64,000 bases of DNA from Cannabis sativa (lineage: Eukaryota; Streptophyta; Magnoliopsida; Rosales; Cannabaceae): NCBI RefSeq assembly GCF_029168945.1, contig NC_083607.1, forward strand, positions 36,503,257 to 36,567,256. Reading direction: 5' to 3'. The notes beneath the pieces were generated by a model, which was given only the letters and a program-made list of their open reading frames with translations, did not search any database and was not told the origin of the DNA. The position numbers were made by a program, and so were the translations under genes. How positions within the stretch are numbered: position 1 is the stretch's first letter; each line of letters starts with the position of its first letter. Below, in pieces: positions 1 to 64,000 of this stretch.

Positions 1-1057
1 TATTAGACATTGGGAATGTCGGGAATGGCCGGGAAGTTAGAATTTCCCAAAAATACCCCTTTAGTGTGTTTTATGTGGTTTTAGTGTGGAGGGGCAAAAT
101 GGTCTTTTTGCCCCATTAGTGTTTTGTCTTTTGTGACTTATTATTTGAAAATAAATGTTTATTTATTTGTTATTTGGGCTGAAATGGATATAGGTTTAAA
201 GTTTTCTTTTTTATTCATTTTTCATTCAAAACTTAGAAAATAGGAAAAATTGCAAAAAACTCTCTCTCTCTTTTCCTCTCTTTCTCTCTCGGCTGAAGGG
301 TGATCCTAGGGCTGGAAAATTCTGATTTCAAGCTATTTCCTTTCATTCTAAGTGTTCTTCAATCTTGGTAAAGTTTCTAACTCTTTTCCCTTTGTTTTTT
401 TTAGAAAATGTGTGAAAAGATGATTATGCATGCATGGTTATTTGAGTTTGTTGCTGTTGTGATGTTGCTGCTGAATTTTGTAATTTAAGCATGTTTAATT
501 GAAGTTAAATGAGCTGTTTATAAAGCATGATTCTTAGGTTGAGCAAGTTATGGTTTTTCTATGCAAAAATGTGATTTTTGAAGAAAATGTTGTGAAACTG
601 TTGCTGTGTTGTTGTTAATGTTTTTATTTGTTTTCAGAGGTTATATTATGCTAGTTTAAGAGGATTTAAGTTGGTTTGAATGCATGTTAGGTGGTTTTGC
701 TCAAGTTTGAGTTTGGAACTCAAAGCTTGAGCTTTAATGGCATTTTTCGTATCTGTGAATTCTGGGTTGTTTTGATGCCTTAGAAATGTTCTAGGGAAAC
801 TTTTAGTTCCTAGTTTAAGTCCCCGGGAAGTGATTTAGCGTGTCACTTATAGTGTTGTGATTTTTATGGTTTAGGAGCCTGTAATCCGCCGCTCAGCTAA
901 AGTTCCAGTCAGGTTGACCGGCACACCTGAATTCGGAATCCAGGTAAGATTAGTATAACAGTATGCATATGTAGATTACATGTTTAGCGTGCATGTAGGA
1001 AGCCTGTTAGATTACATTAGTTATGTATGTTGGCTTCGAACCATCCAACCCTGTCAC

Positions 1058-1287
1058 GTCGGTACAATGCTGGAGTATGACCAGCAGCCGGAGTATGACA
1101 GGTTCGACCGATCAGGCTGACACTTGGTTGGTGGTTCCGTACTATTGACGTATCCCGTCGGTACAGGCTGGAGTATGACCAGCAGCCGGAGTATGACCGG
1201 TTCGACCGATCAGGAGGATATAGTAACACGTCGGTACAGGTTGGAGTATGACCAGCAGCCGGAGTATGACCGGTTCGACCGATCAGG
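1058..1287 (+). repeat. three-copy ~58-bp minisatellite inside the LTR
   Basis: Three near-identical units lie at 1058-1116, 1157-1214 and 1230-1287. Each starts GTCGGTACA, contains two GGAGTATGACC-type half repeats and ends TTCGACCGATCAGG. The spacers are unequal (40 and 15 bp). Short open frames across it on both strands are by-products of the repeat. Confidence 0.9.
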
Positions 1288-1335
1288 CTGTTACGTGTCA
1301 ATAGTACCGTCCCTATGAACGTTCAGAACTCAGTA

Positions 1336-1456
1336 CCATGTTGGACATGGCAAGAAGGGCTCGCACCGTGTTGGACACGGCAGTAGCGGGACTCAGTATC
1401 GTGTTGGACACGGCAGTTAGGGTTATGATCAGGGGTATGCGCGTCTGATCATAACC
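1336..1456 (+). repeat. hairpin cluster in the Tekay-like LTR
   Basis: Three small hairpins share the loop TTGGA: CCATG/CATGG at 1336-1350, CCGTG/CACGG at 1366-1380 and CGTG/CACG at 1400-1412. They are followed by a perfect 12-bp stem, GGTTATGATCAG (1421-1432) with CTGATCATAACC (1445-1456), around a 12-nt loop. Between the first two hairpins the change from A-T to G-C pairing is compensatory. Confidence 0.85.
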
Positions 1457-1869
1457 GGGATTATGTATGAGTATTATTATGCTTTTCTTACTGAGTCTGT
1501 CGACTCACAGTTCTACGTTTATGTGTAGGTAGAGGCAAGGCTAAAGCTGATGGACCGTGAGCGAGCTTGTGAAGATTGTACATGTCGGGGCGGTTAGGCC
1601 TGGAGCGTACGATCATCGGGACAGCGAGGCTGATTTTGTAACTGGTCGCTAGGCGACATTTATTTTGTGTATCAGTTAAACAGTTAAATCTTTTTGTAAA
1701 TGATTTTATAATCGGGATCCCGAGTCTTTTGTAATATTATTTTATAAGTTTAATTAAAAAGCAAAAATTTTAATTAATCACGTTTTTCCATAAACCTCGT
1801 TGATTAGCAACGAGCTGCACAGCATGTTTAAAAATCACGTAATACGCCTATGTTAGTTAGGGTGTTACA

Positions 1870-2886
1870 TATATTGTTGAGCTTCCAATAAGTTGAACAG
1901 AATTTACCAATTAAATTCCTAACTTATTAATTCCTTGTTGAATCCACTCTTAGAACTTGGAATTGCACGCTCAGACTTATATAGAGCATTCTATATGTTT
2001 CACGATATAGATATGCTATCTCATTTAACCATTGTTATAATCTTAATGTGATCAAAGATCCTCTATATAGATGATTTACATCGAGATGGGATAAATTTAC
2101 CGTTTCCACCCCTCAATGTATTTGGCCCCTTAAAACACTTAGCTACCTGTAAATGATGTTTTAGTGATCTAATATATAGTCACTGAAACAAGAGCTCATC
2201 CATTTACTTCTATTTAACTAAGCTCGAAGGGAATCATCACTTGACTTCTATACACCAGTAGAAGCTATAGATTCCATATTTATGTTCAGCGTTCCCACTC
2301 ATTCATGCTATCATGTTCCCAAAATATACGTATCACCCTAACTCAAAAGTAGGCTTAACTAATAAATCAAAGAACATGAATGAATAGCACTCCTGAGTTG
2401 AGCCTAAGCATATCAGGATTTAGATTCTTTTAATCTTAAGATCAACTATTGATATTGACTTGGAAAGATATATAACGGTAAGTTTGTAATATCTTAACTT
2501 AGTTGCAATATCGGTCCAGTCCAATGTATACTCCATACATTCGAAACTAGTATACTTTGCTAATGTCCTGGAAAGAACATAACACTTTCTCCAAATGTAA
2601 GTACACATCATCGCTGATTATCACATTAGTGTAAATCCAAAGCACTGATGAAAGAGGGACTTATTCTTTTGATTCATATGATCACAATCACATTCCACTG
2701 TGTTGACGATACTGTAATTGTGAATAAACATATGATCTGGATTTAACTGATTTTGTGTGTGTGAATGTAATAAACATATTAAACCATTAGCATGTAAAAT
2801 TCATGCAAATATTAATCACTTCAAATTTCTTATATTGATTACTAATCAGATTGTAAAGAGTTTTATTTAGGGCATAAAACCCAACA
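1870..2886 (-). mobile_element. truncated 1.9-kb-family LTR, minus orientation
   Basis: The sequence is collinear with the right part of the intact minus-oriented solo LTR at 31691-33569. Shared blocks include the 'gagcttccaataag' block, the blocks on reverting to 'tatcaggatttagat', and the terminal 'gggcataaaacccaaca'. It ends in CCCAACA at 2886. The left end is cut off where the Tekay-like LTR begins. It is non-coding. Confidence 0.8.
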
Positions 2887-2974
2887 ATGTAAACATAAAT
2901 GACTTCTAATCTTTCATTGATAACAAATCAGATCAAATTGAAATGGGTTTTATTTAGGGAATAAAATCCCAACA
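2887..2974 (-). mobile_element. 88-bp edge of a second 1.9-kb-family LTR, minus
   Basis: This repeats, in diverged form, the last 85 or so bases of the preceding LTR: an 'aaacataaatgactt' block, then 'gttttatttaggga' and 'atcccaaca'. It is a separate and more diverged copy of the same LTR edge, directly adjacent to the first. Confidence 0.7.
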
Positions 2975-3347
2975 AACCTAGATGGGACAGTTCCTTCTAT
3001 AGTGATTTCAGCCTCCTTCATTGTTCTTCACCATTCGAACCTTGAGTGAAAGAGTGTCATGCCCACACATAGCAAGTCAAGTACTCAATCATAGTGATTA
3101 AGACGGTGGTAACCAAACCCGAATGAGAGAAAGAGATCCAAGTTCAGATCTTGATAATGCTCTACGACAAAAAGGAATCAAGGGCTAGAGATCTTGAACG
3201 GAATGAGTCATTATATTCCGCTCTATCAATGCAAGGCTTTTTTAAACCCTTATATGTTTAATTTCATTGTTTTAGAGATATTCATATTTAGGATGTTAAT
3301 CAACATACTTGTAAGTAAATCTAGATCCTGGTAAAATATTCCCAACA
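2975..3347 (+). mobile_element. 1.9-kb-family LTR right end, plus orientation
   Basis: It matches the right part of the intact solo LTR at 22597-24495 in the plus orientation, including the 'cccacacatagcaagt' block, 'gatcttgataatgctct' and the terminus 'gatcctggtaaaat...ccaaca' at 3347. The inverted edge at 2887-2974 lies just upstream. The two pieces together look like an LTR that has lost its middle with an inversion. Confidence 0.7.
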
Positions 3348-5348
3348 CTATGATCATCTAAGAAACTATGGTTGTTTAGCTTATGCTTCTCCTCATACCA
3401 GTAGCCACAAAATTGTCCCCTAGGGCCAAAGCTTATATCTTTATTGGCTACCCCAAAAATATGAAAGCTTACACCTTACTAGACATTCAATCCAACCACA
3501 TTTTTCAATCTAAAGATGTTATATTTTATGAATCCATATATCCTCTTACCAACAACAACCCCAATCTCAACATTGACAATTTTTCCCTGCTGCTACTAAA
3601 CCAGCAAACAACACTTCTGCAACACCTGTTTTAGCAACCAATACTCCTAACTCTCCAATCCCAACAGACCCTATTTCTCATTTAGACATTGCAAATAGCA
3701 CACAAAGCAGCACCACAGTTCCCCCAACAGTTTCCAACTCTGGTAGGAACATTACAAAACCTTTATATTTACAAGATTATATATATGATAAGGTTGCTCA
3801 TTCAACAAATTATCCAATTGCTAACTATGTTTCCTATCATCGATTTTCTAATTTTTCAGGGCTTCCATTCTTACATCTCATACATTAACTGGACCGAAAT
3901 CATATGTTGAAGCTTCCAAATATGCTACCTAGTTACAGGCCATGGATGCTGAAACAGATGCCTTAGAAAGAAACCATACTTGGATTGTCACGACATTACC
4001 ACCCAACCAACATGCTATTGGAAACAAATGGGTATACAAGATCAAATACAATCTAAATGGATCGGTCAATAGGCTCAAAGCCTGGCTTGTTGCTAAAGGG
4101 TATACACAACAACAAGGTATAAATTTCCTTGACACTTATGCTCCTGTACCTAAGTTCAATACACTAAAATTACTCTTTGCCCTCGTTGCCATCAAACATT
4201 GGCACCTTCATCACATGGATATGAGGATGTTTAAATGAAACTACCTTAAGGTTACACTCCCAAAGGGGTTATACCACACAATGTTGTTTGCAAATTAAAC
4301 AAAATCTTGTGCGGTTTAAAACAAGCATCTAGACAGTGGTATGCTAAACTAAGCTCCACTCTCATTACACAAGGCTTCCAACGGTCCAAAAGTGACCACT
4401 CCTTGTAGCTACTAACAACATAAATGCTCTCAACCAATTTATTACTACTCTTGACACTACATTTAAGCTCAAAAGATCATGGAAGCCTACGGTTCTTCTT
4501 AGGACTTGAAGTTGCTCACTGCAACAAGGGAATTTCAGTCTCCCAAAGACCATTCACCGTGCAACTCCTTCAAGATACAAGTCACCTTGGCTTGAAGCCT
4601 GCTTCGACACCACTGGAGCCAAATCTCAAGTTGATAGTGAATCAGGTGACCTTCTTCCAGATCCCTAGCAATACAAAAGTCTTATAGGCAAGCTAATATA
4701 CCTCAAAATCACTTGGCCTGACATCAGTTATGTTGTCAACAAATTAAGTCAATACCTTCTGGCACCTCGACAACCTCATTTACAAGCTGCATTCAGAGTT
4801 GTCAACTACCTCAAAACCTCCCCAGGGCAAGGACTATTTTACCATGCTGCAACACCAAATCCCCTCCAACTTCATGCCTTTGCTGGTGCTGATTGGGGGT
4901 CTGCCCAAATTCGAGGAGATCAATTTCAGGGTACTGTGTTTTCTTGGGGCACTCTCTTTTGTCTTGGAAATCCAAGAAACAACAAACTATCTCCAAGTCC
5001 TCTGCTGAAGCCGAGTACAGATCAATGGCTCATGCCACTTGTGAACTCACTTGGCTCACATCAATACTCCAAGACTTTGGTGTCTCCATTATACTTCCCT
5101 CAGTTTTATATTGCGACAACAGTGCAGCTATTCACATTGCTGAAAATCCAGTCTACCATGAACGTACAAAACATGTAAAAATTGATTGCCATACAGTTCG
5201 AGAAAAGATAACCAATGATACACTTCAAATGAATCATGTCACTTCTCATAACAACTTAGCAGATGTCTTAACTAAGCTACTTTTCCCCAATCAATTCCAC
5301 AGCATTATATCCAAGATGGGTGTCAAAGATTTTTACACACCACCTTGA
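3348..5348 (+). pseudogene. decayed Ty1/Copia pol (integrase end, RT, RNase H)
   Basis: Read in several frames, this is the C-terminal half of a Copia polyprotein. It starts mid-integrase at the 3348 junction with a GCLAYASPH-like stretch. Next comes the GYP...LLDIQSNHIFQSKDVIF block typical of the Copia integrase C-terminus (about 3420-3540). Reverse transcriptase follows (NKWVYKIK, LVAKGYTQQ and APVPKF blocks, 4030-4160), and RNase H (SAEAEYRSMAHATCEL, YCDNSAAIHIAENPVYHERTKH, LADVLTK) at 5000-5290. Stops and frameshifts separate the blocks, for example TAG at about 3420, so no functional enzyme can be made. Gag, protease and most of integrase are missing and the 5' junction is the LTR piece ending at 3347. 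Ale/Retrofit-like by general appearance only. Confidence 0.9.
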
Positions 5349-5510
5349 AGGGGCATATTAAAGTTAGTCTTAGTTAATTTTCTGTTATAATTCAGTCAGT
5401 TAGTTAGTTCTAACTACCTCTTGTACCTAACACTCTATATATACTGCTCTTGTACCATTATTCAATTCAATTTGATCAATACAATGCATTTTGCTTTACT
5501 CTATTTTTTC
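5349..5510 (+). mobile_element. start of the 3' LTR of the decayed Copia element
   Basis: The pol remnant stops at 5348 and is followed by a short purine run, GAAGGGG, that fits a polypurine tract. After it come LTR-like features: repeated TTAGTTAGTT, 'ctctatatatactgctc' as a possible TATA region and a pyrimidine-rich end. The exact boundaries are not determinable and no second LTR is present. Confidence 0.5.
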
Positions 5511-6921
5511 TTTCTTTTCTTGCTTACTAATATATAAAGATTTTACGAAACTCCTCTCTATTCTAGGTAGGGACTCACCCTAAAAGAAGAGAGTGGACAT
5601 AAATAAATAGACCAAAATAGTACATTTGATAAAAATAAATAAATAAATAAATAAGCACTTTTTTTTATAAAATCACACCAAACATATTGTTTATCTAATT
5701 ATCAAAACCTAATTATAAGATTAAAATTTGGTATCTACTAAGTATACTATAAACACCACAAATTATTTGCACGAGCAAAAAATTAACATTATCTGTATTA
5801 GTTTTTGCTAGAAGATGGTCTGCACAATATCGTATATTAGCCTTAGGCATATTAGAACATCTCCAATGCACAAGCAAAAAAATGTATTAAATTTAACACA
5901 AAATTAATAAATATTATATTTAACAAACATTTTATAATTATGCTCTAATACATAATAGCAAATTAAATATAATTGTTAAAAAATAATAGCAATATTGTAA
6001 TCAAAAAAGTTTAAGTGCCAAATCTGATACAATAATATATATCTTGTACTAAATTTAACATAAGTTTTAACACAGTATTGAAGAAAGATTTTTTATAAAA
6101 GTATCAAAATATAGTATAACTTCAATTATTTGGGACCTCGAGGAGATGATCTTAGAATTACGTTACATGTTCTGTGATCATCCTCATTTTACAAGTGACA
6201 GCTCTATCTTGCGTTGGTTACACACTATCCAAGACATGAAATCAATTGGCAAATACCATTTTCAAGCAAAAAAATTAAAAATTAAAAATAATAATATAAA
6301 AAAATTAGCATATATCACAAAACATGGAGAAATACTAAAAGTCACCCACAGTGTCTATTACCCATATAAAGTATCATGTAACTACAATACAATTCAATAT
6401 CCGATCCAGAAAACCAACTATTTAAAGGGTGCTATCACATGGAGATGGTAATGCTCTTTCCTAGTGTGGGGTACTAAATGTCCCTTTTCAGAGCCCAACA
6501 AGAGGAGGTTCTCAAATTTCTGAAGCTACTGCTGTTCAAAGAGTTTTAAAATTAACAAACACAATAGAAACACATGTGGTTTTGGTTAAATAAATATATT
6601 TATATCAATGAAAAATCGCATATAATTGAAAAGCCTAACCCAAATGTATTAATACAGCTAAATGGATGAAACCAAGAAAATGGGATACATAACCTACAAA
6701 GTTAAGGGTTAAGAATCCATGAATTTTGAATTAAATAAGTGAGCCGCCCTTCAATTCACTCTTGGCCAAAAAATACAGCAGGAATGTTACTTGCTTGACT
6801 TTAAGGCTTTTAGTGGCAGTCACCTGGTTTGCTATTTAATGAACTTTGATAATGTAATACCCGAACCCACTGCGTCCTCAAAACTGTCAAAAACATGCAT
6901 CAATTGAAGCCTCACTCTGAT
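5511..6921. other. AT-rich intergenic; 3' flank of the SUF4-like gene
   Basis: No gene is supported. The segment has an (AAAT)n run at about 5632-5655 and long AT-rich stretches. A 101-residue open frame at 6146-6451 has no recognisable domain and biased composition, so I do not call it a gene. The last 300 or so bases probably contain the 3' UTR of the minus-strand gene. Confidence 0.5.
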
Positions 6922-9900
6922 CTAAAATGCCATTCTACCTGCAAGCCTGCTTTCTGATATCCTTCTATCAATGGCAGCATCAATTGAGCTCATCTGAAAC
7001 ATAAATCCACATCAGGAAATGATAAGCAGTGGCTTTAAGACATATAACATGAGGCAATCCAGATATATATATACAATATCGATCTTGTTCCTATGCTAGA
7101 GATGCCAAACTAGTGAAAGAAGCTGACCTGGGCCAAGTTGAATCACTGTTCGGTCATAAAATAAATAGCAATCATGCTATGAATGAGCAAAAATCTGTCA
7201 GGTTTGATTATGTTTTACTTCCAATCAAACCCCCATGCTTCATTTAAAGTTGAGTATTGGGAAAATGAATAACAAGAAATACACTCAAATTTTACATGAG
7301 CTACTATGTTATGTACTGAGTACAAAGCTTAGGTAAAAGAATGCTCGGGTAGATATTGCAGGGAAGCCCATCAAACAACATAATCACTAACATAAAAGTA
7401 GCATGAATACCTACTTGAATCTTTTGGTGCCCACAAGATTGGTTGGCATTGCGTAGAAACAGGATCATGACAGTTTAAAATGTAACAGCATGCCTATCAA
7501 CCAATTAGGTTGGTAGCAGAAAGATGGACAACTTAATGCTTTTTTTTTTTTTTTGCTAAGTGTGTTCTTTCATTTTCTTTTAATTTTAAAAATAAGTAAA
7601 AATATAAATCCATACATCAGTACCTCTATAACAGGAAACAATGTGTAAACAACTGAATCTGAAAACATGAAACATAAAAGCCTACCCATGTGGTTAGAGC
7701 AATCCAAACTCCATTAAATGAAGAGGTAGTATCACTTACCTGGCTAGTTTCATCATGCACCTGATACTTGCTTAAAGACATTCTTCTTTCCTCCTGCAAA
7801 TATTGCAGTCACGCATTGTAACAAGTTAGCAAGAATAACCAGAAAAAAAAATACAGTTAAAATAAAAAATTTTAATAAAGTAGAAAAACCTACCATGGAC
7901 ATAGCTTCATCATCCCAAACCAAATAGACCTCATTAGTGGCTGGCTGGGTTGCAGAGGTTTTATTTGTAATGACAGGAGGAGGTCCAATTGAAGGACCAC
8001 CAGTATTTGGACCCGAGGCATACGAGTGTGAATTGATTAACTCACCTATAGCAAAAAGTGAACAAAGGATTAATAAACAAAGGACCAACTTCACAATATC
8101 ATGTACAATGAAATCCAGCTCTTCATGGCAGAGCCATTAAAGGCATGGATATTACATTAGTCAGGAACTGATTTATGTCGGACCAGACAAAGATTGGCTC
8201 AAAGCCAACCAAAACAAATTTCGCCAAGCCCAGCCTTCTCGGTGTTTCATCTTCTTAGCTAGAACAACTACTGCGAAGCATAGATAATACAAATATAAAC
8301 AAAAAAAGGTCGGTGCTAGTTGATACTTTTAGTCATTAGGGAGAATACCTTGCATCCTATCACTAACACAAAGCTCCATCTAGCAAAAACAGTTCATGAT
8401 GAACTCCATAAGTTGGAAGCCCAGCCTTCTCAGCCAGTCCTTGACTTCGTGCAAATTATGTTGTTACCAGTTTTAATTACTGTAATTTTAGTTATTATAA
8501 ATAATGTTTCTTAAATAGCATGTTCTCTAAACTGGTTTAGGTGAAGGTTAATCTCAATGTCAGCCCAAGGTGCATGTTCAGGGGCCTGAACTACTTCAAA
8601 TAATCCTCATGTGTAGAATTGGAGCCCAAAGTTAAACTTATTTCTTAGAAATATAATCTAAATCTAATTTACAGTTTATTTTTACATCCATTTCTAAACT
8701 AAAACTTCCACAAAATCTATCGAAAGCAATATGATCAATATGATAGGTTAATGGAAAGCAAGAAAAAAAACATATCATTTCAGTGAGACAATACTTAGTC
8801 TAAGGATCAGAATGCTTGGAAATATGGAAGCTACTAGTCAGATAAGTGTTCAAACCTGAATGTGCATCTAACAAGGCTCTATTATCTACTGTTGAGCCTG
8901 GAGGGATGCTTGTTGAAAGCACCTGAGTAGAAAATGTCAAATTTTGGGCAGGTAAATTGTTATTGCCACCAACAGGAAATAAGGGCTGTGATACAGTAAT
9001 AGGAGGAGCTGATGTGGGCATTCCAGGAGTCATCTGCACAGGCTGGAGTGAAGGTGGTGCAGATGATGGCATAGGAGGCCTCACATTCTGTACTGGAAAC
9101 AATGGCTGCTGAGCATACCCCACCAATGGAGCAGACTGAGGCATTGAAACTGCTGGAGATTGTGGATACCAATGCTGGATACGATGAGGATTAGGCCAAG
9201 CATTAGGAGGCACTGGTACTGAAGAGTTGTACCTGGCACCATAGAAAAATAAATTTCTTTTGTTAAGACTAAATGTCAAATGAACAAGTAAACTGTAGGG
9301 AAAGCTATATGTTATGCTACTACAGGAAAGCATAATGATAATATAAACAAATTTGTTCAGCAACTAGCTCCATTAAAAACAAAAAACCTCTTAAAACATA
9401 CATACATTGGTGGCATCGCCCCTAAAGCAGGTTGAGGAGGATATGCAATGCCCATTGATGCAGGCACTATTGAACCCAATGGTGTTGATAAAACATCCCC
9501 TTTTGCCACTTTTGATGGAGCATCTTCATCTGCAAGAAATTTACGATTAGTGAGATTTTGTTCAATCATATGCCAGCTGCTTCCGTTCTGCGTGACAAGC
9601 TCTTAGACACTGAAAGCCCAACTTGCAACACTATTAATTCTAGTATTTTTCTATATTCAACAAGAGAAGAGATGTTAAAGCAGTATTGCAAGGAGGGAAG
9701 AAAGTTGGTTACTGAAAACCAATACCAAAGCTCACTTAATCAAAGAGGTATGAAATAACTTTGTTGTCAATTTCCAGATGAATTAAGGGTTTCATAACTT
9801 AAAAATTGTTTTCAATTTTTAAAAATAGAAAATAGCTTTTCAAAACTAATAGGGGTCGTTTGGCCAAATTTTTTAAAATCTGAGTTTTAAAAAACTAAAA

Positions 9901-12742
9901 AACAGAAGACATCAAAATGTAATTTTCAATTTTCAAAAACAATTTTTTTTGTCTAACATATTATATTTTACATTTTCGCTCACATACCTAGACCCAGACC
10001 CGGGACCTGGGACCTCAGACCCCGAACTCAGGACCCCGGACCCCGGACCGAGGTCCCTTGGACCCGAACCCCGACCCCGAACTTAGACTCGGACCCCAAA
10101 CCTGGACCCTGAACCCAGAACCCAAACCAAGATCCGAACTCGGACCTAGACCCCATACCCAAACCTCGGACCCCAACCCTGAACCTGAACCCGGTCCCGG
10201 ACTTGGACTCCAGACCCGAATCCCCAGACCCCGACCCGAACCTCAAACTCGAACCTGAGACCCGGACCAAGTCCCCGGACTTGGACCCAGACCAAGTCTA
10301 GATCCGAGCCGAGTTTGAGTCTGGGTTTGGGGTCTGGGACCAGGTGCGGGTCTGGGTTCGGGTCTAAGATTCAATCCCAAGTTGGATGTGTTCATGTCAT
10401 GGTATGGTGTAAACTATTGATTTTTTTTAGTAAAAAAAAATCTGAAAAGAGTTTTAGAAAAACTTGAGTCAAACACCATTAAATTTTTAAAATGATAAAA
10501 AAAAAACTATTTTTTGTTCTCACTTTTAAAACACAAAAATTTAAAAACTGAAAATACAGCCAAACAGCCTCTTACCTTCTTCACCATAATGTGCAGCCAA
10601 GACGTCATCAGGAATTCCTTGCATACCATATATTTCAATTTCTGTAGATTCTCTCCCTGATTTTGCATTGGGAACCCTGGATTGTCAAAACAAATGAACA
10701 ATGGTCAATGATATAGATATATATTACATAAAAAGAAAAACTATAAGATACATTTAGACCACTACGCACACAACCCCCAACCAAATGAGGTAGTCTCAAC
10801 TGGAAACTGTAACAATCAGAATTTTAAAAAGAAAAAGAAATAAGGAAAGAAAAACATAAAAGAGCTTAAGGTGAAGGCCCTAGAAAATATTATGGCATTA
10901 GGGATCAAAATATACTATCACCATTCTTGTGGCGTCATCCATTGCATATTTATTTACTTCAAAAGTATTATTTAGATGAAGGCATCTTTGGAATGCCTCC
11001 TAAAATAACCCAGCAAACAAGTAAATATCCTTGGGCCTGTAGTTACGCAAACATTGGGAGCTTTGAACTCTCCACATTGAGAGAGAAAAAATAAAGCCAA
11101 GCGCAGGGAAATCATATTGAAATTAAATAAGGAAAGTCATGCAAGGATAATAATAATATTCATAATACTAATGCATATGCATATGCATATGCCTCATGAT
11201 AATTGTCAGATAAACATTACGAAAAAGATTGATCTGTCCCAAACAAAACCCTGAACTAAACTTGCTAGCCTCCCGAATAATCAGACGCCCTTTGCTCACA
11301 CACCCCAAGGGCTATCATATCACACAAATAACATTCTAGACACCAAAATATTCTTATATTAACCGTTTCCACAGTCTTATTGCCTTTGCCGCTATCCTAT
11401 GGAATCAATAAATCAATACTACATCATTCGAGTATAATCAGCCATACATACTACATCAAAATTCAAAATGACAATCAATCAAAACTTATATAAAAAACAA
11501 AGAAAATTGATTGGAGAAAGAATGATATGCACACAATAATAATAATAATAATAACAGGAAAGGATGATGACCCTTATGAGACTATTTAAGAAACGATAAT
11601 TACAAACAACATCATATTACCGTTCCCCAATTCCCAAAATGTTATAAGAAAGGTAATCTTAAAGTCTTAAACCACACAAACAAACAAAGAAATTATCAGC
11701 AGGAAGTCAGATTGTCCATCCATGAATAAATTGAGATACAAGAAACAATTTAACCAATAACCCTTTAAAATTGAACTGAACAACTTAATAGGAATTATTG
11801 TTTAGGCATACCCAGTTATTATCACATACACGTTACAGTATAGTCCCAGAACAAAACAAACAAATAGAAAAAGAAATTTCATAAAACCCATCACTGTTTC
11901 AGTGATCCGTGCTTGTACCAGAATTTTATGTATCCCCGAATAAAATCCAGCATAAGGAAAATCTCAAACTCAATTAGAGATCTTATCTTCTTTTGTAGTT
12001 TTAAGTTTAACGATCCCGACATCAATCAATTTACCAAAATCATTTGTTTATAAATATTTAATCTTTTAACCTAACATATACATATACATATCCATACATA
12101 AACTCATAATAGAAAAAGAAAAAGAAAAATCACAACAACAACTTGTATTAATGGAAAGGTAATATGAGGAAGTTGTTAGGAGAAAAGCCAGGAAAACCCA
12201 AAGGAAATTAGATATTTAGAAGAAAAAGAAATACTCCAACCCCTAATCAAATCAGTAACTACTTTATACACTTCTTAAAGATGCATACTCATGTTGCTAC
12301 CCAGTTAATTTATTTTGTCCCATAAATCCTCCGTGACTTCAAGAACATGTTATATTAAAACCTGAAGAACTATTTTCCATTGTTTTCTCTATTGCCTAAA
12401 CTCCCCCTCTTTTCTGTGGAACCTATAAAGCAAATTCTATGATAAAAATTGTTTCGTTATCTAGAGAATGAATGAAATTTCATAACTTGATGAGATCACA
12501 TTTAAAAATACGAAAAATTGAATAGAAGAAGAAGAAGAAAATACGAACTTGGTGACGCTCTCCTTGTGGACCTGGAGGACGTGAATGGCCATACCACTGG
12601 CAGTAGAGAGTTTCTTGTGACAGACATGACACTTAAAGTGCTTAGCTTTCTGGTGCTGAACCAATATCTTCTCGTCGTCGAACTCTCTATCGCAGTAGTA
12701 GCACCACACCTTCGAGGCAACCCTCTTCTTCTTCTTTCCCAT
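6922..12742 (-). CDS. SUF4: SUF4-like C2H2 zinc-finger protein, seven exons
   Basis: The exons, in transcript order, are 12742-12549, 10676-10576, 9529-9406, 9232-8856, 8045-7894, 7793-7740 and 6993-6922 (stop TAG). All six introns are GT-AG, the phases join cleanly, and the CDS is 1074 nt, giving 357 residues, close to Arabidopsis SUPPRESSOR OF FRIGIDA 4. The N-terminus MGKKKKR is followed by two C2H2 fingers (C14, C17, H30, H35 and C38, C41, H54, H59). A long Pro/Gln/Ser-rich middle has PLFPV repeats, and the C-terminus has [16 protein letters not shown] and ends [14 protein letters not shown]. In Arabidopsis SUF4 is a nuclear DNA-binding protein that works with FRIGIDA to activate FLC and delay flowering; that role is known from the family and inferred here. 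The start is the conserved first Met. Intron 1 is 1.87 kb and intron 2 carries a 0.7-kb insertion. No disabling change is seen. Confidence 0.93.
9850..10572. mobile_element. non-autonomous DNA-transposon-like insertion in SUF4 intron 2
   Basis: The left edge reads GGGGTCGTTTGGCCAAAT and the right edge, reverse-complemented, reads GAGGCTGTTTGGCTGTAT, giving imperfect terminal inverted repeats that continue into oligo-A/T on both sides. The interior is the GACCC-type minisatellite. No transposase is present. The right end is 4 bp from the exon 2 donor (exon ends 10576). A clear target duplication is not visible, so the superfamily (hAT or PIF/Harbinger) stays open. Confidence 0.6.
9991..10367. 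repeat. GC-rich GACCC/GGTCT minisatellite with strand switch
   Basis: Degenerate 5-6 bp units (GACCC, GGACC, GAACC) run along the plus strand to about 10290. The last 60-70 bases switch to the complementary sense (GGGTCTGGG, GGGTTCGGG), so the array can fold back on itself. Open frames of 66-80 residues on both strands are composition artefacts. Confidence 0.85.
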
Positions 12743-13265
12743 TAAGGCCTTCTAAAACTCGCTAGGGTTACCGATTGTTGACTCCGATGGCCCTCTCTTC
12801 CTCCTTGCTTTGGGTTTTCGGATTCCTATTATTTATTCTCTCTCTATTTCTAGTTTTTTTTGTTCTGTTTTTTTTTTTTTTTAAAGCACCTTTCTTTTAG
12901 GTTATATATAAATTAGGAACAAACAGCCAGTTCTATTTTATTTAGTGGTAATTAAGTTAAACACTATATCAAATTTTAAATTTTGATAATTTTTTATATA
13001 AACTTTTTCTCTAATAATATCAGTGATTTTTTTACTCTTAAAGAAACAAAATAAATTAATATTATAGAATTCTAATTTTTCAAATTATTTTAAATTTAAT
13101 AAATGATAATTTTTAATTAATTAATTTATTATAAATGTATATTATTAAATCATGATCATGATCATTCTCAATAAGTTTTTACATCCTCGTTATCATATCT
13201 CATTTTTAATCATGATCATTCTTAATAGATTTTTACATAAAAATATTATTAAATAATGAGTTAAC
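12743..13265 (-). promoter_or_regulatory. 5' flank of SUF4-like gene, then AT-rich spacer
   Basis: The first 160 or so bases upstream of the ATG have a CT/GA-rich leader on the transcribed strand with an AACCCTAGCGAG motif, common in plant 5' UTRs. A homopolymer T tract lies at about 12870-12882. No convincing TATA box can be pinned. From 12900 to 13265 the sequence is AT-rich with no gene. Confidence 0.4.
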
Positions 13266-13490
13266 TGTTATAAATATTAATAATTATGTGGATGTTCAAA
13301 TCTTTTATTTATTACCATGAACTGTAATCAACATTCCTCTTTTCCTTAGTTTCCCTTTTTCTTAGTTTCTTAATATCTCACTCTTGTATTAGTATAAATA
13401 GGGGTTCACCCCATTGGAATAAACAACTCAGAAATTCTCATTCACTTTCTCTTTCTCTCTTCATCTTCTTCTTCTTTCTTCTCATCTACT
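13266..13490 (+). repeat. 5' LTR of the Copia element
   Basis: It starts TGTTATAAATATT. A TATA-like GTATAAATAGGGG lies at about 13392-13404 and is followed by a TTC/CTT-rich leader. It matches 18285-18509 over its full length with five substitutions and no gaps. Confidence 0.92.
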
Positions 13491-13563
13491 ATCAGCACGA
13501 GTCTCTGCCCAAGCTTCAAGCATGAATCTCTGCCTAAGACCCAATGTATGTATTTTGTTAAAG

Positions 13564-16500
13564 TTCTTGAATTGTTTCAAAGTCACGATACACTAATTAT
13601 ATATTTATATATATACTCATCTGACTGAAACAATTTCAAGAATCATTTTGGTTTCCTTTTTCTTTTTATCTATATATCTATATATTATATATGTATGTAT
13701 ATGTTTTTATATATTTATTATTAATTTCATATATATATTATGTTCTTATCATTCATAATATTTACAATATATGTGTGCCTATGATATGATAGAGAAAATC
13801 TATATAAATTATACATATATCCAAAAGATTATGTATTATCGATAAAATATTGCATATATCCTAAAGATTATGCATCATCGATAAAATCTTGCATATATCC
13901 TAAAGATTATGCAAACGTAATATTCATTATATAGTTGATGGATATATAATGAAGAGATGAATACATATTTATATATATGTTATTGTATTCTTTGAGGACA
14001 ATGAAAAGTAATCTAATATCGATATAGATTTTGACAAACATTTCCTGAAGTAAATGTTTTATATTTGTCAAAAAAAAAAATGATTGTATTTATGTGAATA
14101 CAACTAAAGAATCATTAAAAATGATTATTATTGATGCAATTTTATAGTGGGTTTTGAATATCCAAAACAAATATTAAGAAAATTGCATTGAAACATCAAA
14201 GTATAAGAATAACAATGAGCATGACTAATGTTATTTAAATACATGAGGCATGTATTTATTGTTCATCATTCCCTGCAGAGAATGATAGGAATTGAAGTCA
14301 ATTACTTTTAAAGATTCCTCGTATTAGTCATGTTATTATACATTGTTATTACTTGCAATGTTGGAAATTATTGAATCTGACATATATTAAAGATTAAATT
14401 TTGCATACATCTTGGAGACTATGCAAAAATTGCATTCATATATTCTTTGAAATATCGTAAAAGAAATTGTTGAATAATTTTTTATATTTTTATGGATGAA
14501 CAAGTAATAAATTTTTAAGAAATTTATAATAATGTTCTACTTGCTCAACGTCATTCCCCGAAGTGAATGTAATGATTTTAAATAATCAATGACATTATTT
14601 ACTACTCAAATATTTCCAGAAAAAAGTGAAAACAACCAAAAGATGAGATACCACACACAATCAAAGTGCATGAAATCTATATATCATGTGTGGAATTGAA
14701 TAATAGTGGTCGCGTACTTGTAGTACGGACACACTTATAATCAAGATAAAAGTATACTTGATTATTTAATAGAATGTGAATTGTACAAACTTATTGTACA
14801 TTTAGAATATTTAAATATCATTACCTAAAGAGAATGAATAGGCATGAAATTCTATTTCAAAGAATATAGATTTCACATATATTGGTAATGCTAGAAGCAA
14901 ATTAATATATACATATTTTATTATTTCTTGAAATCAATAGTTTCAAACTATTGTTAGTACAGGATATGTATATATATAGTTACTATATAATTCAGTTTGC
15001 ATATTCCCAAAAGTGGATATATAATTTACTAATATTTGTTAGTGATCCAATATAATCAAAGTGATAAAGAATCACAAAATGATTATTTGAAAAGCTTCCT
15101 GAAGAAGTACTCTTACATACAATTGCTACTTTGAGTAGTAAAATATCTTAGTATGTACCTAGATGTATAACTTTTATCTAGTTATGAAAGTAATAAGAGA
15201 TGACTTATTATATGTACTGGTTGTACATTTAAATATATAATATATCAAGTCATGATAATTAGACTGATGAATAGTCTATTAATAAATTAGACGACTTGTT
15301 AAAAAGATACCAGGAAACATGAATGATATATTATGGTTATATCTATTTGACCATTATAACAACATGATGAAGTTGTCATGTACATTTTACATTATACACA
15401 TCATTGAATTGATGATAGTGATTCCTGAAGAAATATAAAGTTTGATAAACATAATAGTGACTCCTGAAGAGTGTATATGTTTTGGAGAATAATATAATTA
15501 TATTATTCGTGTATATAAAAATGAAACTTGTAATGATTATGTTGTAATGAATTTACATTACATTTTGAAAGTTTCATTGAAATACAAATTATAGTGAACC
15601 TGAAGTTCATGAATTGAATTATTTTGACATGATCAATCATATGCAATAAATTGTCAAAGAATTTGACTAAATTTTGTTGAAGAACCAGAAGATTCTTCTC
15701 ATTGTTATTTATAAGGCTCAAAAGAAGAATGTGCATATATTTCCACATAGAAAATATTTAAATTATATTTTCTTAACAATCTTGAGCCATTGTTAGATTT
15801 TTATTGCATAGTTTCTTATCGATGTGATAAGATTATATGATCATGCATTTACAAAATGTGTAAATTTATGTATTTCTAATTATACACGTATGACTCATTC
15901 TTAGAAATGAATTAAGTTCATAAGTATTGAACTTGAAACTGAAGTTATTGAACCTGAAGTTCAATGTCATATAATATATATGAGTTTAAATAGATATTGA
16001 TTCATTGTGATATATTGAAATCCCTACAGGTGTATTAATATTATTAGATATCACAATTTTTAAAAATTCTCTCGATCAGGGGGAGAGAAGCAGTTGGGAT
16101 CGATGATAATTTTTGAAAAATGATCCTTGCACAAAGTATATAAGAACAGTATAGTTCAAAATGATATATACCAACTGCAAATCAATATTATTCAAAGTTG
16201 AGATAGAATGAGTTGAAAACGTCTGAAGCGTAAATGAACAATGTAGAAATTATTAATAAATGTTCATTTGATTTGCCCTGAAGTTGTTAAATCTAGAGGT
16301 ACTCATGGAGATACCTTAATGTTATAAAGTATTAAAATGATAACCGTGATGAAAACGGTACTTGAAAAGACTCCCAAGAGAAGTTAGACATAACACATTT
16401 GATCATAATTGAATCCCTGAAGTGATTCTATATAGGTACCTATAAATGATAAACATATTTGAAAAATATGTAATTTAAAGAGATCTCTATAAGTTATGTC

Positions 16501-17330
16501 AATATGGGAGGAAATTATCATTTATTGAAATTTTTGTCGACAATAAATATTGAATGTTTGCATATGCAATAAACTAACATGAGATAGCAAGGATCATGGT
16601 ATTAGATTTGTCGAGAATCATCGACATACATTTTGATTTTTGGCCAAAAGATTATGACGCAATCCAGACAAATTTACTCACATAAAGTGAAGTAAGACCT
16701 GTAGGGTGTGCAAATAAATATTTCTAATGAGAAATTTGCATATATGTATTTGTACATAATGAATTGTTGTACAAAGTTTGCATAGACATGAGATTGATTG
16801 AAGTAAGGCTTAAATATTGAGAAAATATAATCATGATTTGATTATAGCCTGGAATATATTTTATGAGGATTTATAAGCGTCACATAAATGTTGCAACAAA
16901 AGGTTATTTATTTGGAGCTCCTAATATAGTGAGAATTTGAAATAAGCCTTATCTAAAAATTCTAGAAGAATTTAATACATGTCTTAAGTGATATAAATTC
17001 TAAGTCGCGCGCACTATATGACAAAGATCTTTGTATGAAATAAAGACATGTAAGTAAATTATTATTTGAAAAATACGTATGGTTGTCTATGCAGTATAAA
17101 TACGTAAATTATACGTTGTGATAGACTCTTGAAGAGTTTTTGATTAATTTTCAAAACAAACTTTTATTTCTTTTGTATATCGAGAAATATTAAATGTATA
17201 AAGTTTGTTCATTAGTATTGAAGTCCTGAAGTACTTCATATGTATTAAGAATTATAGATATATGATCATTTGATATGAAAATTAAGATCATACAACAAGA
17301 TGGAACAAATATATGGTCTTGGAGTACCAT
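13564..17330 (+). repeat. array of short hairpins with a conserved CCTGAAGT-like loop
   Basis: Perfect or near-perfect arms flank a similar loop again and again. Those with exactly 8-nt loops are at 14036-14059 (AAACATTT/AAATGTTT, loop CCTGAAGT), 14265-14286 (loop CCTGCAGA), 14552-14569 (CCCGAAGT), 14818-14837 (CCTAAAGA, one mismatch), 15001-15020 (CCAAAAGT, one G-T pair), 15679-15698 (CCAGAAGA), 15775-15796 (CTTGAGCC), 16411-16428 (CCTGAAGT), 17219-17238 (CCTGAAGT) and 17313-17330 (CTTGGAGT). Longer 12-nt loops containing CCTAAAGA-like cores are at 13811-13836, 13889-13914 and 14399-14428 (9-bp stem). 15947-15965 has a 7-bp stem around CTGAA. Many other inverted repeats fill the gaps, for example 13564-13579 with 13626-13642, and 14845-14855 with 14866-14875. 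Confidence 0.85.
13811..13914 (+). repeat. three ~39-bp tandem units, each a hairpin
   Basis: Three consecutive units share CATATATCC(A/T)AAAGATTATG and differ in the outer arms: ATACATA/TATGTAT, TGCATA/TATGCA and TTGCATA/TATGCAA. The arms change together, so pairing is kept in each copy. Confidence 0.9.
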
Positions 17331-17640
17331 CATTATCACAAACAAAAATTTATATTATCATTAATGTGTTATGTTCATATCTACTTGAAATGTTAAATTT
17401 TAGTATGAACAAGATTGTATATACACATGAATGATACAATTAGTTGGATAAAGATTAATGTTCCACGAACCCCTCATCTATAATTTAGAAGTCCATACAT
17501 ACTCTGGAAGAGTTATAGAAAATATATGATCAAAGATTGTATATTGTGATATTTTAAAAGTGATAACAATAATCTTATGAGATTTATTATCACCAAAAGA
17601 ATTATGGATCATATGTGCATGAGGGGGAGACATATTCATG

Positions 17641-17813
17641 TTGCACTCTTTTTCCCTTAGCTCAGGTTTTGTCCCACTGGGTTTTCCTGGCAAGGTTTTT
17701 AACGAGGCAACTTGCAAATAGTTATGAATATGAAATATATATTGTACTCTTTTTTCCCTTAGCTCAGATTTTGTCCCACTGGGTTTTTCTGGCAAGGTTT
17801 TTAACGAGGCAAC
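17641..17813 (+). repeat. duplicated Copia 3'-region motif
   Basis: Two copies of a block of about 71 bp (17641-17711 and 17742-17813) share CTCTTTTTTCCCTTAGCTC, GTCCCACTGGGTTTT and AACGAGGCAAC. A third, diverged copy is at about 18206-18262. This block is commonly seen near the 3' end of plant Copia elements. Mirror-image open frames of 67-105 residues on either strand come from the repeat. Confidence 0.85.
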
Positions 17814-17944
17814 TATAAATCATGTTAACATACTTGCATTTTATGAAGCAAGTAGAGAATGTGTGTGAGTGAGATCATTGACATAGCATATTTGGGAAAC
17901 ATATGAATTGCACTCAATAAAGAAGTATCAACCCAAGCAATTCT

Positions 17945-18215
17945 CTATGGATAATACTGCTTGCATCGCTCAACTAAAAGGATGGTACATTGAAGGAGAT
18001 AGAGTTAGAACACATTTCACGAAATTCTTCTTTATACGCTTCAAGAAAATACATATTGGTGTTCAACATATTTAATCAAGTGTCAATCTTGCAAACTTAT
18101 TCACAAAGTTATTACCAACATCAACATTTGAAAAGACGGCAGACAAGATCGAAATTCGTCGATTAGAAGATCTCCACAAATGCCTAAATGAGGGGGAGTT
18201 AGTTTACACTATACT
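17945..18215 (+). pseudogene. Copia RNase H C-terminal relic
   Basis: One frame reads MDNTACIAQLKGWYIEGDRV, then KFFFIRFKKIHIGVQHI, a TAA stop, and then NLANLFTKLLPTSTFEK...RRLEDL. These match the usual end of Copia RNase H (DN.A.IAQ, GYIKGDR, KFFYTHEL, IRSSDNLADLFTK, PTSTF). It lies between the second and third copies of the 3'-region motif. Its better preservation compared with the rest of the interior is notable. No upstream reading frame connects to it. Confidence 0.85.
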
Positions 18216-18270
18216 CTTTTTCCTTTGATCAAGTTTTCAGCAAGATGCTTAATAAGGCAGTTATTATGGA

Positions 18271-18284
18271 CATCCAAGGGAGAG
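18271..18284 (+). other. polypurine tract of the Copia element
   Basis: CCAAGGGAGAG ends exactly at the first base of the 3' LTR (TGTTATAAAT at 18285). This position and composition fit the plus-strand primer. Confidence 0.8.
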
Positions 18285-18509
18285 TGTTATAAATATTAAT
18301 AATTATGTGGATGTCCAAATCTTTTATTTATTACCATGAATTGTAATCAACATTCATCTTTTCCTTAATTTCCCTTTTTCTTAGTTTCTTAATATCTCAC
18401 TCTTGTATTTGTATAAATAGGGGTTCACCCCATTGGAATAAACAACTCAGAAATTCTCATTCACTTTCTCTTTCTCTCTTCATCTTCTTCTTCTTTCTTC
18501 TCATCTACT
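18285..18509 (+). repeat. 3' LTR of the Copia element
   Basis: It is the same length as the 5' LTR, with five substitutions. Its right border is taken where similarity to 13266-13490 stops (after CATCTACT). Confidence 0.9.
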
Positions 18510-19373
18510 TTATATTATTTTATATTATTTTATAACATTAACTACTTAATTTTATGTATAGTAAATTTGCAATTTCTATGTTTTCCTTGTAAAGGAAATG
18601 TACAAAATAAAATTTATTAATTAATAATAAAAAAATAGATACAATTGTATCTAAAAATATTTAAATTCATATGTATTTTTAGATCTTTTAATTAACTTAT
18701 ATATTTTTAAATTTTTATAATCATTTAATTAAAGAGCTATCTTTAAACTTATAGTAAAGAAAAGAATGAAAGTTATAAAATTGTCACATAAAATAAAAAT
18801 ATAAAAAGGAACACAATCGATAAATTCATAGAAAACTCATCATGTAATTTCAAAACTTTTAAAAAAATTATAGTGAAAACTTTAAATTTAATTAATTAAT
18901 AAGTATAAATTATTAAAATAGAATAAAAATTAAGAAAAATAAATAGAATAGATAATAGTTTGTAGAGATTTTCAGTAATGTTCAAATAATAATTAGAGAC
19001 CAAAATATTATGAACTTAATATTGAAGTGAATTAAAAATAATAAACTAACTATGAATTGATCACATAAAAAGTGTTAATTTTTTTTTTCAAAGAATATTA
19101 AATAAAAATGTATTATCATATGGTGTATGTATGCATGATAAATGAAGAGGAAGTTTAAAAACATGGCAATTCCTTCTAACAAACAAAATATTAGGACACA
19201 ATAAAATACAATAATGCATGAATGATTGAAAAAAAAAATTAGGTAAAAAATTACTTTAAACACTAATAATCCAATGAATGACACTTATATAATATTAAAA
19301 TAATATAAAAAATACTTATATAAAAATAAACAATTCTAATAAATATAAAAGAAAGAGATGAACATTTTGTAAA
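18510..19373. other. AT-rich spacer, no gene seen
   Basis: Over 80 percent A/T by eye, with homopolymer runs and no domain-bearing frame. The last five bases (GTAAA, 19369-19373) are the left target duplication candidate of Tat element A; the right side has ATAAA. Confidence 0.6.
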
Positions 19374-20102
19374 TGTTGACCGAGATTTTCGGCAACCGAT
19401 TTAATAATATATATGAGAAAGCTGTAGGAAGTTTAATGCATGAGATTTTTACGTGGTTGGGGCATTAATGAGCCTTAGTCCACGAGTCTTTTTTATTTAT
19501 GAGAGTATTTATTACAGAGAATGTTCTTTGTAGTTTTTCTCTCTTTTTTCCTCACAAACCCAGAATTCTAGACCCCTGTCTTAATGTGTTGGGGGGTATT
19601 TATAGTATTTTTCTTGGGTGATCCCTAGAACCGAACTTCTTGTCTTTTTGTGTATTTTCAGTAGGAGCACACATTCCCAACAGATACAAAATGGGGAATG
19701 CATGGTTTATACCCTAGGTATCTTAGGGGTTAGGTGGATATAATCCTTTATCCCTTCTTGACTGATGTGATCCCTCATAAAGTAGCCGTCACTAGGCTTA
19801 TTAATCATAGCGTGATAGCTGCAGAAGAGGGGTTACGTCGTCAGACGTAATGCTTATGGCAGTTTCAATACGTCTTCTCTCATGCGGCATTAAATGCGAG
19901 GTGACTGTTCAAATGGAGTCTGGTGCCTCATGGAGGTGCTTTGCCATAACTCTGTCTTCCGGGAGTACGTGGAGCCCTCATATCTTCTCCGGGAGGTATT
20001 TTCTTGTTGATACTCTTGATCCAAAAAGGCTTACCATATTTTTCAAATCCACGTGTCGCAGTCGCATTGGTCCACGTATTTTGGGCAAAATTAAGGGCAA
20101 CA
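19374..20102 (-). repeat. LTR of element A (3' LTR relative to pol)
   Basis: It begins TGTTGACCGAG and ends AAGGGCAACA. At 729 bp it is longer than its 614-bp partner at 34141-34754, which lacks about 130 bp around the CGTCAGACGTAA...CTCATGCGGC part. Element B LTRs also carry that part, so the partner lost it. Confidence 0.92.
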
Positions 20103-20117
20103 TTTACCCCCCAAGCC
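20103..20117 (-). other. polypurine tract of element A
   Basis: On the minus strand the sequence is GGCTTGGGGGGTAAA, directly abutting the LTR (TGTTGCCC). Element B has the same tract at 50728-50742. Confidence 0.85.
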
Positions 20118-20429
20118 TTGTTTGGTGGGAAGTAAACGAGACTTGCTTAGGTGCCTCCAGCTATCTTATTGATTACCTGGCACGTGCTTCGGTCGTGTGG
20201 GATGCATTTATGACAATCATCATTACAGTTTTTGCTTTTTACAGGCAACGATTCGCTTTCCATCCATTAATGATCCGGCGCATTTAATGGGTGTCAATCC
20301 AATACTCAAGTGTTTCCAGCCGCTCTGATGAGCGCTTATCCCAACCGTTAGATCTGTAGAATACGAATCAATTGCTATTCTCACCCTACGATGATGCCTG
20401 ATCATAATTGCTTCACACCTGTTCTGGCC

Positions 20430-20436
20430 TATAAAA
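20430..20436 (+). promoter_or_regulatory. TATA box of the antisense gene in element A
   Basis: TATAAAA within GGCCTATAAAATGC lies about 175 bases upstream of a GTAAGT donor at 20608. Element B has the aligned sequence GGCCTACAAAAGCC at about 51055-51068. The position, the downstream CT-rich leader and the conserved intron make it a credible core promoter; transcription is inferred. Confidence 0.6.
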
Positions 20437-20607
20437 TGCAGCCTTTTCCTTTCATTTGGTTACTTTCACTAGTTTGCCAAATTTTCTCAAAGCCCTTACA
20501 GAGAGAAAAAATTCCAAACACCATAGATTTCTTGCTGCTCTTCCTTCGCCGCTGCCAGTCTTCGTTATACCGTCGATCAACAGCGACCTCCAGCTCTCAA
20601 CCTTCAT

Positions 20608-21046
20608 GTAAGTTCTCTGGATATCTTGTGCTTGTTTATTGTTTGTTTGCATGGTATGATTAAAAATTTTGGGTTGAGTGCTGAATTTCTGGGAAATAAC
20701 TTTGACTGAATTTGATGTGTGATGCGTAGAATCTCTCTTATTTGTGTCCTTGCTATTTTCTTTTACTGTTTTTTTAGAGTCGACTCTCTTTTGTCGAGAT
20801 AATGTTTTTAGGGCATAGGGCGATTCTGGCCTCCACCCTCTACGCTTTCTTTTTACTTTCTTTTCCTCTACTTTCGCTGCCTTTGGGGTTTTTGCACCCG
20901 ATGCTTGCTAAGGAAAGTCCTTAGGGTTTCCATTTTTGGCAAGCATCCGGAGGGGGCCTCTTTCCAGCGGTTAGGGGACCCCCATTCCCTTTTTTAACAT
21001 TAGGGTTTGGTTTGGGGCCTAACTGCTGGACTTCTTATTTTTTTAG
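20608..21046 (+). other. leader intron of the antisense gene, element A
   Basis: The donor CAT|GTAAGT is at 20608 and the acceptor TTTTTTAG| at 21046, seven bases before the ATG at 21054. Element B shows the same arrangement (51261-51720). The T-rich body and the preceding leader exon support a spliced 5' UTR. Confidence 0.65.
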
Positions 21047-21053
21047 AACAAAA

Positions 21054-24000
21054 ATGTCTGCCCCTACCTCTGGAACGAAATCTTCCATGAAGGGGGCGGC
21101 CACCTTGGCCACTCTGGAGGAAGTCATGAAGGGCCCTGTTGCCCAGGAGAACTACACTTCTCGTGCCAACGGTGGGGAGGCGGATGAGCTCCATCCACTT
21201 TGGTTTGTGCTCATCAACTAAAGAAGATCGTGACTGTGGCTGATATCAAGCCGTCTGCGTCCGGGGTCTTTCACCGCCTGCCTCGAGACGAGGAGACGCC
21301 CAATCACAACTATGGGGAGTTCGGAGCTTGGAGCCAAACCCATCTTATATTTGGGGCCATGCTCCCTCTTCAAGATTACTTTATTAACTTCCTTGTTTTT
21401 GTCGGCCTTGCGCCTTATCAACTAATTCCACAAGCTTACCGCCTGCTCTCAGGCTTGTTTATTTTTTATGTTGCCAGAGGCTGGGCTTCGCCTAGCCCGG
21501 CTGAAGTTTTATACTTTTACGAACTTGTATCTGTCCCCAAGAAGGGGGACAAGTTTAAAGATAGTTTTTTCACCCTCCGGGCCCATCCTTTAAATGAGGG
21601 CTCGGTCCTTTTTAATTATCAAAAGAATGTAAAGGAATACCGCCATCACTTTTTCTTCTCTTCTGGCTTCCAAGCCGTAGACCGCCCGGAGCTTCTCACG
21701 GAGTGGGTTAGGATTCCTCCTCTTCTCTGCACTGCTCCTACCCAGCTGTTTCTCCAACATGCCAAGACTTTCTCCACTTATGACAAAAAAGGTCTTAACG
21801 TGGGGGACTTGGTCAAGACGGAGAACTATCAGATGGCCAAGCTTATCTCCGGGAGCCAGTCGATGGATGACTTTAACCTTTCGAAGGTTCTCTGCCCAAA
21901 CATCCGTACTCCGGCCGCGGAGAAAGCACTCCGGGTGGACATCATAGCCTTGGCAGAGGACCGATATCAAAAGTACCTCTTTAGGAGGGAACATGAATTG
22001 GCTTACATCAAAGCTCAGGCTGCCCCCGGGAGGACCCTTCGTCTGGAGGCGAGCACAGATCGGATGCCTTCTAGGCCTAAATTGTTGGTCCTGGTTCCCA
22101 ATACTGAGGCTCTCGATGCCAGCACATCCAGCTCCGGTAAGTCTCCTTTAACGGTCCATCATGTTCCTTCTATCCAAGAGTATTCCCGGTATAGGCCTAT
22201 AGAGTTCGACGAGCGTCTTCTTAAGTTTAGGATGCCCCCACTCGGTGGGGGGATCATGCCAAGGGCTTTTACTTTTCCCACTTAGGTCATTTCTTAGGCC
22301 GGTCCCGGATGGGTTTCGGACCTCCTGCACCCACCCCTCTGGATCACTCAACTTATTTGTCTTCTAGTTGGTTTCTCCCTTTGGACAACTTTCTTGGAAA
22401 TGATGAGGCCAGCATTGTAGTTCAAGACTTTGCTAGGGCTGAGTTAGATAGTCAGGGTAGGACTAGCTTTACTGTTTTATTTTCATGTGTATGCTTCCTT
22501 ATGGCCATTCTGACACTTTATTTCTTTTTGAAGCAGCCAGACCGATGGAAGATCTCTTAGCGACTCTTGCCGAAACCTACAGCCCGGACCTTTCCCTGTT
22601 GGGTTTTGTGCCCTAAATAAAACCCTTTACAATCTGATTAGTTATCAATATAAGAAATTTGAAGTGATTTATGTTTGCATGAATTTTACATGCTAATAGT
22701 TTAATATGTTTATTACATTTACACACAAAATCAGTTAAGTCCAGATCATATGTTTATTCACAATTACAGTATCGTCAACACAGTGGAATGTGATTATGAT
22801 CATATGAATCAAAAGACTAAGTCCCTGTTTCATCAGTGTTTTGGATTTACACTAATGTGATAATCAGCGATGATGTGTACTTACACTTGGAGTAAGTTTA
22901 TGTTCTTTCCAGGACATTAGTAAAGTATACTAGTTTCGAATGTATGGAGTATACATTGGACTGGACCGATATTACAACTTAGTTAAGATATTATAAACTT
23001 ACCGTTATATCTTTCCAAGTCAATATCAGTAGTTGATCTTAAGATTAAAAGAATCTAAATCCTGATATGCTTAGGCTCAACTCAGGAGTACTATTCATGT
23101 TCTTTGATTTATTAGTTAAGCCTACTTTTGGGTCAGGGTGATACGTATATTTTGGGAACATGATAGTATGATTGAGTGGGAGTGCTGAACATAAATATGG
23201 AATCTATAGTTTCTACTGGTGTATAGAAGTCAAGTGATGATTCCCTTCGAGCTTAGCTAAATAGAAGTAAATGGATGAGCTCTTGTTTAAATGACTAATT
23301 CTTAGATCACTAAACATCATTTATAGGTAGCTAAGTGTTTTAAGGGGCAAAATACGTTGAGGGGTGAGAACGGTAAAATTATCCCATCTCGATGTAAATC
23401 ATCTATATAGAGGATCTTTGATCACAATAAGATTATAACAATGGTTAAATGAGATAGCATATCTATATCGTGGAACATATAATATGCTCTATCTAAGTTT
23501 GATAGTGCAATTCTAAGTTCTAAGAGTGGATTCAACGAAGAATTAATAAGTAGGAATTTACTTAGTAAATTCGGTTCACTTATTGGAAGCTCAGCATATA
23601 GATCCATGGTCCCCATTCTAGTTGAGACTATACTGCTTGTAAGACTCAATAATTGATTTGTGATTAATCAATTATAATTCTAAAGTTAGACTATGTCTGA
23701 TTTGTGCATTTTCACTAAGCAGGGGTGAAATTGTAAAGAAAAGAGATTCTAGGTTTATTTATTTATTAATAGACTTTATATGTCTAATTAATAATTAAAT
23801 TAAATGACAATATTATTTAATAATCTATTTTAGTTATTAAATAATTAGTTTTGGCATTTAAATGGTTAGAATTGGAAAATTGGCGTTTTTGAGAAAATAG
23901 AAATTAAATTTGTGAAAACTGCAAAAACCAAGTGGGGCCCATTACACACCATGGCCGGCCACTTAAAGTGGTTTTTTCAAATTGATATTTTTATTATTTT

Positions 24001-25823
24001 AATGCCAAATAATTCCTAACCTAAACATAGTAGTTGCCTATAGATAGAAATAGATGGCTCAGTCAAAATCACCACTTTTTCATAACTTTGAATAAATTTT
24101 TATGTCAGAAAATTCTCTCTTCAGAAAAACTGAGCCTTCCCTTTTCTCTCTATAGCCGAAATCATCTCTCTCTTTTCTTCTTCATAAATTTCGAACCTTA
24201 GTGATAGAGTAAGTACCCACACACAGCAAGTGGTAACTCAATCATAGATTGGAAGACTGTGAAGGATCACACACAAAGAGAAGGACATTCGAGCTCAGAT
24301 CTTGATAATACTCTGCGACAGAAAGGATACAAGGGTTAGAGATCTGAGTGGAAGGAGACATTAATTCTGCTGCATCAATGTATGGTTTTCTTAACTTTCT
24401 ATGTGTTTATTTATCGTTTTAGAAAGTTCATATTTAGGGTGTTAAACAACATACTTGTGAGTAGATCTAAGATCCTGGTAAAATAAATTCCAACATTCCC
24501 TTCCTCCGGTGCCTACCCAGGTGGTGACTTTGGGCAGGTCATCTTCCAGTGCCCCCTTGGGCACAATCGTTTTGATTGACGAGGATGGGGAGGCCGAGGA
24601 GGAGGAGGAAGGCGAAATTGCGGCTCTGCTGGATCGGAAGCGCAAAGGCCAAATGGTGGAGGCTGAGTCTTCCAAGAAGCCTAGAAGAAAGGACACTCCG
24701 GCCGTCAGCTCAGACTCGGGGATTCTGCCTGAGGCAGAGGAATACATTGTACCCCCCGGCATCATCCTTACTCTGGTTCCCGCCGATGAGGAGAGGCAGC
24801 AGCTTCGAGTTGCCAAACATAACTATGCCATGGATGAATATAGCATGGGGAATGCCGAGGTGGAAGCGTTGAAGAAGGTCTTGCGAGAGGCTCAACAAAA
24901 TTCTCTGTGCGAGGAGGCCTTCAAGAATGCCTGGGACCTAAACATGGACCCCCTGACGGACTGGTTCAACGGCTTTGTCGGCCCTGCCCTTGCTCCCTTC
25001 ACCTCTGAACTGACTAGCCAATTCGTTTCCCATCTGACCCAACTCCCGGCCAAAAGATACGCAGCATGCGCTTCCACGAACGCCATTTATCAGGTTCAGG
25101 ATATCAGCGCTTTCATGACCGCAGTGAGTCTTTGTTATTGGTTTTTCCTTTTCATTTGTGCTCTACCCTGTGGCATTTGATCTCTCATACTTAACTCGTT
25201 TGCTTTTCCAGATCGCTGCTGAGACTGGTCGCCTCTCAAAGACTTTGATAGATCATGGGTACGTCATGTCCGAGTTTGGGGGCATGGACGAGGCCATGAA
25301 GAGTCTAAGAGACCTGGCGGCCGAGAGGAAGGCGTTCCGAAAGGAAGCCCAGCAGAGGAAGGCACATGCGGAGAGGAGGCACCAGGAGGCATTGCAGGCC
25401 AAGGCGGAGGAGCTGAAGGCCCGGGACGAGGTCGTGGCCAAAGCGAGGCATGAGCTTAGGGAGGCCAAGGAGGCTGTCGAGGAGCTGACTGTCAGGTTGA
25501 AGTCAATGGAGGAGCTGCATCAGGCAGACTTGCAGTCGACGACCAATTTGACCGTTGAGGTGAAGGAGCTCAGGGATTTCAAAGATCAGGCCCTGAAGAA
25601 GGCTAAAAGAGATGAGCTCCTAGCCCCTGTCGTCTGCAAGCATGGCACTAAGTGCTTCGATGACGGCGTTTTCATGGCCTTGCAAACTAATGGCCAAAAC
25701 CTCAAGCTCGACTTCTATCCCAAGCCTGAGGAAGTCCTTGCTCGCTTCTGGGAGAAGAAGAAGAGGCTTGATGCCTTGCTTGAGGAGCGCAATGGGCCTT
25801 GTCTTCCACCTCGAATTGATTAA
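21054..25823 (+). pseudogene. antisense gene of Tat element A (gypsy-type transposon-domain protein)
   Basis: Coding exons are 21054-22456, 22537-25123 (interrupted by a solo LTR at 22597-24495 plus its target duplication) and 25212-25823. The phases match those of element B. The N-terminal part has a conserved block (GAWSQTHLIFGAMLPLQDYF, VGLAPYQLIPQAYRLL, PAEVLYFYELV) that resembles the Pfam 'putative gypsy type transposon' family (PF04195). The middle is acidic (EEEEEGE), and exon 3 is a long charged coiled coil ending KLDFYPKPEEVLARFWEKKKRLDALLEERNGPCLPPRID. The function of this family is unknown. Breaks are a 1-nt loss near 21195, another near 22230 and the LTR insertion. It converges on pol, with 386 bases between the two stops. 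Antisense genes in this position are known from Tat elements such as maize Grande (gene 23). Confidence 0.85.
22597..24495 (+). mobile_element. solo LTR (1.9-kb family) in exon 2 of the antisense gene
   Basis: It starts TGTTGGGTTTTGTGCCC and ends ATTCCAACA. A perfect 5-bp target duplication, TTCCC, lies at 22592-22596 and 24496-24500. At 1899 bp it is full length for the family. No PBS, coding sequence or partner LTR is present, so it is a product of LTR-LTR recombination. The parent lineage is not identified; long TGTTGG...CCAACA LTRs of this size occur in Copia Angela-type elements. Confidence 0.95.
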
Positions 25824-26209
25824 GCCAATCCATCATCCACTACTACTTTTATTACTATCTTTTTTTTTTCTCTTTTACATTTACAGTCTATTTTCCCTTT
25901 TTTCAGACAATTTAATCTTTTTCTTTAAGGGGAGACAATTTTAAGGCACGTCCCCAGCCCCTTAATATTTTTTTAGAGCCTGTTACTGGGTCCGAACATC
26001 TTTATATTTATGCTTAAATACATACTTTGCTTTAATTTCGTTAAACTTTTGGCCTGTTTTACATTTGCCCATGTGGTATGCCTTATTACCACCTGAGTGG
26101 CATGAAAAATTGTTTTTAAGGCACTTAGCTTTACAAATATAAATTTGGAAGTTGCATATACTTGTCTGGTACAAATTTACTTTACAGAGCATAAGTTTAT
26201 ATTTCTTGA
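25824..26209. other. convergent intergenic region, element A
   Basis: It separates the stops of the antisense gene and pol. It is T-rich with GGCACGTCCCCAGCCCC and a GTGGTATGCCTTATTACCACC hairpin-like stretch at about 26070-26092. Both transcripts would terminate here. No gene is seen. Confidence 0.5.
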
Positions 26210-27522
26210 CTATTGGTAATACTTTCGGAGGTGATCGGCGTTCCAGGTCCTAGGCACCATGGTCCCGTCCATCCTTTTAAGCTTGTAGGTCTTGGAGCCG
26301 ATTTCGTCCTCAATTTCATATGGTCCTTCCCAATTAGGCCCAAGTACCCCCACTCTGGATTCTTGAGTGGCTGGGAAGACTCGTCTTAAGACCAGATCAC
26401 TAATAGCGAATTTTCTACTTTTAACTTTTGAGTTAAAGTGTTTAGCCACGTTCTTTTGATAAGCTGCCATTCGTATTTGAGACTCATCCTGAAGTTCTTC
26501 AATCTGATCCAATGCGTCTTGTAATAAAGCCTTGTTTGTTGTTGGATCATAAGTTGTTCTCCTATGGGATGGGAATAGCGTTTCCACCGGGACCATTGCC
26601 TCACAACCGTATGCCATTGAAAATGGCGAGTGGCCAGTTGTGGTTCTTAGGGTTGTCCGGTAGGCCCATAACACTCTTGGCAATTCTTCGGGCCAATTGT
26701 TTTTGCAGGCCAACAACTTTTTCTTTAGAGTGACTTTTAGGATCTTATTGAGCGCTTCTGCTTGTCCGTTTGTTTGTGGCCTTGCCACCGCGGAGAAGCT
26801 TTTGATGACTCCGTATTGGTTGCAGAAGTCGGTAAATTCTTCGCAGTCGAACTGCTTTCTGTTGTCTGAGACTATCTTGTGAGGCAAGCCATATCGACAC
26901 ACTATGTTTTTGATAACAAAATCTAGTGCTTTTTTAGCAGTTATAGTCTTCATTGGCTCAGCCTCCGTCCATTTTGTGAAGTAGTCTACTGCTACTATGG
27001 CATACTTTACCTCTCCCCTTCTTGTCGGTAGGGACCTAATAAGATCTATTCCCCAGACCGCAAAGGGCCAGGGACTAGTCATCAGGGTAATCTCGTTGGA
27101 GGGGGCTCTTGGTATGTTCGCGAACCTTTGGCACGAATCACATTTTTGGACGTAGTCTATGCAATCTTTTTTCATGGTTGGCCAGAAATACCCTTGTCTC
27201 AGTATTTTCTTTGAGAGACTCGGGCCTCCTGTATGATCTCGCAGAACCCCTCATGGACTTCTAGCATAATTTTCTTAGCTTCAGGGTCCGATACACACCT
27301 TAGGTACGACATGCTGAGTCCTCTTCGATAGAGAATGTTATCCATCATCACATAACGGTGTGCTTGGTACTGTATCCTTCTGGATAGTGCCTTTTCTTGG
27401 GGCAACTCGCCTTTGGTTATGTATCCGATGATGGGGATCATCCAGTTGAGCTCTTGTTCAACTGCCGCCACAATGCTTTTGGCTTTAATGCTTGGTTCCG
27501 AGAGGCGTTCAACGGGCACCAC
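26210..27522 (-). pseudogene. integrase of element A
   Basis: The main frame (27175-26210, 321 residues from the first Met) begins inside the zinc-binding domain (CDSC) and has the DDE core. The first Asp is in WGIDLI (residue 44), the second in IVSDN (104) and Glu in NGQAEALNK (140), with the standard 35-residue D-E spacing. The C-terminal part has GPNWEGPYEI and ends HLRKYYQ. Upstream, 27522-27199 carries the preceding segment up to HEGFCE. A frameshift there breaks the HHCC zinc finger. The second Asp is followed by N-R instead of the usual N-G. Confidence 0.9.
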
Positions 27523-28210
27523 CCCAGTTTCTCAATTTCACTGTCTGATGCTAACTTAGCCAAACAGTCTGCATGAGCATTCTTTTCTCCGGGGATTCTC
27601 TCCACTTTGTAGTCCATGAACTCATGGAGCAACTCCCGAACGATTGCTACATACGCGACCATTTTTTCTCCACGCGTTTGATATTCTCCCGATACTTGGT
27701 TTACTACCAGTTGCGAATCACTGAAGACTTCTACTCTTCTGGCCCCCACAGCTTTTGTTAATCTCAGCCCCGCAATCAGGGCTTCGTATTCGGCCTCATT
27801 GTTAGAGGCTGTGAATTCGAACGTAGGGCTGCCTGGAGTCGAAGTCCGTTTGGGAATATCATTGCTACCCCCGCTCCGGATCCATTTTCGTTGGAAGCAC
27901 CGTCCACAAATACTTTCCATTCTGGGATTTGAGGTGTGGGCACACTTGCGTTAGCCTCTGCCTCATGGCACTCCGTTATGAAGTCTGCTAGCGCTTGTCC
28001 TTTTATGGAGGTGCGCAGTATGTAATGTAGATCAAACTGGCTTAATTTTTTAGCCCATTTGAGAAGTCTCCCGGACACCTCTGGCTTTTGTAGGACTTGT
28101 CGGAGCAGATGGTTGGTTAAACCTTGATTGGGTGTGCTTGAAAGTAGGGTCTTAACTTTCTTGAGGCCATTAGGAGGTAAAAAACTAGTTTTTCGATCAC
28201 CGGGTATCAT
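27438..28210 (-). pseudogene. RNase H end and second (cellular-type) RNase H of element A
   Basis: 28210-27776 has the LLKWAKKLSQFDLHY and IKGQALADFI connector, followed by [15 protein letters not shown], the first strand of a cellular-type RNase H. The next frame (27920-27438) continues with [13 protein letters not shown] and [16 protein letters not shown] and reaches [10 protein letters not shown]. All expected acidic residues (D, E, D, D) are present. A frameshift at about 27830 separates the two parts. The tandem Ty3 plus cellular RNase H arrangement is a Tat lineage mark. Confidence 0.88.
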
Positions 28211-29286
28211 GTCTTCGCCCCTATCATGCGTTTGCTAACATAGTACACGGGATGCTGAGTTTTTTCCTCTTCCCGTACTAAGGCCGCGCTAACCGCATTC
28301 TCGGAGACAGCCAAGTATAGGAACAAGTCTTCTACGAGGACAGGTTTTGATAGGATCGGGGGTTTAGCCATGTGTTCTTTTAGTTTTTTGAATGCCTCCT
28401 CGCACTCGTTAGACCATTCGAATTTTTGACATTTCTTCAGGACGTTGAAGAAAGGAATGCACTTGTCTGTGGATCGGGAGATAAATCGGCTAAAGGCAGC
28501 AACCTTCCCGGTCAAGCTTTGTACATCTTTGTGCTTTTTGGGAGAAGGCATATTTAGGAGAGCTTGGATTTTTTCCAGGTTTGCCTCTATCCCTCGTTGG
28601 CTGACAATAAATCCTAGAAACTTTCCTGATTTGACCCCAAAAGTGCACTTCTTTGGGTTAAGTTTCATTCCGTATCTCTGAACCACTTCAAAGCATTCTT
28701 CGAGGTCATCTGCATGGCTTGCACATGCCTTTGATTTGACCAACATGTCGTCCACGTACACTTCCATGTTCCATCCCAGAAGGCCTTTAAACATTCGGTT
28801 CACCATTCGTTGATATGTTGCACCAGCGTTCTTTAATCCGAAAGGCATGACCAGGTAGCAGTACACCCCCTTATCGGTCATGAAGCTAGTGCATTCTTGA
28901 TCTGCCACGTGCATCTTGATCTGGTTGTAGCTGGCATAGGCGTCCATGAAGGACAGTAGCTTGAATCCGAAGGTGGCGTCCACCATTTGGTCGATCCGTG
29001 GTAGGGGGAAACAATCTTTTGGGCAGGCCTTGTTTAGATCGGTAAAATCTATACATACCCGCCATGTCCTATTTGGTTTAGGCACCAACACCGGATTGGT
29101 TAGCCATTCTAGATAATACACATCCCGAATCATGCCACTAGTTAGTAGTTTGTCCACCTCTTTCTCCAGGGCTTCTGCCTTTACTAGGTCGAGAGGACGC
29201 CGCTTCTGTTGAACTGGTGGCATATCCGGGTTAACGTTGAGGACATGGGTTGGGGACTTATGCCGGTCATGTCTCCTTGGCACCAC
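28207..29286 (-). pseudogene. reverse transcriptase and Ty3 RNase H of element A
   Basis: A 359-residue open frame has the RT blocks in order: NPVLVPKPNRTWRVCIDFTDLN, PLPRIDQMVDAT, LLSFMDAYASYNQIKM (first catalytic Asp), MPFGLKNAGATYQR and VYVDDMLVKS (YVDD). The thumb LGFIVSQRGIEANLEKI follows, then the RNase H start FLYLAVSENAVSAALVREE. This is the best preserved part of the polyprotein. It runs into the connector after a frameshift at about 28207. Confidence 0.92.
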
Positions 29287-29316
29287 GCAAAAACATCCGT
29301 GGTTGCCCTTAGTGCT

Positions 29317-30318
29317 TTAATTATTTTTTTCTTTTTCCTCTGGCTCTAGGCTTTTTCTCAGCCGAAGGACCTTGGCGGGGTCAAGGTCACATACTGATAT
29401 TTTCTCGACGTCCTCCATTGGTTCTACGATTTTTTCGGATCCCACACGGGGATCCAACTCATCTTCTTCCGCCATTCCTGGCTCAATAACTTCACGGACC
29501 ATCAATATTGGTAGGTGGGCGGCAACATTATAACATTGCCTGGCCTCTCCTTGGTTACCCCTCACGGTCCCTACTCCAGCTTCCTGAGTAGGGAACTTTT
29601 AGCACAAGTGCCGGATCGATGTAACTGCGCTGAAGTCCACTAGGGCCGGTCGGCTGAGGATTGCGTTGTAAGTTGTCGGGCAGTCTACCACCACGAATGT
29701 GCAGTATTTAAAAGTGCTTTGGGGTGTGTCCGAGCACAAGGTGACTGGGCAACCTCACTTTTCCCATTGGGATGAGTGTTGTCCATTGAATCCCGCGAGT
29801 TGGGAACCGCTTGGCGAAAGATCCCGGTCCGTGAGGCCTATCACCGTGAAGGCTTCTTTAAATAGTAAATTCACATAACTCCCATTGTCGATTAGTATTC
29901 TAGCCACAATCTTGTTGGCGATGGGAGTCTCTATGACCAGGGGGTCATGGTGAGGAAAACACACCGTCTTTGCGTCTTCTTCTGTGAATGTAATTGGCTG
30001 ATCCATGAGTCGGGGCCTCTGAGCAGGGAGCTGAGTGACTTCCCAAACCTCGCTGTGTTTTACGGCCCCGACATAGCGCTTTAATTCCTTTCGGGTAGTC
30101 CCTCCAATATGGGGCCCTCCAGAGATCATAGTCACTCTTCCATTGGGTCTTGGTGGCAAGTCGGGTGCCTGCTGAGGTTCCCCCGGGGAAGCGACTGGTG
30201 CCAATGCTCCGGGCGTACCCCCTGGTGTTCCTTGAGGCAAAGGTCCCACTGCCAGAACCGGGTTGAGATGGGGCAGCCGGTTCTTAATCCACTCGTAGAG
30301 ATGACCCAGTCGAATCAA
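29317..30318 (-). pseudogene. aspartic protease region of element A
   Basis: 30318-29755 contains KNRLPHLNP, a Pro-rich linker and ARILIDNGSYVNLLF, the protease active-site region with DNGS in place of DTG/DSG. A frameshift at about 29785 follows. The next frame (29565-29317) carries the acidic linker between protease and RT. DNGS-type sites are usual in Tat-lineage proteases. Confidence 0.82.
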
Positions 30319-31617
30319 GCTCTCGATCTCATCCTTAAGATTTTTGCATTCATTGGTACTGTGTCCAATGTCGTTGTGGTACTCGCATCTTTTGTTGGGA
30401 TCCCTTCAGGAGCTATCTTTATATAGAGGGGGCGGTCTCCGATAGTGCGTATTTTGCCTGGTGGCGAAATATACACGGTCTTGGGAGTCCCTCAGCTCCG
30501 TGTATTGGGTGTATTGGGGAGTGTACCCCCTATTCTGTTGCTTGTCCTCCGTCCGGTTGCTTCCTTTCGAGGACCTCTTGCTCCGAGAGCCTTGAGAAGG
30601 TCCAGCTAGGCTTGCAGCAGGAGCGGAGTGAGACGAGACTTGTCCACTCATCCCCGAAGGATTCCCATAGTGCGAAGATGCGGGAGCCAATGCCTGGCTC
30701 TGATTATATCCTGGGGTAGCGGAGAATTGTATGCCGCTTATTGGTGGAGTAGCCGAAGTTAAGGTTCTCGAGAGTTGGACTCCGGACACATATCCCGCCA
30801 CTCCGGTCGGATTGTATCCCCCATAAGCCACTATTTGGGCCTCTTCTAAGTTGATGTATTTTTGGACTGTCTTCTGGAAATCTTGGAGGTTCGAAGCTCC
30901 TTCTTGATGTAATTCGTTCCAGAATGGAGTTCCTGTACGGATCCCCGCTTGAAGAAGTGCAAGCTGTTGTCCGTCATCAACTTTCTTAGTCTTCGAGACT
31001 TCTTCCTTAAACCTCTTTATGAAATTTTTCAATGTCTCCGTGGGTAATTGCTTGATGTTAGTCAAGGCGCTGACTTCGAGATTTATCTTTCTTGCGGCGA
31101 CGAATTATCTCCGAAAACTAACTTGCAGCTTGTTCCAACAGTCCACTGATCCTGGTTCCAACTTCTTGAACCATTCCTCCGCGGACCCACTCAACGTTAG
31201 CGGGAAGCATAAACATTTGGCGTCATTGCTTACTCTTATGACCGTCATTACTCGGTTGAATCGAGATAAGTGATCGCTGGGGTCCAAGTCCCCGGTATAA
31301 GCTGCCATTTCGGGCATCTTAAAGTTTTTGGGGAGTTCCGCCTCCAAAATGTGTCTGGTGCACGGTTCTCGGTCTTCGCAGTCAAAGTTTGAGTCATCAC
31401 CTTTTTGTCTCTGGGGGACCCGAGCAATCTCTTTGCGTAGTATGGCAAGCTCACCCATAATTCTCTCGTTCAGCGTTCCCATGGGGACCGCCGGTGTATG
31501 TTTCTTTTGGTCTAGGTGATCCCGAAGGTCACCATGTTTTCTGTTGATCTGATGTCTTAGATCGACGGGAGGGTATCTTTGGTTCGTTCTTCCTTTCTCC
31601 CCGAGATCCTGGTGCAC
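30319..31617 (-). pseudogene. gag core of element A
   Basis: 31617-31105 carries LRKEIARV, ELPKNFKMPEMAAYTGDLDP, DHLSRFNRVMTV and SAEEWFKKLEPGSVDCWNKL (the gag 'retrotrans_gag' motif). A TAA in place of a Gln codon at about 31101 ends it. 31065-30406 continues with LKNFIKRFKEEVSKTK, LQAGIRTGTPFW and a Ser/Gly/Tyr-rich tail up to RPPPLYKDSS. The zinc knuckle with CEYHN follows at 30360-30400. Gag packages element RNA; this copy cannot be made whole. Confidence 0.88.
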
Positions 31618-31690
31618 AAAAATTCTTTTTCGGTCCTCTCGATCCCGAGGGCCAAGACTCCCTTTTTAGAGTTTGCCCCTATGCGGACCT

Positions 31691-33569
31691 TGTTGGAAGT
31701 TATTTTACCAGGAACTTAGATCTACTCACAAGTATGTTGATTTAACAACCTAAATATGAACTTCTAAAACGATATGAAATTAAACACATAAGAGTCTCAG
31801 AAATCTTACAGTGATTGCAGCGGAATATATGTCTCCTCCCACTCAGATCTCTAACCCTTGATTCCTTTCTGTAGTAGAGTATAATCAAGATCTGAGCCCG
31901 AAAGTCCTTCTTTGTTGTTTCTGAATTCTACACAGCCTTCCTCACTATGATTGAGGTATTACTTGATGTGTGTGGGCACTACTCTAGCACTCATACATTT
32001 CAAAACAGTGAAGGAAGAGAGAGAGAGAGGGTGGCGGCTCAGAGACAATTTTCTGAGAGAAAATTCTTTCAGAATAATGCTGTGAAAAGCTTTTCAGTTG
32101 TATGTAACTCTGAAGCCTTTGCCTTCTATTTATAGAAGACCACCAAGGGCTATGATTGACATTTGGAATTGAAAAAATCAAAGGGAAAAGGAAGCTAAGT
32201 GGCCGGCCTAGGCAATGTGGAAACAAGGCTTGCCACTTTTCCAACTTTCCTTTTCCTACACTGATAGTTTCCTGTTTTGTGAAAAACTGCCAATTCCATT
32301 GTTCAACCATATTAATGACAAATCTAATTATTTAATAATTAAAATTAATTATCAAATAATATATTATCATTTATTTTATTAATAATGAAACTAATTAAAG
32401 TTTCCTAATTAATAAATATGCCCTTCAAAATCTCTATTTACTGTTTTGCCCTTAATAAGTGCTAAATTCTCAAATAGACAAGTCCATCTTGAGAATTTTT
32501 AATTGATTAATTAAAATCAATTAAATGAGTCTTACAAGTAATATCATCTCAACTAGTGAGGGGACCATGGGTCTATATATCCGAGCTTCCAATAAGCAGA
32601 TCTAGAATTTACCACTTAAATTCACTGACTTATTAATTCTTCGTTGAATCCACACATAGAACTCAGAATTGCACTCTCAGTATATAGAATGCTCTATATG
32701 TTCCACCATATAGACACATTATTAGTTATCCATTGTTATAATCCTAATGTGATCAATGATCCTCTATATGGATGATCTACACTGTAAAGGGACTTAAATT
32801 ACCGTAACACCCTACAATGTATTTTATCCTTAAAACACTTAACCCTGTATAAATGATATTTCAACTAAGTGAAATGAGTACTCAATCATTTATCTCGTTT
32901 GGTTAAGCTCGAAGGAAATCACCCTTTGCTTACTATTCGTCAGATAGAAGCTATAGATTCCATATTTATGTTAGCGCTCCCACTCAATCACACTACCGTG
33001 TTCCCAAAATGTATGTATTGCCCAGACTAAAGATTTAGGCTTAACTAACAAATCAAAGAACACGAATAACACTCTTGAAATTAAGCCTAACCATATCAGG
33101 ATTTAGATCATGTGATCTAGGATCAACTTATGATATTGAATTTGAATAGATGCTTACGGTAAGTTTCAAAATCTAATTCAAAGTTCAATATCGGTCCATT
33201 CCAATGCATACTCCATGCATCCAACCTGAGCTTTACTTTAACCTATGTTCTGGAAAGAACATAACATTTCTCCAAATGTAAGTAAACTCTGTTGTAGATT
33301 GTCATATCAGTGAAACCCCGGTGTTCGATAAATCTAGGAATACTTTATTCACATAGTCATGTTTATTTTCCACTGTGTTGACAACACAATAAACATGTTC
33401 AAGTATGTGAAAGGGGTTTGGATGAATTTATAAATCAAATAGACAAGCAATTGATTAAGTGAACCAAAACATACACAAGTGAATGTAAAATTACTTCTGT
33501 TACTTTATTGATATTGAATAATCTGGATTACATTGAAACAGAGTTTTATTTAGGGCATAAAACCCAACA
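31691..33569 (-). mobile_element. solo LTR (1.9-kb family) inside gag of element A, minus
   Basis: It begins TGTTGGAAG and ends AACCCAACA, the reverse orientation of the 22597 copy. The target duplication GACCT is perfect (31686-31690 and 33570-33574). It is 1879 bp long. It separates the gag N-terminus from the gag core. Confidence 0.95.
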
Positions 33570-33574
33570 GACCT

Positions 33575-34069
33575 TTCCCTTTCAGGAAATCTGAGCGGAC
33601 CTTTCGCGGATTCTGCACCTTTTTCTTTTTTCCCGGGGTGGAAGTAGGATTTTTCCGTTGGTTCCCTTCAGAGGGATACTTTATAGGGCTAGGCTCCCTG
33701 GACTTATGCTTTTGGATGCTTGGTGAGGACTCTTCTGGTGTTTCTCCAAGTCTTGCAGGGATGGCTTTAGGGTGTACATGGATCCTGCTTTCTGCATGGC
33801 GAGCATCACCTCTTGCATCCTTTTGTTTTGTTCTTTTTGGGCCGTGATTTCAGCTTCATGATCAGCAGCCTTTTGTCTCAAGAGCACTAGTTCTGTGTAA
33901 CTACCTTCGTCGTAGGTGTCGTACTCGTCGAAGTTTCCTTCGTATTCGTCGTCATTGGTTTCTCCTCCTACCTCAGAGTCCACGTTGACTCTTGAGGCCA
34001 CTTCCTCATCTTCAAGATTTTGGGCGCTTGAGGAGGACGGGGTTGACATGCGTTGCGAGTCTCCACCAT
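33575..34069 (-). pseudogene. gag N-terminus of element A
   Basis: The ATG at 34069 (MVETR, shared with element B) starts the frame. A shift within 20 codons moves the conserved text (DEEVASR, acidic DDEYEGNFDEYDTYDEGS, LVLLRQKAADHEAEI coiled coil, MQEVMLAMQKA) to the frame open from 34049. It then leaves the frame of element B and stops at 33681. The solo LTR begins 106 bases further on. Confidence 0.8.
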
Positions 34070-34117
34070 TGTTGCTTTAGCTTATAAGACTGTCGTCTAT
34101 TCGCAGATGCTTCCTTC

Positions 34118-34137
34118 AGCTCTCAATGAAAGCACCA
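34118..34137 (-). other. putative primer binding site, element A
   Basis: Three bases inside the 5' LTR edge the minus strand reads TGGTGCTTTCATTGAGAGC. It begins with TGG, as expected for pairing with a tRNA 3' CCA end. I cannot name the tRNA. Element B has TGTGCTTTC at the same place, losing the GG. Confidence 0.55.
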
Positions 34138-34140
34138 AAA

Positions 34141-34754
34141 TGTTGACCGAGATTTTCAGCAACCAATTTAATAATATATATGAGAAAGCTGTAGGAAGTT
34201 TAATGCATGAGATTTTTACGTGGTTGGGGCATTAATGAGCCTTAGTCCACGAGTCTTTTTTATTTATGAGAGTATTTATTACAGAGAATGTTCTTGGTAG
34301 TTTTTCTCTCTTTTTTCATCACGAACCCAGAATTCTCGACCCCCATCTTAATGTGTTGGGGGGTATTTGTAGTGTTTTTCTGGAGTGATCCCTAGAACCG
34401 AACATCTTGTCGTTCTGTGTATTTTCAGTAGGGGCACACATTCCCAGAAGATACAAAATGGGGAATGCATGGCCTATACCCTAGGTATCTTAGGGGTTAG
34501 GTGGATATAATCCTTTATCCCTTCTTGATTGATGTGATCCCTCATAAAGTAGCCGTCACTAGGCTTATTAATCATAGCGTGATAGCTGCAGAAGAGGGAG
34601 TACGTGGAGCCCCCATATCTTCTCCGGGAGGTATTTTCTTGTTGATACTCTTGATCCAAAAAGGCTTAGTTAAATTATCTCAGAATCATATTTTTCAAAT
34701 CCACGTGTCGCAGTCGCATTGGTCCACGTATTTTGGGCAAAATTAAGGGCAACA
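34141..34754 (-). repeat. LTR of element A (5' LTR relative to pol)
   Basis: It starts TGTTGACCGAG and ends AAGGGCAACA. At 614 bp it has an internal deletion after GCAGAAGAGG relative to 19374-20102. Conversely it keeps about 20 bases (GTTAAATTATCTCAGAATC) that the other LTR lacks. Confidence 0.92.
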
Positions 34755-35099
34755 ATAAATATATGTGAGATTGTTTTAAGAATATTTCACCACTTTAAAA
34801 GTTGTAGAAGCTCCTGCCGACTGCCAAATCGTCTTTGTACGTGTTTGAAGAAAAAGCATCTTCATATACACTGTTAAGAAAAAAAAATTATTTATAATTA
34901 ATGTATAGACATATCAATTTTAATATACAAATTATTGAGCACATTAAAAATGTATAAAAGCACTTAAATACAACAAAAAAAAATGTTAAATAAGAGAATA
35001 AGAGAGACATGAAAATTAAGAAGTTGAAGTAGTATACTAAATTATGAAATCAATAATAATAGTTTAATGCATATATGTTAAAATAATACTAAATTTAGA
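34755..35099. other. AT-rich spacer, no gene seen
   Basis: Short AT-rich sequence between element A and the Mutator-like element. There is no coding signal and no repeat I recognise. Confidence 0.6.
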
Positions 35100-35108
35100 A
35101 AAAATATA
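35100..35108 (+). repeat. 9-bp target site duplication, left
   Basis: AAAAATATA directly precedes the left terminus GAGATTTTT and is repeated exactly at 44620-44628 after the right terminus AAAAATCTC. Nine bases is the Mutator superfamily standard. Confidence 0.92.
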
Positions 35109-35547
35109 GAGATTTTTTCTATTATAGACCAAAAATAGATGAAATTTACATTTATGGCCCTAAAAAAGGAAATAAACAAAAGTGGAAACTAAAAAGTTGG
35201 TAATTACAAAAATACCGGCTGAGAAAACGGAAACCACCATTCTCAACCATTTTTCTTCGTGACCAGCCGCAGCTTGTTCGTGACCCAGCGATCCAACCCC
35301 AACAACCCATTCTCAACCATTTTTCTTCCAAATCCAGCAAAATCAAAATCTAAAAAAATGTAGAACTCCTAGGAAACCAGCTGAATCCCGAAAATCCAAA
35401 ATCAAAAACGAAAAGGGAAAAAAAAAACCAGGAAACCTCCATTGATGTACAAAAAAAACTCAAAAACAACAATCATTGAACAAAGAAATCGCGATCAGAG
35501 GAGAAGAACCGAGTAGAAGGAGAGCTGGAAATCAAAGAAACTCACCC

Positions 35548-38500
35548 ATGATTGAATCAGAAGGACAATTGAAGGTAAACAAATTTTTTCATGAACGTGG
35601 AAAAAAAATTTTAGTGTAGATGAATAGAAATTTGATATTAATTGATGAAAACCGGATTAAATTGAAAAAATAATGAAATATTGATGAATCTGAGAAAAAA
35701 ACAACAACGGTTTGCATGAAAATAAACATTAAGGCATATAAATAGTTGCTACAGTGTTTTATTCTGAAACTGTTGTTTACAAGTTGTTTTACAGTGGAAT
35801 AATAGTTGTTTGGGATCTAGAAACTGGAAAATATGAATCTACTGTTATTAATTGGTGATCAGTTTTGAAATAGTTGTTTGATAGTTGATTTAACCTATAT
35901 AAATAGTCGGTCAGATGAAAGTGTTAGATGCATAAGTTATTGTTGGAAATAGTTGTTTATTGGTTGTTTTGACAGATTAAAATAGTTGTTTGCAACTACA
36001 AAAACTGAACCAAGTAAATAATTTACATTATTTCAGGAAACGGAACCATTACAAATATTGGTGCGAGCAATGGGCATTGGGATGACAACGAAAACTATGT
36101 TGATTATGAATCAAGTGGAGAATTAATTTCGACCAAGTGCACTTTTGAGGAACTAATGAGAATAATGATGGAAGAACTCCAATGCAACCATGAATCAACA
36201 CAACTACAACTGAAATATCAACTGAAGGAAGGAGGCCAACCACTACACATCAAGGATGACAAAAGTCTGTTGTTCTACATAAAGCTATTAACGAAGGAGG
36301 TTGATTTCACAAGGTACCCATTGTGTGTGAACAAAACCGATAACACGGCACCACCTAACCAAACAATGGTGTGGAACAATATGATCATGGAATCGTATGA
36401 GAACAACGCGGCACGGGAAGACTTGCGGCAACTCCGGAAACAACACGGCAACAACTTCCAAGCAACAACTATCTCACGCAGACGATGGGATCCGGTGAAG
36501 TTGATGCATTTTTCCTAGAAACGATAACGGTGTCATCGAATCAACCATACAACAACCGTACAACAACAGAGAAAAAACTACGGCGGTAGATGAATATTTT
36601 GACTTCACCGACTATGCAAAGCTTGTGGCCGCAGAAATGGTACGGCAACTAGAAAACAACCGGGAAGAAGAAGAGGAAGTGGACAAACACGTAAATGATG
36701 ATCATCAATGACAAACGACATGAAACAATAGAGAAGGGGCAAATTTACAAGGACAAAGAAACATTGATAAGTACACTATGCTACTTTGCAATCAAGAAGA
36801 CATTTCAATACAAAGTAGTGAAATCTTGCACAAAAGAATACAACATAGTGTGTTTGGACACAAACCGCAAATGGAGTTTAAAGGCTACAAAAAATGGAAA
36901 CACTGAAACATTCATAATAAGGAGCTACGAAGAAGAACACACATGTGCGATTACAATAAGATTTGGAGATCAACGACAAGCTACATCAAAGTTGATAGCG
37001 AGACTTTGTAAAACCAAAATTCTTGAACACGAAAACAAAGTGCAGCCTATGAGACATAAAGACGAAATGAAAGACAAATACGGAATAAAGATGAATTACA
37101 TGAAAGCATGGCGTAGTAAAGAGCGAGCACAAACCCGGCTACATGGAAATGCTAAAGAGTCGTACAATCTCTTGCCTAGATACTGTACATGCTACGGAAA
37201 ACAAATCCAGAGTAAAAAAAAATTTAAAAATTTTACTTTGATAATATTTGTGGAAAAACAGTTGTTTTTGAGTTGTTATTTCGTTGAGTACATGTTGTTT
37301 GAAACAATCTTTGTTTGATTAAAATTCGGTGAACATTAATAGACATAGAGAAAGATGATGATGACGGTTTCAAATATGCATTTGTTGCATTAAATGCTGC
37401 TATAAAAGGTTGGCCAACCGCAAACCAATCATCGTGGTAGACGGTACATTCCTAAAGGCCGCGTATGGAGGCACGTTGCTCACTTTGCCAACACACAAGA
37501 TGCGTAATCTAAAATTTTTCCACTAGCATACCGCATAGTTGATTACGAGAACGATAAATCGTGGGAGTGGTTCTTAAAAAAAATAAGAGAAGCATTCGGG
37601 GGTTCGAGAATGTCAATGCCTAATATCGAACGGACATGAAAGCATCATCAAAGCAACTAGGAAAGTGTTCCACTGAAATAACACATGGCTCTTTTGCATC
37701 TTCCACCTCTTGTCGAACCTCAAAACAAAATTCAAGAAAAATGCAAAGCATTTCGCAGTGCCATTCTTTGCCCGCAAAAGCTTACACGAAATGGAGTTTG
37801 AATTCCATATGAGGGAGCTAGACAACTTGGATAAGCGCATAAGACCGTACTGGAGAAAATTGGCCATGAAAAATGGTCAAGGTATCATTCAGAAAACAAC
37901 AGGTGAAAACTAATAAGGAGGATAAAATCAATGATATGTTCACCTATTTATAGCGTTGTATTTGCGTTGTTTTTGCGTTGCGTTTGAGTTTTTTTTTCCA
38001 AAAGTAGAACTATGACAGAAACTGTCCAAATTGTAGGTACTCTACCATGACATCAAACATAGCCGAGGCACCTTGAACTCGGCAAATTTAGCGACAAGGG
38101 AAACACCAGTGACAACATTAATGGAGTGCTTGAGGGCACAAATGCAAGAGTGGACATACAATAATAGAAAGGAGGCACAAAAATGCACAACAAGGCTGAC
38201 ACCATCATCTGAGAAAAAACTCATAGGGAAACTATGTACAGTCATTGCGACTAACAGTAAGTTCAGATTATCGTTCGCATAAAGTAAAATTAAAACAGTT
38301 GTGTTTGCATAGTTTTTTGGTTGTTTTAAAGTTGGTTTAAAACTTGCGGTGAAACCGACAAACCGAACTGTTTGAGGTGATAGATGAAGACAGAACAAGA
38401 ATAGTAAACTTGAAGGAGAAGACGTGCACATGCAATAGATTTCAAAAAGATGAAATGCCATGTAACCATGCAGTCGCCGTCATGAAGGACTTGAACATAA

Positions 38501-38901
38501 ACACATACAACTACTGTGCACAATACTACACATCAAAAGCATGGCTGCAAACATATGAAGAAACAGTATACCCAGTTGGAAACGTAAGAGAATGGGAACT
38601 TCCAGATTTTTTTGAAGAAATCATAGTGTTGCCTCCAAAGGAGAGAATCAAGTCTGGAAGGCCGAGGAAAAGAAGAATGGCAGCAGCTTGGGAAACAAAG
38701 AAACAAAACAAGTGTGGCAAGTGTGGACAAAAGGGACATAACAAAAAGACACAACGGAAGAATTACGGCATAGAAGTGGAAACAACTACACATCAACCAA
38801 AAAACAACTATATTAAAACATTTAGAAAACACATACTGCATATTACGATTGGTTGTTACATACATTTTTTTATTGTGATTTTTTATGTGGAGAGATATTG
38901 A
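35548..38901 (+). pseudogene. MuDR-type transposase, frameshifted
   Basis: The likely ATG is at 35548 (9-codon exon, donor GTAAAC at 35575), joined to an exon from 36037 that begins ETEPLQILVRA and continues after a 1-nt shift near 36070 as GHWDDNENYV. Then come a MuDR DNA-binding region (VKSCTKEYNIVCLDTNRKWS...EEHTC, 36820-36950), the KAWRSKERA block, and the first catalytic Asp in VVDGTFLKAAYGGTLL (GAC at 37440) after another shift near 37405. FPLAYRIVDYENDKSWEWF follows at about 37530. A TGA occurs near 37672. The C-terminal exon from about 38368 has a SWIM zinc finger (CTC...PCNH, 38425-38469) and a CCHC-like knuckle (CGKCGQKGH, 38712) whose last Cys is replaced by Gln. It would cut and move the element; at least three disabling changes are present. 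Confidence 0.9.
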
Positions 38902-39354
38902 TAATAGGAAATTGGTATTATTATCATTAATATACAAAAGAACATCAAATATTATAGATAACTAATTAAATGAGTGGAAGAAGGTTGAAATTAATAAGAA
39001 GGAAAAATAAACTACATAAAGTGATTACAAATGCAATTTAGTTGTTTATCAGATGGTTGTAATAAGGTTGTTAATAGTATCTTTGTCATGAGTAAGAGTA
39101 AATATAAAGATTAAAAATCCAAAAATATGAACAAATTAAAAACCAATTCCAATTAAGAAAAAAACATGATAGAAACAACAACTTGTCTATGATTATGAAC
39201 ATAATCTGGTAATAGAAAAAACAAAAGCTACATAAAAAAAAAGTAGTATTTCCAACAACAACCAATAGATAACTAAGACAAATTCTTCTTTGGACCCTTT
39301 GGAGGAGCCTCATCTTCACTATCAATAAATTCCACTTCTTTCATGCGAGCATAC

Positions 39355-42300
39355 TTATAGAACAACACGGACAAGCCTATCACGGTGTTTCTCAACATCA
39401 AATATGGGAGGAATCGGTTTCATATCAATAAAGTATTCGGCGAACGATGCAACGAAACAACCACAGTCACTGCAAAACAACCAAAAAACAACAGCAGAAA
39501 AACTTAGAAAAGGAAAATAACATTACAAATTTTAAAAACATTTGAAAATAAAAAATAAAAACAACTTACTTAGAGGTTTGTTGAGGCAAACCATCAACCT
39601 TAACAACTTCGAAAGGGTCTAAACAAATCGGTTTGTTTTCCTTTTTGAACTCATCAAACAAAGCAAAAAAGTGGGGCAACAACACCGCAAATGGGCCGAC
39701 AAGCTTTGATAGCGACTATCTTTCATAGCAGTCGACAAGGAGTTGTACATGTACACACGCCTTTCCTCAATATTCAATCGACCAAGAATCCAATGTGATT
39801 CAGTCTCCATATGGATGATAAAGAAAACATGATCGCACAAATGCCAAGGGGAACCACATAACATTTTTCTACCTCTTATATAATCAGCAATGGCATGCTG
39901 GGCAGTTATCAAAGAAAGATTTTTTTTCTGTGCAATAAATTTTTCATACAAAGCATGAATGGTTTTGAAGAATAAGCAATCGGTGGTTGTGAACTTAACC
40001 TTTGGCTCCTTTGCATACTTTCCTTTTTTACGTAGATAGTAAAAAATGATGTCCGAATGCGAACAAAAAAATGATAAATGTTGGAAAATCAGAAAATGAA
40101 TTATATTTCAACAACTTAAAAACAACCAACAAACAACATGAATAAAACTATATACTGAAATTTTTGAAAAAAATCAAAAGAAAAAATAAATTAACTTACA
40201 GAATTAGTCAAACATTGGCCAGGATATGCAAGCTTGTGGAACCACATCTTGGTTGCAACATCTTCCACGCCAAAACGAAAAGGGGGAACAATCTTATCCT
40301 TACCCTTCAAGTAAACCTTCTCCTTATCATGCCTAACATTTTTTAAAAAAAAAGTGAAACATAAATAGTAAAGTAAAAAACAAAAAATACAAAAAAACAA
40401 CAAAGGTGCTGAAAATAAACACTTACGGATCTTTCTTCGATCGGCGTCCTTCACCAAGCCACAAGTCAAAATCAATCTCGTCTTTATGTTCTACATCTTC
40501 ACCAATCTTATCATCGAGAGGACACAACCCAGCCACATACTTAACAACTCCATAACCAGAACCATCTTTAGAACTAGAAATGGAAGAGTCATACTCCATA
40601 AACGGAGACGTCAGCGCTATGGGTTTCTTAGATTTCCTCTTGTCAACAAGAGGAGTTTCTTCAACGGGAATTGGGTCATCTTCAAGTTCAATGTTAGAAT
40701 CAACATTGAGACCTGTTGCACCCATCTAATATATTTTTTCCACAAAAATGAAAGAAAATAGACGAGTGTTAAACACAAAAAGTATGAAGAAACTAAAAAA
40801 CAACCAAAAAAAAAATATACCTCAAAACAAACAAGACGACGATCCGTAACCTCAACATTTTCGAAGCTGAAATCGTTTACAAGGATCACCACCAATTCCA
40901 TCTGAAGACATCTGTTTATATATGGTATTAAAAAGGAATTAGAGCATGGTTAAAAAATAACAACCTTTACACAACCAAAAAACAACACAAAAGCAACATT
41001 ACCATAAGCTCAACTGCTTTTACCCCGAGATGAACGGTAGCCTCAACATCTATTTGAGTAGGGCCGTCATTGAAATCAACGAAATTCTTGATACAGAAAA
41101 TAAAGGAAAAAGAAAATGGAAAAAAGTGAAGTTATTTTTTGTGAAATACTTGAACAACTAAAAAAAAACTACATAACAAAATAAAAACAACAAGTAAAAT
41201 AATAAGACCAACAATAAATTAGAACAACAAAATCTACAAACACAAAAATGCATATAAATAACATAATAAATACAAATAAATAGTACGAAAATAGTTGCAA
41301 ATTTACGAAAAATAAAACATAACAAGAGACATAACAATAACATAGAATTACAAGAGCACTACCTAAAACGGACTTACAACAAAATAAACCACACAAAGTA
41401 ACTAAAACCTAGTTACATTGTCTACTTATCTACCTTCTCCTCACTATCAGTGGCATCATCATCACTGCCATTATCATTTTTTTCTTTTGAGTCAGAATCT
41501 TCATCGGGTTGATCATCCTTCTCTTCACCTTCACTACCCTCCCCTTCGTCATCACCCATAACATTCTCTTCTTCATTTTCATCGGTTTCTTGATTCATTT
41601 AAATCAAAATCGCTTCATCACCACCTCCATCATCATCATTGGAAGAGTCAACGCTTTTTCCTATATTGAAATTACATATTAAATTAGTATGAAACAACTT
41701 AAAAAAAACAGAAAAACAACTATTGAAAAACTAAAATACCTTGGCATAGGAATCGGCAAAAACAGTAGAAAGCGTATGCATTGAAGCCATCCGAGCACCA
41801 AAAGAAACAAAGCGTGCGGACACAAACTCTTTCAACTCAACCAAATCGTATGAAATCTTCGTTGGGAAGTATGCAACGAATCGATCTTGACCTCCAACCC
41901 ATGAAATTTCTCGGAAAAGGCCTCGAAGCTTGACGAAATGTCACTCCGAGCAACGAGTTGGCTCTTCGGGGACGGGGAAGACTCTTGTAAGAGTTGAAGT
42001 CGGTGTCGAACTTGAAACTGCCCAGTTTCAAAGCTTTGAACTCACCAGCCGTGGGCCTCATATTTGAAAGTTGCAGCTGACCAAAAAACACCAAAATTAA
42101 AATTTCAATTATAAAGATTAATAATAATAAAAAACAACACAAAAACAACTACTGAAAAACCAAATTACAACAAACAGATATACCTTATCTTTGGAAACAT
42201 CAAAGATAGTAGTCTTCAAAACTTTGAAAGTAGGTTGACTATTGCATGTCCACTGAGTGATCCTTGGAATACGAGAGCTTTCCTTTTGGCAGTACTTACC

Positions 42301-44253
42301 TTTCATGTACTTACAACACTCGTAGAACCAAACTTGTAGAACATGAGGACAACCAATCAGAGTGTAAAAAACACTCGGCCTCTTTCCCGAACTCTTTGCC
42401 TTCCTAACCCCGTCAACCCAACTATCAAGCTTACCCTTCAATGAGGAAATAGTCAATTCAAAAGAACTCCGGCCCCAAGCAAATTCATTGTACCTCCCAC
42501 TATCTACAACATCTAAAATAGACTTGGGTACATTTTTATGCTTAGTGCCACTAAGCAAGAACCACTCCACGAAATACAAAACTGCCAACTTCACAGCATC
42601 CTCATCAGAATCACCCCACCTCTTGGTGGTAAAACATTCCCTAACAGATTCCTTAGTGATAGAGGACGAAGTTGGCCAATATCTTTCACAAAGACTATTA
42701 ACCTCTTGCTTAAAATCTAAGACACTACAGTCACCTTCACAGTCTAACCCAGTAATCAATGCAAATTCCTCAATGCTAAACCTAAGCCTAACACCGCGTA
42801 TCATAACCCACAACTCAGCATCATTAGGTTGCTGAACCTCTCGGAGCAACAACCCATGAAACACTTGGGGTTGAACTTTAAACTCGGGAAGGTCAAGGAA
42901 ATGACCAAAACAGGTTTTTGAAAAGATTTCAATTTGTACATACGAAAGACAAGATTTAATGTTCTCTATCACTCTGGAAAGTAGCAGTGGAAAAGGCTTT
43001 AGCAATGAACAGATTCTTACGGTCATATATATAATCCCATTCCCGTAGCAATATAAACAAAATAAATCGGGACAAAAACAAAAAAAACTAAAAAAAATAG
43101 AAAACAAATAATAAAAATAATATTTTTTTAAAAAAAAGACACCTTAGCAGGATTTTTCTTTGGTAGGTCAAATCCTTCAACCTTCACCGAGGTCCTAGCA
43201 TGGACACCGCAACAAAAAAGAAAAACAAAAGCAACAAATCTTAGATACAATAACAATGAATATATGAAAATGTAGTAACCAAATTACAGCCAATAAAAAA
43301 CCTAAAAACAACGTTTTCCTAAACCCTTACAGTATGATAAATGTAATAGATAAACAACTTTCAAAAAAACATAAACAACTAAAATAAAACAACACTGTAC
43401 AAACTCGTTGTTATGAAATTTCGAAAATGGTAGTCGAAAATAGTAGTGTGACAAACAACCGAGAAAAAACTGACAATAAACATATACAAAACTAAAGAAT
43501 AAACTGAAAGATCTGGTTGCAATTGAAATTAGTAAAATGCTTTTCAATACCAATAGTGTGTAAAACAACCGAAAACAAATTCACAAAAAACATATAACCA
43601 ACCAATGGGGAAAAGCAACTCAAAACTGTGACAAAATACGAATTGAACTGGGTTTTTTTTCAACAACCAAACAACAACTGAATAAAAACAACAAAACAAC
43701 ATCAACCACAATACAGGACAGAAATACATAAAGAACACAAAAAAAACATAAAAACATCCTAATAAACACCTAAACCAGTGACCTAAAAAGCTCATGTAAA
43801 AATTAACACAATAAAATGAAACCAAGCAAATTTAAATTACCTTTGATTTAACTTTGGGCTTTTGGTCCTCACCATGCACTTCATCCTCAAAATCGGAATC
43901 TGAGGAAACCTAGAACAAAAAATGGGGAAAACTTTAAATCATCAAATGAAACACCAGAAATAAAACAACCAGAAAAAAACTAAAGAAAAATTTAAAAACA
44001 ACAAAGAGAAACTTACATCGCGTGCAGACTTGGAAATTTTTGCTCTCTTAGTCTTAGGAGCATCTACTTTAACAGGAAGGGCTCTTTTCTTAGAGGCCGA
44101 TGTCTCTGGAACATCAGCCACTAAATTTTTAGCAATTTTTTTTAACCCCATTTTAGGTTCGACTTTGGAAGTAACAGCTGGAGCCTTCTTCGATTTTTTA
44201 GAAACTTTCTTCGCCGGAGATGGTGATTTCGAACCACTTCTAGTGGTTGCCAT
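39355..44253 (-). pseudogene. DUF1985 plus Ulp1-type (C48) protease gene in the MULE
   Basis: Exon 1 (44253-44017) encodes a Lys/Ser-rich basic N-terminus starting MATTRSGSKSPSPAKK. Exon 2 is 43909-43841 (VSSDSDFEDEVHGED). A large exon of about 42985-42190 holds a DUF1985 domain (FGHFLDLPEF, HGLLLREV, GVRLRFSIEEFALITGLDCE). Acidic and linker exons follow (41640-40840, 40725-40425, 40335-40200). The protease is at 40030-39355: HW with catalytic His at 39795-39797, YMYNSLS where the family has Asp, and DCGCFVASF with the catalytic Cys at 39463-39465. The C48 fold in eukaryotes removes SUMO-like tags; here activity is unproven. Exon joins between 43200 and 42990 and near 41900 do not keep frame as I read them, so I call it a probable pseudogene. 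Exon edges past exon 2 are approximate. Confidence 0.8.
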
Positions 44254-44564
44254 TTATATAGAGAAAAAATAGAGGAGGAAGACAATGTAGGTTGAGGAAA
44301 ACGTGGGTGAGGGCTTGGAGAAGGTGATCGTGGGAAGAAAAAAATGGTTAGGGCTTGATAATGGTGATCGTGGGAAGCTCTGTTTGAAGAGTGGCTGAAT
44401 AAGATAGATGAAAAATTCAAAAAAAAAAAAAAAAAAAGAAAGGATTTATGAGGTGGCGTGCGTGTACGTGTGTAAGGAAGAAGGGAAAGGTAAAATTGTA
44501 ATTATTAAACTTTTTGAAAAGTAAAATTGAAAAATGTAAAAGTTAAAAATGTTTAAAAAACCGG

Positions 44565-44619
44565 GTAAGGATAAAAATGTAAAAAAGGTGTCAATTTTGA
44601 CATGAGGTGTAAAAATCTC
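44565..44619 (-). repeat. right terminal inverted repeat of the MULE
   Basis: Reverse-complemented it reads GAGATTTTTACACCTCATG, then a CAAAATTGACACC part and TTTTTACATTTTTATCC. It aligns imperfectly with 35109-35160 (GAGATTTTTTCTATTATAG, CCAAAAATAGATG, TTTACATTTATGGCC). Confidence 0.8.
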
Positions 44620-44628
44620 AAAAATATA
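44620..44628 (+). repeat. 9-bp target site duplication, right
   Basis: AAAAATATA, identical to 35100-35108. Confidence 0.92.
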
Positions 44629-46039
44629 AAGTGAACCGTATATTTGGTTGGTATATATTTATAAAAATCACACTCAATTATTTTTAAAATCATAAATATC
44701 TATATTATAACTAAATGAAAAAATTGTATACCACACTAATTCCTATATATCTCTAAACCAAACCTAAATTTAAATAAATTAATATTTATATATATATTAA
44801 ATTAAATCTTCAAAAAAAAAAATGATAATTGAAAAATATCTAAACCAAAAGTCACTAAATTCGTACTTGATTCTAAATATTAAAAAAAAAGTAATTAAAA
44901 AATAACTAAATAAAAAATGTACATAGATAAGACCTTTTAGAATTGGAATTGTATATAGATAATTTTTCTAATTAATGAATCGATTAATATTTATAAACCT
45001 GTATTAGTGTAATTAATTAGCTAATTTTTTTAATATATATTATTATAAAAACTAATTAATTTCAAATTAGTTAGTAAGATATATTTTTTAAACTTCAAAT
45101 AACAAAAAATTCATACCTAATTAAAGATATTTTTTAAAATTTAAATAAATTCGAAACCGATTGTTTTATATAATATTTTTAGATTAGTTTGAGATATTTA
45201 TGCAAATATATATTTTAAAAACAAATACTTAAAATTCATTGTGACACATAGATCTCCTTGAATTATTTCTTTACCGTTATCAGTATTAATTCAAATAGAT
45301 GAGAAAAAATAATAAATAGAACAAAATAATTCATATAGTATATATACATATAAATATATTTATAAATTGTAACTAAATTTTTAAACACTTACTCAAGTGC
45401 GTGCAAGATACCGTTCCGTTGAACTTCTGCACAAGCCCTGTAACCTATATGTGTGAGAAAGATTGAGAGAGCAAGATAGAGAATGCAAAATAAATATCTA
45501 ATAAGATATACTTAATTAATCTGTTAAAATGAAAATCCTCTAATTTCATTTGTATCATCAATTCATCTTTTTTTAAAAGAAATACCAACAATTAATTTAC
45601 TCAAATATGAAATATTAGGAGAGAAGAAAAGAAGTGAAAAAGCAAAGAAATAGTAAAAAGTGAAATACACTTACACAAATTAATTTTCCATAAAATCATG
45701 TATCTTAGCAAATGTGCTCTTCTCAAATTTATTATTTTAAAGTAAAATGGATGTTTTGTACATGCATTCTATTTAGTATTGCATTGAAAAGTTATAATAA
45801 CAATAATAATAAAAAAAAACTAACCTGAGCAGTAGAATTATAAACAACAAATGAAAAAAAGAAAATTGAAAAATTTATTTGCAAAACCCTTGTGGCTTCT
45901 ATCAACCTTGCTACTGAGTATTGTTGTAATCTATGGTTTGGTACATATTTGGTATATATAATTGGAATATATCGTATATATGAGAGAAATAGGGAGAGAT
46001 ATATATAGTTAGATTATTATCATTTATAAATATATATAG

Positions 46040-46083
<44 letters not shown>

Positions 46084-46336
46084 CATCTGAATAATTCTAC
46101 TGCAAGTATAGTTTATATATAGTATTTTTTTAAAATAATTAATTTATGCTAGATATTTTTATAGAAAATTTATTAAAAAATAGTAAAATATCAATTTATA
46201 AATTTATATTCTAATAAAATATTCAATAAAATGACAGAATAAATGAGAGAAAAGATTGATGTACTTGGAGTGATTTTAGGGCGCCATGTCACCGCCTCAT
46301 ATTTCTGCTTTATATATATATAGATAAATAAATATA
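44629..46336. other. AT-rich intergenic with (ATT)n
   Basis: No coding frame with recognisable content. A perfect (ATT)n run of about 15 units is at 46040-46083. A short non-AT stretch at about 45398-45440 (GTGCGTGCAAGATACCGTTCC) stands out, but I cannot assign it. Confidence 0.6.
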
Positions 46337-47057
46337 TCTTTATATATTAAAAGTGCCTATCTAACGGCAATTCTTGGTTTAACAGAATATTCTTAAAAAT
46401 AAAAAGAATATTCTGTTAAATTTAACGATTAGTTTGATCTCCCGTTAACAAATAAACCCAATAATTAAACCCAAAAAATTAAATAATCTTTTAAATATTA
46501 ATAATCTTTTTTTTAAATGAAAAAAATCATTTTACCCACATATCTCTCTAACAAACCTATTTTGGGAGAATATTAATATTTTTTTTTATTTATTTTTTTT
46601 TTTTAAAAAAAAATCTTTATATATTAAAGTTAACATCACGTTATCTAATATTTTCTCTGGATAAGCATAGGAAGCAGAAATACCACTTCTATCTTTGTGT
46701 GATTGCAGATATACCACTTCTGTCATTGACCCACTTTTTAGCTTTATAAATGGAGATGTTCATATAATATTAACACTTTACAGAATATTTATAGATATAA
46801 ACTTACATTACAATGCTATGTTAAAAAAAGAACTAAATAGAATAATCTACTACTCCAATAATAAATTTATTTACAATTTTATAATTACACTAATATTATT
46901 TTTAATACATTATTAAATAATATTTCAAATATAAATATTTAATTTTTTCAAACAAAAAATTTGTAATCTTTAAAAATAAAATACATTCAAAATCTTAAAA
47001 ATACCAAAATCTTAAATAAAACTAGCAATACGTGGCTCGGCGCGTACATTCACCTAG
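46337..47057 (+). mobile_element. Helitron-like unit 1
   Basis: It starts TCTTTATATATTAAAAGTGCC after an A. It ends with a short hairpin (ACGTG-gctcgg-CGCGT), an 11-nt spacer and CTAG at 47054-47057, followed by T. These are the Helitron hallmarks (5' TC, 3' hairpin plus CTRR, insertion between A and T, no target duplication). It is 721 bp with no Rep/helicase, so non-autonomous. Confidence 0.75.
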
Positions 47058-47551
47058 TCTTTATATATTAAAAGTGCCTATCTAACGGCATTTCTTGGTT
47101 TAACAGAATATAAATATTCTGTTAAATTTAACGATTAGGTTTGATCTCCCGTTAACAAATAAACCCAATAATTAAACCCAAAAAATCAAACAATCTTTTA
47201 AATATTAATAATCTCTTTTTAAATTAAAAAAATCATCTTAGCCACATATCTCTCTAACAAACCTATCTTAAAAAAGAATATTAATAATTTTTTTATTTAT
47301 TTTTAAAAAAGAAAAATATAGATAAAATGTCTAGAAAAGATATAATAGCTTAAAAAAATTAAAAGAAGATGAAATAGGCTGTAATTAGTATTTACCTTAT
47401 ATGTTTGTGCTTATTTTTAGTTTTATTTTTAATTTTAACACCAAGAGGAGAAGGTTGAAAAATATTAGAATATGAAAATATTAATGGTGCTTATTAGTAA
47501 TTTGCAAAGAATGTGAAAATCTATAAATATATAGTTGTATAGCTATTATTA
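47058..47551 (+). mobile_element. Helitron-like unit 2, 3'-truncated
   Basis: It begins with the same TCTTTATATATTAAAAGTGCC directly after the CTAG of unit 1. It runs 494 bp and stops where unit 3 starts. It is nearly identical to the first 490 or so bases of unit 3, with matching GCCACATATCTCTCTAACAA and TTAACACCAAGAGGAGAA blocks. It has no 3' hairpin end of its own. Confidence 0.75.
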
Positions 47552-48299
47552 TCTTTATATATTAAAAGTGCCTATCTAACGACATTTCTTGGTTTAACAG
47601 AATATACTTAAAAATAAAAGAATATTCTGTTAAATTTTACGATTAGGTTTGATCCCCCGTTAACAAATAAACCCAATAATTAAACCCAAAAAATCAAACA
47701 ATCTTTTAAATATTAATAATCTCTTTTTAAATTAAAAAAATCATCTTAGCCACATATCTTTCTAACAAACCTATCTTAAAAAAGAATATTAATAATTTTT
47801 TTTATTTATATTTAAAAAAGAAAAATATAGATAAAATGTCTAGAAAAGATAAAATAGCTTAAAAAAATTAAAAGAAGATGAAATAGGCTGTAATTAGCAT
47901 TTACCTTATATGTTTGTGCTTATTTTTAGTTTTATTTTTAATTTTAACACCAAGAGGAGAATGTTGAAAAATATTAGAATATGAAAATATTAATGGTGCT
48001 TATTAGTAATTTGCAAAAAATGTGAAAATCTATAAATATATAGTTGTGTAGCTATTATTAGATATGAAATGAAATAATAGAACTTTTTTCAGTTAGAAGA
48101 TTAATGTACATTTTACTATAAATAACTTACATTATTATAACACAACTATGTTTTACTTACTAAATATACTGACACATATTTTATTTTTATAAAACAAACC
48201 ATTCAAATAATTATACTATTTTAATTATTAATTAAAATAAAAAACTAAAATATTAAATAAAACTAACACTACGTGGCTTGGCACGTAACAATCACCTAG
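47552..48299 (+). mobile_element. Helitron-like unit 3
   Basis: It starts TCTTTATATATT after an A and ends with a perfect ACGTG-gcttgg-CACGT hairpin, spacer AACAATCAC and CTAG at 48296-48299, followed by T. It is 748 bp. It is collinear with unit 2 and then with the tail of unit 1. Non-autonomous. Confidence 0.78.
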
Positions 48300-48302
48300 T
48301 AG

Positions 48303-49785
48303 ATATATAGGTGACTATTGAATGGTTATATCTTTTTTTAACCATGATGGTTACATTTTTGTTGACCTATAATAGTAGGATATCAACATTATAATTTCTT
48401 TTTTTAGAATTAAATTAACTATAATTAACTATTATTTAAAATAATTAATTTTTAATTTGAATATTTAATAGACCCTTTTTAACAATTAATATTAATAATT
48501 TTATTTTTATATTTAAGTCTCTATTATATTTCTTTTAACAATTAAGCCATTTAATTATAATATCTACAATAAAACTCTATTATTTTATAAAATTTAAACT
48601 TTCACCCTTTCTAAAATATACTTTTGAATAATTAATCACAAAATCTGAGAATAGTGCAAAATACTAGAATATGAGAATTCATGTTTTATACATCATATCT
48701 AAACTCCCATTTTATCCGTATATCGTTTTAGACACAACTTGAAAATAAACTAACAATTTCATATATGTATATTTTTATTAGTAACACATAATCGAGATCA
48801 ATAACCAGTAAATAATGTACTAACTTTGTTGATGATACATAGACAAAATTATTAATTAATAACATCTGTTGCTAAGTTCATAAAAAACACATGTTCAAGA
48901 TCCATAACTAATAACAATTATTATTTTAAAAAATTTCAATAATAAATATTCAAGATCAATAACCAATAACAATTATTAACTTTCAAACTTTTTCAATAAC
49001 ACGTATTCAAGATCAATAATCGATAATAGTTAGTAACTTTCAAACCTTTCGATAATATATATTCAAGATCAATAATCAAAACAATCAATATTTTTTAAAC
49101 TTTTGTAATTTTTTCTTTTTTATGATTCCTCTCCGATCAAATGATACATGTACAATATATTAATAATTTAGAATTGCGAAGAAGGAATGATAAAGTGACT
49201 TCCTCTTTGAGAAAGAAAAATTACATGACAGAGGGTGGAATAAAGTACAGATGTGTCGAGTGCGGTAAAAAAATGATCTTTAATTTTATAATTGCTATTA
49301 GATTTTAATTTTTTTTAGAAAAAAATAAATTACTTGAACTAATCTTGGACTTGCACACTTATTCAATACTTAAAGTATTGATAATAATATTGAGTGTAGA
49401 ATATTAAATAGGTTATTCCTGCTATTTTTTATTAATTAAGGTTATGTGTGTAATATTTTAAAATTATAAGTGGTTTTATTATGAATATTTTAATAATTTA
49501 AATCCAAAAAAGTTAATTTTTAAAAGATTATTATTTAGTAACAAATGATAAAAAAATTAATTAATGATTATTAGTAATTTAATTTTAAATATAGTTAATT
49601 TTAATTCAAATTTTATAAGGAAATAAATTTTCATATCAGGTAATAAGTTATTTATTTATTTTAATTTCTAAATTAATCACAACCATTCAATAGTGATCTA
49701 ATGACTAAAAATAAATGTAACTATGATGGTTACACATTTGATGTAACCATTGAAACCTCTTCCATAAATATATATAGGTATTAAT
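48303..49785. mobile_element. putative terminal-inverted-repeat element
   Basis: The left end (48309-48358, ATTGAATGGTTATATC...TAACCATGATGGTTACAT) and the reverse complement of the right end (about 49725-49770, TTTCAATGGTTACATC...TAACCATCATAGTTACAT) pair over about 45 bases. A second inverted match, AACCATTCAATAGTG, lies at 49682-49696. The interior has no coding sequence but contains a tandem repeat. The target duplication is unclear; TATATAGG occurs on both sides. Confidence 0.5.
48777..49085 (+). repeat. ~60-bp tandem repeat (AAGATCAATAAYCAATAA unit)
   Basis: About five diverged units share TTCAAGATCAATAA and AACTTTCAAACTTT, starting at about 48777, 48880, 48945, 49000 and 49058. It is inside the putative inverted-repeat element. 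Confidence 0.75.
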
Positions 49786-49796
49786 TATTGTTTGAG

Positions 49797-50727
<931 letters not shown>

Positions 50728-50742
50728 TTTACCCCCCAAGCC
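50728..50742 (-). other. polypurine tract of element B
   Basis: Minus strand GGCTTGGGGGGTAAA abuts the LTR; it is identical to element A. Confidence 0.85.
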
Positions 50743-51260
50743 TTGTTTATTTGAAAAAGAAAACAAGGCTTGTTGAAGTGCCTCCGGTTGACCCTTCGGT
50801 TTCCTTACACGAGCTTTGAGCGCGTGAAGGTGCATTTAATGATCGCTTTTAATGCAGCGATTCACTTTTTGCAGATGTCGATTCGTTTCATGCCCCTTGA
50901 TTGATACGGCGCATTAATGGTGTCAGACGGATACTCAAGCGTTCCCACCGCCTTAATTATGAATCAATCCAACCGTTGATTTTTGGGAATTTGAATCGTG
51001 CGCCTCCCCAACCGTTCGATTGGTAGGTGATAGTGCCTGTTCCTCATGCACTTTGGCCTACAAAAGCCACCATCTTTCCTTCATTTGGTTACTTTCCATT
51101 TCTTGCCAACTTTGTTCGAGTTTTTCAGAGCAAAATCCCAGACCCAGAAAAAAACTTTCGAACACTCTACAAATTTCCCTGCTTATACTTCGTTCACCAC
51201 TGTCAGCCTATATTTCCTTTGTTTGATCGACAACAGAACCCCCACTTTCAACACTTCACT

Positions 51261-51720
51261 GTAAGTTTCTCGCATCCCCTGCTTTACTGTTCGTGTTTAT
51301 GGCATGCTTTACTTATCTGTTTGTTTTCTAGGTTTGGTATTTGAAGTTTCTGGGAATGTATTCTTTTGAGTTTTTCACGTAACAGGTCTAGATTCACCTT
51401 CTCTGGTGTTAGGGTTATTCTTGTCACGTACTTGTTGTTATTTTTTGCAAAGGACCATACACTCTTCGTGTACTGGCCTTCAAGGGAATAGAGAAGACTT
51501 CATTTTTCTCGATTTTCTGCCCTTTCTTTTTCTTTTACGCGCAATGTCGCCTTTTGTGAGTTCTTTCCACCCGACTTTTGTCCAGGAAATCCTTCTAAGG
51601 TTTTCTGGTTGACAGATGTCCGAAGGGGCCTCTTTCTAGCGGTTAGGGGACCCCCATTCCCTTTTTTGATTTAGGGTTTGGTATGGGGCCTAATTGTTGG
51701 AATCTTAACTCTTTTTTCAG
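51261..51720 (+). other. leader intron of the antisense gene, element B
   Basis: Donor CT|GTAAGT at 51261, acceptor TTTTTTCAG at 51720, nine bases before ATG 51730. It is at the same place as in element A. The upstream TATA equivalent is TACAAAA. Confidence 0.65.
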
Positions 51721-51729
51721 AATCAAAAC

Positions 51730-54700
51730 ATGTCTGCGTCCGGCTCAAAATCATCCAAGAAGAGTGGTAAGCGTCTGGCTACCCTTGAAGACGTCGCGCT
51801 GGGTCCCGTTGCCCAGGAGGGGTATAAACCTCGGGCCACAGGATGGGAGGCGGCTGAGCTTCATTCCACCCTAACCTGCCCCCACCAGCTAGAGAACATC
51901 GTGGAGGTGGCTGGAATCAAACCCTCGACATCCGGGACATATCACCGGCCGCCTCGAGATGCGGAGATGCCCAACCATAATTATGGCGGCTTCGGGGCTT
52001 GGAGCCAGACGCACTTGATCGCCGGGGCCATGCTTCCTCTTCAAGACTATTTTATTAATTTTTTTGTATTTGTCGGCCTTGCGCCATACCAACTGATTCC
52101 CCAAGCATACCGCTTGCTTTCATGCTTGTTTATTTTTTACTCCGCCCGGGGATGGGGCTCTCCCAGTCCGGCGGAGATTTTATATTTTTATGAACTTGTT
52201 TTCGTCTCCAAGAAGGGGGACAAACTTAAAGACGGTTTTTATGGATTCCGGGCCCACCCTTCCAATGATGGGGTGGTCCCTTATAATAGGCAAACTCATG
52301 TTAAGGAGTATCGCCACCGCTTCTTCTTCTCCTTCGGGTTCCGAGCTGTGGAGCACCCGGAGCTTCTCATAGAGTGGGTCAGGATTCCCCCCTATGAGCG
52401 GACCGCGCCTACTCAGGTCTTTCTCTAGAGGGCCCAGGTCTTCGCGACTTACGACCGGGCGGACCTTGACGTCGAGGGCTTGGTCACGACGGAGAACTGC
52501 CGGAAGGCCAAGCTGATCCTGCCGCACCAATCAGTGGAGGACTCTAACCTTTTTAAGGTTATCTGTCCGAATGTGAGGGTGCCCGCTGCGGAGAAGACCT
52601 TCTGAGATGAACTCATCGCCACCGCAGAGAAGAAATACCAGGAATATCTCTACCGGAAGGCCCAGGAGAAGGCTTATTCCAAGGCCAAGGCAGCTTCCGA
52701 GAGGCCCCTTCGCGTGGGGAGCCCGGTCGAGAGGAAAAGCCAGGCGATTGCTGGGAAGCCCCTTCGCATTGGGAGCCCGGATGAGAGGACTCCCAGGCCA
52801 AAGCCTTCGGTTCAGGTGCCGAACACCAGGGCTCCTGATGCCAGTACTTCCGGCTCCGATAAGTCTCCTTTAGGAGTACATTACGTTCCTTCCGTTAGCG
52901 AATATGCCAGCCTTAGGCTTGTAGGGTTCGATGAGCGTCTCCATAGGTTTAGAATGCCATCGACCCGGTGGGGAGACCATATGAAGGATTATTATTTTTC
53001 CAACTTAGGAGATTTCCTAGGTCGGTCCCGGATGGGTTCTGGTCCTCCGGAGCCCGTTCCGTTGGACCCTTCGGCCTACATTTCTTCCAGCTGGTTCTGG
53101 CCTTCGGACAGCTATCTCAGGGATGATGCAGCCAGCGTTAAGATTTGGAACTTTGCTAGGGCCGAATTAGAGAGTCAGGGTAGGACTAGCTTGATTGCTT
53201 TATTCGAGTGTTTACTGTTTCCATGGATATTCTAACACTCGCCTCTTTTCTTTTGTTGTAGCAGGTAATTCCATGGATGCCATCTTGGCCGCACTTGCAG
53301 GAGCTCACACTCCTAACGCTCCCCTTCCTTTAACTTCCTCCCAGGTGGCCACTCCCTTGAAAGCTTCTTCCAGTGCCCCTCTAGACACTATTGACTTAGT
53401 GGATGAGGAGGAGGCGCTTCCTGAGGAAGCTAAAGAAGGTCAAGAAGAGCAATGGGCTCTTCCTGAGGAAGTTGAAGAAGGTGAAGAAGAGCAAGAAGTT
53501 GCTCTGATTCGCAAGCGCAAGGGCAAGATGGTTGCTGAGGAGGTGCCCAAACGGCAGCGGAGAGCTGATACTCCGGCCCCTGGTCCTGACTCCGAGATAT
53601 CTCCCGAGGTGGAGGAATACACCGTGCCTCCCAACATAGTGCTGACTCCGGTTCCTGGAGATGAGGCGAGGCAGGAACTCCGGATAGCCAAACACAACTA
53701 CGCCATAGACGAGTACTCCCGAGGGCATGCTAACGTGGAGGCTTTGAGGAGGGTTTTGCGACTTGAAATGCAAAATACCCTTAATGATCAGAACTATCAA
53801 AATCTGTGGGATCTAAATTTAGACCCCCTGTCGGATTGGTTCAATCGTTTCCTTGGGCCTACTTTGGCTCCCTTTGCCGCGGAGATGACCGGCGAGTTCG
53901 TGTCTCAGCTCACCCGGTGTGCACCCAAGCGATTCGCTGCTTGTGCATCCTTGAACTCCATCTTTCAAGTCCAGGATCTCAGCCACTCCCTGACTGTGGT
54001 AAGTATTTCGTAGTTTACTTTTTTCCTCATGATTTTCTCTTAAGGACTTTTACTCATACTTGTATCCTTTTCCAGCTCGCTGCCGAGGTCGGCCGCCTTT
54101 CCAAGAACCTTATTAACCATGGCTTCGTCTTATCCGAATTTGGGGGCATGGACGAAGTCATGAAGATCCTTCAGGATTTGACCGCTGAAAGGCAGGCGTA
54201 CCAGGAGGATGGTGAGCGCCGGGAGGCCCTTGCTAAGGCCAAGTTTGAGGAAGAGGCCAGGCAGAGGGAGGCACAAGCGAAGGCGATGATCCGGGATGAG
54301 GCCCTTCGGAGGGATAGGCTGGAGGCCAAGCACCAAGAGGAGCTGAGGGCGGAGGGCGAGGCTACTGCCAAGGCCAAACGTGAGCTTCGGGAGGCTAGGG
54401 AAGCCTTGGATGAAATGGCTGCCAAGGTGAAGTCCCTAAAGGAAGTTCACCAGGCAGACTTGGAGTCTAGGGCCAACCTGGCCGTGGAGCTGAAGGAGCT
54501 CAAGGACTACAAAGATCAAGCCTTGAAGAAGGCTAAGAAAGATGAGCTCCTTTCTCCCGTCTCCTACAGCCGGTGCGTCAAGCGTTTCGACGATGGCGTC
54601 TACATGGCCTGGTCTACGAATGGCCAGAACATCAAGCTCGACTTCTACCCCAAACCCGCGGAGATGATTGCTAAGTTCTGGGAGAAGAAGAAGAAGCTCG

Positions 54701-54753
54701 ATGCCATGCTGGAGGCGCGCATTGGTCCTCGCCTTCCTCCTCGCATTGACTAG
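51730..54753 (+). pseudogene. antisense gene of Tat element B (gypsy-type transposon-domain protein)
   Basis: Exons are 51730-53179, 53262-53998 and 54076-54753, with GT-AG introns of 82 and 77 bp. Exon 1 has the conserved GAWSQTHLIAGAMLPLQDYF, APYQLIPQAYRLLS and PAEILYFYELV blocks, then a basic, Pro-rich linker and DYYFSNLGDFLGRSRMG. Exon 2 has an acidic stretch (EEALPEEAKEG type repeats), a KRKGK basic patch and WDLNLDPLSDWFNRFLGP. Exon 3 is a coiled coil of about 130 residues rich in Ala, Glu, Lys and Arg, ending LPPRID. Breaks are TAG at 52426 and TGA at about 52603. The exon structure and ends match element A. It may be a nuclear factor that acts on the element; its function is unknown. 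It converges on pol with 509 bases between stops. Confidence 0.87.
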
Positions 54754-55262
54754 GCCGCTCTGAGTTCAACCCATTACAACCAAGATTTTTCTTATCTCAC
54801 TTTTTTTTTTATTTACAGCCAATTATCTTATATTTAAGACAATTTTTATTTATAGCTGTTTTATTTTGCAAGGGGAAACATTGGTTAAGGCCTGTCCCCG
54901 GGCCCTTTGTACATATTTGTAATTATTTTTTGACCTGCCCTTAGGGCTAGGATTTTTTTTTTTAATATATATATGATCTTATTTGATGCACATATCTTTC
55001 TTTTGGACCTGCCTTTTAGGTCAGTATGTTTATACATATGCTTTTTTCCTTTTTTGTGCATACCTTTTTTTTTTGACATGCCCTTTGGGTCAAGATATTT
55101 TACTTAGCCTGTTTTTTGTCTGCCCGTGTGGTATACCTTAGTACCCCCCTGAGTGGCATAGAAACTTTGTTTTTAAGGCACTCAGTTTTATTTAACATAC
55201 GGAGGTTGTATACACTTAGACGGTACAAACTCTTTAAACAAAGTCTAAGTTACATTTTTGGA
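54754..55262. other. convergent intergenic region of element B with repeated hairpins
   Basis: It is T-rich with recurring hairpin-like units. GACCT-gcctttt-AGGTC (55006-55022) is perfect; TGACATGCCCTTTGGGTCA at about 55073-55091 and GACCTGCCCTTAGGGC at about 54931 are related and partly paired. It lies between the stops of the antisense gene and integrase. No gene. Confidence 0.6.
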
Positions 55263-56717
55263 CTATTGGTAATATTTTCTGAGGTGATCGGCGTTCGAGG
55301 CCCTTGGCACAATGGTTCCATCCATCCTTTTTAGCTTATAAGTGCCTGAACTGATTTCGTCCTCGATTTCATATGGTCCTTCCCAATTTGGCCCAAGTAC
55401 CCCCACTCCGGGCTCCTGGGTGGCTGGGAAGACTCTTCTTAAGACCATATCCCCAATAGCAAATTTTCTATTTTTAACTTTGGAGTTAAAATATTTGGTC
55501 ACCTTCTTTTGATAAGCTGCCATTCGTATTTGAGACTCGTCCCGGAGTTCTTCAACTTGATCCAAAGCTTCTTGAAGTAAAGCTTGATTCGTGGCTGGAT
55601 CGTAAGTCGTTCTCCTGTGGGACGGGAATAACGTTTCTACCGAGACCATTGCTTCACAACCGTACGCCATTGAAAAAGGCGAGTGGTCGGTTGTGGTTCT
55701 GGGGGTCGTCTGGTAGGCCCATAACACTCTTGGCAACTCTTCGGGCCAGTTGTTTTTGCAGGCCAGCAGCTTTTTCTTTAGGGTAACTTTTAGGATTTTA
55801 TTGACTGCTTCTGCTTGTCCGTTTGTTTGCGGCCTTGACACCGCGGAGAAGCTTTTTACTACTCCGTGTTGGTTGCAGAAGTCAGTAAACTCTTCTCAAT
55901 CGAATTGCTTTCCATTGTCAGAGACTATTTTGTGAGGCAGGCCATATCGACACACTATGTTTTTGATAACAAAGTCTAGTACTTTTTTAGCAGTTATAGT
56001 CTTCATGGGCTCAGCCTCCGTCCATTTGGTGAAGTAGTCTACTGCTACTATTGCATACTTTACTCCTCCCTTTCCTGTTGGCAAGGACCCAATAAGATCT
56101 ATTCCCCAAACCGCGAAGGGCCAGGGACTAGTCATCAGGGTAATTTCATTCGGAGGAGCTCTCGGTATGTTCGTTAACCTTTGGCACGAATCACACTTTT
56201 GGACGTAGTCTATACAATCTTTTTTCATTGTTGGCCAGAAGTATCCCTGTCTCAATATTTTCTTTGAGAGACTGGGTACTCCTGTATGATCTCCACAGAA
56301 CCCTTCGTGGACCTCTAGCATGATTTGTCTAGCTTCAGGGTCCGATACACACCTTAAATAAGGCATGCTGAGTCCTCTTTGGTAGAGAATTTGATCCATC
56401 ATTACATAACGGTGAGCTTGATACTGAATCTTTCGAGACAGTGCCCTTTCGTGGGGCAACTCACCTTTTGTTATGTATTCTATGATGGGGACCATCCAGC
56501 TGGGTTCTTGCCCAACCGTTACTATGGCCTCTTTTATTTTGATGCTTGGCTCTGCCAAGCGTTCCACTGGTACTACCCCCAGCCCCTCGATTTCACTATC
56601 TGAAGCTAACTTAGCCAGACAGTCCGTGTGAGCGTTCTTTTCCGAGGGGATTCTTTCTACTTTGTAGTCTGTGAACTCGTGGAGCAGCTCCCGGACTATT
56701 GTTACATACGCGGCCAT
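55263..56717 (-). pseudogene. integrase of element B
   Basis: 56717-55896 carries the end of the cellular-type RNase H (NAHTDCLAKLA), then the intact HHCC zinc domain (HEGFCGDHTG, CDSCQR) and the first two catalytic Asp (WGIDLIGSLP, IVSDNGKQFD). A TGA at about 55896 replaces a Cys codon. The rest (55841-55263) has the third residue in NGQAEAVNK, FSMAYGCEAM, GPNWEGPYEI and ends HLRKYYQ. Only the stop separates the halves, so it is less damaged than in element A. Confidence 0.9.
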
Positions 56718-57146
56718 TCGCTCGCCACGCGTTTGGTACTCTCCCGATATCTAATTTACGACTAGCTCACTGTAGACTTCCACTCTTTTGGCCCCTACAA
56801 CCTTCGCTAGCCTCAGCCCTGCTATCAAGGCCTCGTATTCGGCCTCGTTGTTTGAAGTTGAGAAGTCGAACCGTAGGGCTGCCTGGAGTCGAAGTCCGGT
56901 CGGGGATATCATTGCCACCCCCGCTCCAGAACCATTTTCATTGGAGGCTCCGTCCACAAACACTCTCCATGTGGGGATTGATGGTGTTGGCGTATTCGTG
57001 GTTGCCTCGGCTTCATTGCATTCGGTAATGAAGTCTGCCAAGGCTTGGCCTTTTATGGAGATTCGGGGAACATAGTGTAAGTCGAACTCACTTAACTCCA
57101 TTGCCCACTTGAGGAGCCTACCGGATGCTTCTGGTTTTTGTAGGAC
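56694..57146 (-). pseudogene. second (cellular-type) RNase H of element B, active-site residue lost
   Basis: The frame 57101-56751 has [34 protein letters not shown] and [16 protein letters not shown], then VEVYSELVVN. Element A has [12 protein letters not shown] there, so two codons including the conserved Asp are missing. It ends at TAG 56751-56753 in place of Gln. A TAG at 57147-57149 separates it from the RT frame. Confidence 0.88.
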
Positions 57147-59888
57147 CTACCGGAGTGGGTGGTTGATCAGTACCTCGATCGGATGTGCTTGGAAATATGG
57201 CCTTAATTTTCTTGAGGCCATCAGGAGGCAGAAAACCAGTTTCTCGATGATGGGGTACCTTGTCTCCGCTCCTACCATGCGCTTGCTAACATAGTACACA
57301 GGATGTTGAGTTTTCTCTTCTTCCCGGACAAGGGCAGCGCTGACCGCGTGATCGGAGACGGCCAAATATAGGAATAGGTCCTCTCCGAGAACGGGTTTTG
57401 ATAGGATAGGAGGCTTGGTCATATCTTCTTTCAACTTTTTGAATGCCTCCTCGCACTCGTCCGACCACTCAAACTTTTGACACTTCTTCAGTATGTTGAA
57501 GAAGGGGATGCACTTGTCTGTAGACCGGGAGATAAAACGGCTTAGGGCAGCAACCTTTCCGGTTAGGCTCTGAACGTCTTTATGCTTCTTGGGGGATGGC
57601 ATGCTCAGGAGAGCTTGGATTTTTTCTGGGTTTGCCTCAATCCCCCTCTGGCTGACGATGAAGCCTAGGAACTTTCCTGATTTGACCCCAAAGGTGCATT
57701 TCTTTGGGTTGAGCTTCATGTCGTATCTTCGGACTACCTCAAAACACTCCTCTAAGTCGTCCGCATGTCTATTGAATGCTTTGGACTTGACGAGCATATC
57801 GTCCACGTATACCTCCATGTTTCGCCCTAAGAGGCCTTTGAACATCCGGTTGACTATTCTTTGGTAGGTCGCTCCAGCGTTCTTCAGTCTAAAAGGCATG
57901 ACCATGTAGCAGTATACCCCCTTATCGGTCCTGAAGCTAGTGCACTCTTGGTCCGCCGTGTGCATCTTTATTTGGTTATACCTGGCGTAGGCGTCCATGA
58001 AGGATAGTAACTTGAATCCGGAAGTGGCATCTACCATCTGGTCGATCCTGGGCAGCGGGAAGCAGTCCTTCGGACTAGCTTTGTTTAGATCAGTGAAATC
58101 TATACAAACTCGCCAAGTTCCGTTTGGCTTGGGCACCAGGACCGGATTGGCTAGCCATTCCGGATAGTATACGTTGCGGATCATGGTGTTCGTCAGAAGC
58201 TTGTCCACCTCTTTCTCTAGGGCCTCGGCCTTTACCGAGTCGAGGGGGCGTCGCTTTTGTTGGACTGGTGGCATGTCCGGGTTGACGTTGAGGACATGGG
58301 TGATGACATGGGGACTTATGCCGGTCATGTCCTCTTGGCGCCATGCAAAAATTTCGATGGCGCCTTTCAGTGTTTTTATTATTCTTTCTTTTTCCTCCAG
58401 ATCTAGGTTTTTTCCCAGCCGGAGTACTTTGGTGGAGTCGAGGTCGCACACTGATATTTCCTCGACATCCTCCATCGGTTCCACAATTTTTTCGGACCCC
58501 ACCCGGGGGTCCAACTCATCTTCTTCAGCCATTCCTGGCTCGATGATTTCCCGGACCATCAGTACGGGCAGGTGGGTTGCAACATTGTAACATTGCCTTG
58601 CCTCTCCTTGGTTTCCTCTCACCGTCCATATTCCAGCTTCCTGGGTAGGGAACTTTAAGCACAGGTGCCGAATCGATGTGACTGCGCCAAAATCTACCAG
58701 GGCCGGTCGGCCGAGGATCGCGTTATAAGCGGTCAGGCAGTCCACCACCACAAAAGTGCAGTATTTGAACGTGCTTTGAGGGGTGTCCGGGCACAAAGTG
58801 ACGGGAAGCCTCACTTTTCCCATTGGGATAAGCGTTGTTCCGTTAAACCCTGTGAGTTGGGAACCACTGGGTGAGAGGTCTCGGTCCGTCAGGCCTATTG
58901 CGGTGAAGGCCTCCTTAAAAAGTAGGTTCACGGAACTTCCGTTGTCAATCAGGACTCTGGCCACCACTTTATTGGCGATGGGTGTCTCAATGACCAACGG
59001 ATCATGATGAGGGAAGCGCACCGTCTTGGCGTCTTCTTCCGTGAACGTGATGGGTTGATCCATCAGCCGGGGCCTTTGAGCTGGGAGTTGAGTAACCTCC
59101 CAAATCTCATTGTGCTTTACGGCCCCCGCGTACCGCTTTAGTTCTTTGCGGGTAGTTCCTCCAATATGGGGTCCTCCGGAGATCATGGCTACTTTCTCGT
59201 TGGGTCTGGGCGGCAGACCTGGGACGTGCTGGGCATCGCCGGCGGGAGCAACTGGAGTTAATACGCCTGCTGCACCCCCTTGTGTTCCCTGTGGCACAAT
59301 CCCTGTCGCCTGGCCCGGATTGAGGTGAGGCAGCCGATTCTTGATCCACTCATAGAGGTGGCCCAATCGGATCAGGTTTTTAATCTCGTCCTTGAGATTG
59401 TTGCATTCGTTGGTGCTATGCCCAATGTTGTTGTGGTACTCGCATCTTTTGTTTGGGTCCCTCCAGGAGCTGTCCTTGTATAAGGGAGGTGGTCTCTGGT
59501 AGTGCGTATTTTGCCTAGCAGCAAAGTACACACGCTCTTGGGAGTCCGTCAGCTCCGTGTACTGGGTGTATTGTGGAGTGTACCCCTTCTTTTGGCGTTT
59601 CTCCTCCGTCCGGGTGCTGCCTTTGGAGGATCGTTTACTCCTCGAGCCTTGGGAAGGGCCCGCCAGGCTAGCGGTTGGAGTAGAGTGCGAGGGAGTTTGT
59701 CCATTTATCCCTGAGGGATTCCCAAAATGGGATGATGTGGGTGCCAAGGCCTGGCCCTGACTGTATCCGGGAGTAGCAGAGAACTGTATGCCGCTCATTG
59801 ATGGAGCCGCGGTCGGGACAGTACCCGAGGGCGGTGCTCCGGGCATGTACCCTGCTATCGCGGTGGGATAGTATCCTCCATAGGCCAC
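57147..59888 (-). CDS. long open frame: gag C-terminus, protease, RT, RNase H (element B)
   Basis: The 913-residue frame, counted from the first Met, is a fragment of the polyprotein bounded by stops. Order: Gly/Tyr/Ser/Pro-rich gag tail; zinc knuckle CEYHNNIGHSTNEC (149-162); linker; aspartic protease with VLIDNGSSVNLLF (312-324, DNGS site); an acidic linker; reverse transcriptase with FMDAYARYNQI (Asp 632), MPFRLKNAGATYQR and VYVDD (Asp 696 and 697); and the Ty3 RNase H start. The MPFGLK glycine is Arg here, a change at a highly conserved RT position. It stops at TAG 57147-57149. The true initiator is the gag ATG at 61252, and upstream stops prevent read-through. Confidence 0.92.
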   Translation of the reverse strand: MAYGGYYPTAIAGYMPGAPPSGTVPTAAPSMSGIQFSATPGYSQGQALAPTSSHFGNPSGINGQTPSHSTPTASLAGPSQGSRSKRSSKGSTRTEEKRQKKGYTPQYTQYTELTDSQERVYFAARQNTHYQRPPPLYKDSSWRDPNKRCEYHNNIGHSTNECNNLKDEIKNLIRLGHLYEWIKNRLPHLNPGQATGIVPQGTQGGAAGVLTPVAPAGDAQHVPGLPPRPNEKVAMISGGPHIGGTTRKELKRYAGAVKHNEIWEVTQLPAQRPRLMDQPITFTEEDAKTVRFPHHDPLVIETPIANKVVARVLIDNGSSVNLLFKEAFTAIGLTDRDLSPSGSQLTGFNGTTLIPMGKVRLPVTLCPDTPQSTFKYCTFVVVDCLTAYNAILGRPALVDFGAVTSIRHLCLKFPTQEAGIWTVRGNQGEARQCYNVATHLPVLMVREIIEPGMAEEDELDPRVGSEKIVEPMEDVEEISVCDLDSTKVLRLGKNLDLEEKERIIKTLKGAIEIFAWRQEDMTGISPHVITHVLNVNPDMPPVQQKRRPLDSVKAEALEKEVDKLLTNTMIRNVYYPEWLANPVLVPKPNGTWRVCIDFTDLNKASPKDCFPLPRIDQMVDATSGFKLLSFMDAYARYNQIKMHTADQECTSFRTDKGVYCYMVMPFRLKNAGATYQRIVNRMFKGLLGRNMEVYVDDMLVKSKAFNRHADDLEECFEVVRRYDMKLNPKKCTFGVKSGKFLGFIVSQRGIEANPEKIQALLSMPSPKKHKDVQSLTGKVAALSRFISRSTDKCIPFFNILKKCQKFEWSDECEEAFKKLKEDMTKPPILSKPVLGEDLFLYLAVSDHAVSAALVREEEKTQHPVYYVSKRMVGAETRYPIIEKLVFCLLMASRKLRPYFQAHPIEVLINHPLR

Positions 59889-61252
59889 TATTTGGGCCTC
59901 TTGAAGGTTGATATATTTTTGGACTCTCTTCTAGAAGTCCTGAAGGCTTACAGCCCCTTCTTGTTGTAGTTCGTTCCAGAAGGGAGTCCCTGTACGGATG
60001 CCTGCCTGGAGAAGGGCAAGTTGTTGTCCGTCATCAACTTTCTTGGTCTTTGAGGCTTCCTCTCGGAACCTCTTTATGTAGTTTTTCAAGGTCTCGGTGG
60101 GCAGTTGCTTGATGTTAGTCAAGGCACTGACCTCCAGGTTTACCTTTCGTGCGGCGACAAATTGTCTCCGGAAGTTGGTCTGCAACTTGTTCCAACAGCC
60201 TACGGATCCTGGTTCCAGCTTCTTGAACTATTCCTCCGTGGACCCGCTTAGAGTAAGCGGGAAGCACAGACATTTCGCATCATTGCTGACTCTCATGACC
60301 GTCATGACACGGTTAAACCGCGACAAGTGGTCGCTTGGATCAGAGTTCCCGGTATAAGCTGCCATTTCGGGCATCTTAAAATTCTTGGGGAGCTCTGCTT
60401 CCAGGATGTGCTTAGCACATGGCTCCCGGTCTTCACAGTCTGAGTCGGAGTCGTCCCCTTTTTGTCTCCAGGAGACTCGGGCGATATCTTTTCGTAGTAT
60501 GGCGAGCTCTGCCATGATTCTTTCATTTGACGTCCCCGTGAGACCGCGGGCCCGTATTTCTTTTGGTCAAGGTGATCCCGGAGGTCACCTTGATTCCCAT
60601 TGATTTGATTTCTCAAATCAACGGGAGGACATCTCTGTCCTCTTCTTCCTCTACCTCCGGGCTCTTGGTGCACGGAAACGCTTTTTCGGTCCTCTCGATC
60701 CTGAGGGCCAAGACTCCCTTTTTTGGAGATTGCCCCTCTGCGGACCTTTCCCTTTTGGGAAATCTGAGCGGACCTTTCGCGGATCCTGCGCCTTTTTCTT
60801 TCGCCCAGGGGTAGAGGTAGGGTTTTTCTTTTGGTTCTCGTCAGCGGGATATCTTATGGGGCTAGGTTCCCTAGACTTTTGCTGTTGGGTGCTAGGCGAG
60901 GATTCCTCTGGTTCCTTGCCAAGTCCAGCAGTCATTGCCTTGGGATGCACGTGGATGCCAGCTGCCTCCATGGCTTTTTGCATGGCCAACATCACTTCTT
61001 GCATTTTTAGTTTTGTGCTTTTTGGGCTTCTATGTCAGCTTCGTGATCGATAGCTTTTTGCCTTAGAAGCACTAATTCTGAGTAGCTACCTTCATCGTAC
61101 GCATACTCATCGAGGTTTCCCTCGTAGTCATCGTCAGGAATTCCTTCTTCTTCCTCAGAGCCCTCAGCTGCTCTTGAGGCTACGTCTTTCTCATTTGGAT
61201 CTTGAGCATCCTCCAGAGGGCAAGGTTGGCGAGTACTTCTTGTCTCCACCAT
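59889..61252 (-). pseudogene. gag N-terminus and core of element B
   Basis: ATG at 61252 starts MVETRSTRQPCPLED, with acidic DDDYEGNLDEYAYDEGS and coiled coil LVLLRQKAIDHEADI. A frameshift at about 61010 precedes MQEVMLAMQKAMEAAG. A basic Pro/Lys region follows (61004-60651). The gag core (60515-60228) has ELPKNFKMPEMAAYTG and FNRVMTVMRV. TAG at about 60229 replaces the Trp seen in element A (EEWFKKL). 60185-59931 then has LKNYIKRFREEASKTK and stops at TAG 59931-59933 in place of a CAG Gln codon in A. Confidence 0.88.
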
Positions 61253-61314
61253 TTTTATAACGTGAAGTGTATTTTTGCAGAAGCTTTCTTCAGCTCTCAA
61301 TGAAAGCACAAAAA

Positions 61315-62094
61315 TGTTGACCGAGGTTTTCGGCAACCAATGAAATATTATAAGATTCGAGAACTGTAAGAAAATTAGAGAGATTTTTACGTGGTTGGGG
61401 CGTTAATGAGCCTTAGTCCACGAGTCTGTGTTATTTATGGATGTATTTAATACAGAGAATGTTCTTGGTGAGTGTTTACTCTTATAAATAGAGAGAATGT
61501 TTTTGGTGAGTATTTACTCTTCTTGCTCTTATGCAACCCAAAATTCTCGACCCCATTTAATGAGCTTTTAGGGGGTATTTATAGTGTTTTTGGTGGGGTA
61601 ATCCCCAGGATTATTGTACACGTGTATTTGTAAAATCCATAAAGATGGGTATTCCTAATGAATATACCATGAGTAATGCATGGTCAAGTCCTTAGGTGCA
61701 GTAGGGCTTTTATGTGGAATGTCCTTATTGTCTTTCGACTGATGTGACCCTTCACAGTGTAGCCGTCAATAGACTTAAATGATCATTACTTCGTAGCTGC
61801 AGATTGGGGGTTGTGCCGTCAGACTTTATTGCGTGTAGCAGTCCCAACACCCTTCCTCCCATGCGGCATTAAATGCGAATTGACTGCTCAGGGGAAGCCT
61901 GACACCTCGCGGAGATGCCTTAGTATTACTTGGGTATCCGGGAGCGTATGGGGCTCAGCATGCCTTCTCCGGGAGGCATATCCCGGATGCTTTATATCAC
62001 AAAGACTTAGCAAATAATTCAAGCCTTGAGACGTTCTGATCCACGTGTCCCTCTCCGGTTGGTCCACGTATATTGGGCAAAATTAGGGGCAACA
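61315..62094 (-). repeat. LTR of element B (5' LTR relative to pol)
   Basis: It starts TGTTGACCGAGG and ends TTAGGGGCAACA; 780 bp. It lacks the TTG expansion of the other LTR. The flanking ATTAT follows at 62095-62099. The PBS region just inside (61293-61312) reads TGTGCTTTCATTGAGAGC on the minus strand, a degraded version of that in element A. Confidence 0.92.
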
Positions 62095-62132
62095 ATTATG
62101 TATATTCAATTAATGTAATAATTAGTATCTAT

Positions 62133-62531
62133 TCTATATAAAATGTGGTTATATAACAGAATTCTTGCAATTAATAATAAATTTGTTCATATTGTTTATT
62201 TTTTTATTAAAAATATTTTCAAATTTTGATATTTAGAATTAGTTAAATTTTAAATATTATTTTAAATTAAATTTGAATGTTTTGATGATTTAACCAGATG
62301 AGCATTTTCATTAATTCCGAAGATAAATTTAGGGAGAATAATAATTTTTTTTTTAATTACTATTACAAAGTATAATAGTAATTTTTGTTTTTATTTAAAT
62401 CACTATTATGCTTTCAAATTTCAATGATTATCACTACATTGAATATTATTAATTTTAAAATTATGATATTAAAAAAACTAAAAACTTAAATAAAATTAAC
62501 ATACGTGACTTGGCACATAACATCTATCTAG
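62133..62531 (+). mobile_element. Helitron-like remnant
   Basis: It begins TCTATATAAAATGTGG...AACAGAATTCT, resembling the start of the 46337 units. It ends ACGTGACTTGGCACATAAC...CTATCTAG (CTAG 62528-62531) followed by T, the same 3' hairpin type in degraded form. It is 399 bp and non-coding. Confidence 0.55.
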
Positions 62532-62889
62532 TCTATCTATATATCTATATATATATAAAGGAGAAGAATGAGGTGGTGACATGGCAGTCTAAAATCACTT
62601 CGAATAGGTTTTTCAATTCTCTCCTTCATTTTCTCTTTTTTTATAATTTATAATTTTATTTTATTATTTTTCTTAATATGTTATTAAAAAAAATTGAAGT
62701 AAGCCTACCATGTTCTATTTTCTAATATTTTATTAAAATAACTTAAACTAACCGTACAAATTTTATTTTTAGTCCATTTTAATCAATTAGGTTTATAAAT
62801 ATCAATATTAATTAAGAGAAAATATAATTTAAATAAAAATAAATAAATAAATATCACATCTAAACCTGCCATATATATATATACTTGTA

Positions 62890-62935
62890 CTAGTAAAAAG
62901 CTATGTGCGAGGCACGTATACTAAATTTTATGCTA
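62890..62935 (-). mobile_element. Helitron 3' end, minus orientation
   Basis: On the minus strand ACGTGCCTCGCACAT forms a GTGC-ctc-GCAC hairpin, followed by about 10 bases and ACTAG at 62890-62893, then T. Only the terminus is recognisable. Confidence 0.55.
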
Positions 62936-62987
62936 GTTTTTTTTTATATTATTTTAAAGTGATACAATTAAAAATTAAAGAAAAAAT

Positions 62988-63193
62988 ATTATTAGTTATT
63001 AGGTGAGATTATTATTATGTGTATAGGAAGAAATTACAAATTAATTAATCTTATAATCTTAACTTTAATCAAATAGAGTTGTAGATTTATAAACAATAAA
63101 TAATCACGTAAAAATAAAAAATAATTATTTGAATAAAGAATTCAATATACACCGTTATATATATGAATCCCATTAATCAAAAATAATTATTCA
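62988..63193 (+). repeat. direct repeat, copy 1 (206 bp)
   Basis: It is nearly identical to 63627-63846 from ATTATTAGTTATTAGG to AATAATTATTCA. Copy 2 has extra TA units (14 bp). Confidence 0.9.
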
Positions 63194-63626
63194 CTACTAC
63201 AAAATTGACTTTTCTCAACGGTTAATAAGGGGGCCAATTATAAAAACCGTTGGAAAAGGTAAGAGAAAATTTTTCCCAATGGTTTAGAACCGAAGTAAAG
63301 AAACCGTTGGGGAAATTAAACTAATGCCAACAGTGGAGAACTGTGGGCAATACTAAATGAATTTTTTTAAAAGAAAACCGTGAATGCCAACAGTGGAGAA
63401 CCGTTTCCCAACAATTATAAAGCGTTGGGAATACTGTTAGAAATATTATTACTGTTAGAAAATATTTTTTTTTGTATTAAAAAAAGTTTCAAATTTAAAA
63501 AGAAAAAAAAAGATTAACAAGTTTGTATTTAATTTAAAGATTAAAAAAAAATCAGCAATTTTAAACAAAAAGAAAAATGAAAAAGTGTATAAATAGAACA
63601 TTATTATAAAATACTATTGTACGAGC
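63192..63626 (+). mobile_element. CACTA-like terminus and subterminal repeats
   Basis: CACTACTACAAAA, a CACTA-superfamily-like terminus, is followed by repeated subterminal motifs CAACGGTT, AACCGTTGG, CCAATGGTTT and AACCGTTGGGG in both orientations up to about 63430. The opposite terminus is not visible. No transposase. Confidence 0.6.
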
Positions 63627-63846
63627 ATTATTAGTTATTAGGTGAGATTATTATTATGTGTATAGGAAGAAATTATAAATTAATTAATCTTATAATCTTA
63701 ACTTTAATCAAATAGGGTTCTAGATATATGAACAATAAATAATTACGTAAAAATAAAAAATAATTATTTGAATAAAGAATTCAATATACACCGTTATATA
63801 TATATATATATACATATGAATCCCATTAATCAAAAATAATTATTCA
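63627..63846 (+). repeat. direct repeat, copy 2 (220 bp)
   Basis: Second copy of 62988-63193, with a longer (TA)n. It continues into unrelated sequence where copy 1 meets the CACTA-like terminus. The remaining bases to 64000 show no gene. Confidence 0.9.
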
Positions 63847-64000
63847 ATATATGAACAATAATTTGTCAGGCTATATGCTTCCCAATAAAGAAATCCACCT
63901 CCTCATAGTCAAAAATAAATAATACATATGTAATACAAATTTTTGTAATAGAGTACCTAAAAGAAACAAAACTTCAGTTACCATAATCAGAAAAGGTTTA

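Follow-up and report, generated by a model that had tools for sequence, protein, structure and literature searches.

The window, a 64,000-nt stretch of the Cannabis sativa genome, contains an LTR retrotransposon with the following parts (window positions):

13266..18508, + strand: whole LTR retrotransposon, with paired 224-bp LTRs
13266..13489, + strand: 5′ LTR, 224 bp, starting TG, 97.8% identical to 18285-18508
13490..13501, + strand: primer-binding-site-like stretch TATCAGCACGAG, adjoining the 5′ LTR, assigned from sequence
13490..17640, + strand: noncoding, hairpin-dense, AT-rich interior, delimited by ORF scan and by excess of hairpins and folding
16079..16085, + strand: internal GGGGGAG box, putatively polypurine-tract-like in function, lying across the loop and 3′ arm of the 16067-16089 hairpin
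17638..17814, + strand: two ~75-bp units with TTTGTCCCACTGGG, 93% identical, starting ~101 bp apart
17908..18075, + strand: RNase H remnant, likely from a Copia pol, its ORF closed by an in-frame stop
18276..18284, + strand: polypurine tract AAGGGAGAG, immediately 5′ of the 3′ LTR, assigned from sequence
18285..18508, + strand: 3′ LTR, near-identical partner of the 5′ LTR

The element is identified as an LTR retrotransposon by its pair of directly oriented long terminal repeats and by the polypurine tract that precedes the second of them. We take TATCAGCACGAG to resemble the initiator-tRNA-Met site of plant Copia elements. The LTRs start with TG and share the end ...CATCTAC, their 3′ terminus not being clearly CA. 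As for a target-site duplication, the TTAAC that precedes the 5′ LTR has no counterpart at the end of the 3′ LTR, where an AT-rich tandem run starts; TTAAC occurs ~30 bp further on. Since the LTRs differ at only 5 of 224 aligned sites (three transitions and two transversions; K80 distance 0.0227), the element is apparently young, with little decay after insertion.

No ORF longer than 81 aa lies wholly within 13490-17640 (ATG, GTG or TTG starts), giving the large interior without gag-pol ORFs that characterises a LARD (longest ORF, 81 aa). A protein search with an 81-aa antisense ORF returned no candidate copy. The RNase H remnant is matched on public contigs by P0001, P0002 and P0003 at 98, 93 and 85% identity (75-76% coverage); these relatives cover the remnant, not the hairpin interior. 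Pfam assigned no family to the remnant, P0001 or P0002, gave only a chance match for P0003, and also failed on the window's other Copia-like RNase H remnant, to which the element's own has a weak match (E 0.022). The remnant is presumably Copia, judging by sequence likeness and this weak match, and the element is likely a Copia-type LTR retrotransposon.

Searches for more distant relatives were negative. IMG/VR gave no match to the conserved 3′-end DNA pattern, and four pattern matches each with P0001 and with the other Copia-like RNase H, none confirmed; of 49 pattern matches with P0001 in prokaryote genomes, none was confirmed. Distant BLAST found no match to 13490-17640 among plasmids or to 13490-17490 among phages. 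No Rfam family, hammerhead included, reached its gathering score in the window. Three weak Rfam matches fall within the element (E 1.5-4.5), none of them the hammerhead expected of a retrozyme; the best, MIR2617 (E 1.5), we judged to be chance.

The interior is far richer in hairpins than its composition predicts. Counting perfect stems of 6 bp or more whose loops span 3-20 nt gives 99 in 13491-17640, against 46.6 in 200 dinucleotide shuffles (sd 7.5, max 66), and 89 in 13781-17640, against 40.4 in 60 trinucleotide shuffles (sd 7.4, max 59). Confident helices are similarly in excess (78 versus 42.4; sd 8.0, max 60; 20 shuffles), and the interior's fold energy with Watson-Crick pairs only is -664.6, against -458.6 (sd 12.9, 23 shuffles). 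The excess is local: stems of 7 bp number 32 versus 5.6 for loops <15 nt, 32 versus 11.1 for loops of 15-40 nt, and 88 versus 84.5 for loops of 200-400 nt. Across 24 overlapping 300-nt windows, the mean fold z was -2.27 on the + strand and -3.20 on the - strand, compared with -0.4 to -1.1 for AT-rich controls within the 64-kb window, which fold ordinarily; nine windows of a Gypsy element gave means of -1.57 and -2.22.

Given the AT-richness of the region and the surviving RNase H remnant, it might be proposed that the hairpins arose by chance from base composition or are what is left of a decayed, ordinary Copia gag-pol. We consider this highly improbable: the interior exceeds the maxima of both kinds of shuffle in hairpin number and departs from the shuffle mean by 16 sd in folding, the AT-rich controls are ordinary, and the similarity of the LTRs leaves little room for decay after insertion. 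By tblastn, none of 40 frame pieces of 1-5500 matched the hairpin region below E 0.05 (best 0.055), a weak test in that the pieces come from one decayed remnant. On the shuffles and controls, we rejected the view that chance or decay chiefly accounts for the excess of hairpins.

Ten inverted repeats with 8-nt loops had been described in the initial annotation as an array with a shared loop, and all ten are present. The loop is CCTGAAGT at 14044, 16416 and 17225, CCTGCAGA at 14272, CCCGAAGT at 14557, CCTAAAGA at 14824 (with one mismatch beside the loop), CCAAAAGT at 15007 (where the stem has a G-T pair), CCAGAAGA at 15685, CTTGAGCC at 15781 and CTTGGAGT at 17318. Of these, CTTGAGCC departs from the core. 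Hairpins that have 12-nt loops and a core of related sequence were also reported, and they exist, numbering four instead of three (13811, 13851, 13889 and 14399). These four are copies of each other, belonging to a 39-bp tandem array and one dispersed copy. Most arms across the array share no sequence. The principal members are:

13811..13914, + strand: three 39-bp units in tandem, forming hairpins whose cores are CCAAAAG or CCTAAAG
14036..14059, + strand: hairpin AAACATTT-CCTGAAGT-AAATGTTT, nested within a stem at 14029-14073
14208..14350, + strand: predicted multibranch domain in which stems of 10 and 13 bp enclose three hairpins, CCTGCAGA being the loop of the middle one
14265..14286, + strand: hairpin ATCATTC-CCTGCAGA-GAATGAT
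14399..14428, + strand: hairpin with 9-bp stem TTTTGCATA/TATGCAAAA and core CTTGGAG, the dispersed copy of the 39-bp units
14552..14569, + strand: hairpin CATTC-CCCGAAGT-GAATG
15595..15609, + strand: hairpin TGAAC-CTGAA-GTTCA, 5-nt loop register
15679..15698, + strand: hairpin GAAGAA-CCAGAAGA-TTCTTC
15947..15965, + strand: hairpin ATTGAAC-CTGAA-GTTCAAT
16411..16428, + strand: hairpin GAATC-CCTGAAGT-GATTC
16957..16973, + strand: hairpin AAATTCT-AGA-AGAATTT, containing a CTAGAAG core
17219..17238, + strand: hairpin TGAAGT-CCTGAAGT-ACTTCA
17313..17330, + strand: hairpin ATGGT-CTTGGAGT-ACCAT

The count of 8-nt-loop hairpins is in itself unremarkable, at 6 observed against 2.5 in shuffles (max 8). 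The array nevertheless exceeds chance, as had been claimed, and what is exceptional is the link between the loop word and paired flanks, as revealed by re-dealing the arms. In the 8-nt register, 36 words lie within two mismatches of CCTGAAGT, and 7 of them are flanked by arms of at least 5 bp, a number reached in none of 5000 re-dealings (mean 0.39); for exact CCTGAAGT words the count is three of six, reached in 0.8% of re-dealings. Allowing bulges, 9 of 27 C[CT][TAC][GA][AGC]AG cores have arms of at least 5 bp (re-dealt mean 0.62, max 5 in 5000), compared with none of three cores on the antisense strand of the interior. Outside the element, in 18520-64000, such hairpins are also in slight excess: 3 of 102 cores, a number reached by 4 of 300 re-dealings, and 3 of 139, reached by 8 of 300.

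The word CCTGAAG is the most over-represented 7-mer of the interior, occurring nine times on the sense strand and never on the antisense, with 0.08 expected: an enrichment of ~100-fold on one strand only. Coding in one frame is not indicated, the nine words being spread over all three frames. Five of the nine have arms of at least 4 bp beyond the C-G pair; at 15098, 15424 and 15463 the arms are 3 bp, and at 16277 there are none. A better description of the unit is C-(CTGAA)-G, a loop closed by a C-G pair with an optional bulge. At 15599 and 15953 it forms with a 5-nt loop, and elsewhere one base is left over, giving the apparent 8-nt loop. In the predicted fold the nine exact words have a mean pairing probability of 0.22, against 0.60 when implanted in shuffled sequence, with none of 60 as exposed. 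Hence the interior has, by predicted exposure, the many stem-loops with a common exposed loop motif that typify dispersed packaging signals. In the predicted folds, the loop-word array is only part of a denser hairpin landscape.

That landscape could reflect a general need for structured RNA, as has been reported for LARDs: folding might compact the RNA, stabilise it or keep it from being translated, and CTGAA would simply be a favoured loop with no dedicated binder. Dense predicted folding over 4 kb, with multibranch domains such as 14208-14350 (mean helix probabilities 0.80-0.97), is what this account would lead one to expect. However, a preference for stability should use many loops, whereas one word dominates, and the C-G closing pair is often given up for the 8-nt loop in the predicted minimum-energy fold. 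We therefore regard this account as unlikely.

Several features of the stems bear on their origin. Only 22 of 574 confident pairs are G-U (3.8%, versus 10.5% in shuffles), and there are 16 1x1 mismatches versus 32.8. Mismatches at outer stem ends comprise 11 G-U (13.4 expected) and 12 A-C (10.6 expected), and those on the loop side 15 G-U (12.2) and 10 A-C (9.6). The stems thus resemble freshly made or renewed Watson-Crick inverted repeats, and because G-U pairs are depleted and the stems stop abruptly, they have probably been made or renewed via template switching, a process proposed to create and maintain RNA hairpins with the loop kept (PMC8794818). Single mismatches inside long stems were seen in five cases (three G-T, no A-C and two others), a number too small to weigh, though it leans the RNA way. 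Among four in-element paralogues, two both-side changes (A-U/U-A and A-U/G-C) accompany two broken cells, and this covariation was equalled by 56 of 500 shuffles and is not significant. The initial annotation had read the variable arms and constant loop of a noncoding LTR element as the mark of a conserved RNA; the array is real and strand-specific, and the depletion of G-U pairs does not fit so simple a reading.

No sense-strand RNA preference was seen with G-U pairs barred: both strands then fold alike, at -664.6 and -664.1 (z -16.0 and -14.9). Nor was there an excess of A among unpaired bases as a sign of RNA (0.552 versus 0.587 in shuffles). A preference for nested over crossing stems was weak and was set aside: 8-bp stems gave 93 nested and 78 crossing pairs against 71.9 and 95.7 under random placement, and 7-bp stems 515 and 572 against 459.2 and 580.6, with crossings not depleted.

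The hairpins could be mainly a mutational product. A reverse transcriptase or DNA polymerase that switches template at a small hairpin would overwrite one arm with the other's complement and keep the loop, and perfect inverted repeats would pile up where there is no coding constraint, with no function needed. Stems that are Watson-Crick perfect, poor in G-U pairs and 1x1 mismatches, abruptly bounded and local agree with this, as do the equal folding of the two strands with G-U barred and the published proposal of hairpin creation by switching (PMC8794818). Yet the one-strand enrichment of the loop word is left unexplained, and the directional bias derived in PMC8794818 for intrastrand switching is absent (GC 63 versus CG 72; TA 261 versus AT 247). 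A purely mutational origin is a genuine possibility, on balance an unlikely one. Alternatively, the hairpins might act as DNA or on both strands, as single-stranded cDNA or antisense RNA, which would explain the few G-U pairs; the antisense strand also has the stronger mean z. But the strands are equal with G-U barred, therefore leaving no antisense preference, and the exact loop word is confined to the sense strand; we consider such action improbable.

We favour, tentatively and at somewhat less than an even chance, a non-autonomous, LARD-like, likely Copia-type element whose C-(CTGAA)-G loops are predicted docking sites for a helper protein, most likely Gag. The element would move with proteins borrowed from a complete relative. 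About a dozen sense-strand loops of the C-(CTGAA)-G type would dock the helper protein, which as Gag would recognise and package the element RNA; template switching during copying would make and renew the perfect stems, while selection would keep loop and pairing. Hairpins that lack the loop word may serve to compact the RNA or may be side effects of this switching. Against docking, G-U depletion is unusual for an RNA that selection alone maintains, the antisense strand folds just as well relative to its own shuffles, in-element covariation is not significant, four of nine exact words lack a 4-bp arm, and core hairpins are in slight excess outside the element too. The yeast Ty1 system also counts against it, since internal deletions of up to 5 kb do not significantly alter its transposition in trans, and its packaging sequences are located close to the 5′ end (PMC4974528). 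The same source states that Ty1 packaging sites are not clearly defined and that scattered sites are suspected.

How the RNA of a gene-less element enters another element's particles is largely an open question. A 4-kb interior freed from coding and rich in one exposed loop word would offer a read-out of particle-protein binding. Should template switching prove to be the source of its stems, the element would also offer a natural setting in which to study how RNA hairpins originate. More speculatively, and in our view doubtfully, the genes may have been replaced by a dispersed packaging code, in which CUGAA-loop hairpins commandeer helper Gag, with stems rebuilt in reverse transcription and the loop selected. 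To our knowledge, no array of CUGAA-loop hairpins of this kind was known in LTR retrotransposons, and none of the titles and abstract openings listed from open-licence literature describes hairpins with a common loop arrayed in the interior of a Copia element or LARD.

Among known systems, TRIMs and retrozymes are likewise non-autonomous plant LTR elements; both are short, and retrozymes carry a hammerhead, for which the Rfam scan gave no match at gathering score here. LTRs of the LARD Sukkula are about 4.4 kb, unlike the 224-bp LTRs of this likely Copia, rather than Gypsy, element. LARDs such as Sukkula nonetheless share with it an LTR structure and an interior without protein products, with proteins assumed to be supplied in trans, and are said to specify conserved RNA secondary structure (PMC7215508), where the structure here is predicted from one copy; a repeated, strand-specific loop word on unrelated stems is not mentioned in the part of PMC7215508 on which we draw. 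The Copia-derived enod40 stem-loops resemble our case in that a partly duplicated plant Copia interior matches the stem-loop of an RNA gene, and differ in being single host-gene insertions with no shared loop word reported in the sections cited (PMC10578108). BARE2 retains much coding sequence. It cannot make Gag, and its RNA is packaged into BARE1 particles, a parallel to the borrowing proposed here, with no hairpin array in the abstract (PMC3735527). In the RNA itself there is a likeness to the packaging signals dispersed through RNA viruses and hepatitis B virus, where the capsid protein reads a loop motif common to many scattered stem-loops (PMC6281560; PMC7612645); those signals lie in viral genomes and come with binding data, whereas the present element is known from its sequence.

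Judged by the character of its repeats, the window is probably plant DNA. The hairpins lie within an LTR retrotransposon (5' LTR, 13266-13489; 3' LTR, 18285-18508) whose main features are:

13266-18508, + strand: LTR retrotransposon
17908-18075: RNase H remnant, near the element's 3' end
18509-18534: AT-rich tandem run TTTATATTAT, starting immediately after the 3' LTR, at the expected site of a target-site duplication

The LTRs differ by three transitions and two transversions over 224 aligned sites (K80 0.0227). A polypurine tract lies directly 5' of the 3' LTR, and directly 3' of the 5' LTR is a stretch that we take to resemble a primer-binding site. We found no clear target-site duplication at the element ends. 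The longest ORF in the interior (13490-17640) is 81 aa. Three proteins from public contigs (P0001, P0002 and P0003) match the RNase H remnant at 98, 93 and 85% identity over about three-quarters of its length; hence, related copies of this region exist. We presume the element to be Copia-type, by sequence likeness. Pfam named no family for the remnant, P0001 or P0002, and gave P0003 a single weak match to an unrelated family. This silence says little about the remnant, since Pfam also named no family for the ORF at 4893-5348, presumably a Copia-like RNase H remnant of a separate element. No relatives of the interior were found in the viral, prokaryote, plasmid and phage collections searched. 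We conclude that the element is LARD-like, lacks coding capacity, and has a hairpin-dense interior with a repeated loop word, a real and unusual feature.

GGGGGAG boxes occur on the sense strand at 16079, where the box covers both the loop of a hairpin and its 3' arm, 17623 and 18192, besides the polypurine tract at 18276; the three internal boxes could be extra plus-strand primers or duplication relics. The stretch 17638-17814 holds a pair of similar units with TTTGTCCCACTGGG...AACGAGGCAACT. Such motifs usually lie downstream of pol; their position here, upstream of the RNase H remnant, suggests internal rearrangement.

The interior holds 99 perfect stems of at least 6 bp with 3-20-nt loops, against 46.6 (s.d. 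7.5, maximum 66) in 200 dinucleotide shuffles; trinucleotide shuffles, run on 13781-17640, gave 89 against 40.4 (maximum 59). Both counts exceed the shuffle maxima, bearing out the proposal in the initial annotation of a hairpin array beyond chance. A Watson-Crick-only fold of 13781-17640, with pair spans of up to 200 nt, reached -664.6 kcal/mol, against -458.6 (s.d. 12.9) in 23 shuffles. The stem excess is local: 7-bp stems numbered 32 against 5.6 expected for loops below 15 nt, 32 against 11.1 at 15-40 nt, 39 against 27.2 at 40-100 nt, 46 against 43.7 at 100-200 nt, 88 against 84.5 at 200-400 nt and 487 against 438.6 (s.d. 24.9) at 1000-3000 nt, with an excess of 9-bp stems persisting at 100-200 nt (12 against 4.6). 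In a plain tally of perfect hairpins in 13491-17640, loops of 3, 5, 7, 9, 11 or 13 nt numbered 49 and those of 4, 6, 8, 10, 12 or 14 nt numbered 25.

We scanned all 64 one-kb blocks of the window for stems of at least 7 bp, with 15 shuffles per block. Blocks starting at 14001, 15001, 16001 and 17001 had 11, 11, 10 and 6 stems (shuffled, 2.7, 2.4, 1.7 and 1.3), against a maximum of 6 elsewhere; the scan also picked out blocks 1-1000 (6 against 0.9) and 58001-59000 (5 against 0.5). Block 32001-33000 had 6 against 1.8. Across 24 overlapping 300-nt fold windows of the interior, mean z was -2.27 sense and -3.20 antisense, against -0.4 to -1.1 in three AT-rich controls and +0.45 in the flank at 10.5-13.3 kb. 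A Gypsy element at 52-60 kb gave -1.57 and -2.22 (nine windows); thus, a moderate fold signal also occurs outside the element. With 200-nt windows the contrast was weaker (-1.48 inside, 21 windows; -0.52 outside, 293 windows). In two related LTR elements (21200-31617 and 51730-61521) pol, with RVT_1, is encoded by the minus strand, and the plus strand has more ORFs, an arrangement we take to be that of Gypsy elements with antisense ORFs; Pfam gave no match for the three plus-strand ORFs submitted (21200, 51730 and 53806). Likely remains of Mutator-like elements at 36695-38901 and 42118-43107 comprise MuDR-type DNA-binding domains, SWIM zinc-finger domains and a DUF1985 protein.

Among 7-mers with at least three copies, CCTGAAG is the most over-represented in the interior, with nine sense copies (0.08 expected from dinucleotides) and none antisense; its relatives CCAAAAG and CCTAAAG are likewise high. 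Across the 27 cores that fit C[CT][TAC][GA][AGC]AG, flanking arms pair over at least 4, 5 and 6 bp in 10, 9 and 5 cases, against means of 1.31, 0.62 and 0.29 (maxima 7, 5 and 3) when right arms were re-dealt 5000 times; the pattern was derived from these data, and re-dealing holds it fixed and tests the arms only. The nine exact words divide into five with arms of 4 bp or longer, three with arms of 3 bp and one (16277) with no paired arm. Cores at 13821, 13860, 13899 and 14411 belong to hairpins whose apparent loops are 12 nt long and whose stems are related. No antisense core of the interior (0/3) lies in a hairpin. Arms of at least 5 bp flank 0/34 and 0/22 cores in 1-13200, and 3/102 and 3/139 in 18520-64000 (0.49 and 0.67 re-dealt; matched in 4 and 8 of 300 re-dealings), a slight, unexplained excess outside the element. 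A TCAAAGT box, located by eye, has five copies (0.44 expected) at 13577, 14196, 14661, 15056 and 16192, three of them 40-90 bases upstream of a CCTGAAG-like core.

The unit can be written C-(CTGAA)-G. An unbroken stem ends in the C-G pair, leaving a loop of 5 nt, at 15599 and 15953; at 14044, 14272, 14557, 15685, 16416, 17225 and 17318 one spare 3'-side base gives an 8-nt loop; in the 39-bp units (three in tandem, with hairpins at 13811-13914) the minimum-energy fold bulges on the 5' side. The constant 8-nt loop of the initial annotation is one register of this core. Regardless of sequence, 8-nt-loop hairpins number 6 against 2.5, inside the shuffle range, so the signal does not lie in loop length by itself. 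Covariation within the element, among four paralogous hairpins with two both-side changes and two broken cells, is not significant. Pairing probability in the predicted fold averages 0.22 (range 0.08-0.50) over the five loop bases of the nine words, against 0.60 (lowest 0.46) for the same words placed in 60 shuffled interiors.

Among 574 pairs at probability of at least 0.7, 22 (3.8%) are G-U, against 10.5% in 20 shuffles. Mismatches show no G-U preference at outer stem ends (11 against 13.4 expected) and at most a slight one on the loop side (15 against 12.2). Stems are interrupted by 16 1x1 mismatches, against 32.8, including one G-U and two A-C. Such G-U-poor, rarely interrupted stems are what would be expected if one arm of an inverted repeat serves as the template that generates or repairs its partner. 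Monttinen and Loytynoja propose that template switching can create stems and can also renew them with the loop kept (PMC8794818). The directional base-pair bias that they derive is absent from the element's stems; therefore, switching may differ in direction or enzyme, or selection alone may act on young stems. Template switching accounts for the perfect arms but not for one enriched, sense-only, exposed loop word.

A loop-reading protein would be the simplest cause of such a word. An element without genes would have to borrow its particle protein, and CCTGAAG-type loops might serve as repeated Gag docking sites. Capsid proteins of several viruses recognise many dispersed stem-loops sharing a loop motif (PMC6281560), and BARE2 RNA is packaged by BARE1 (PMC3735527). 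Given that need and these precedents, docking of Gag is the reading we favour, tentatively. The main objection comes from yeast Ty1, whose interior is not needed for function in trans and whose packaging sequences map close to the 5' end, according to a review (PMC4974528); the same review also allows a contribution from scattered sites. As a kind, the element is one more variant among the non-autonomous LTR elements already known; judged from the open literature searched, its novel part seems to be the loop word carried on unrelated stems.
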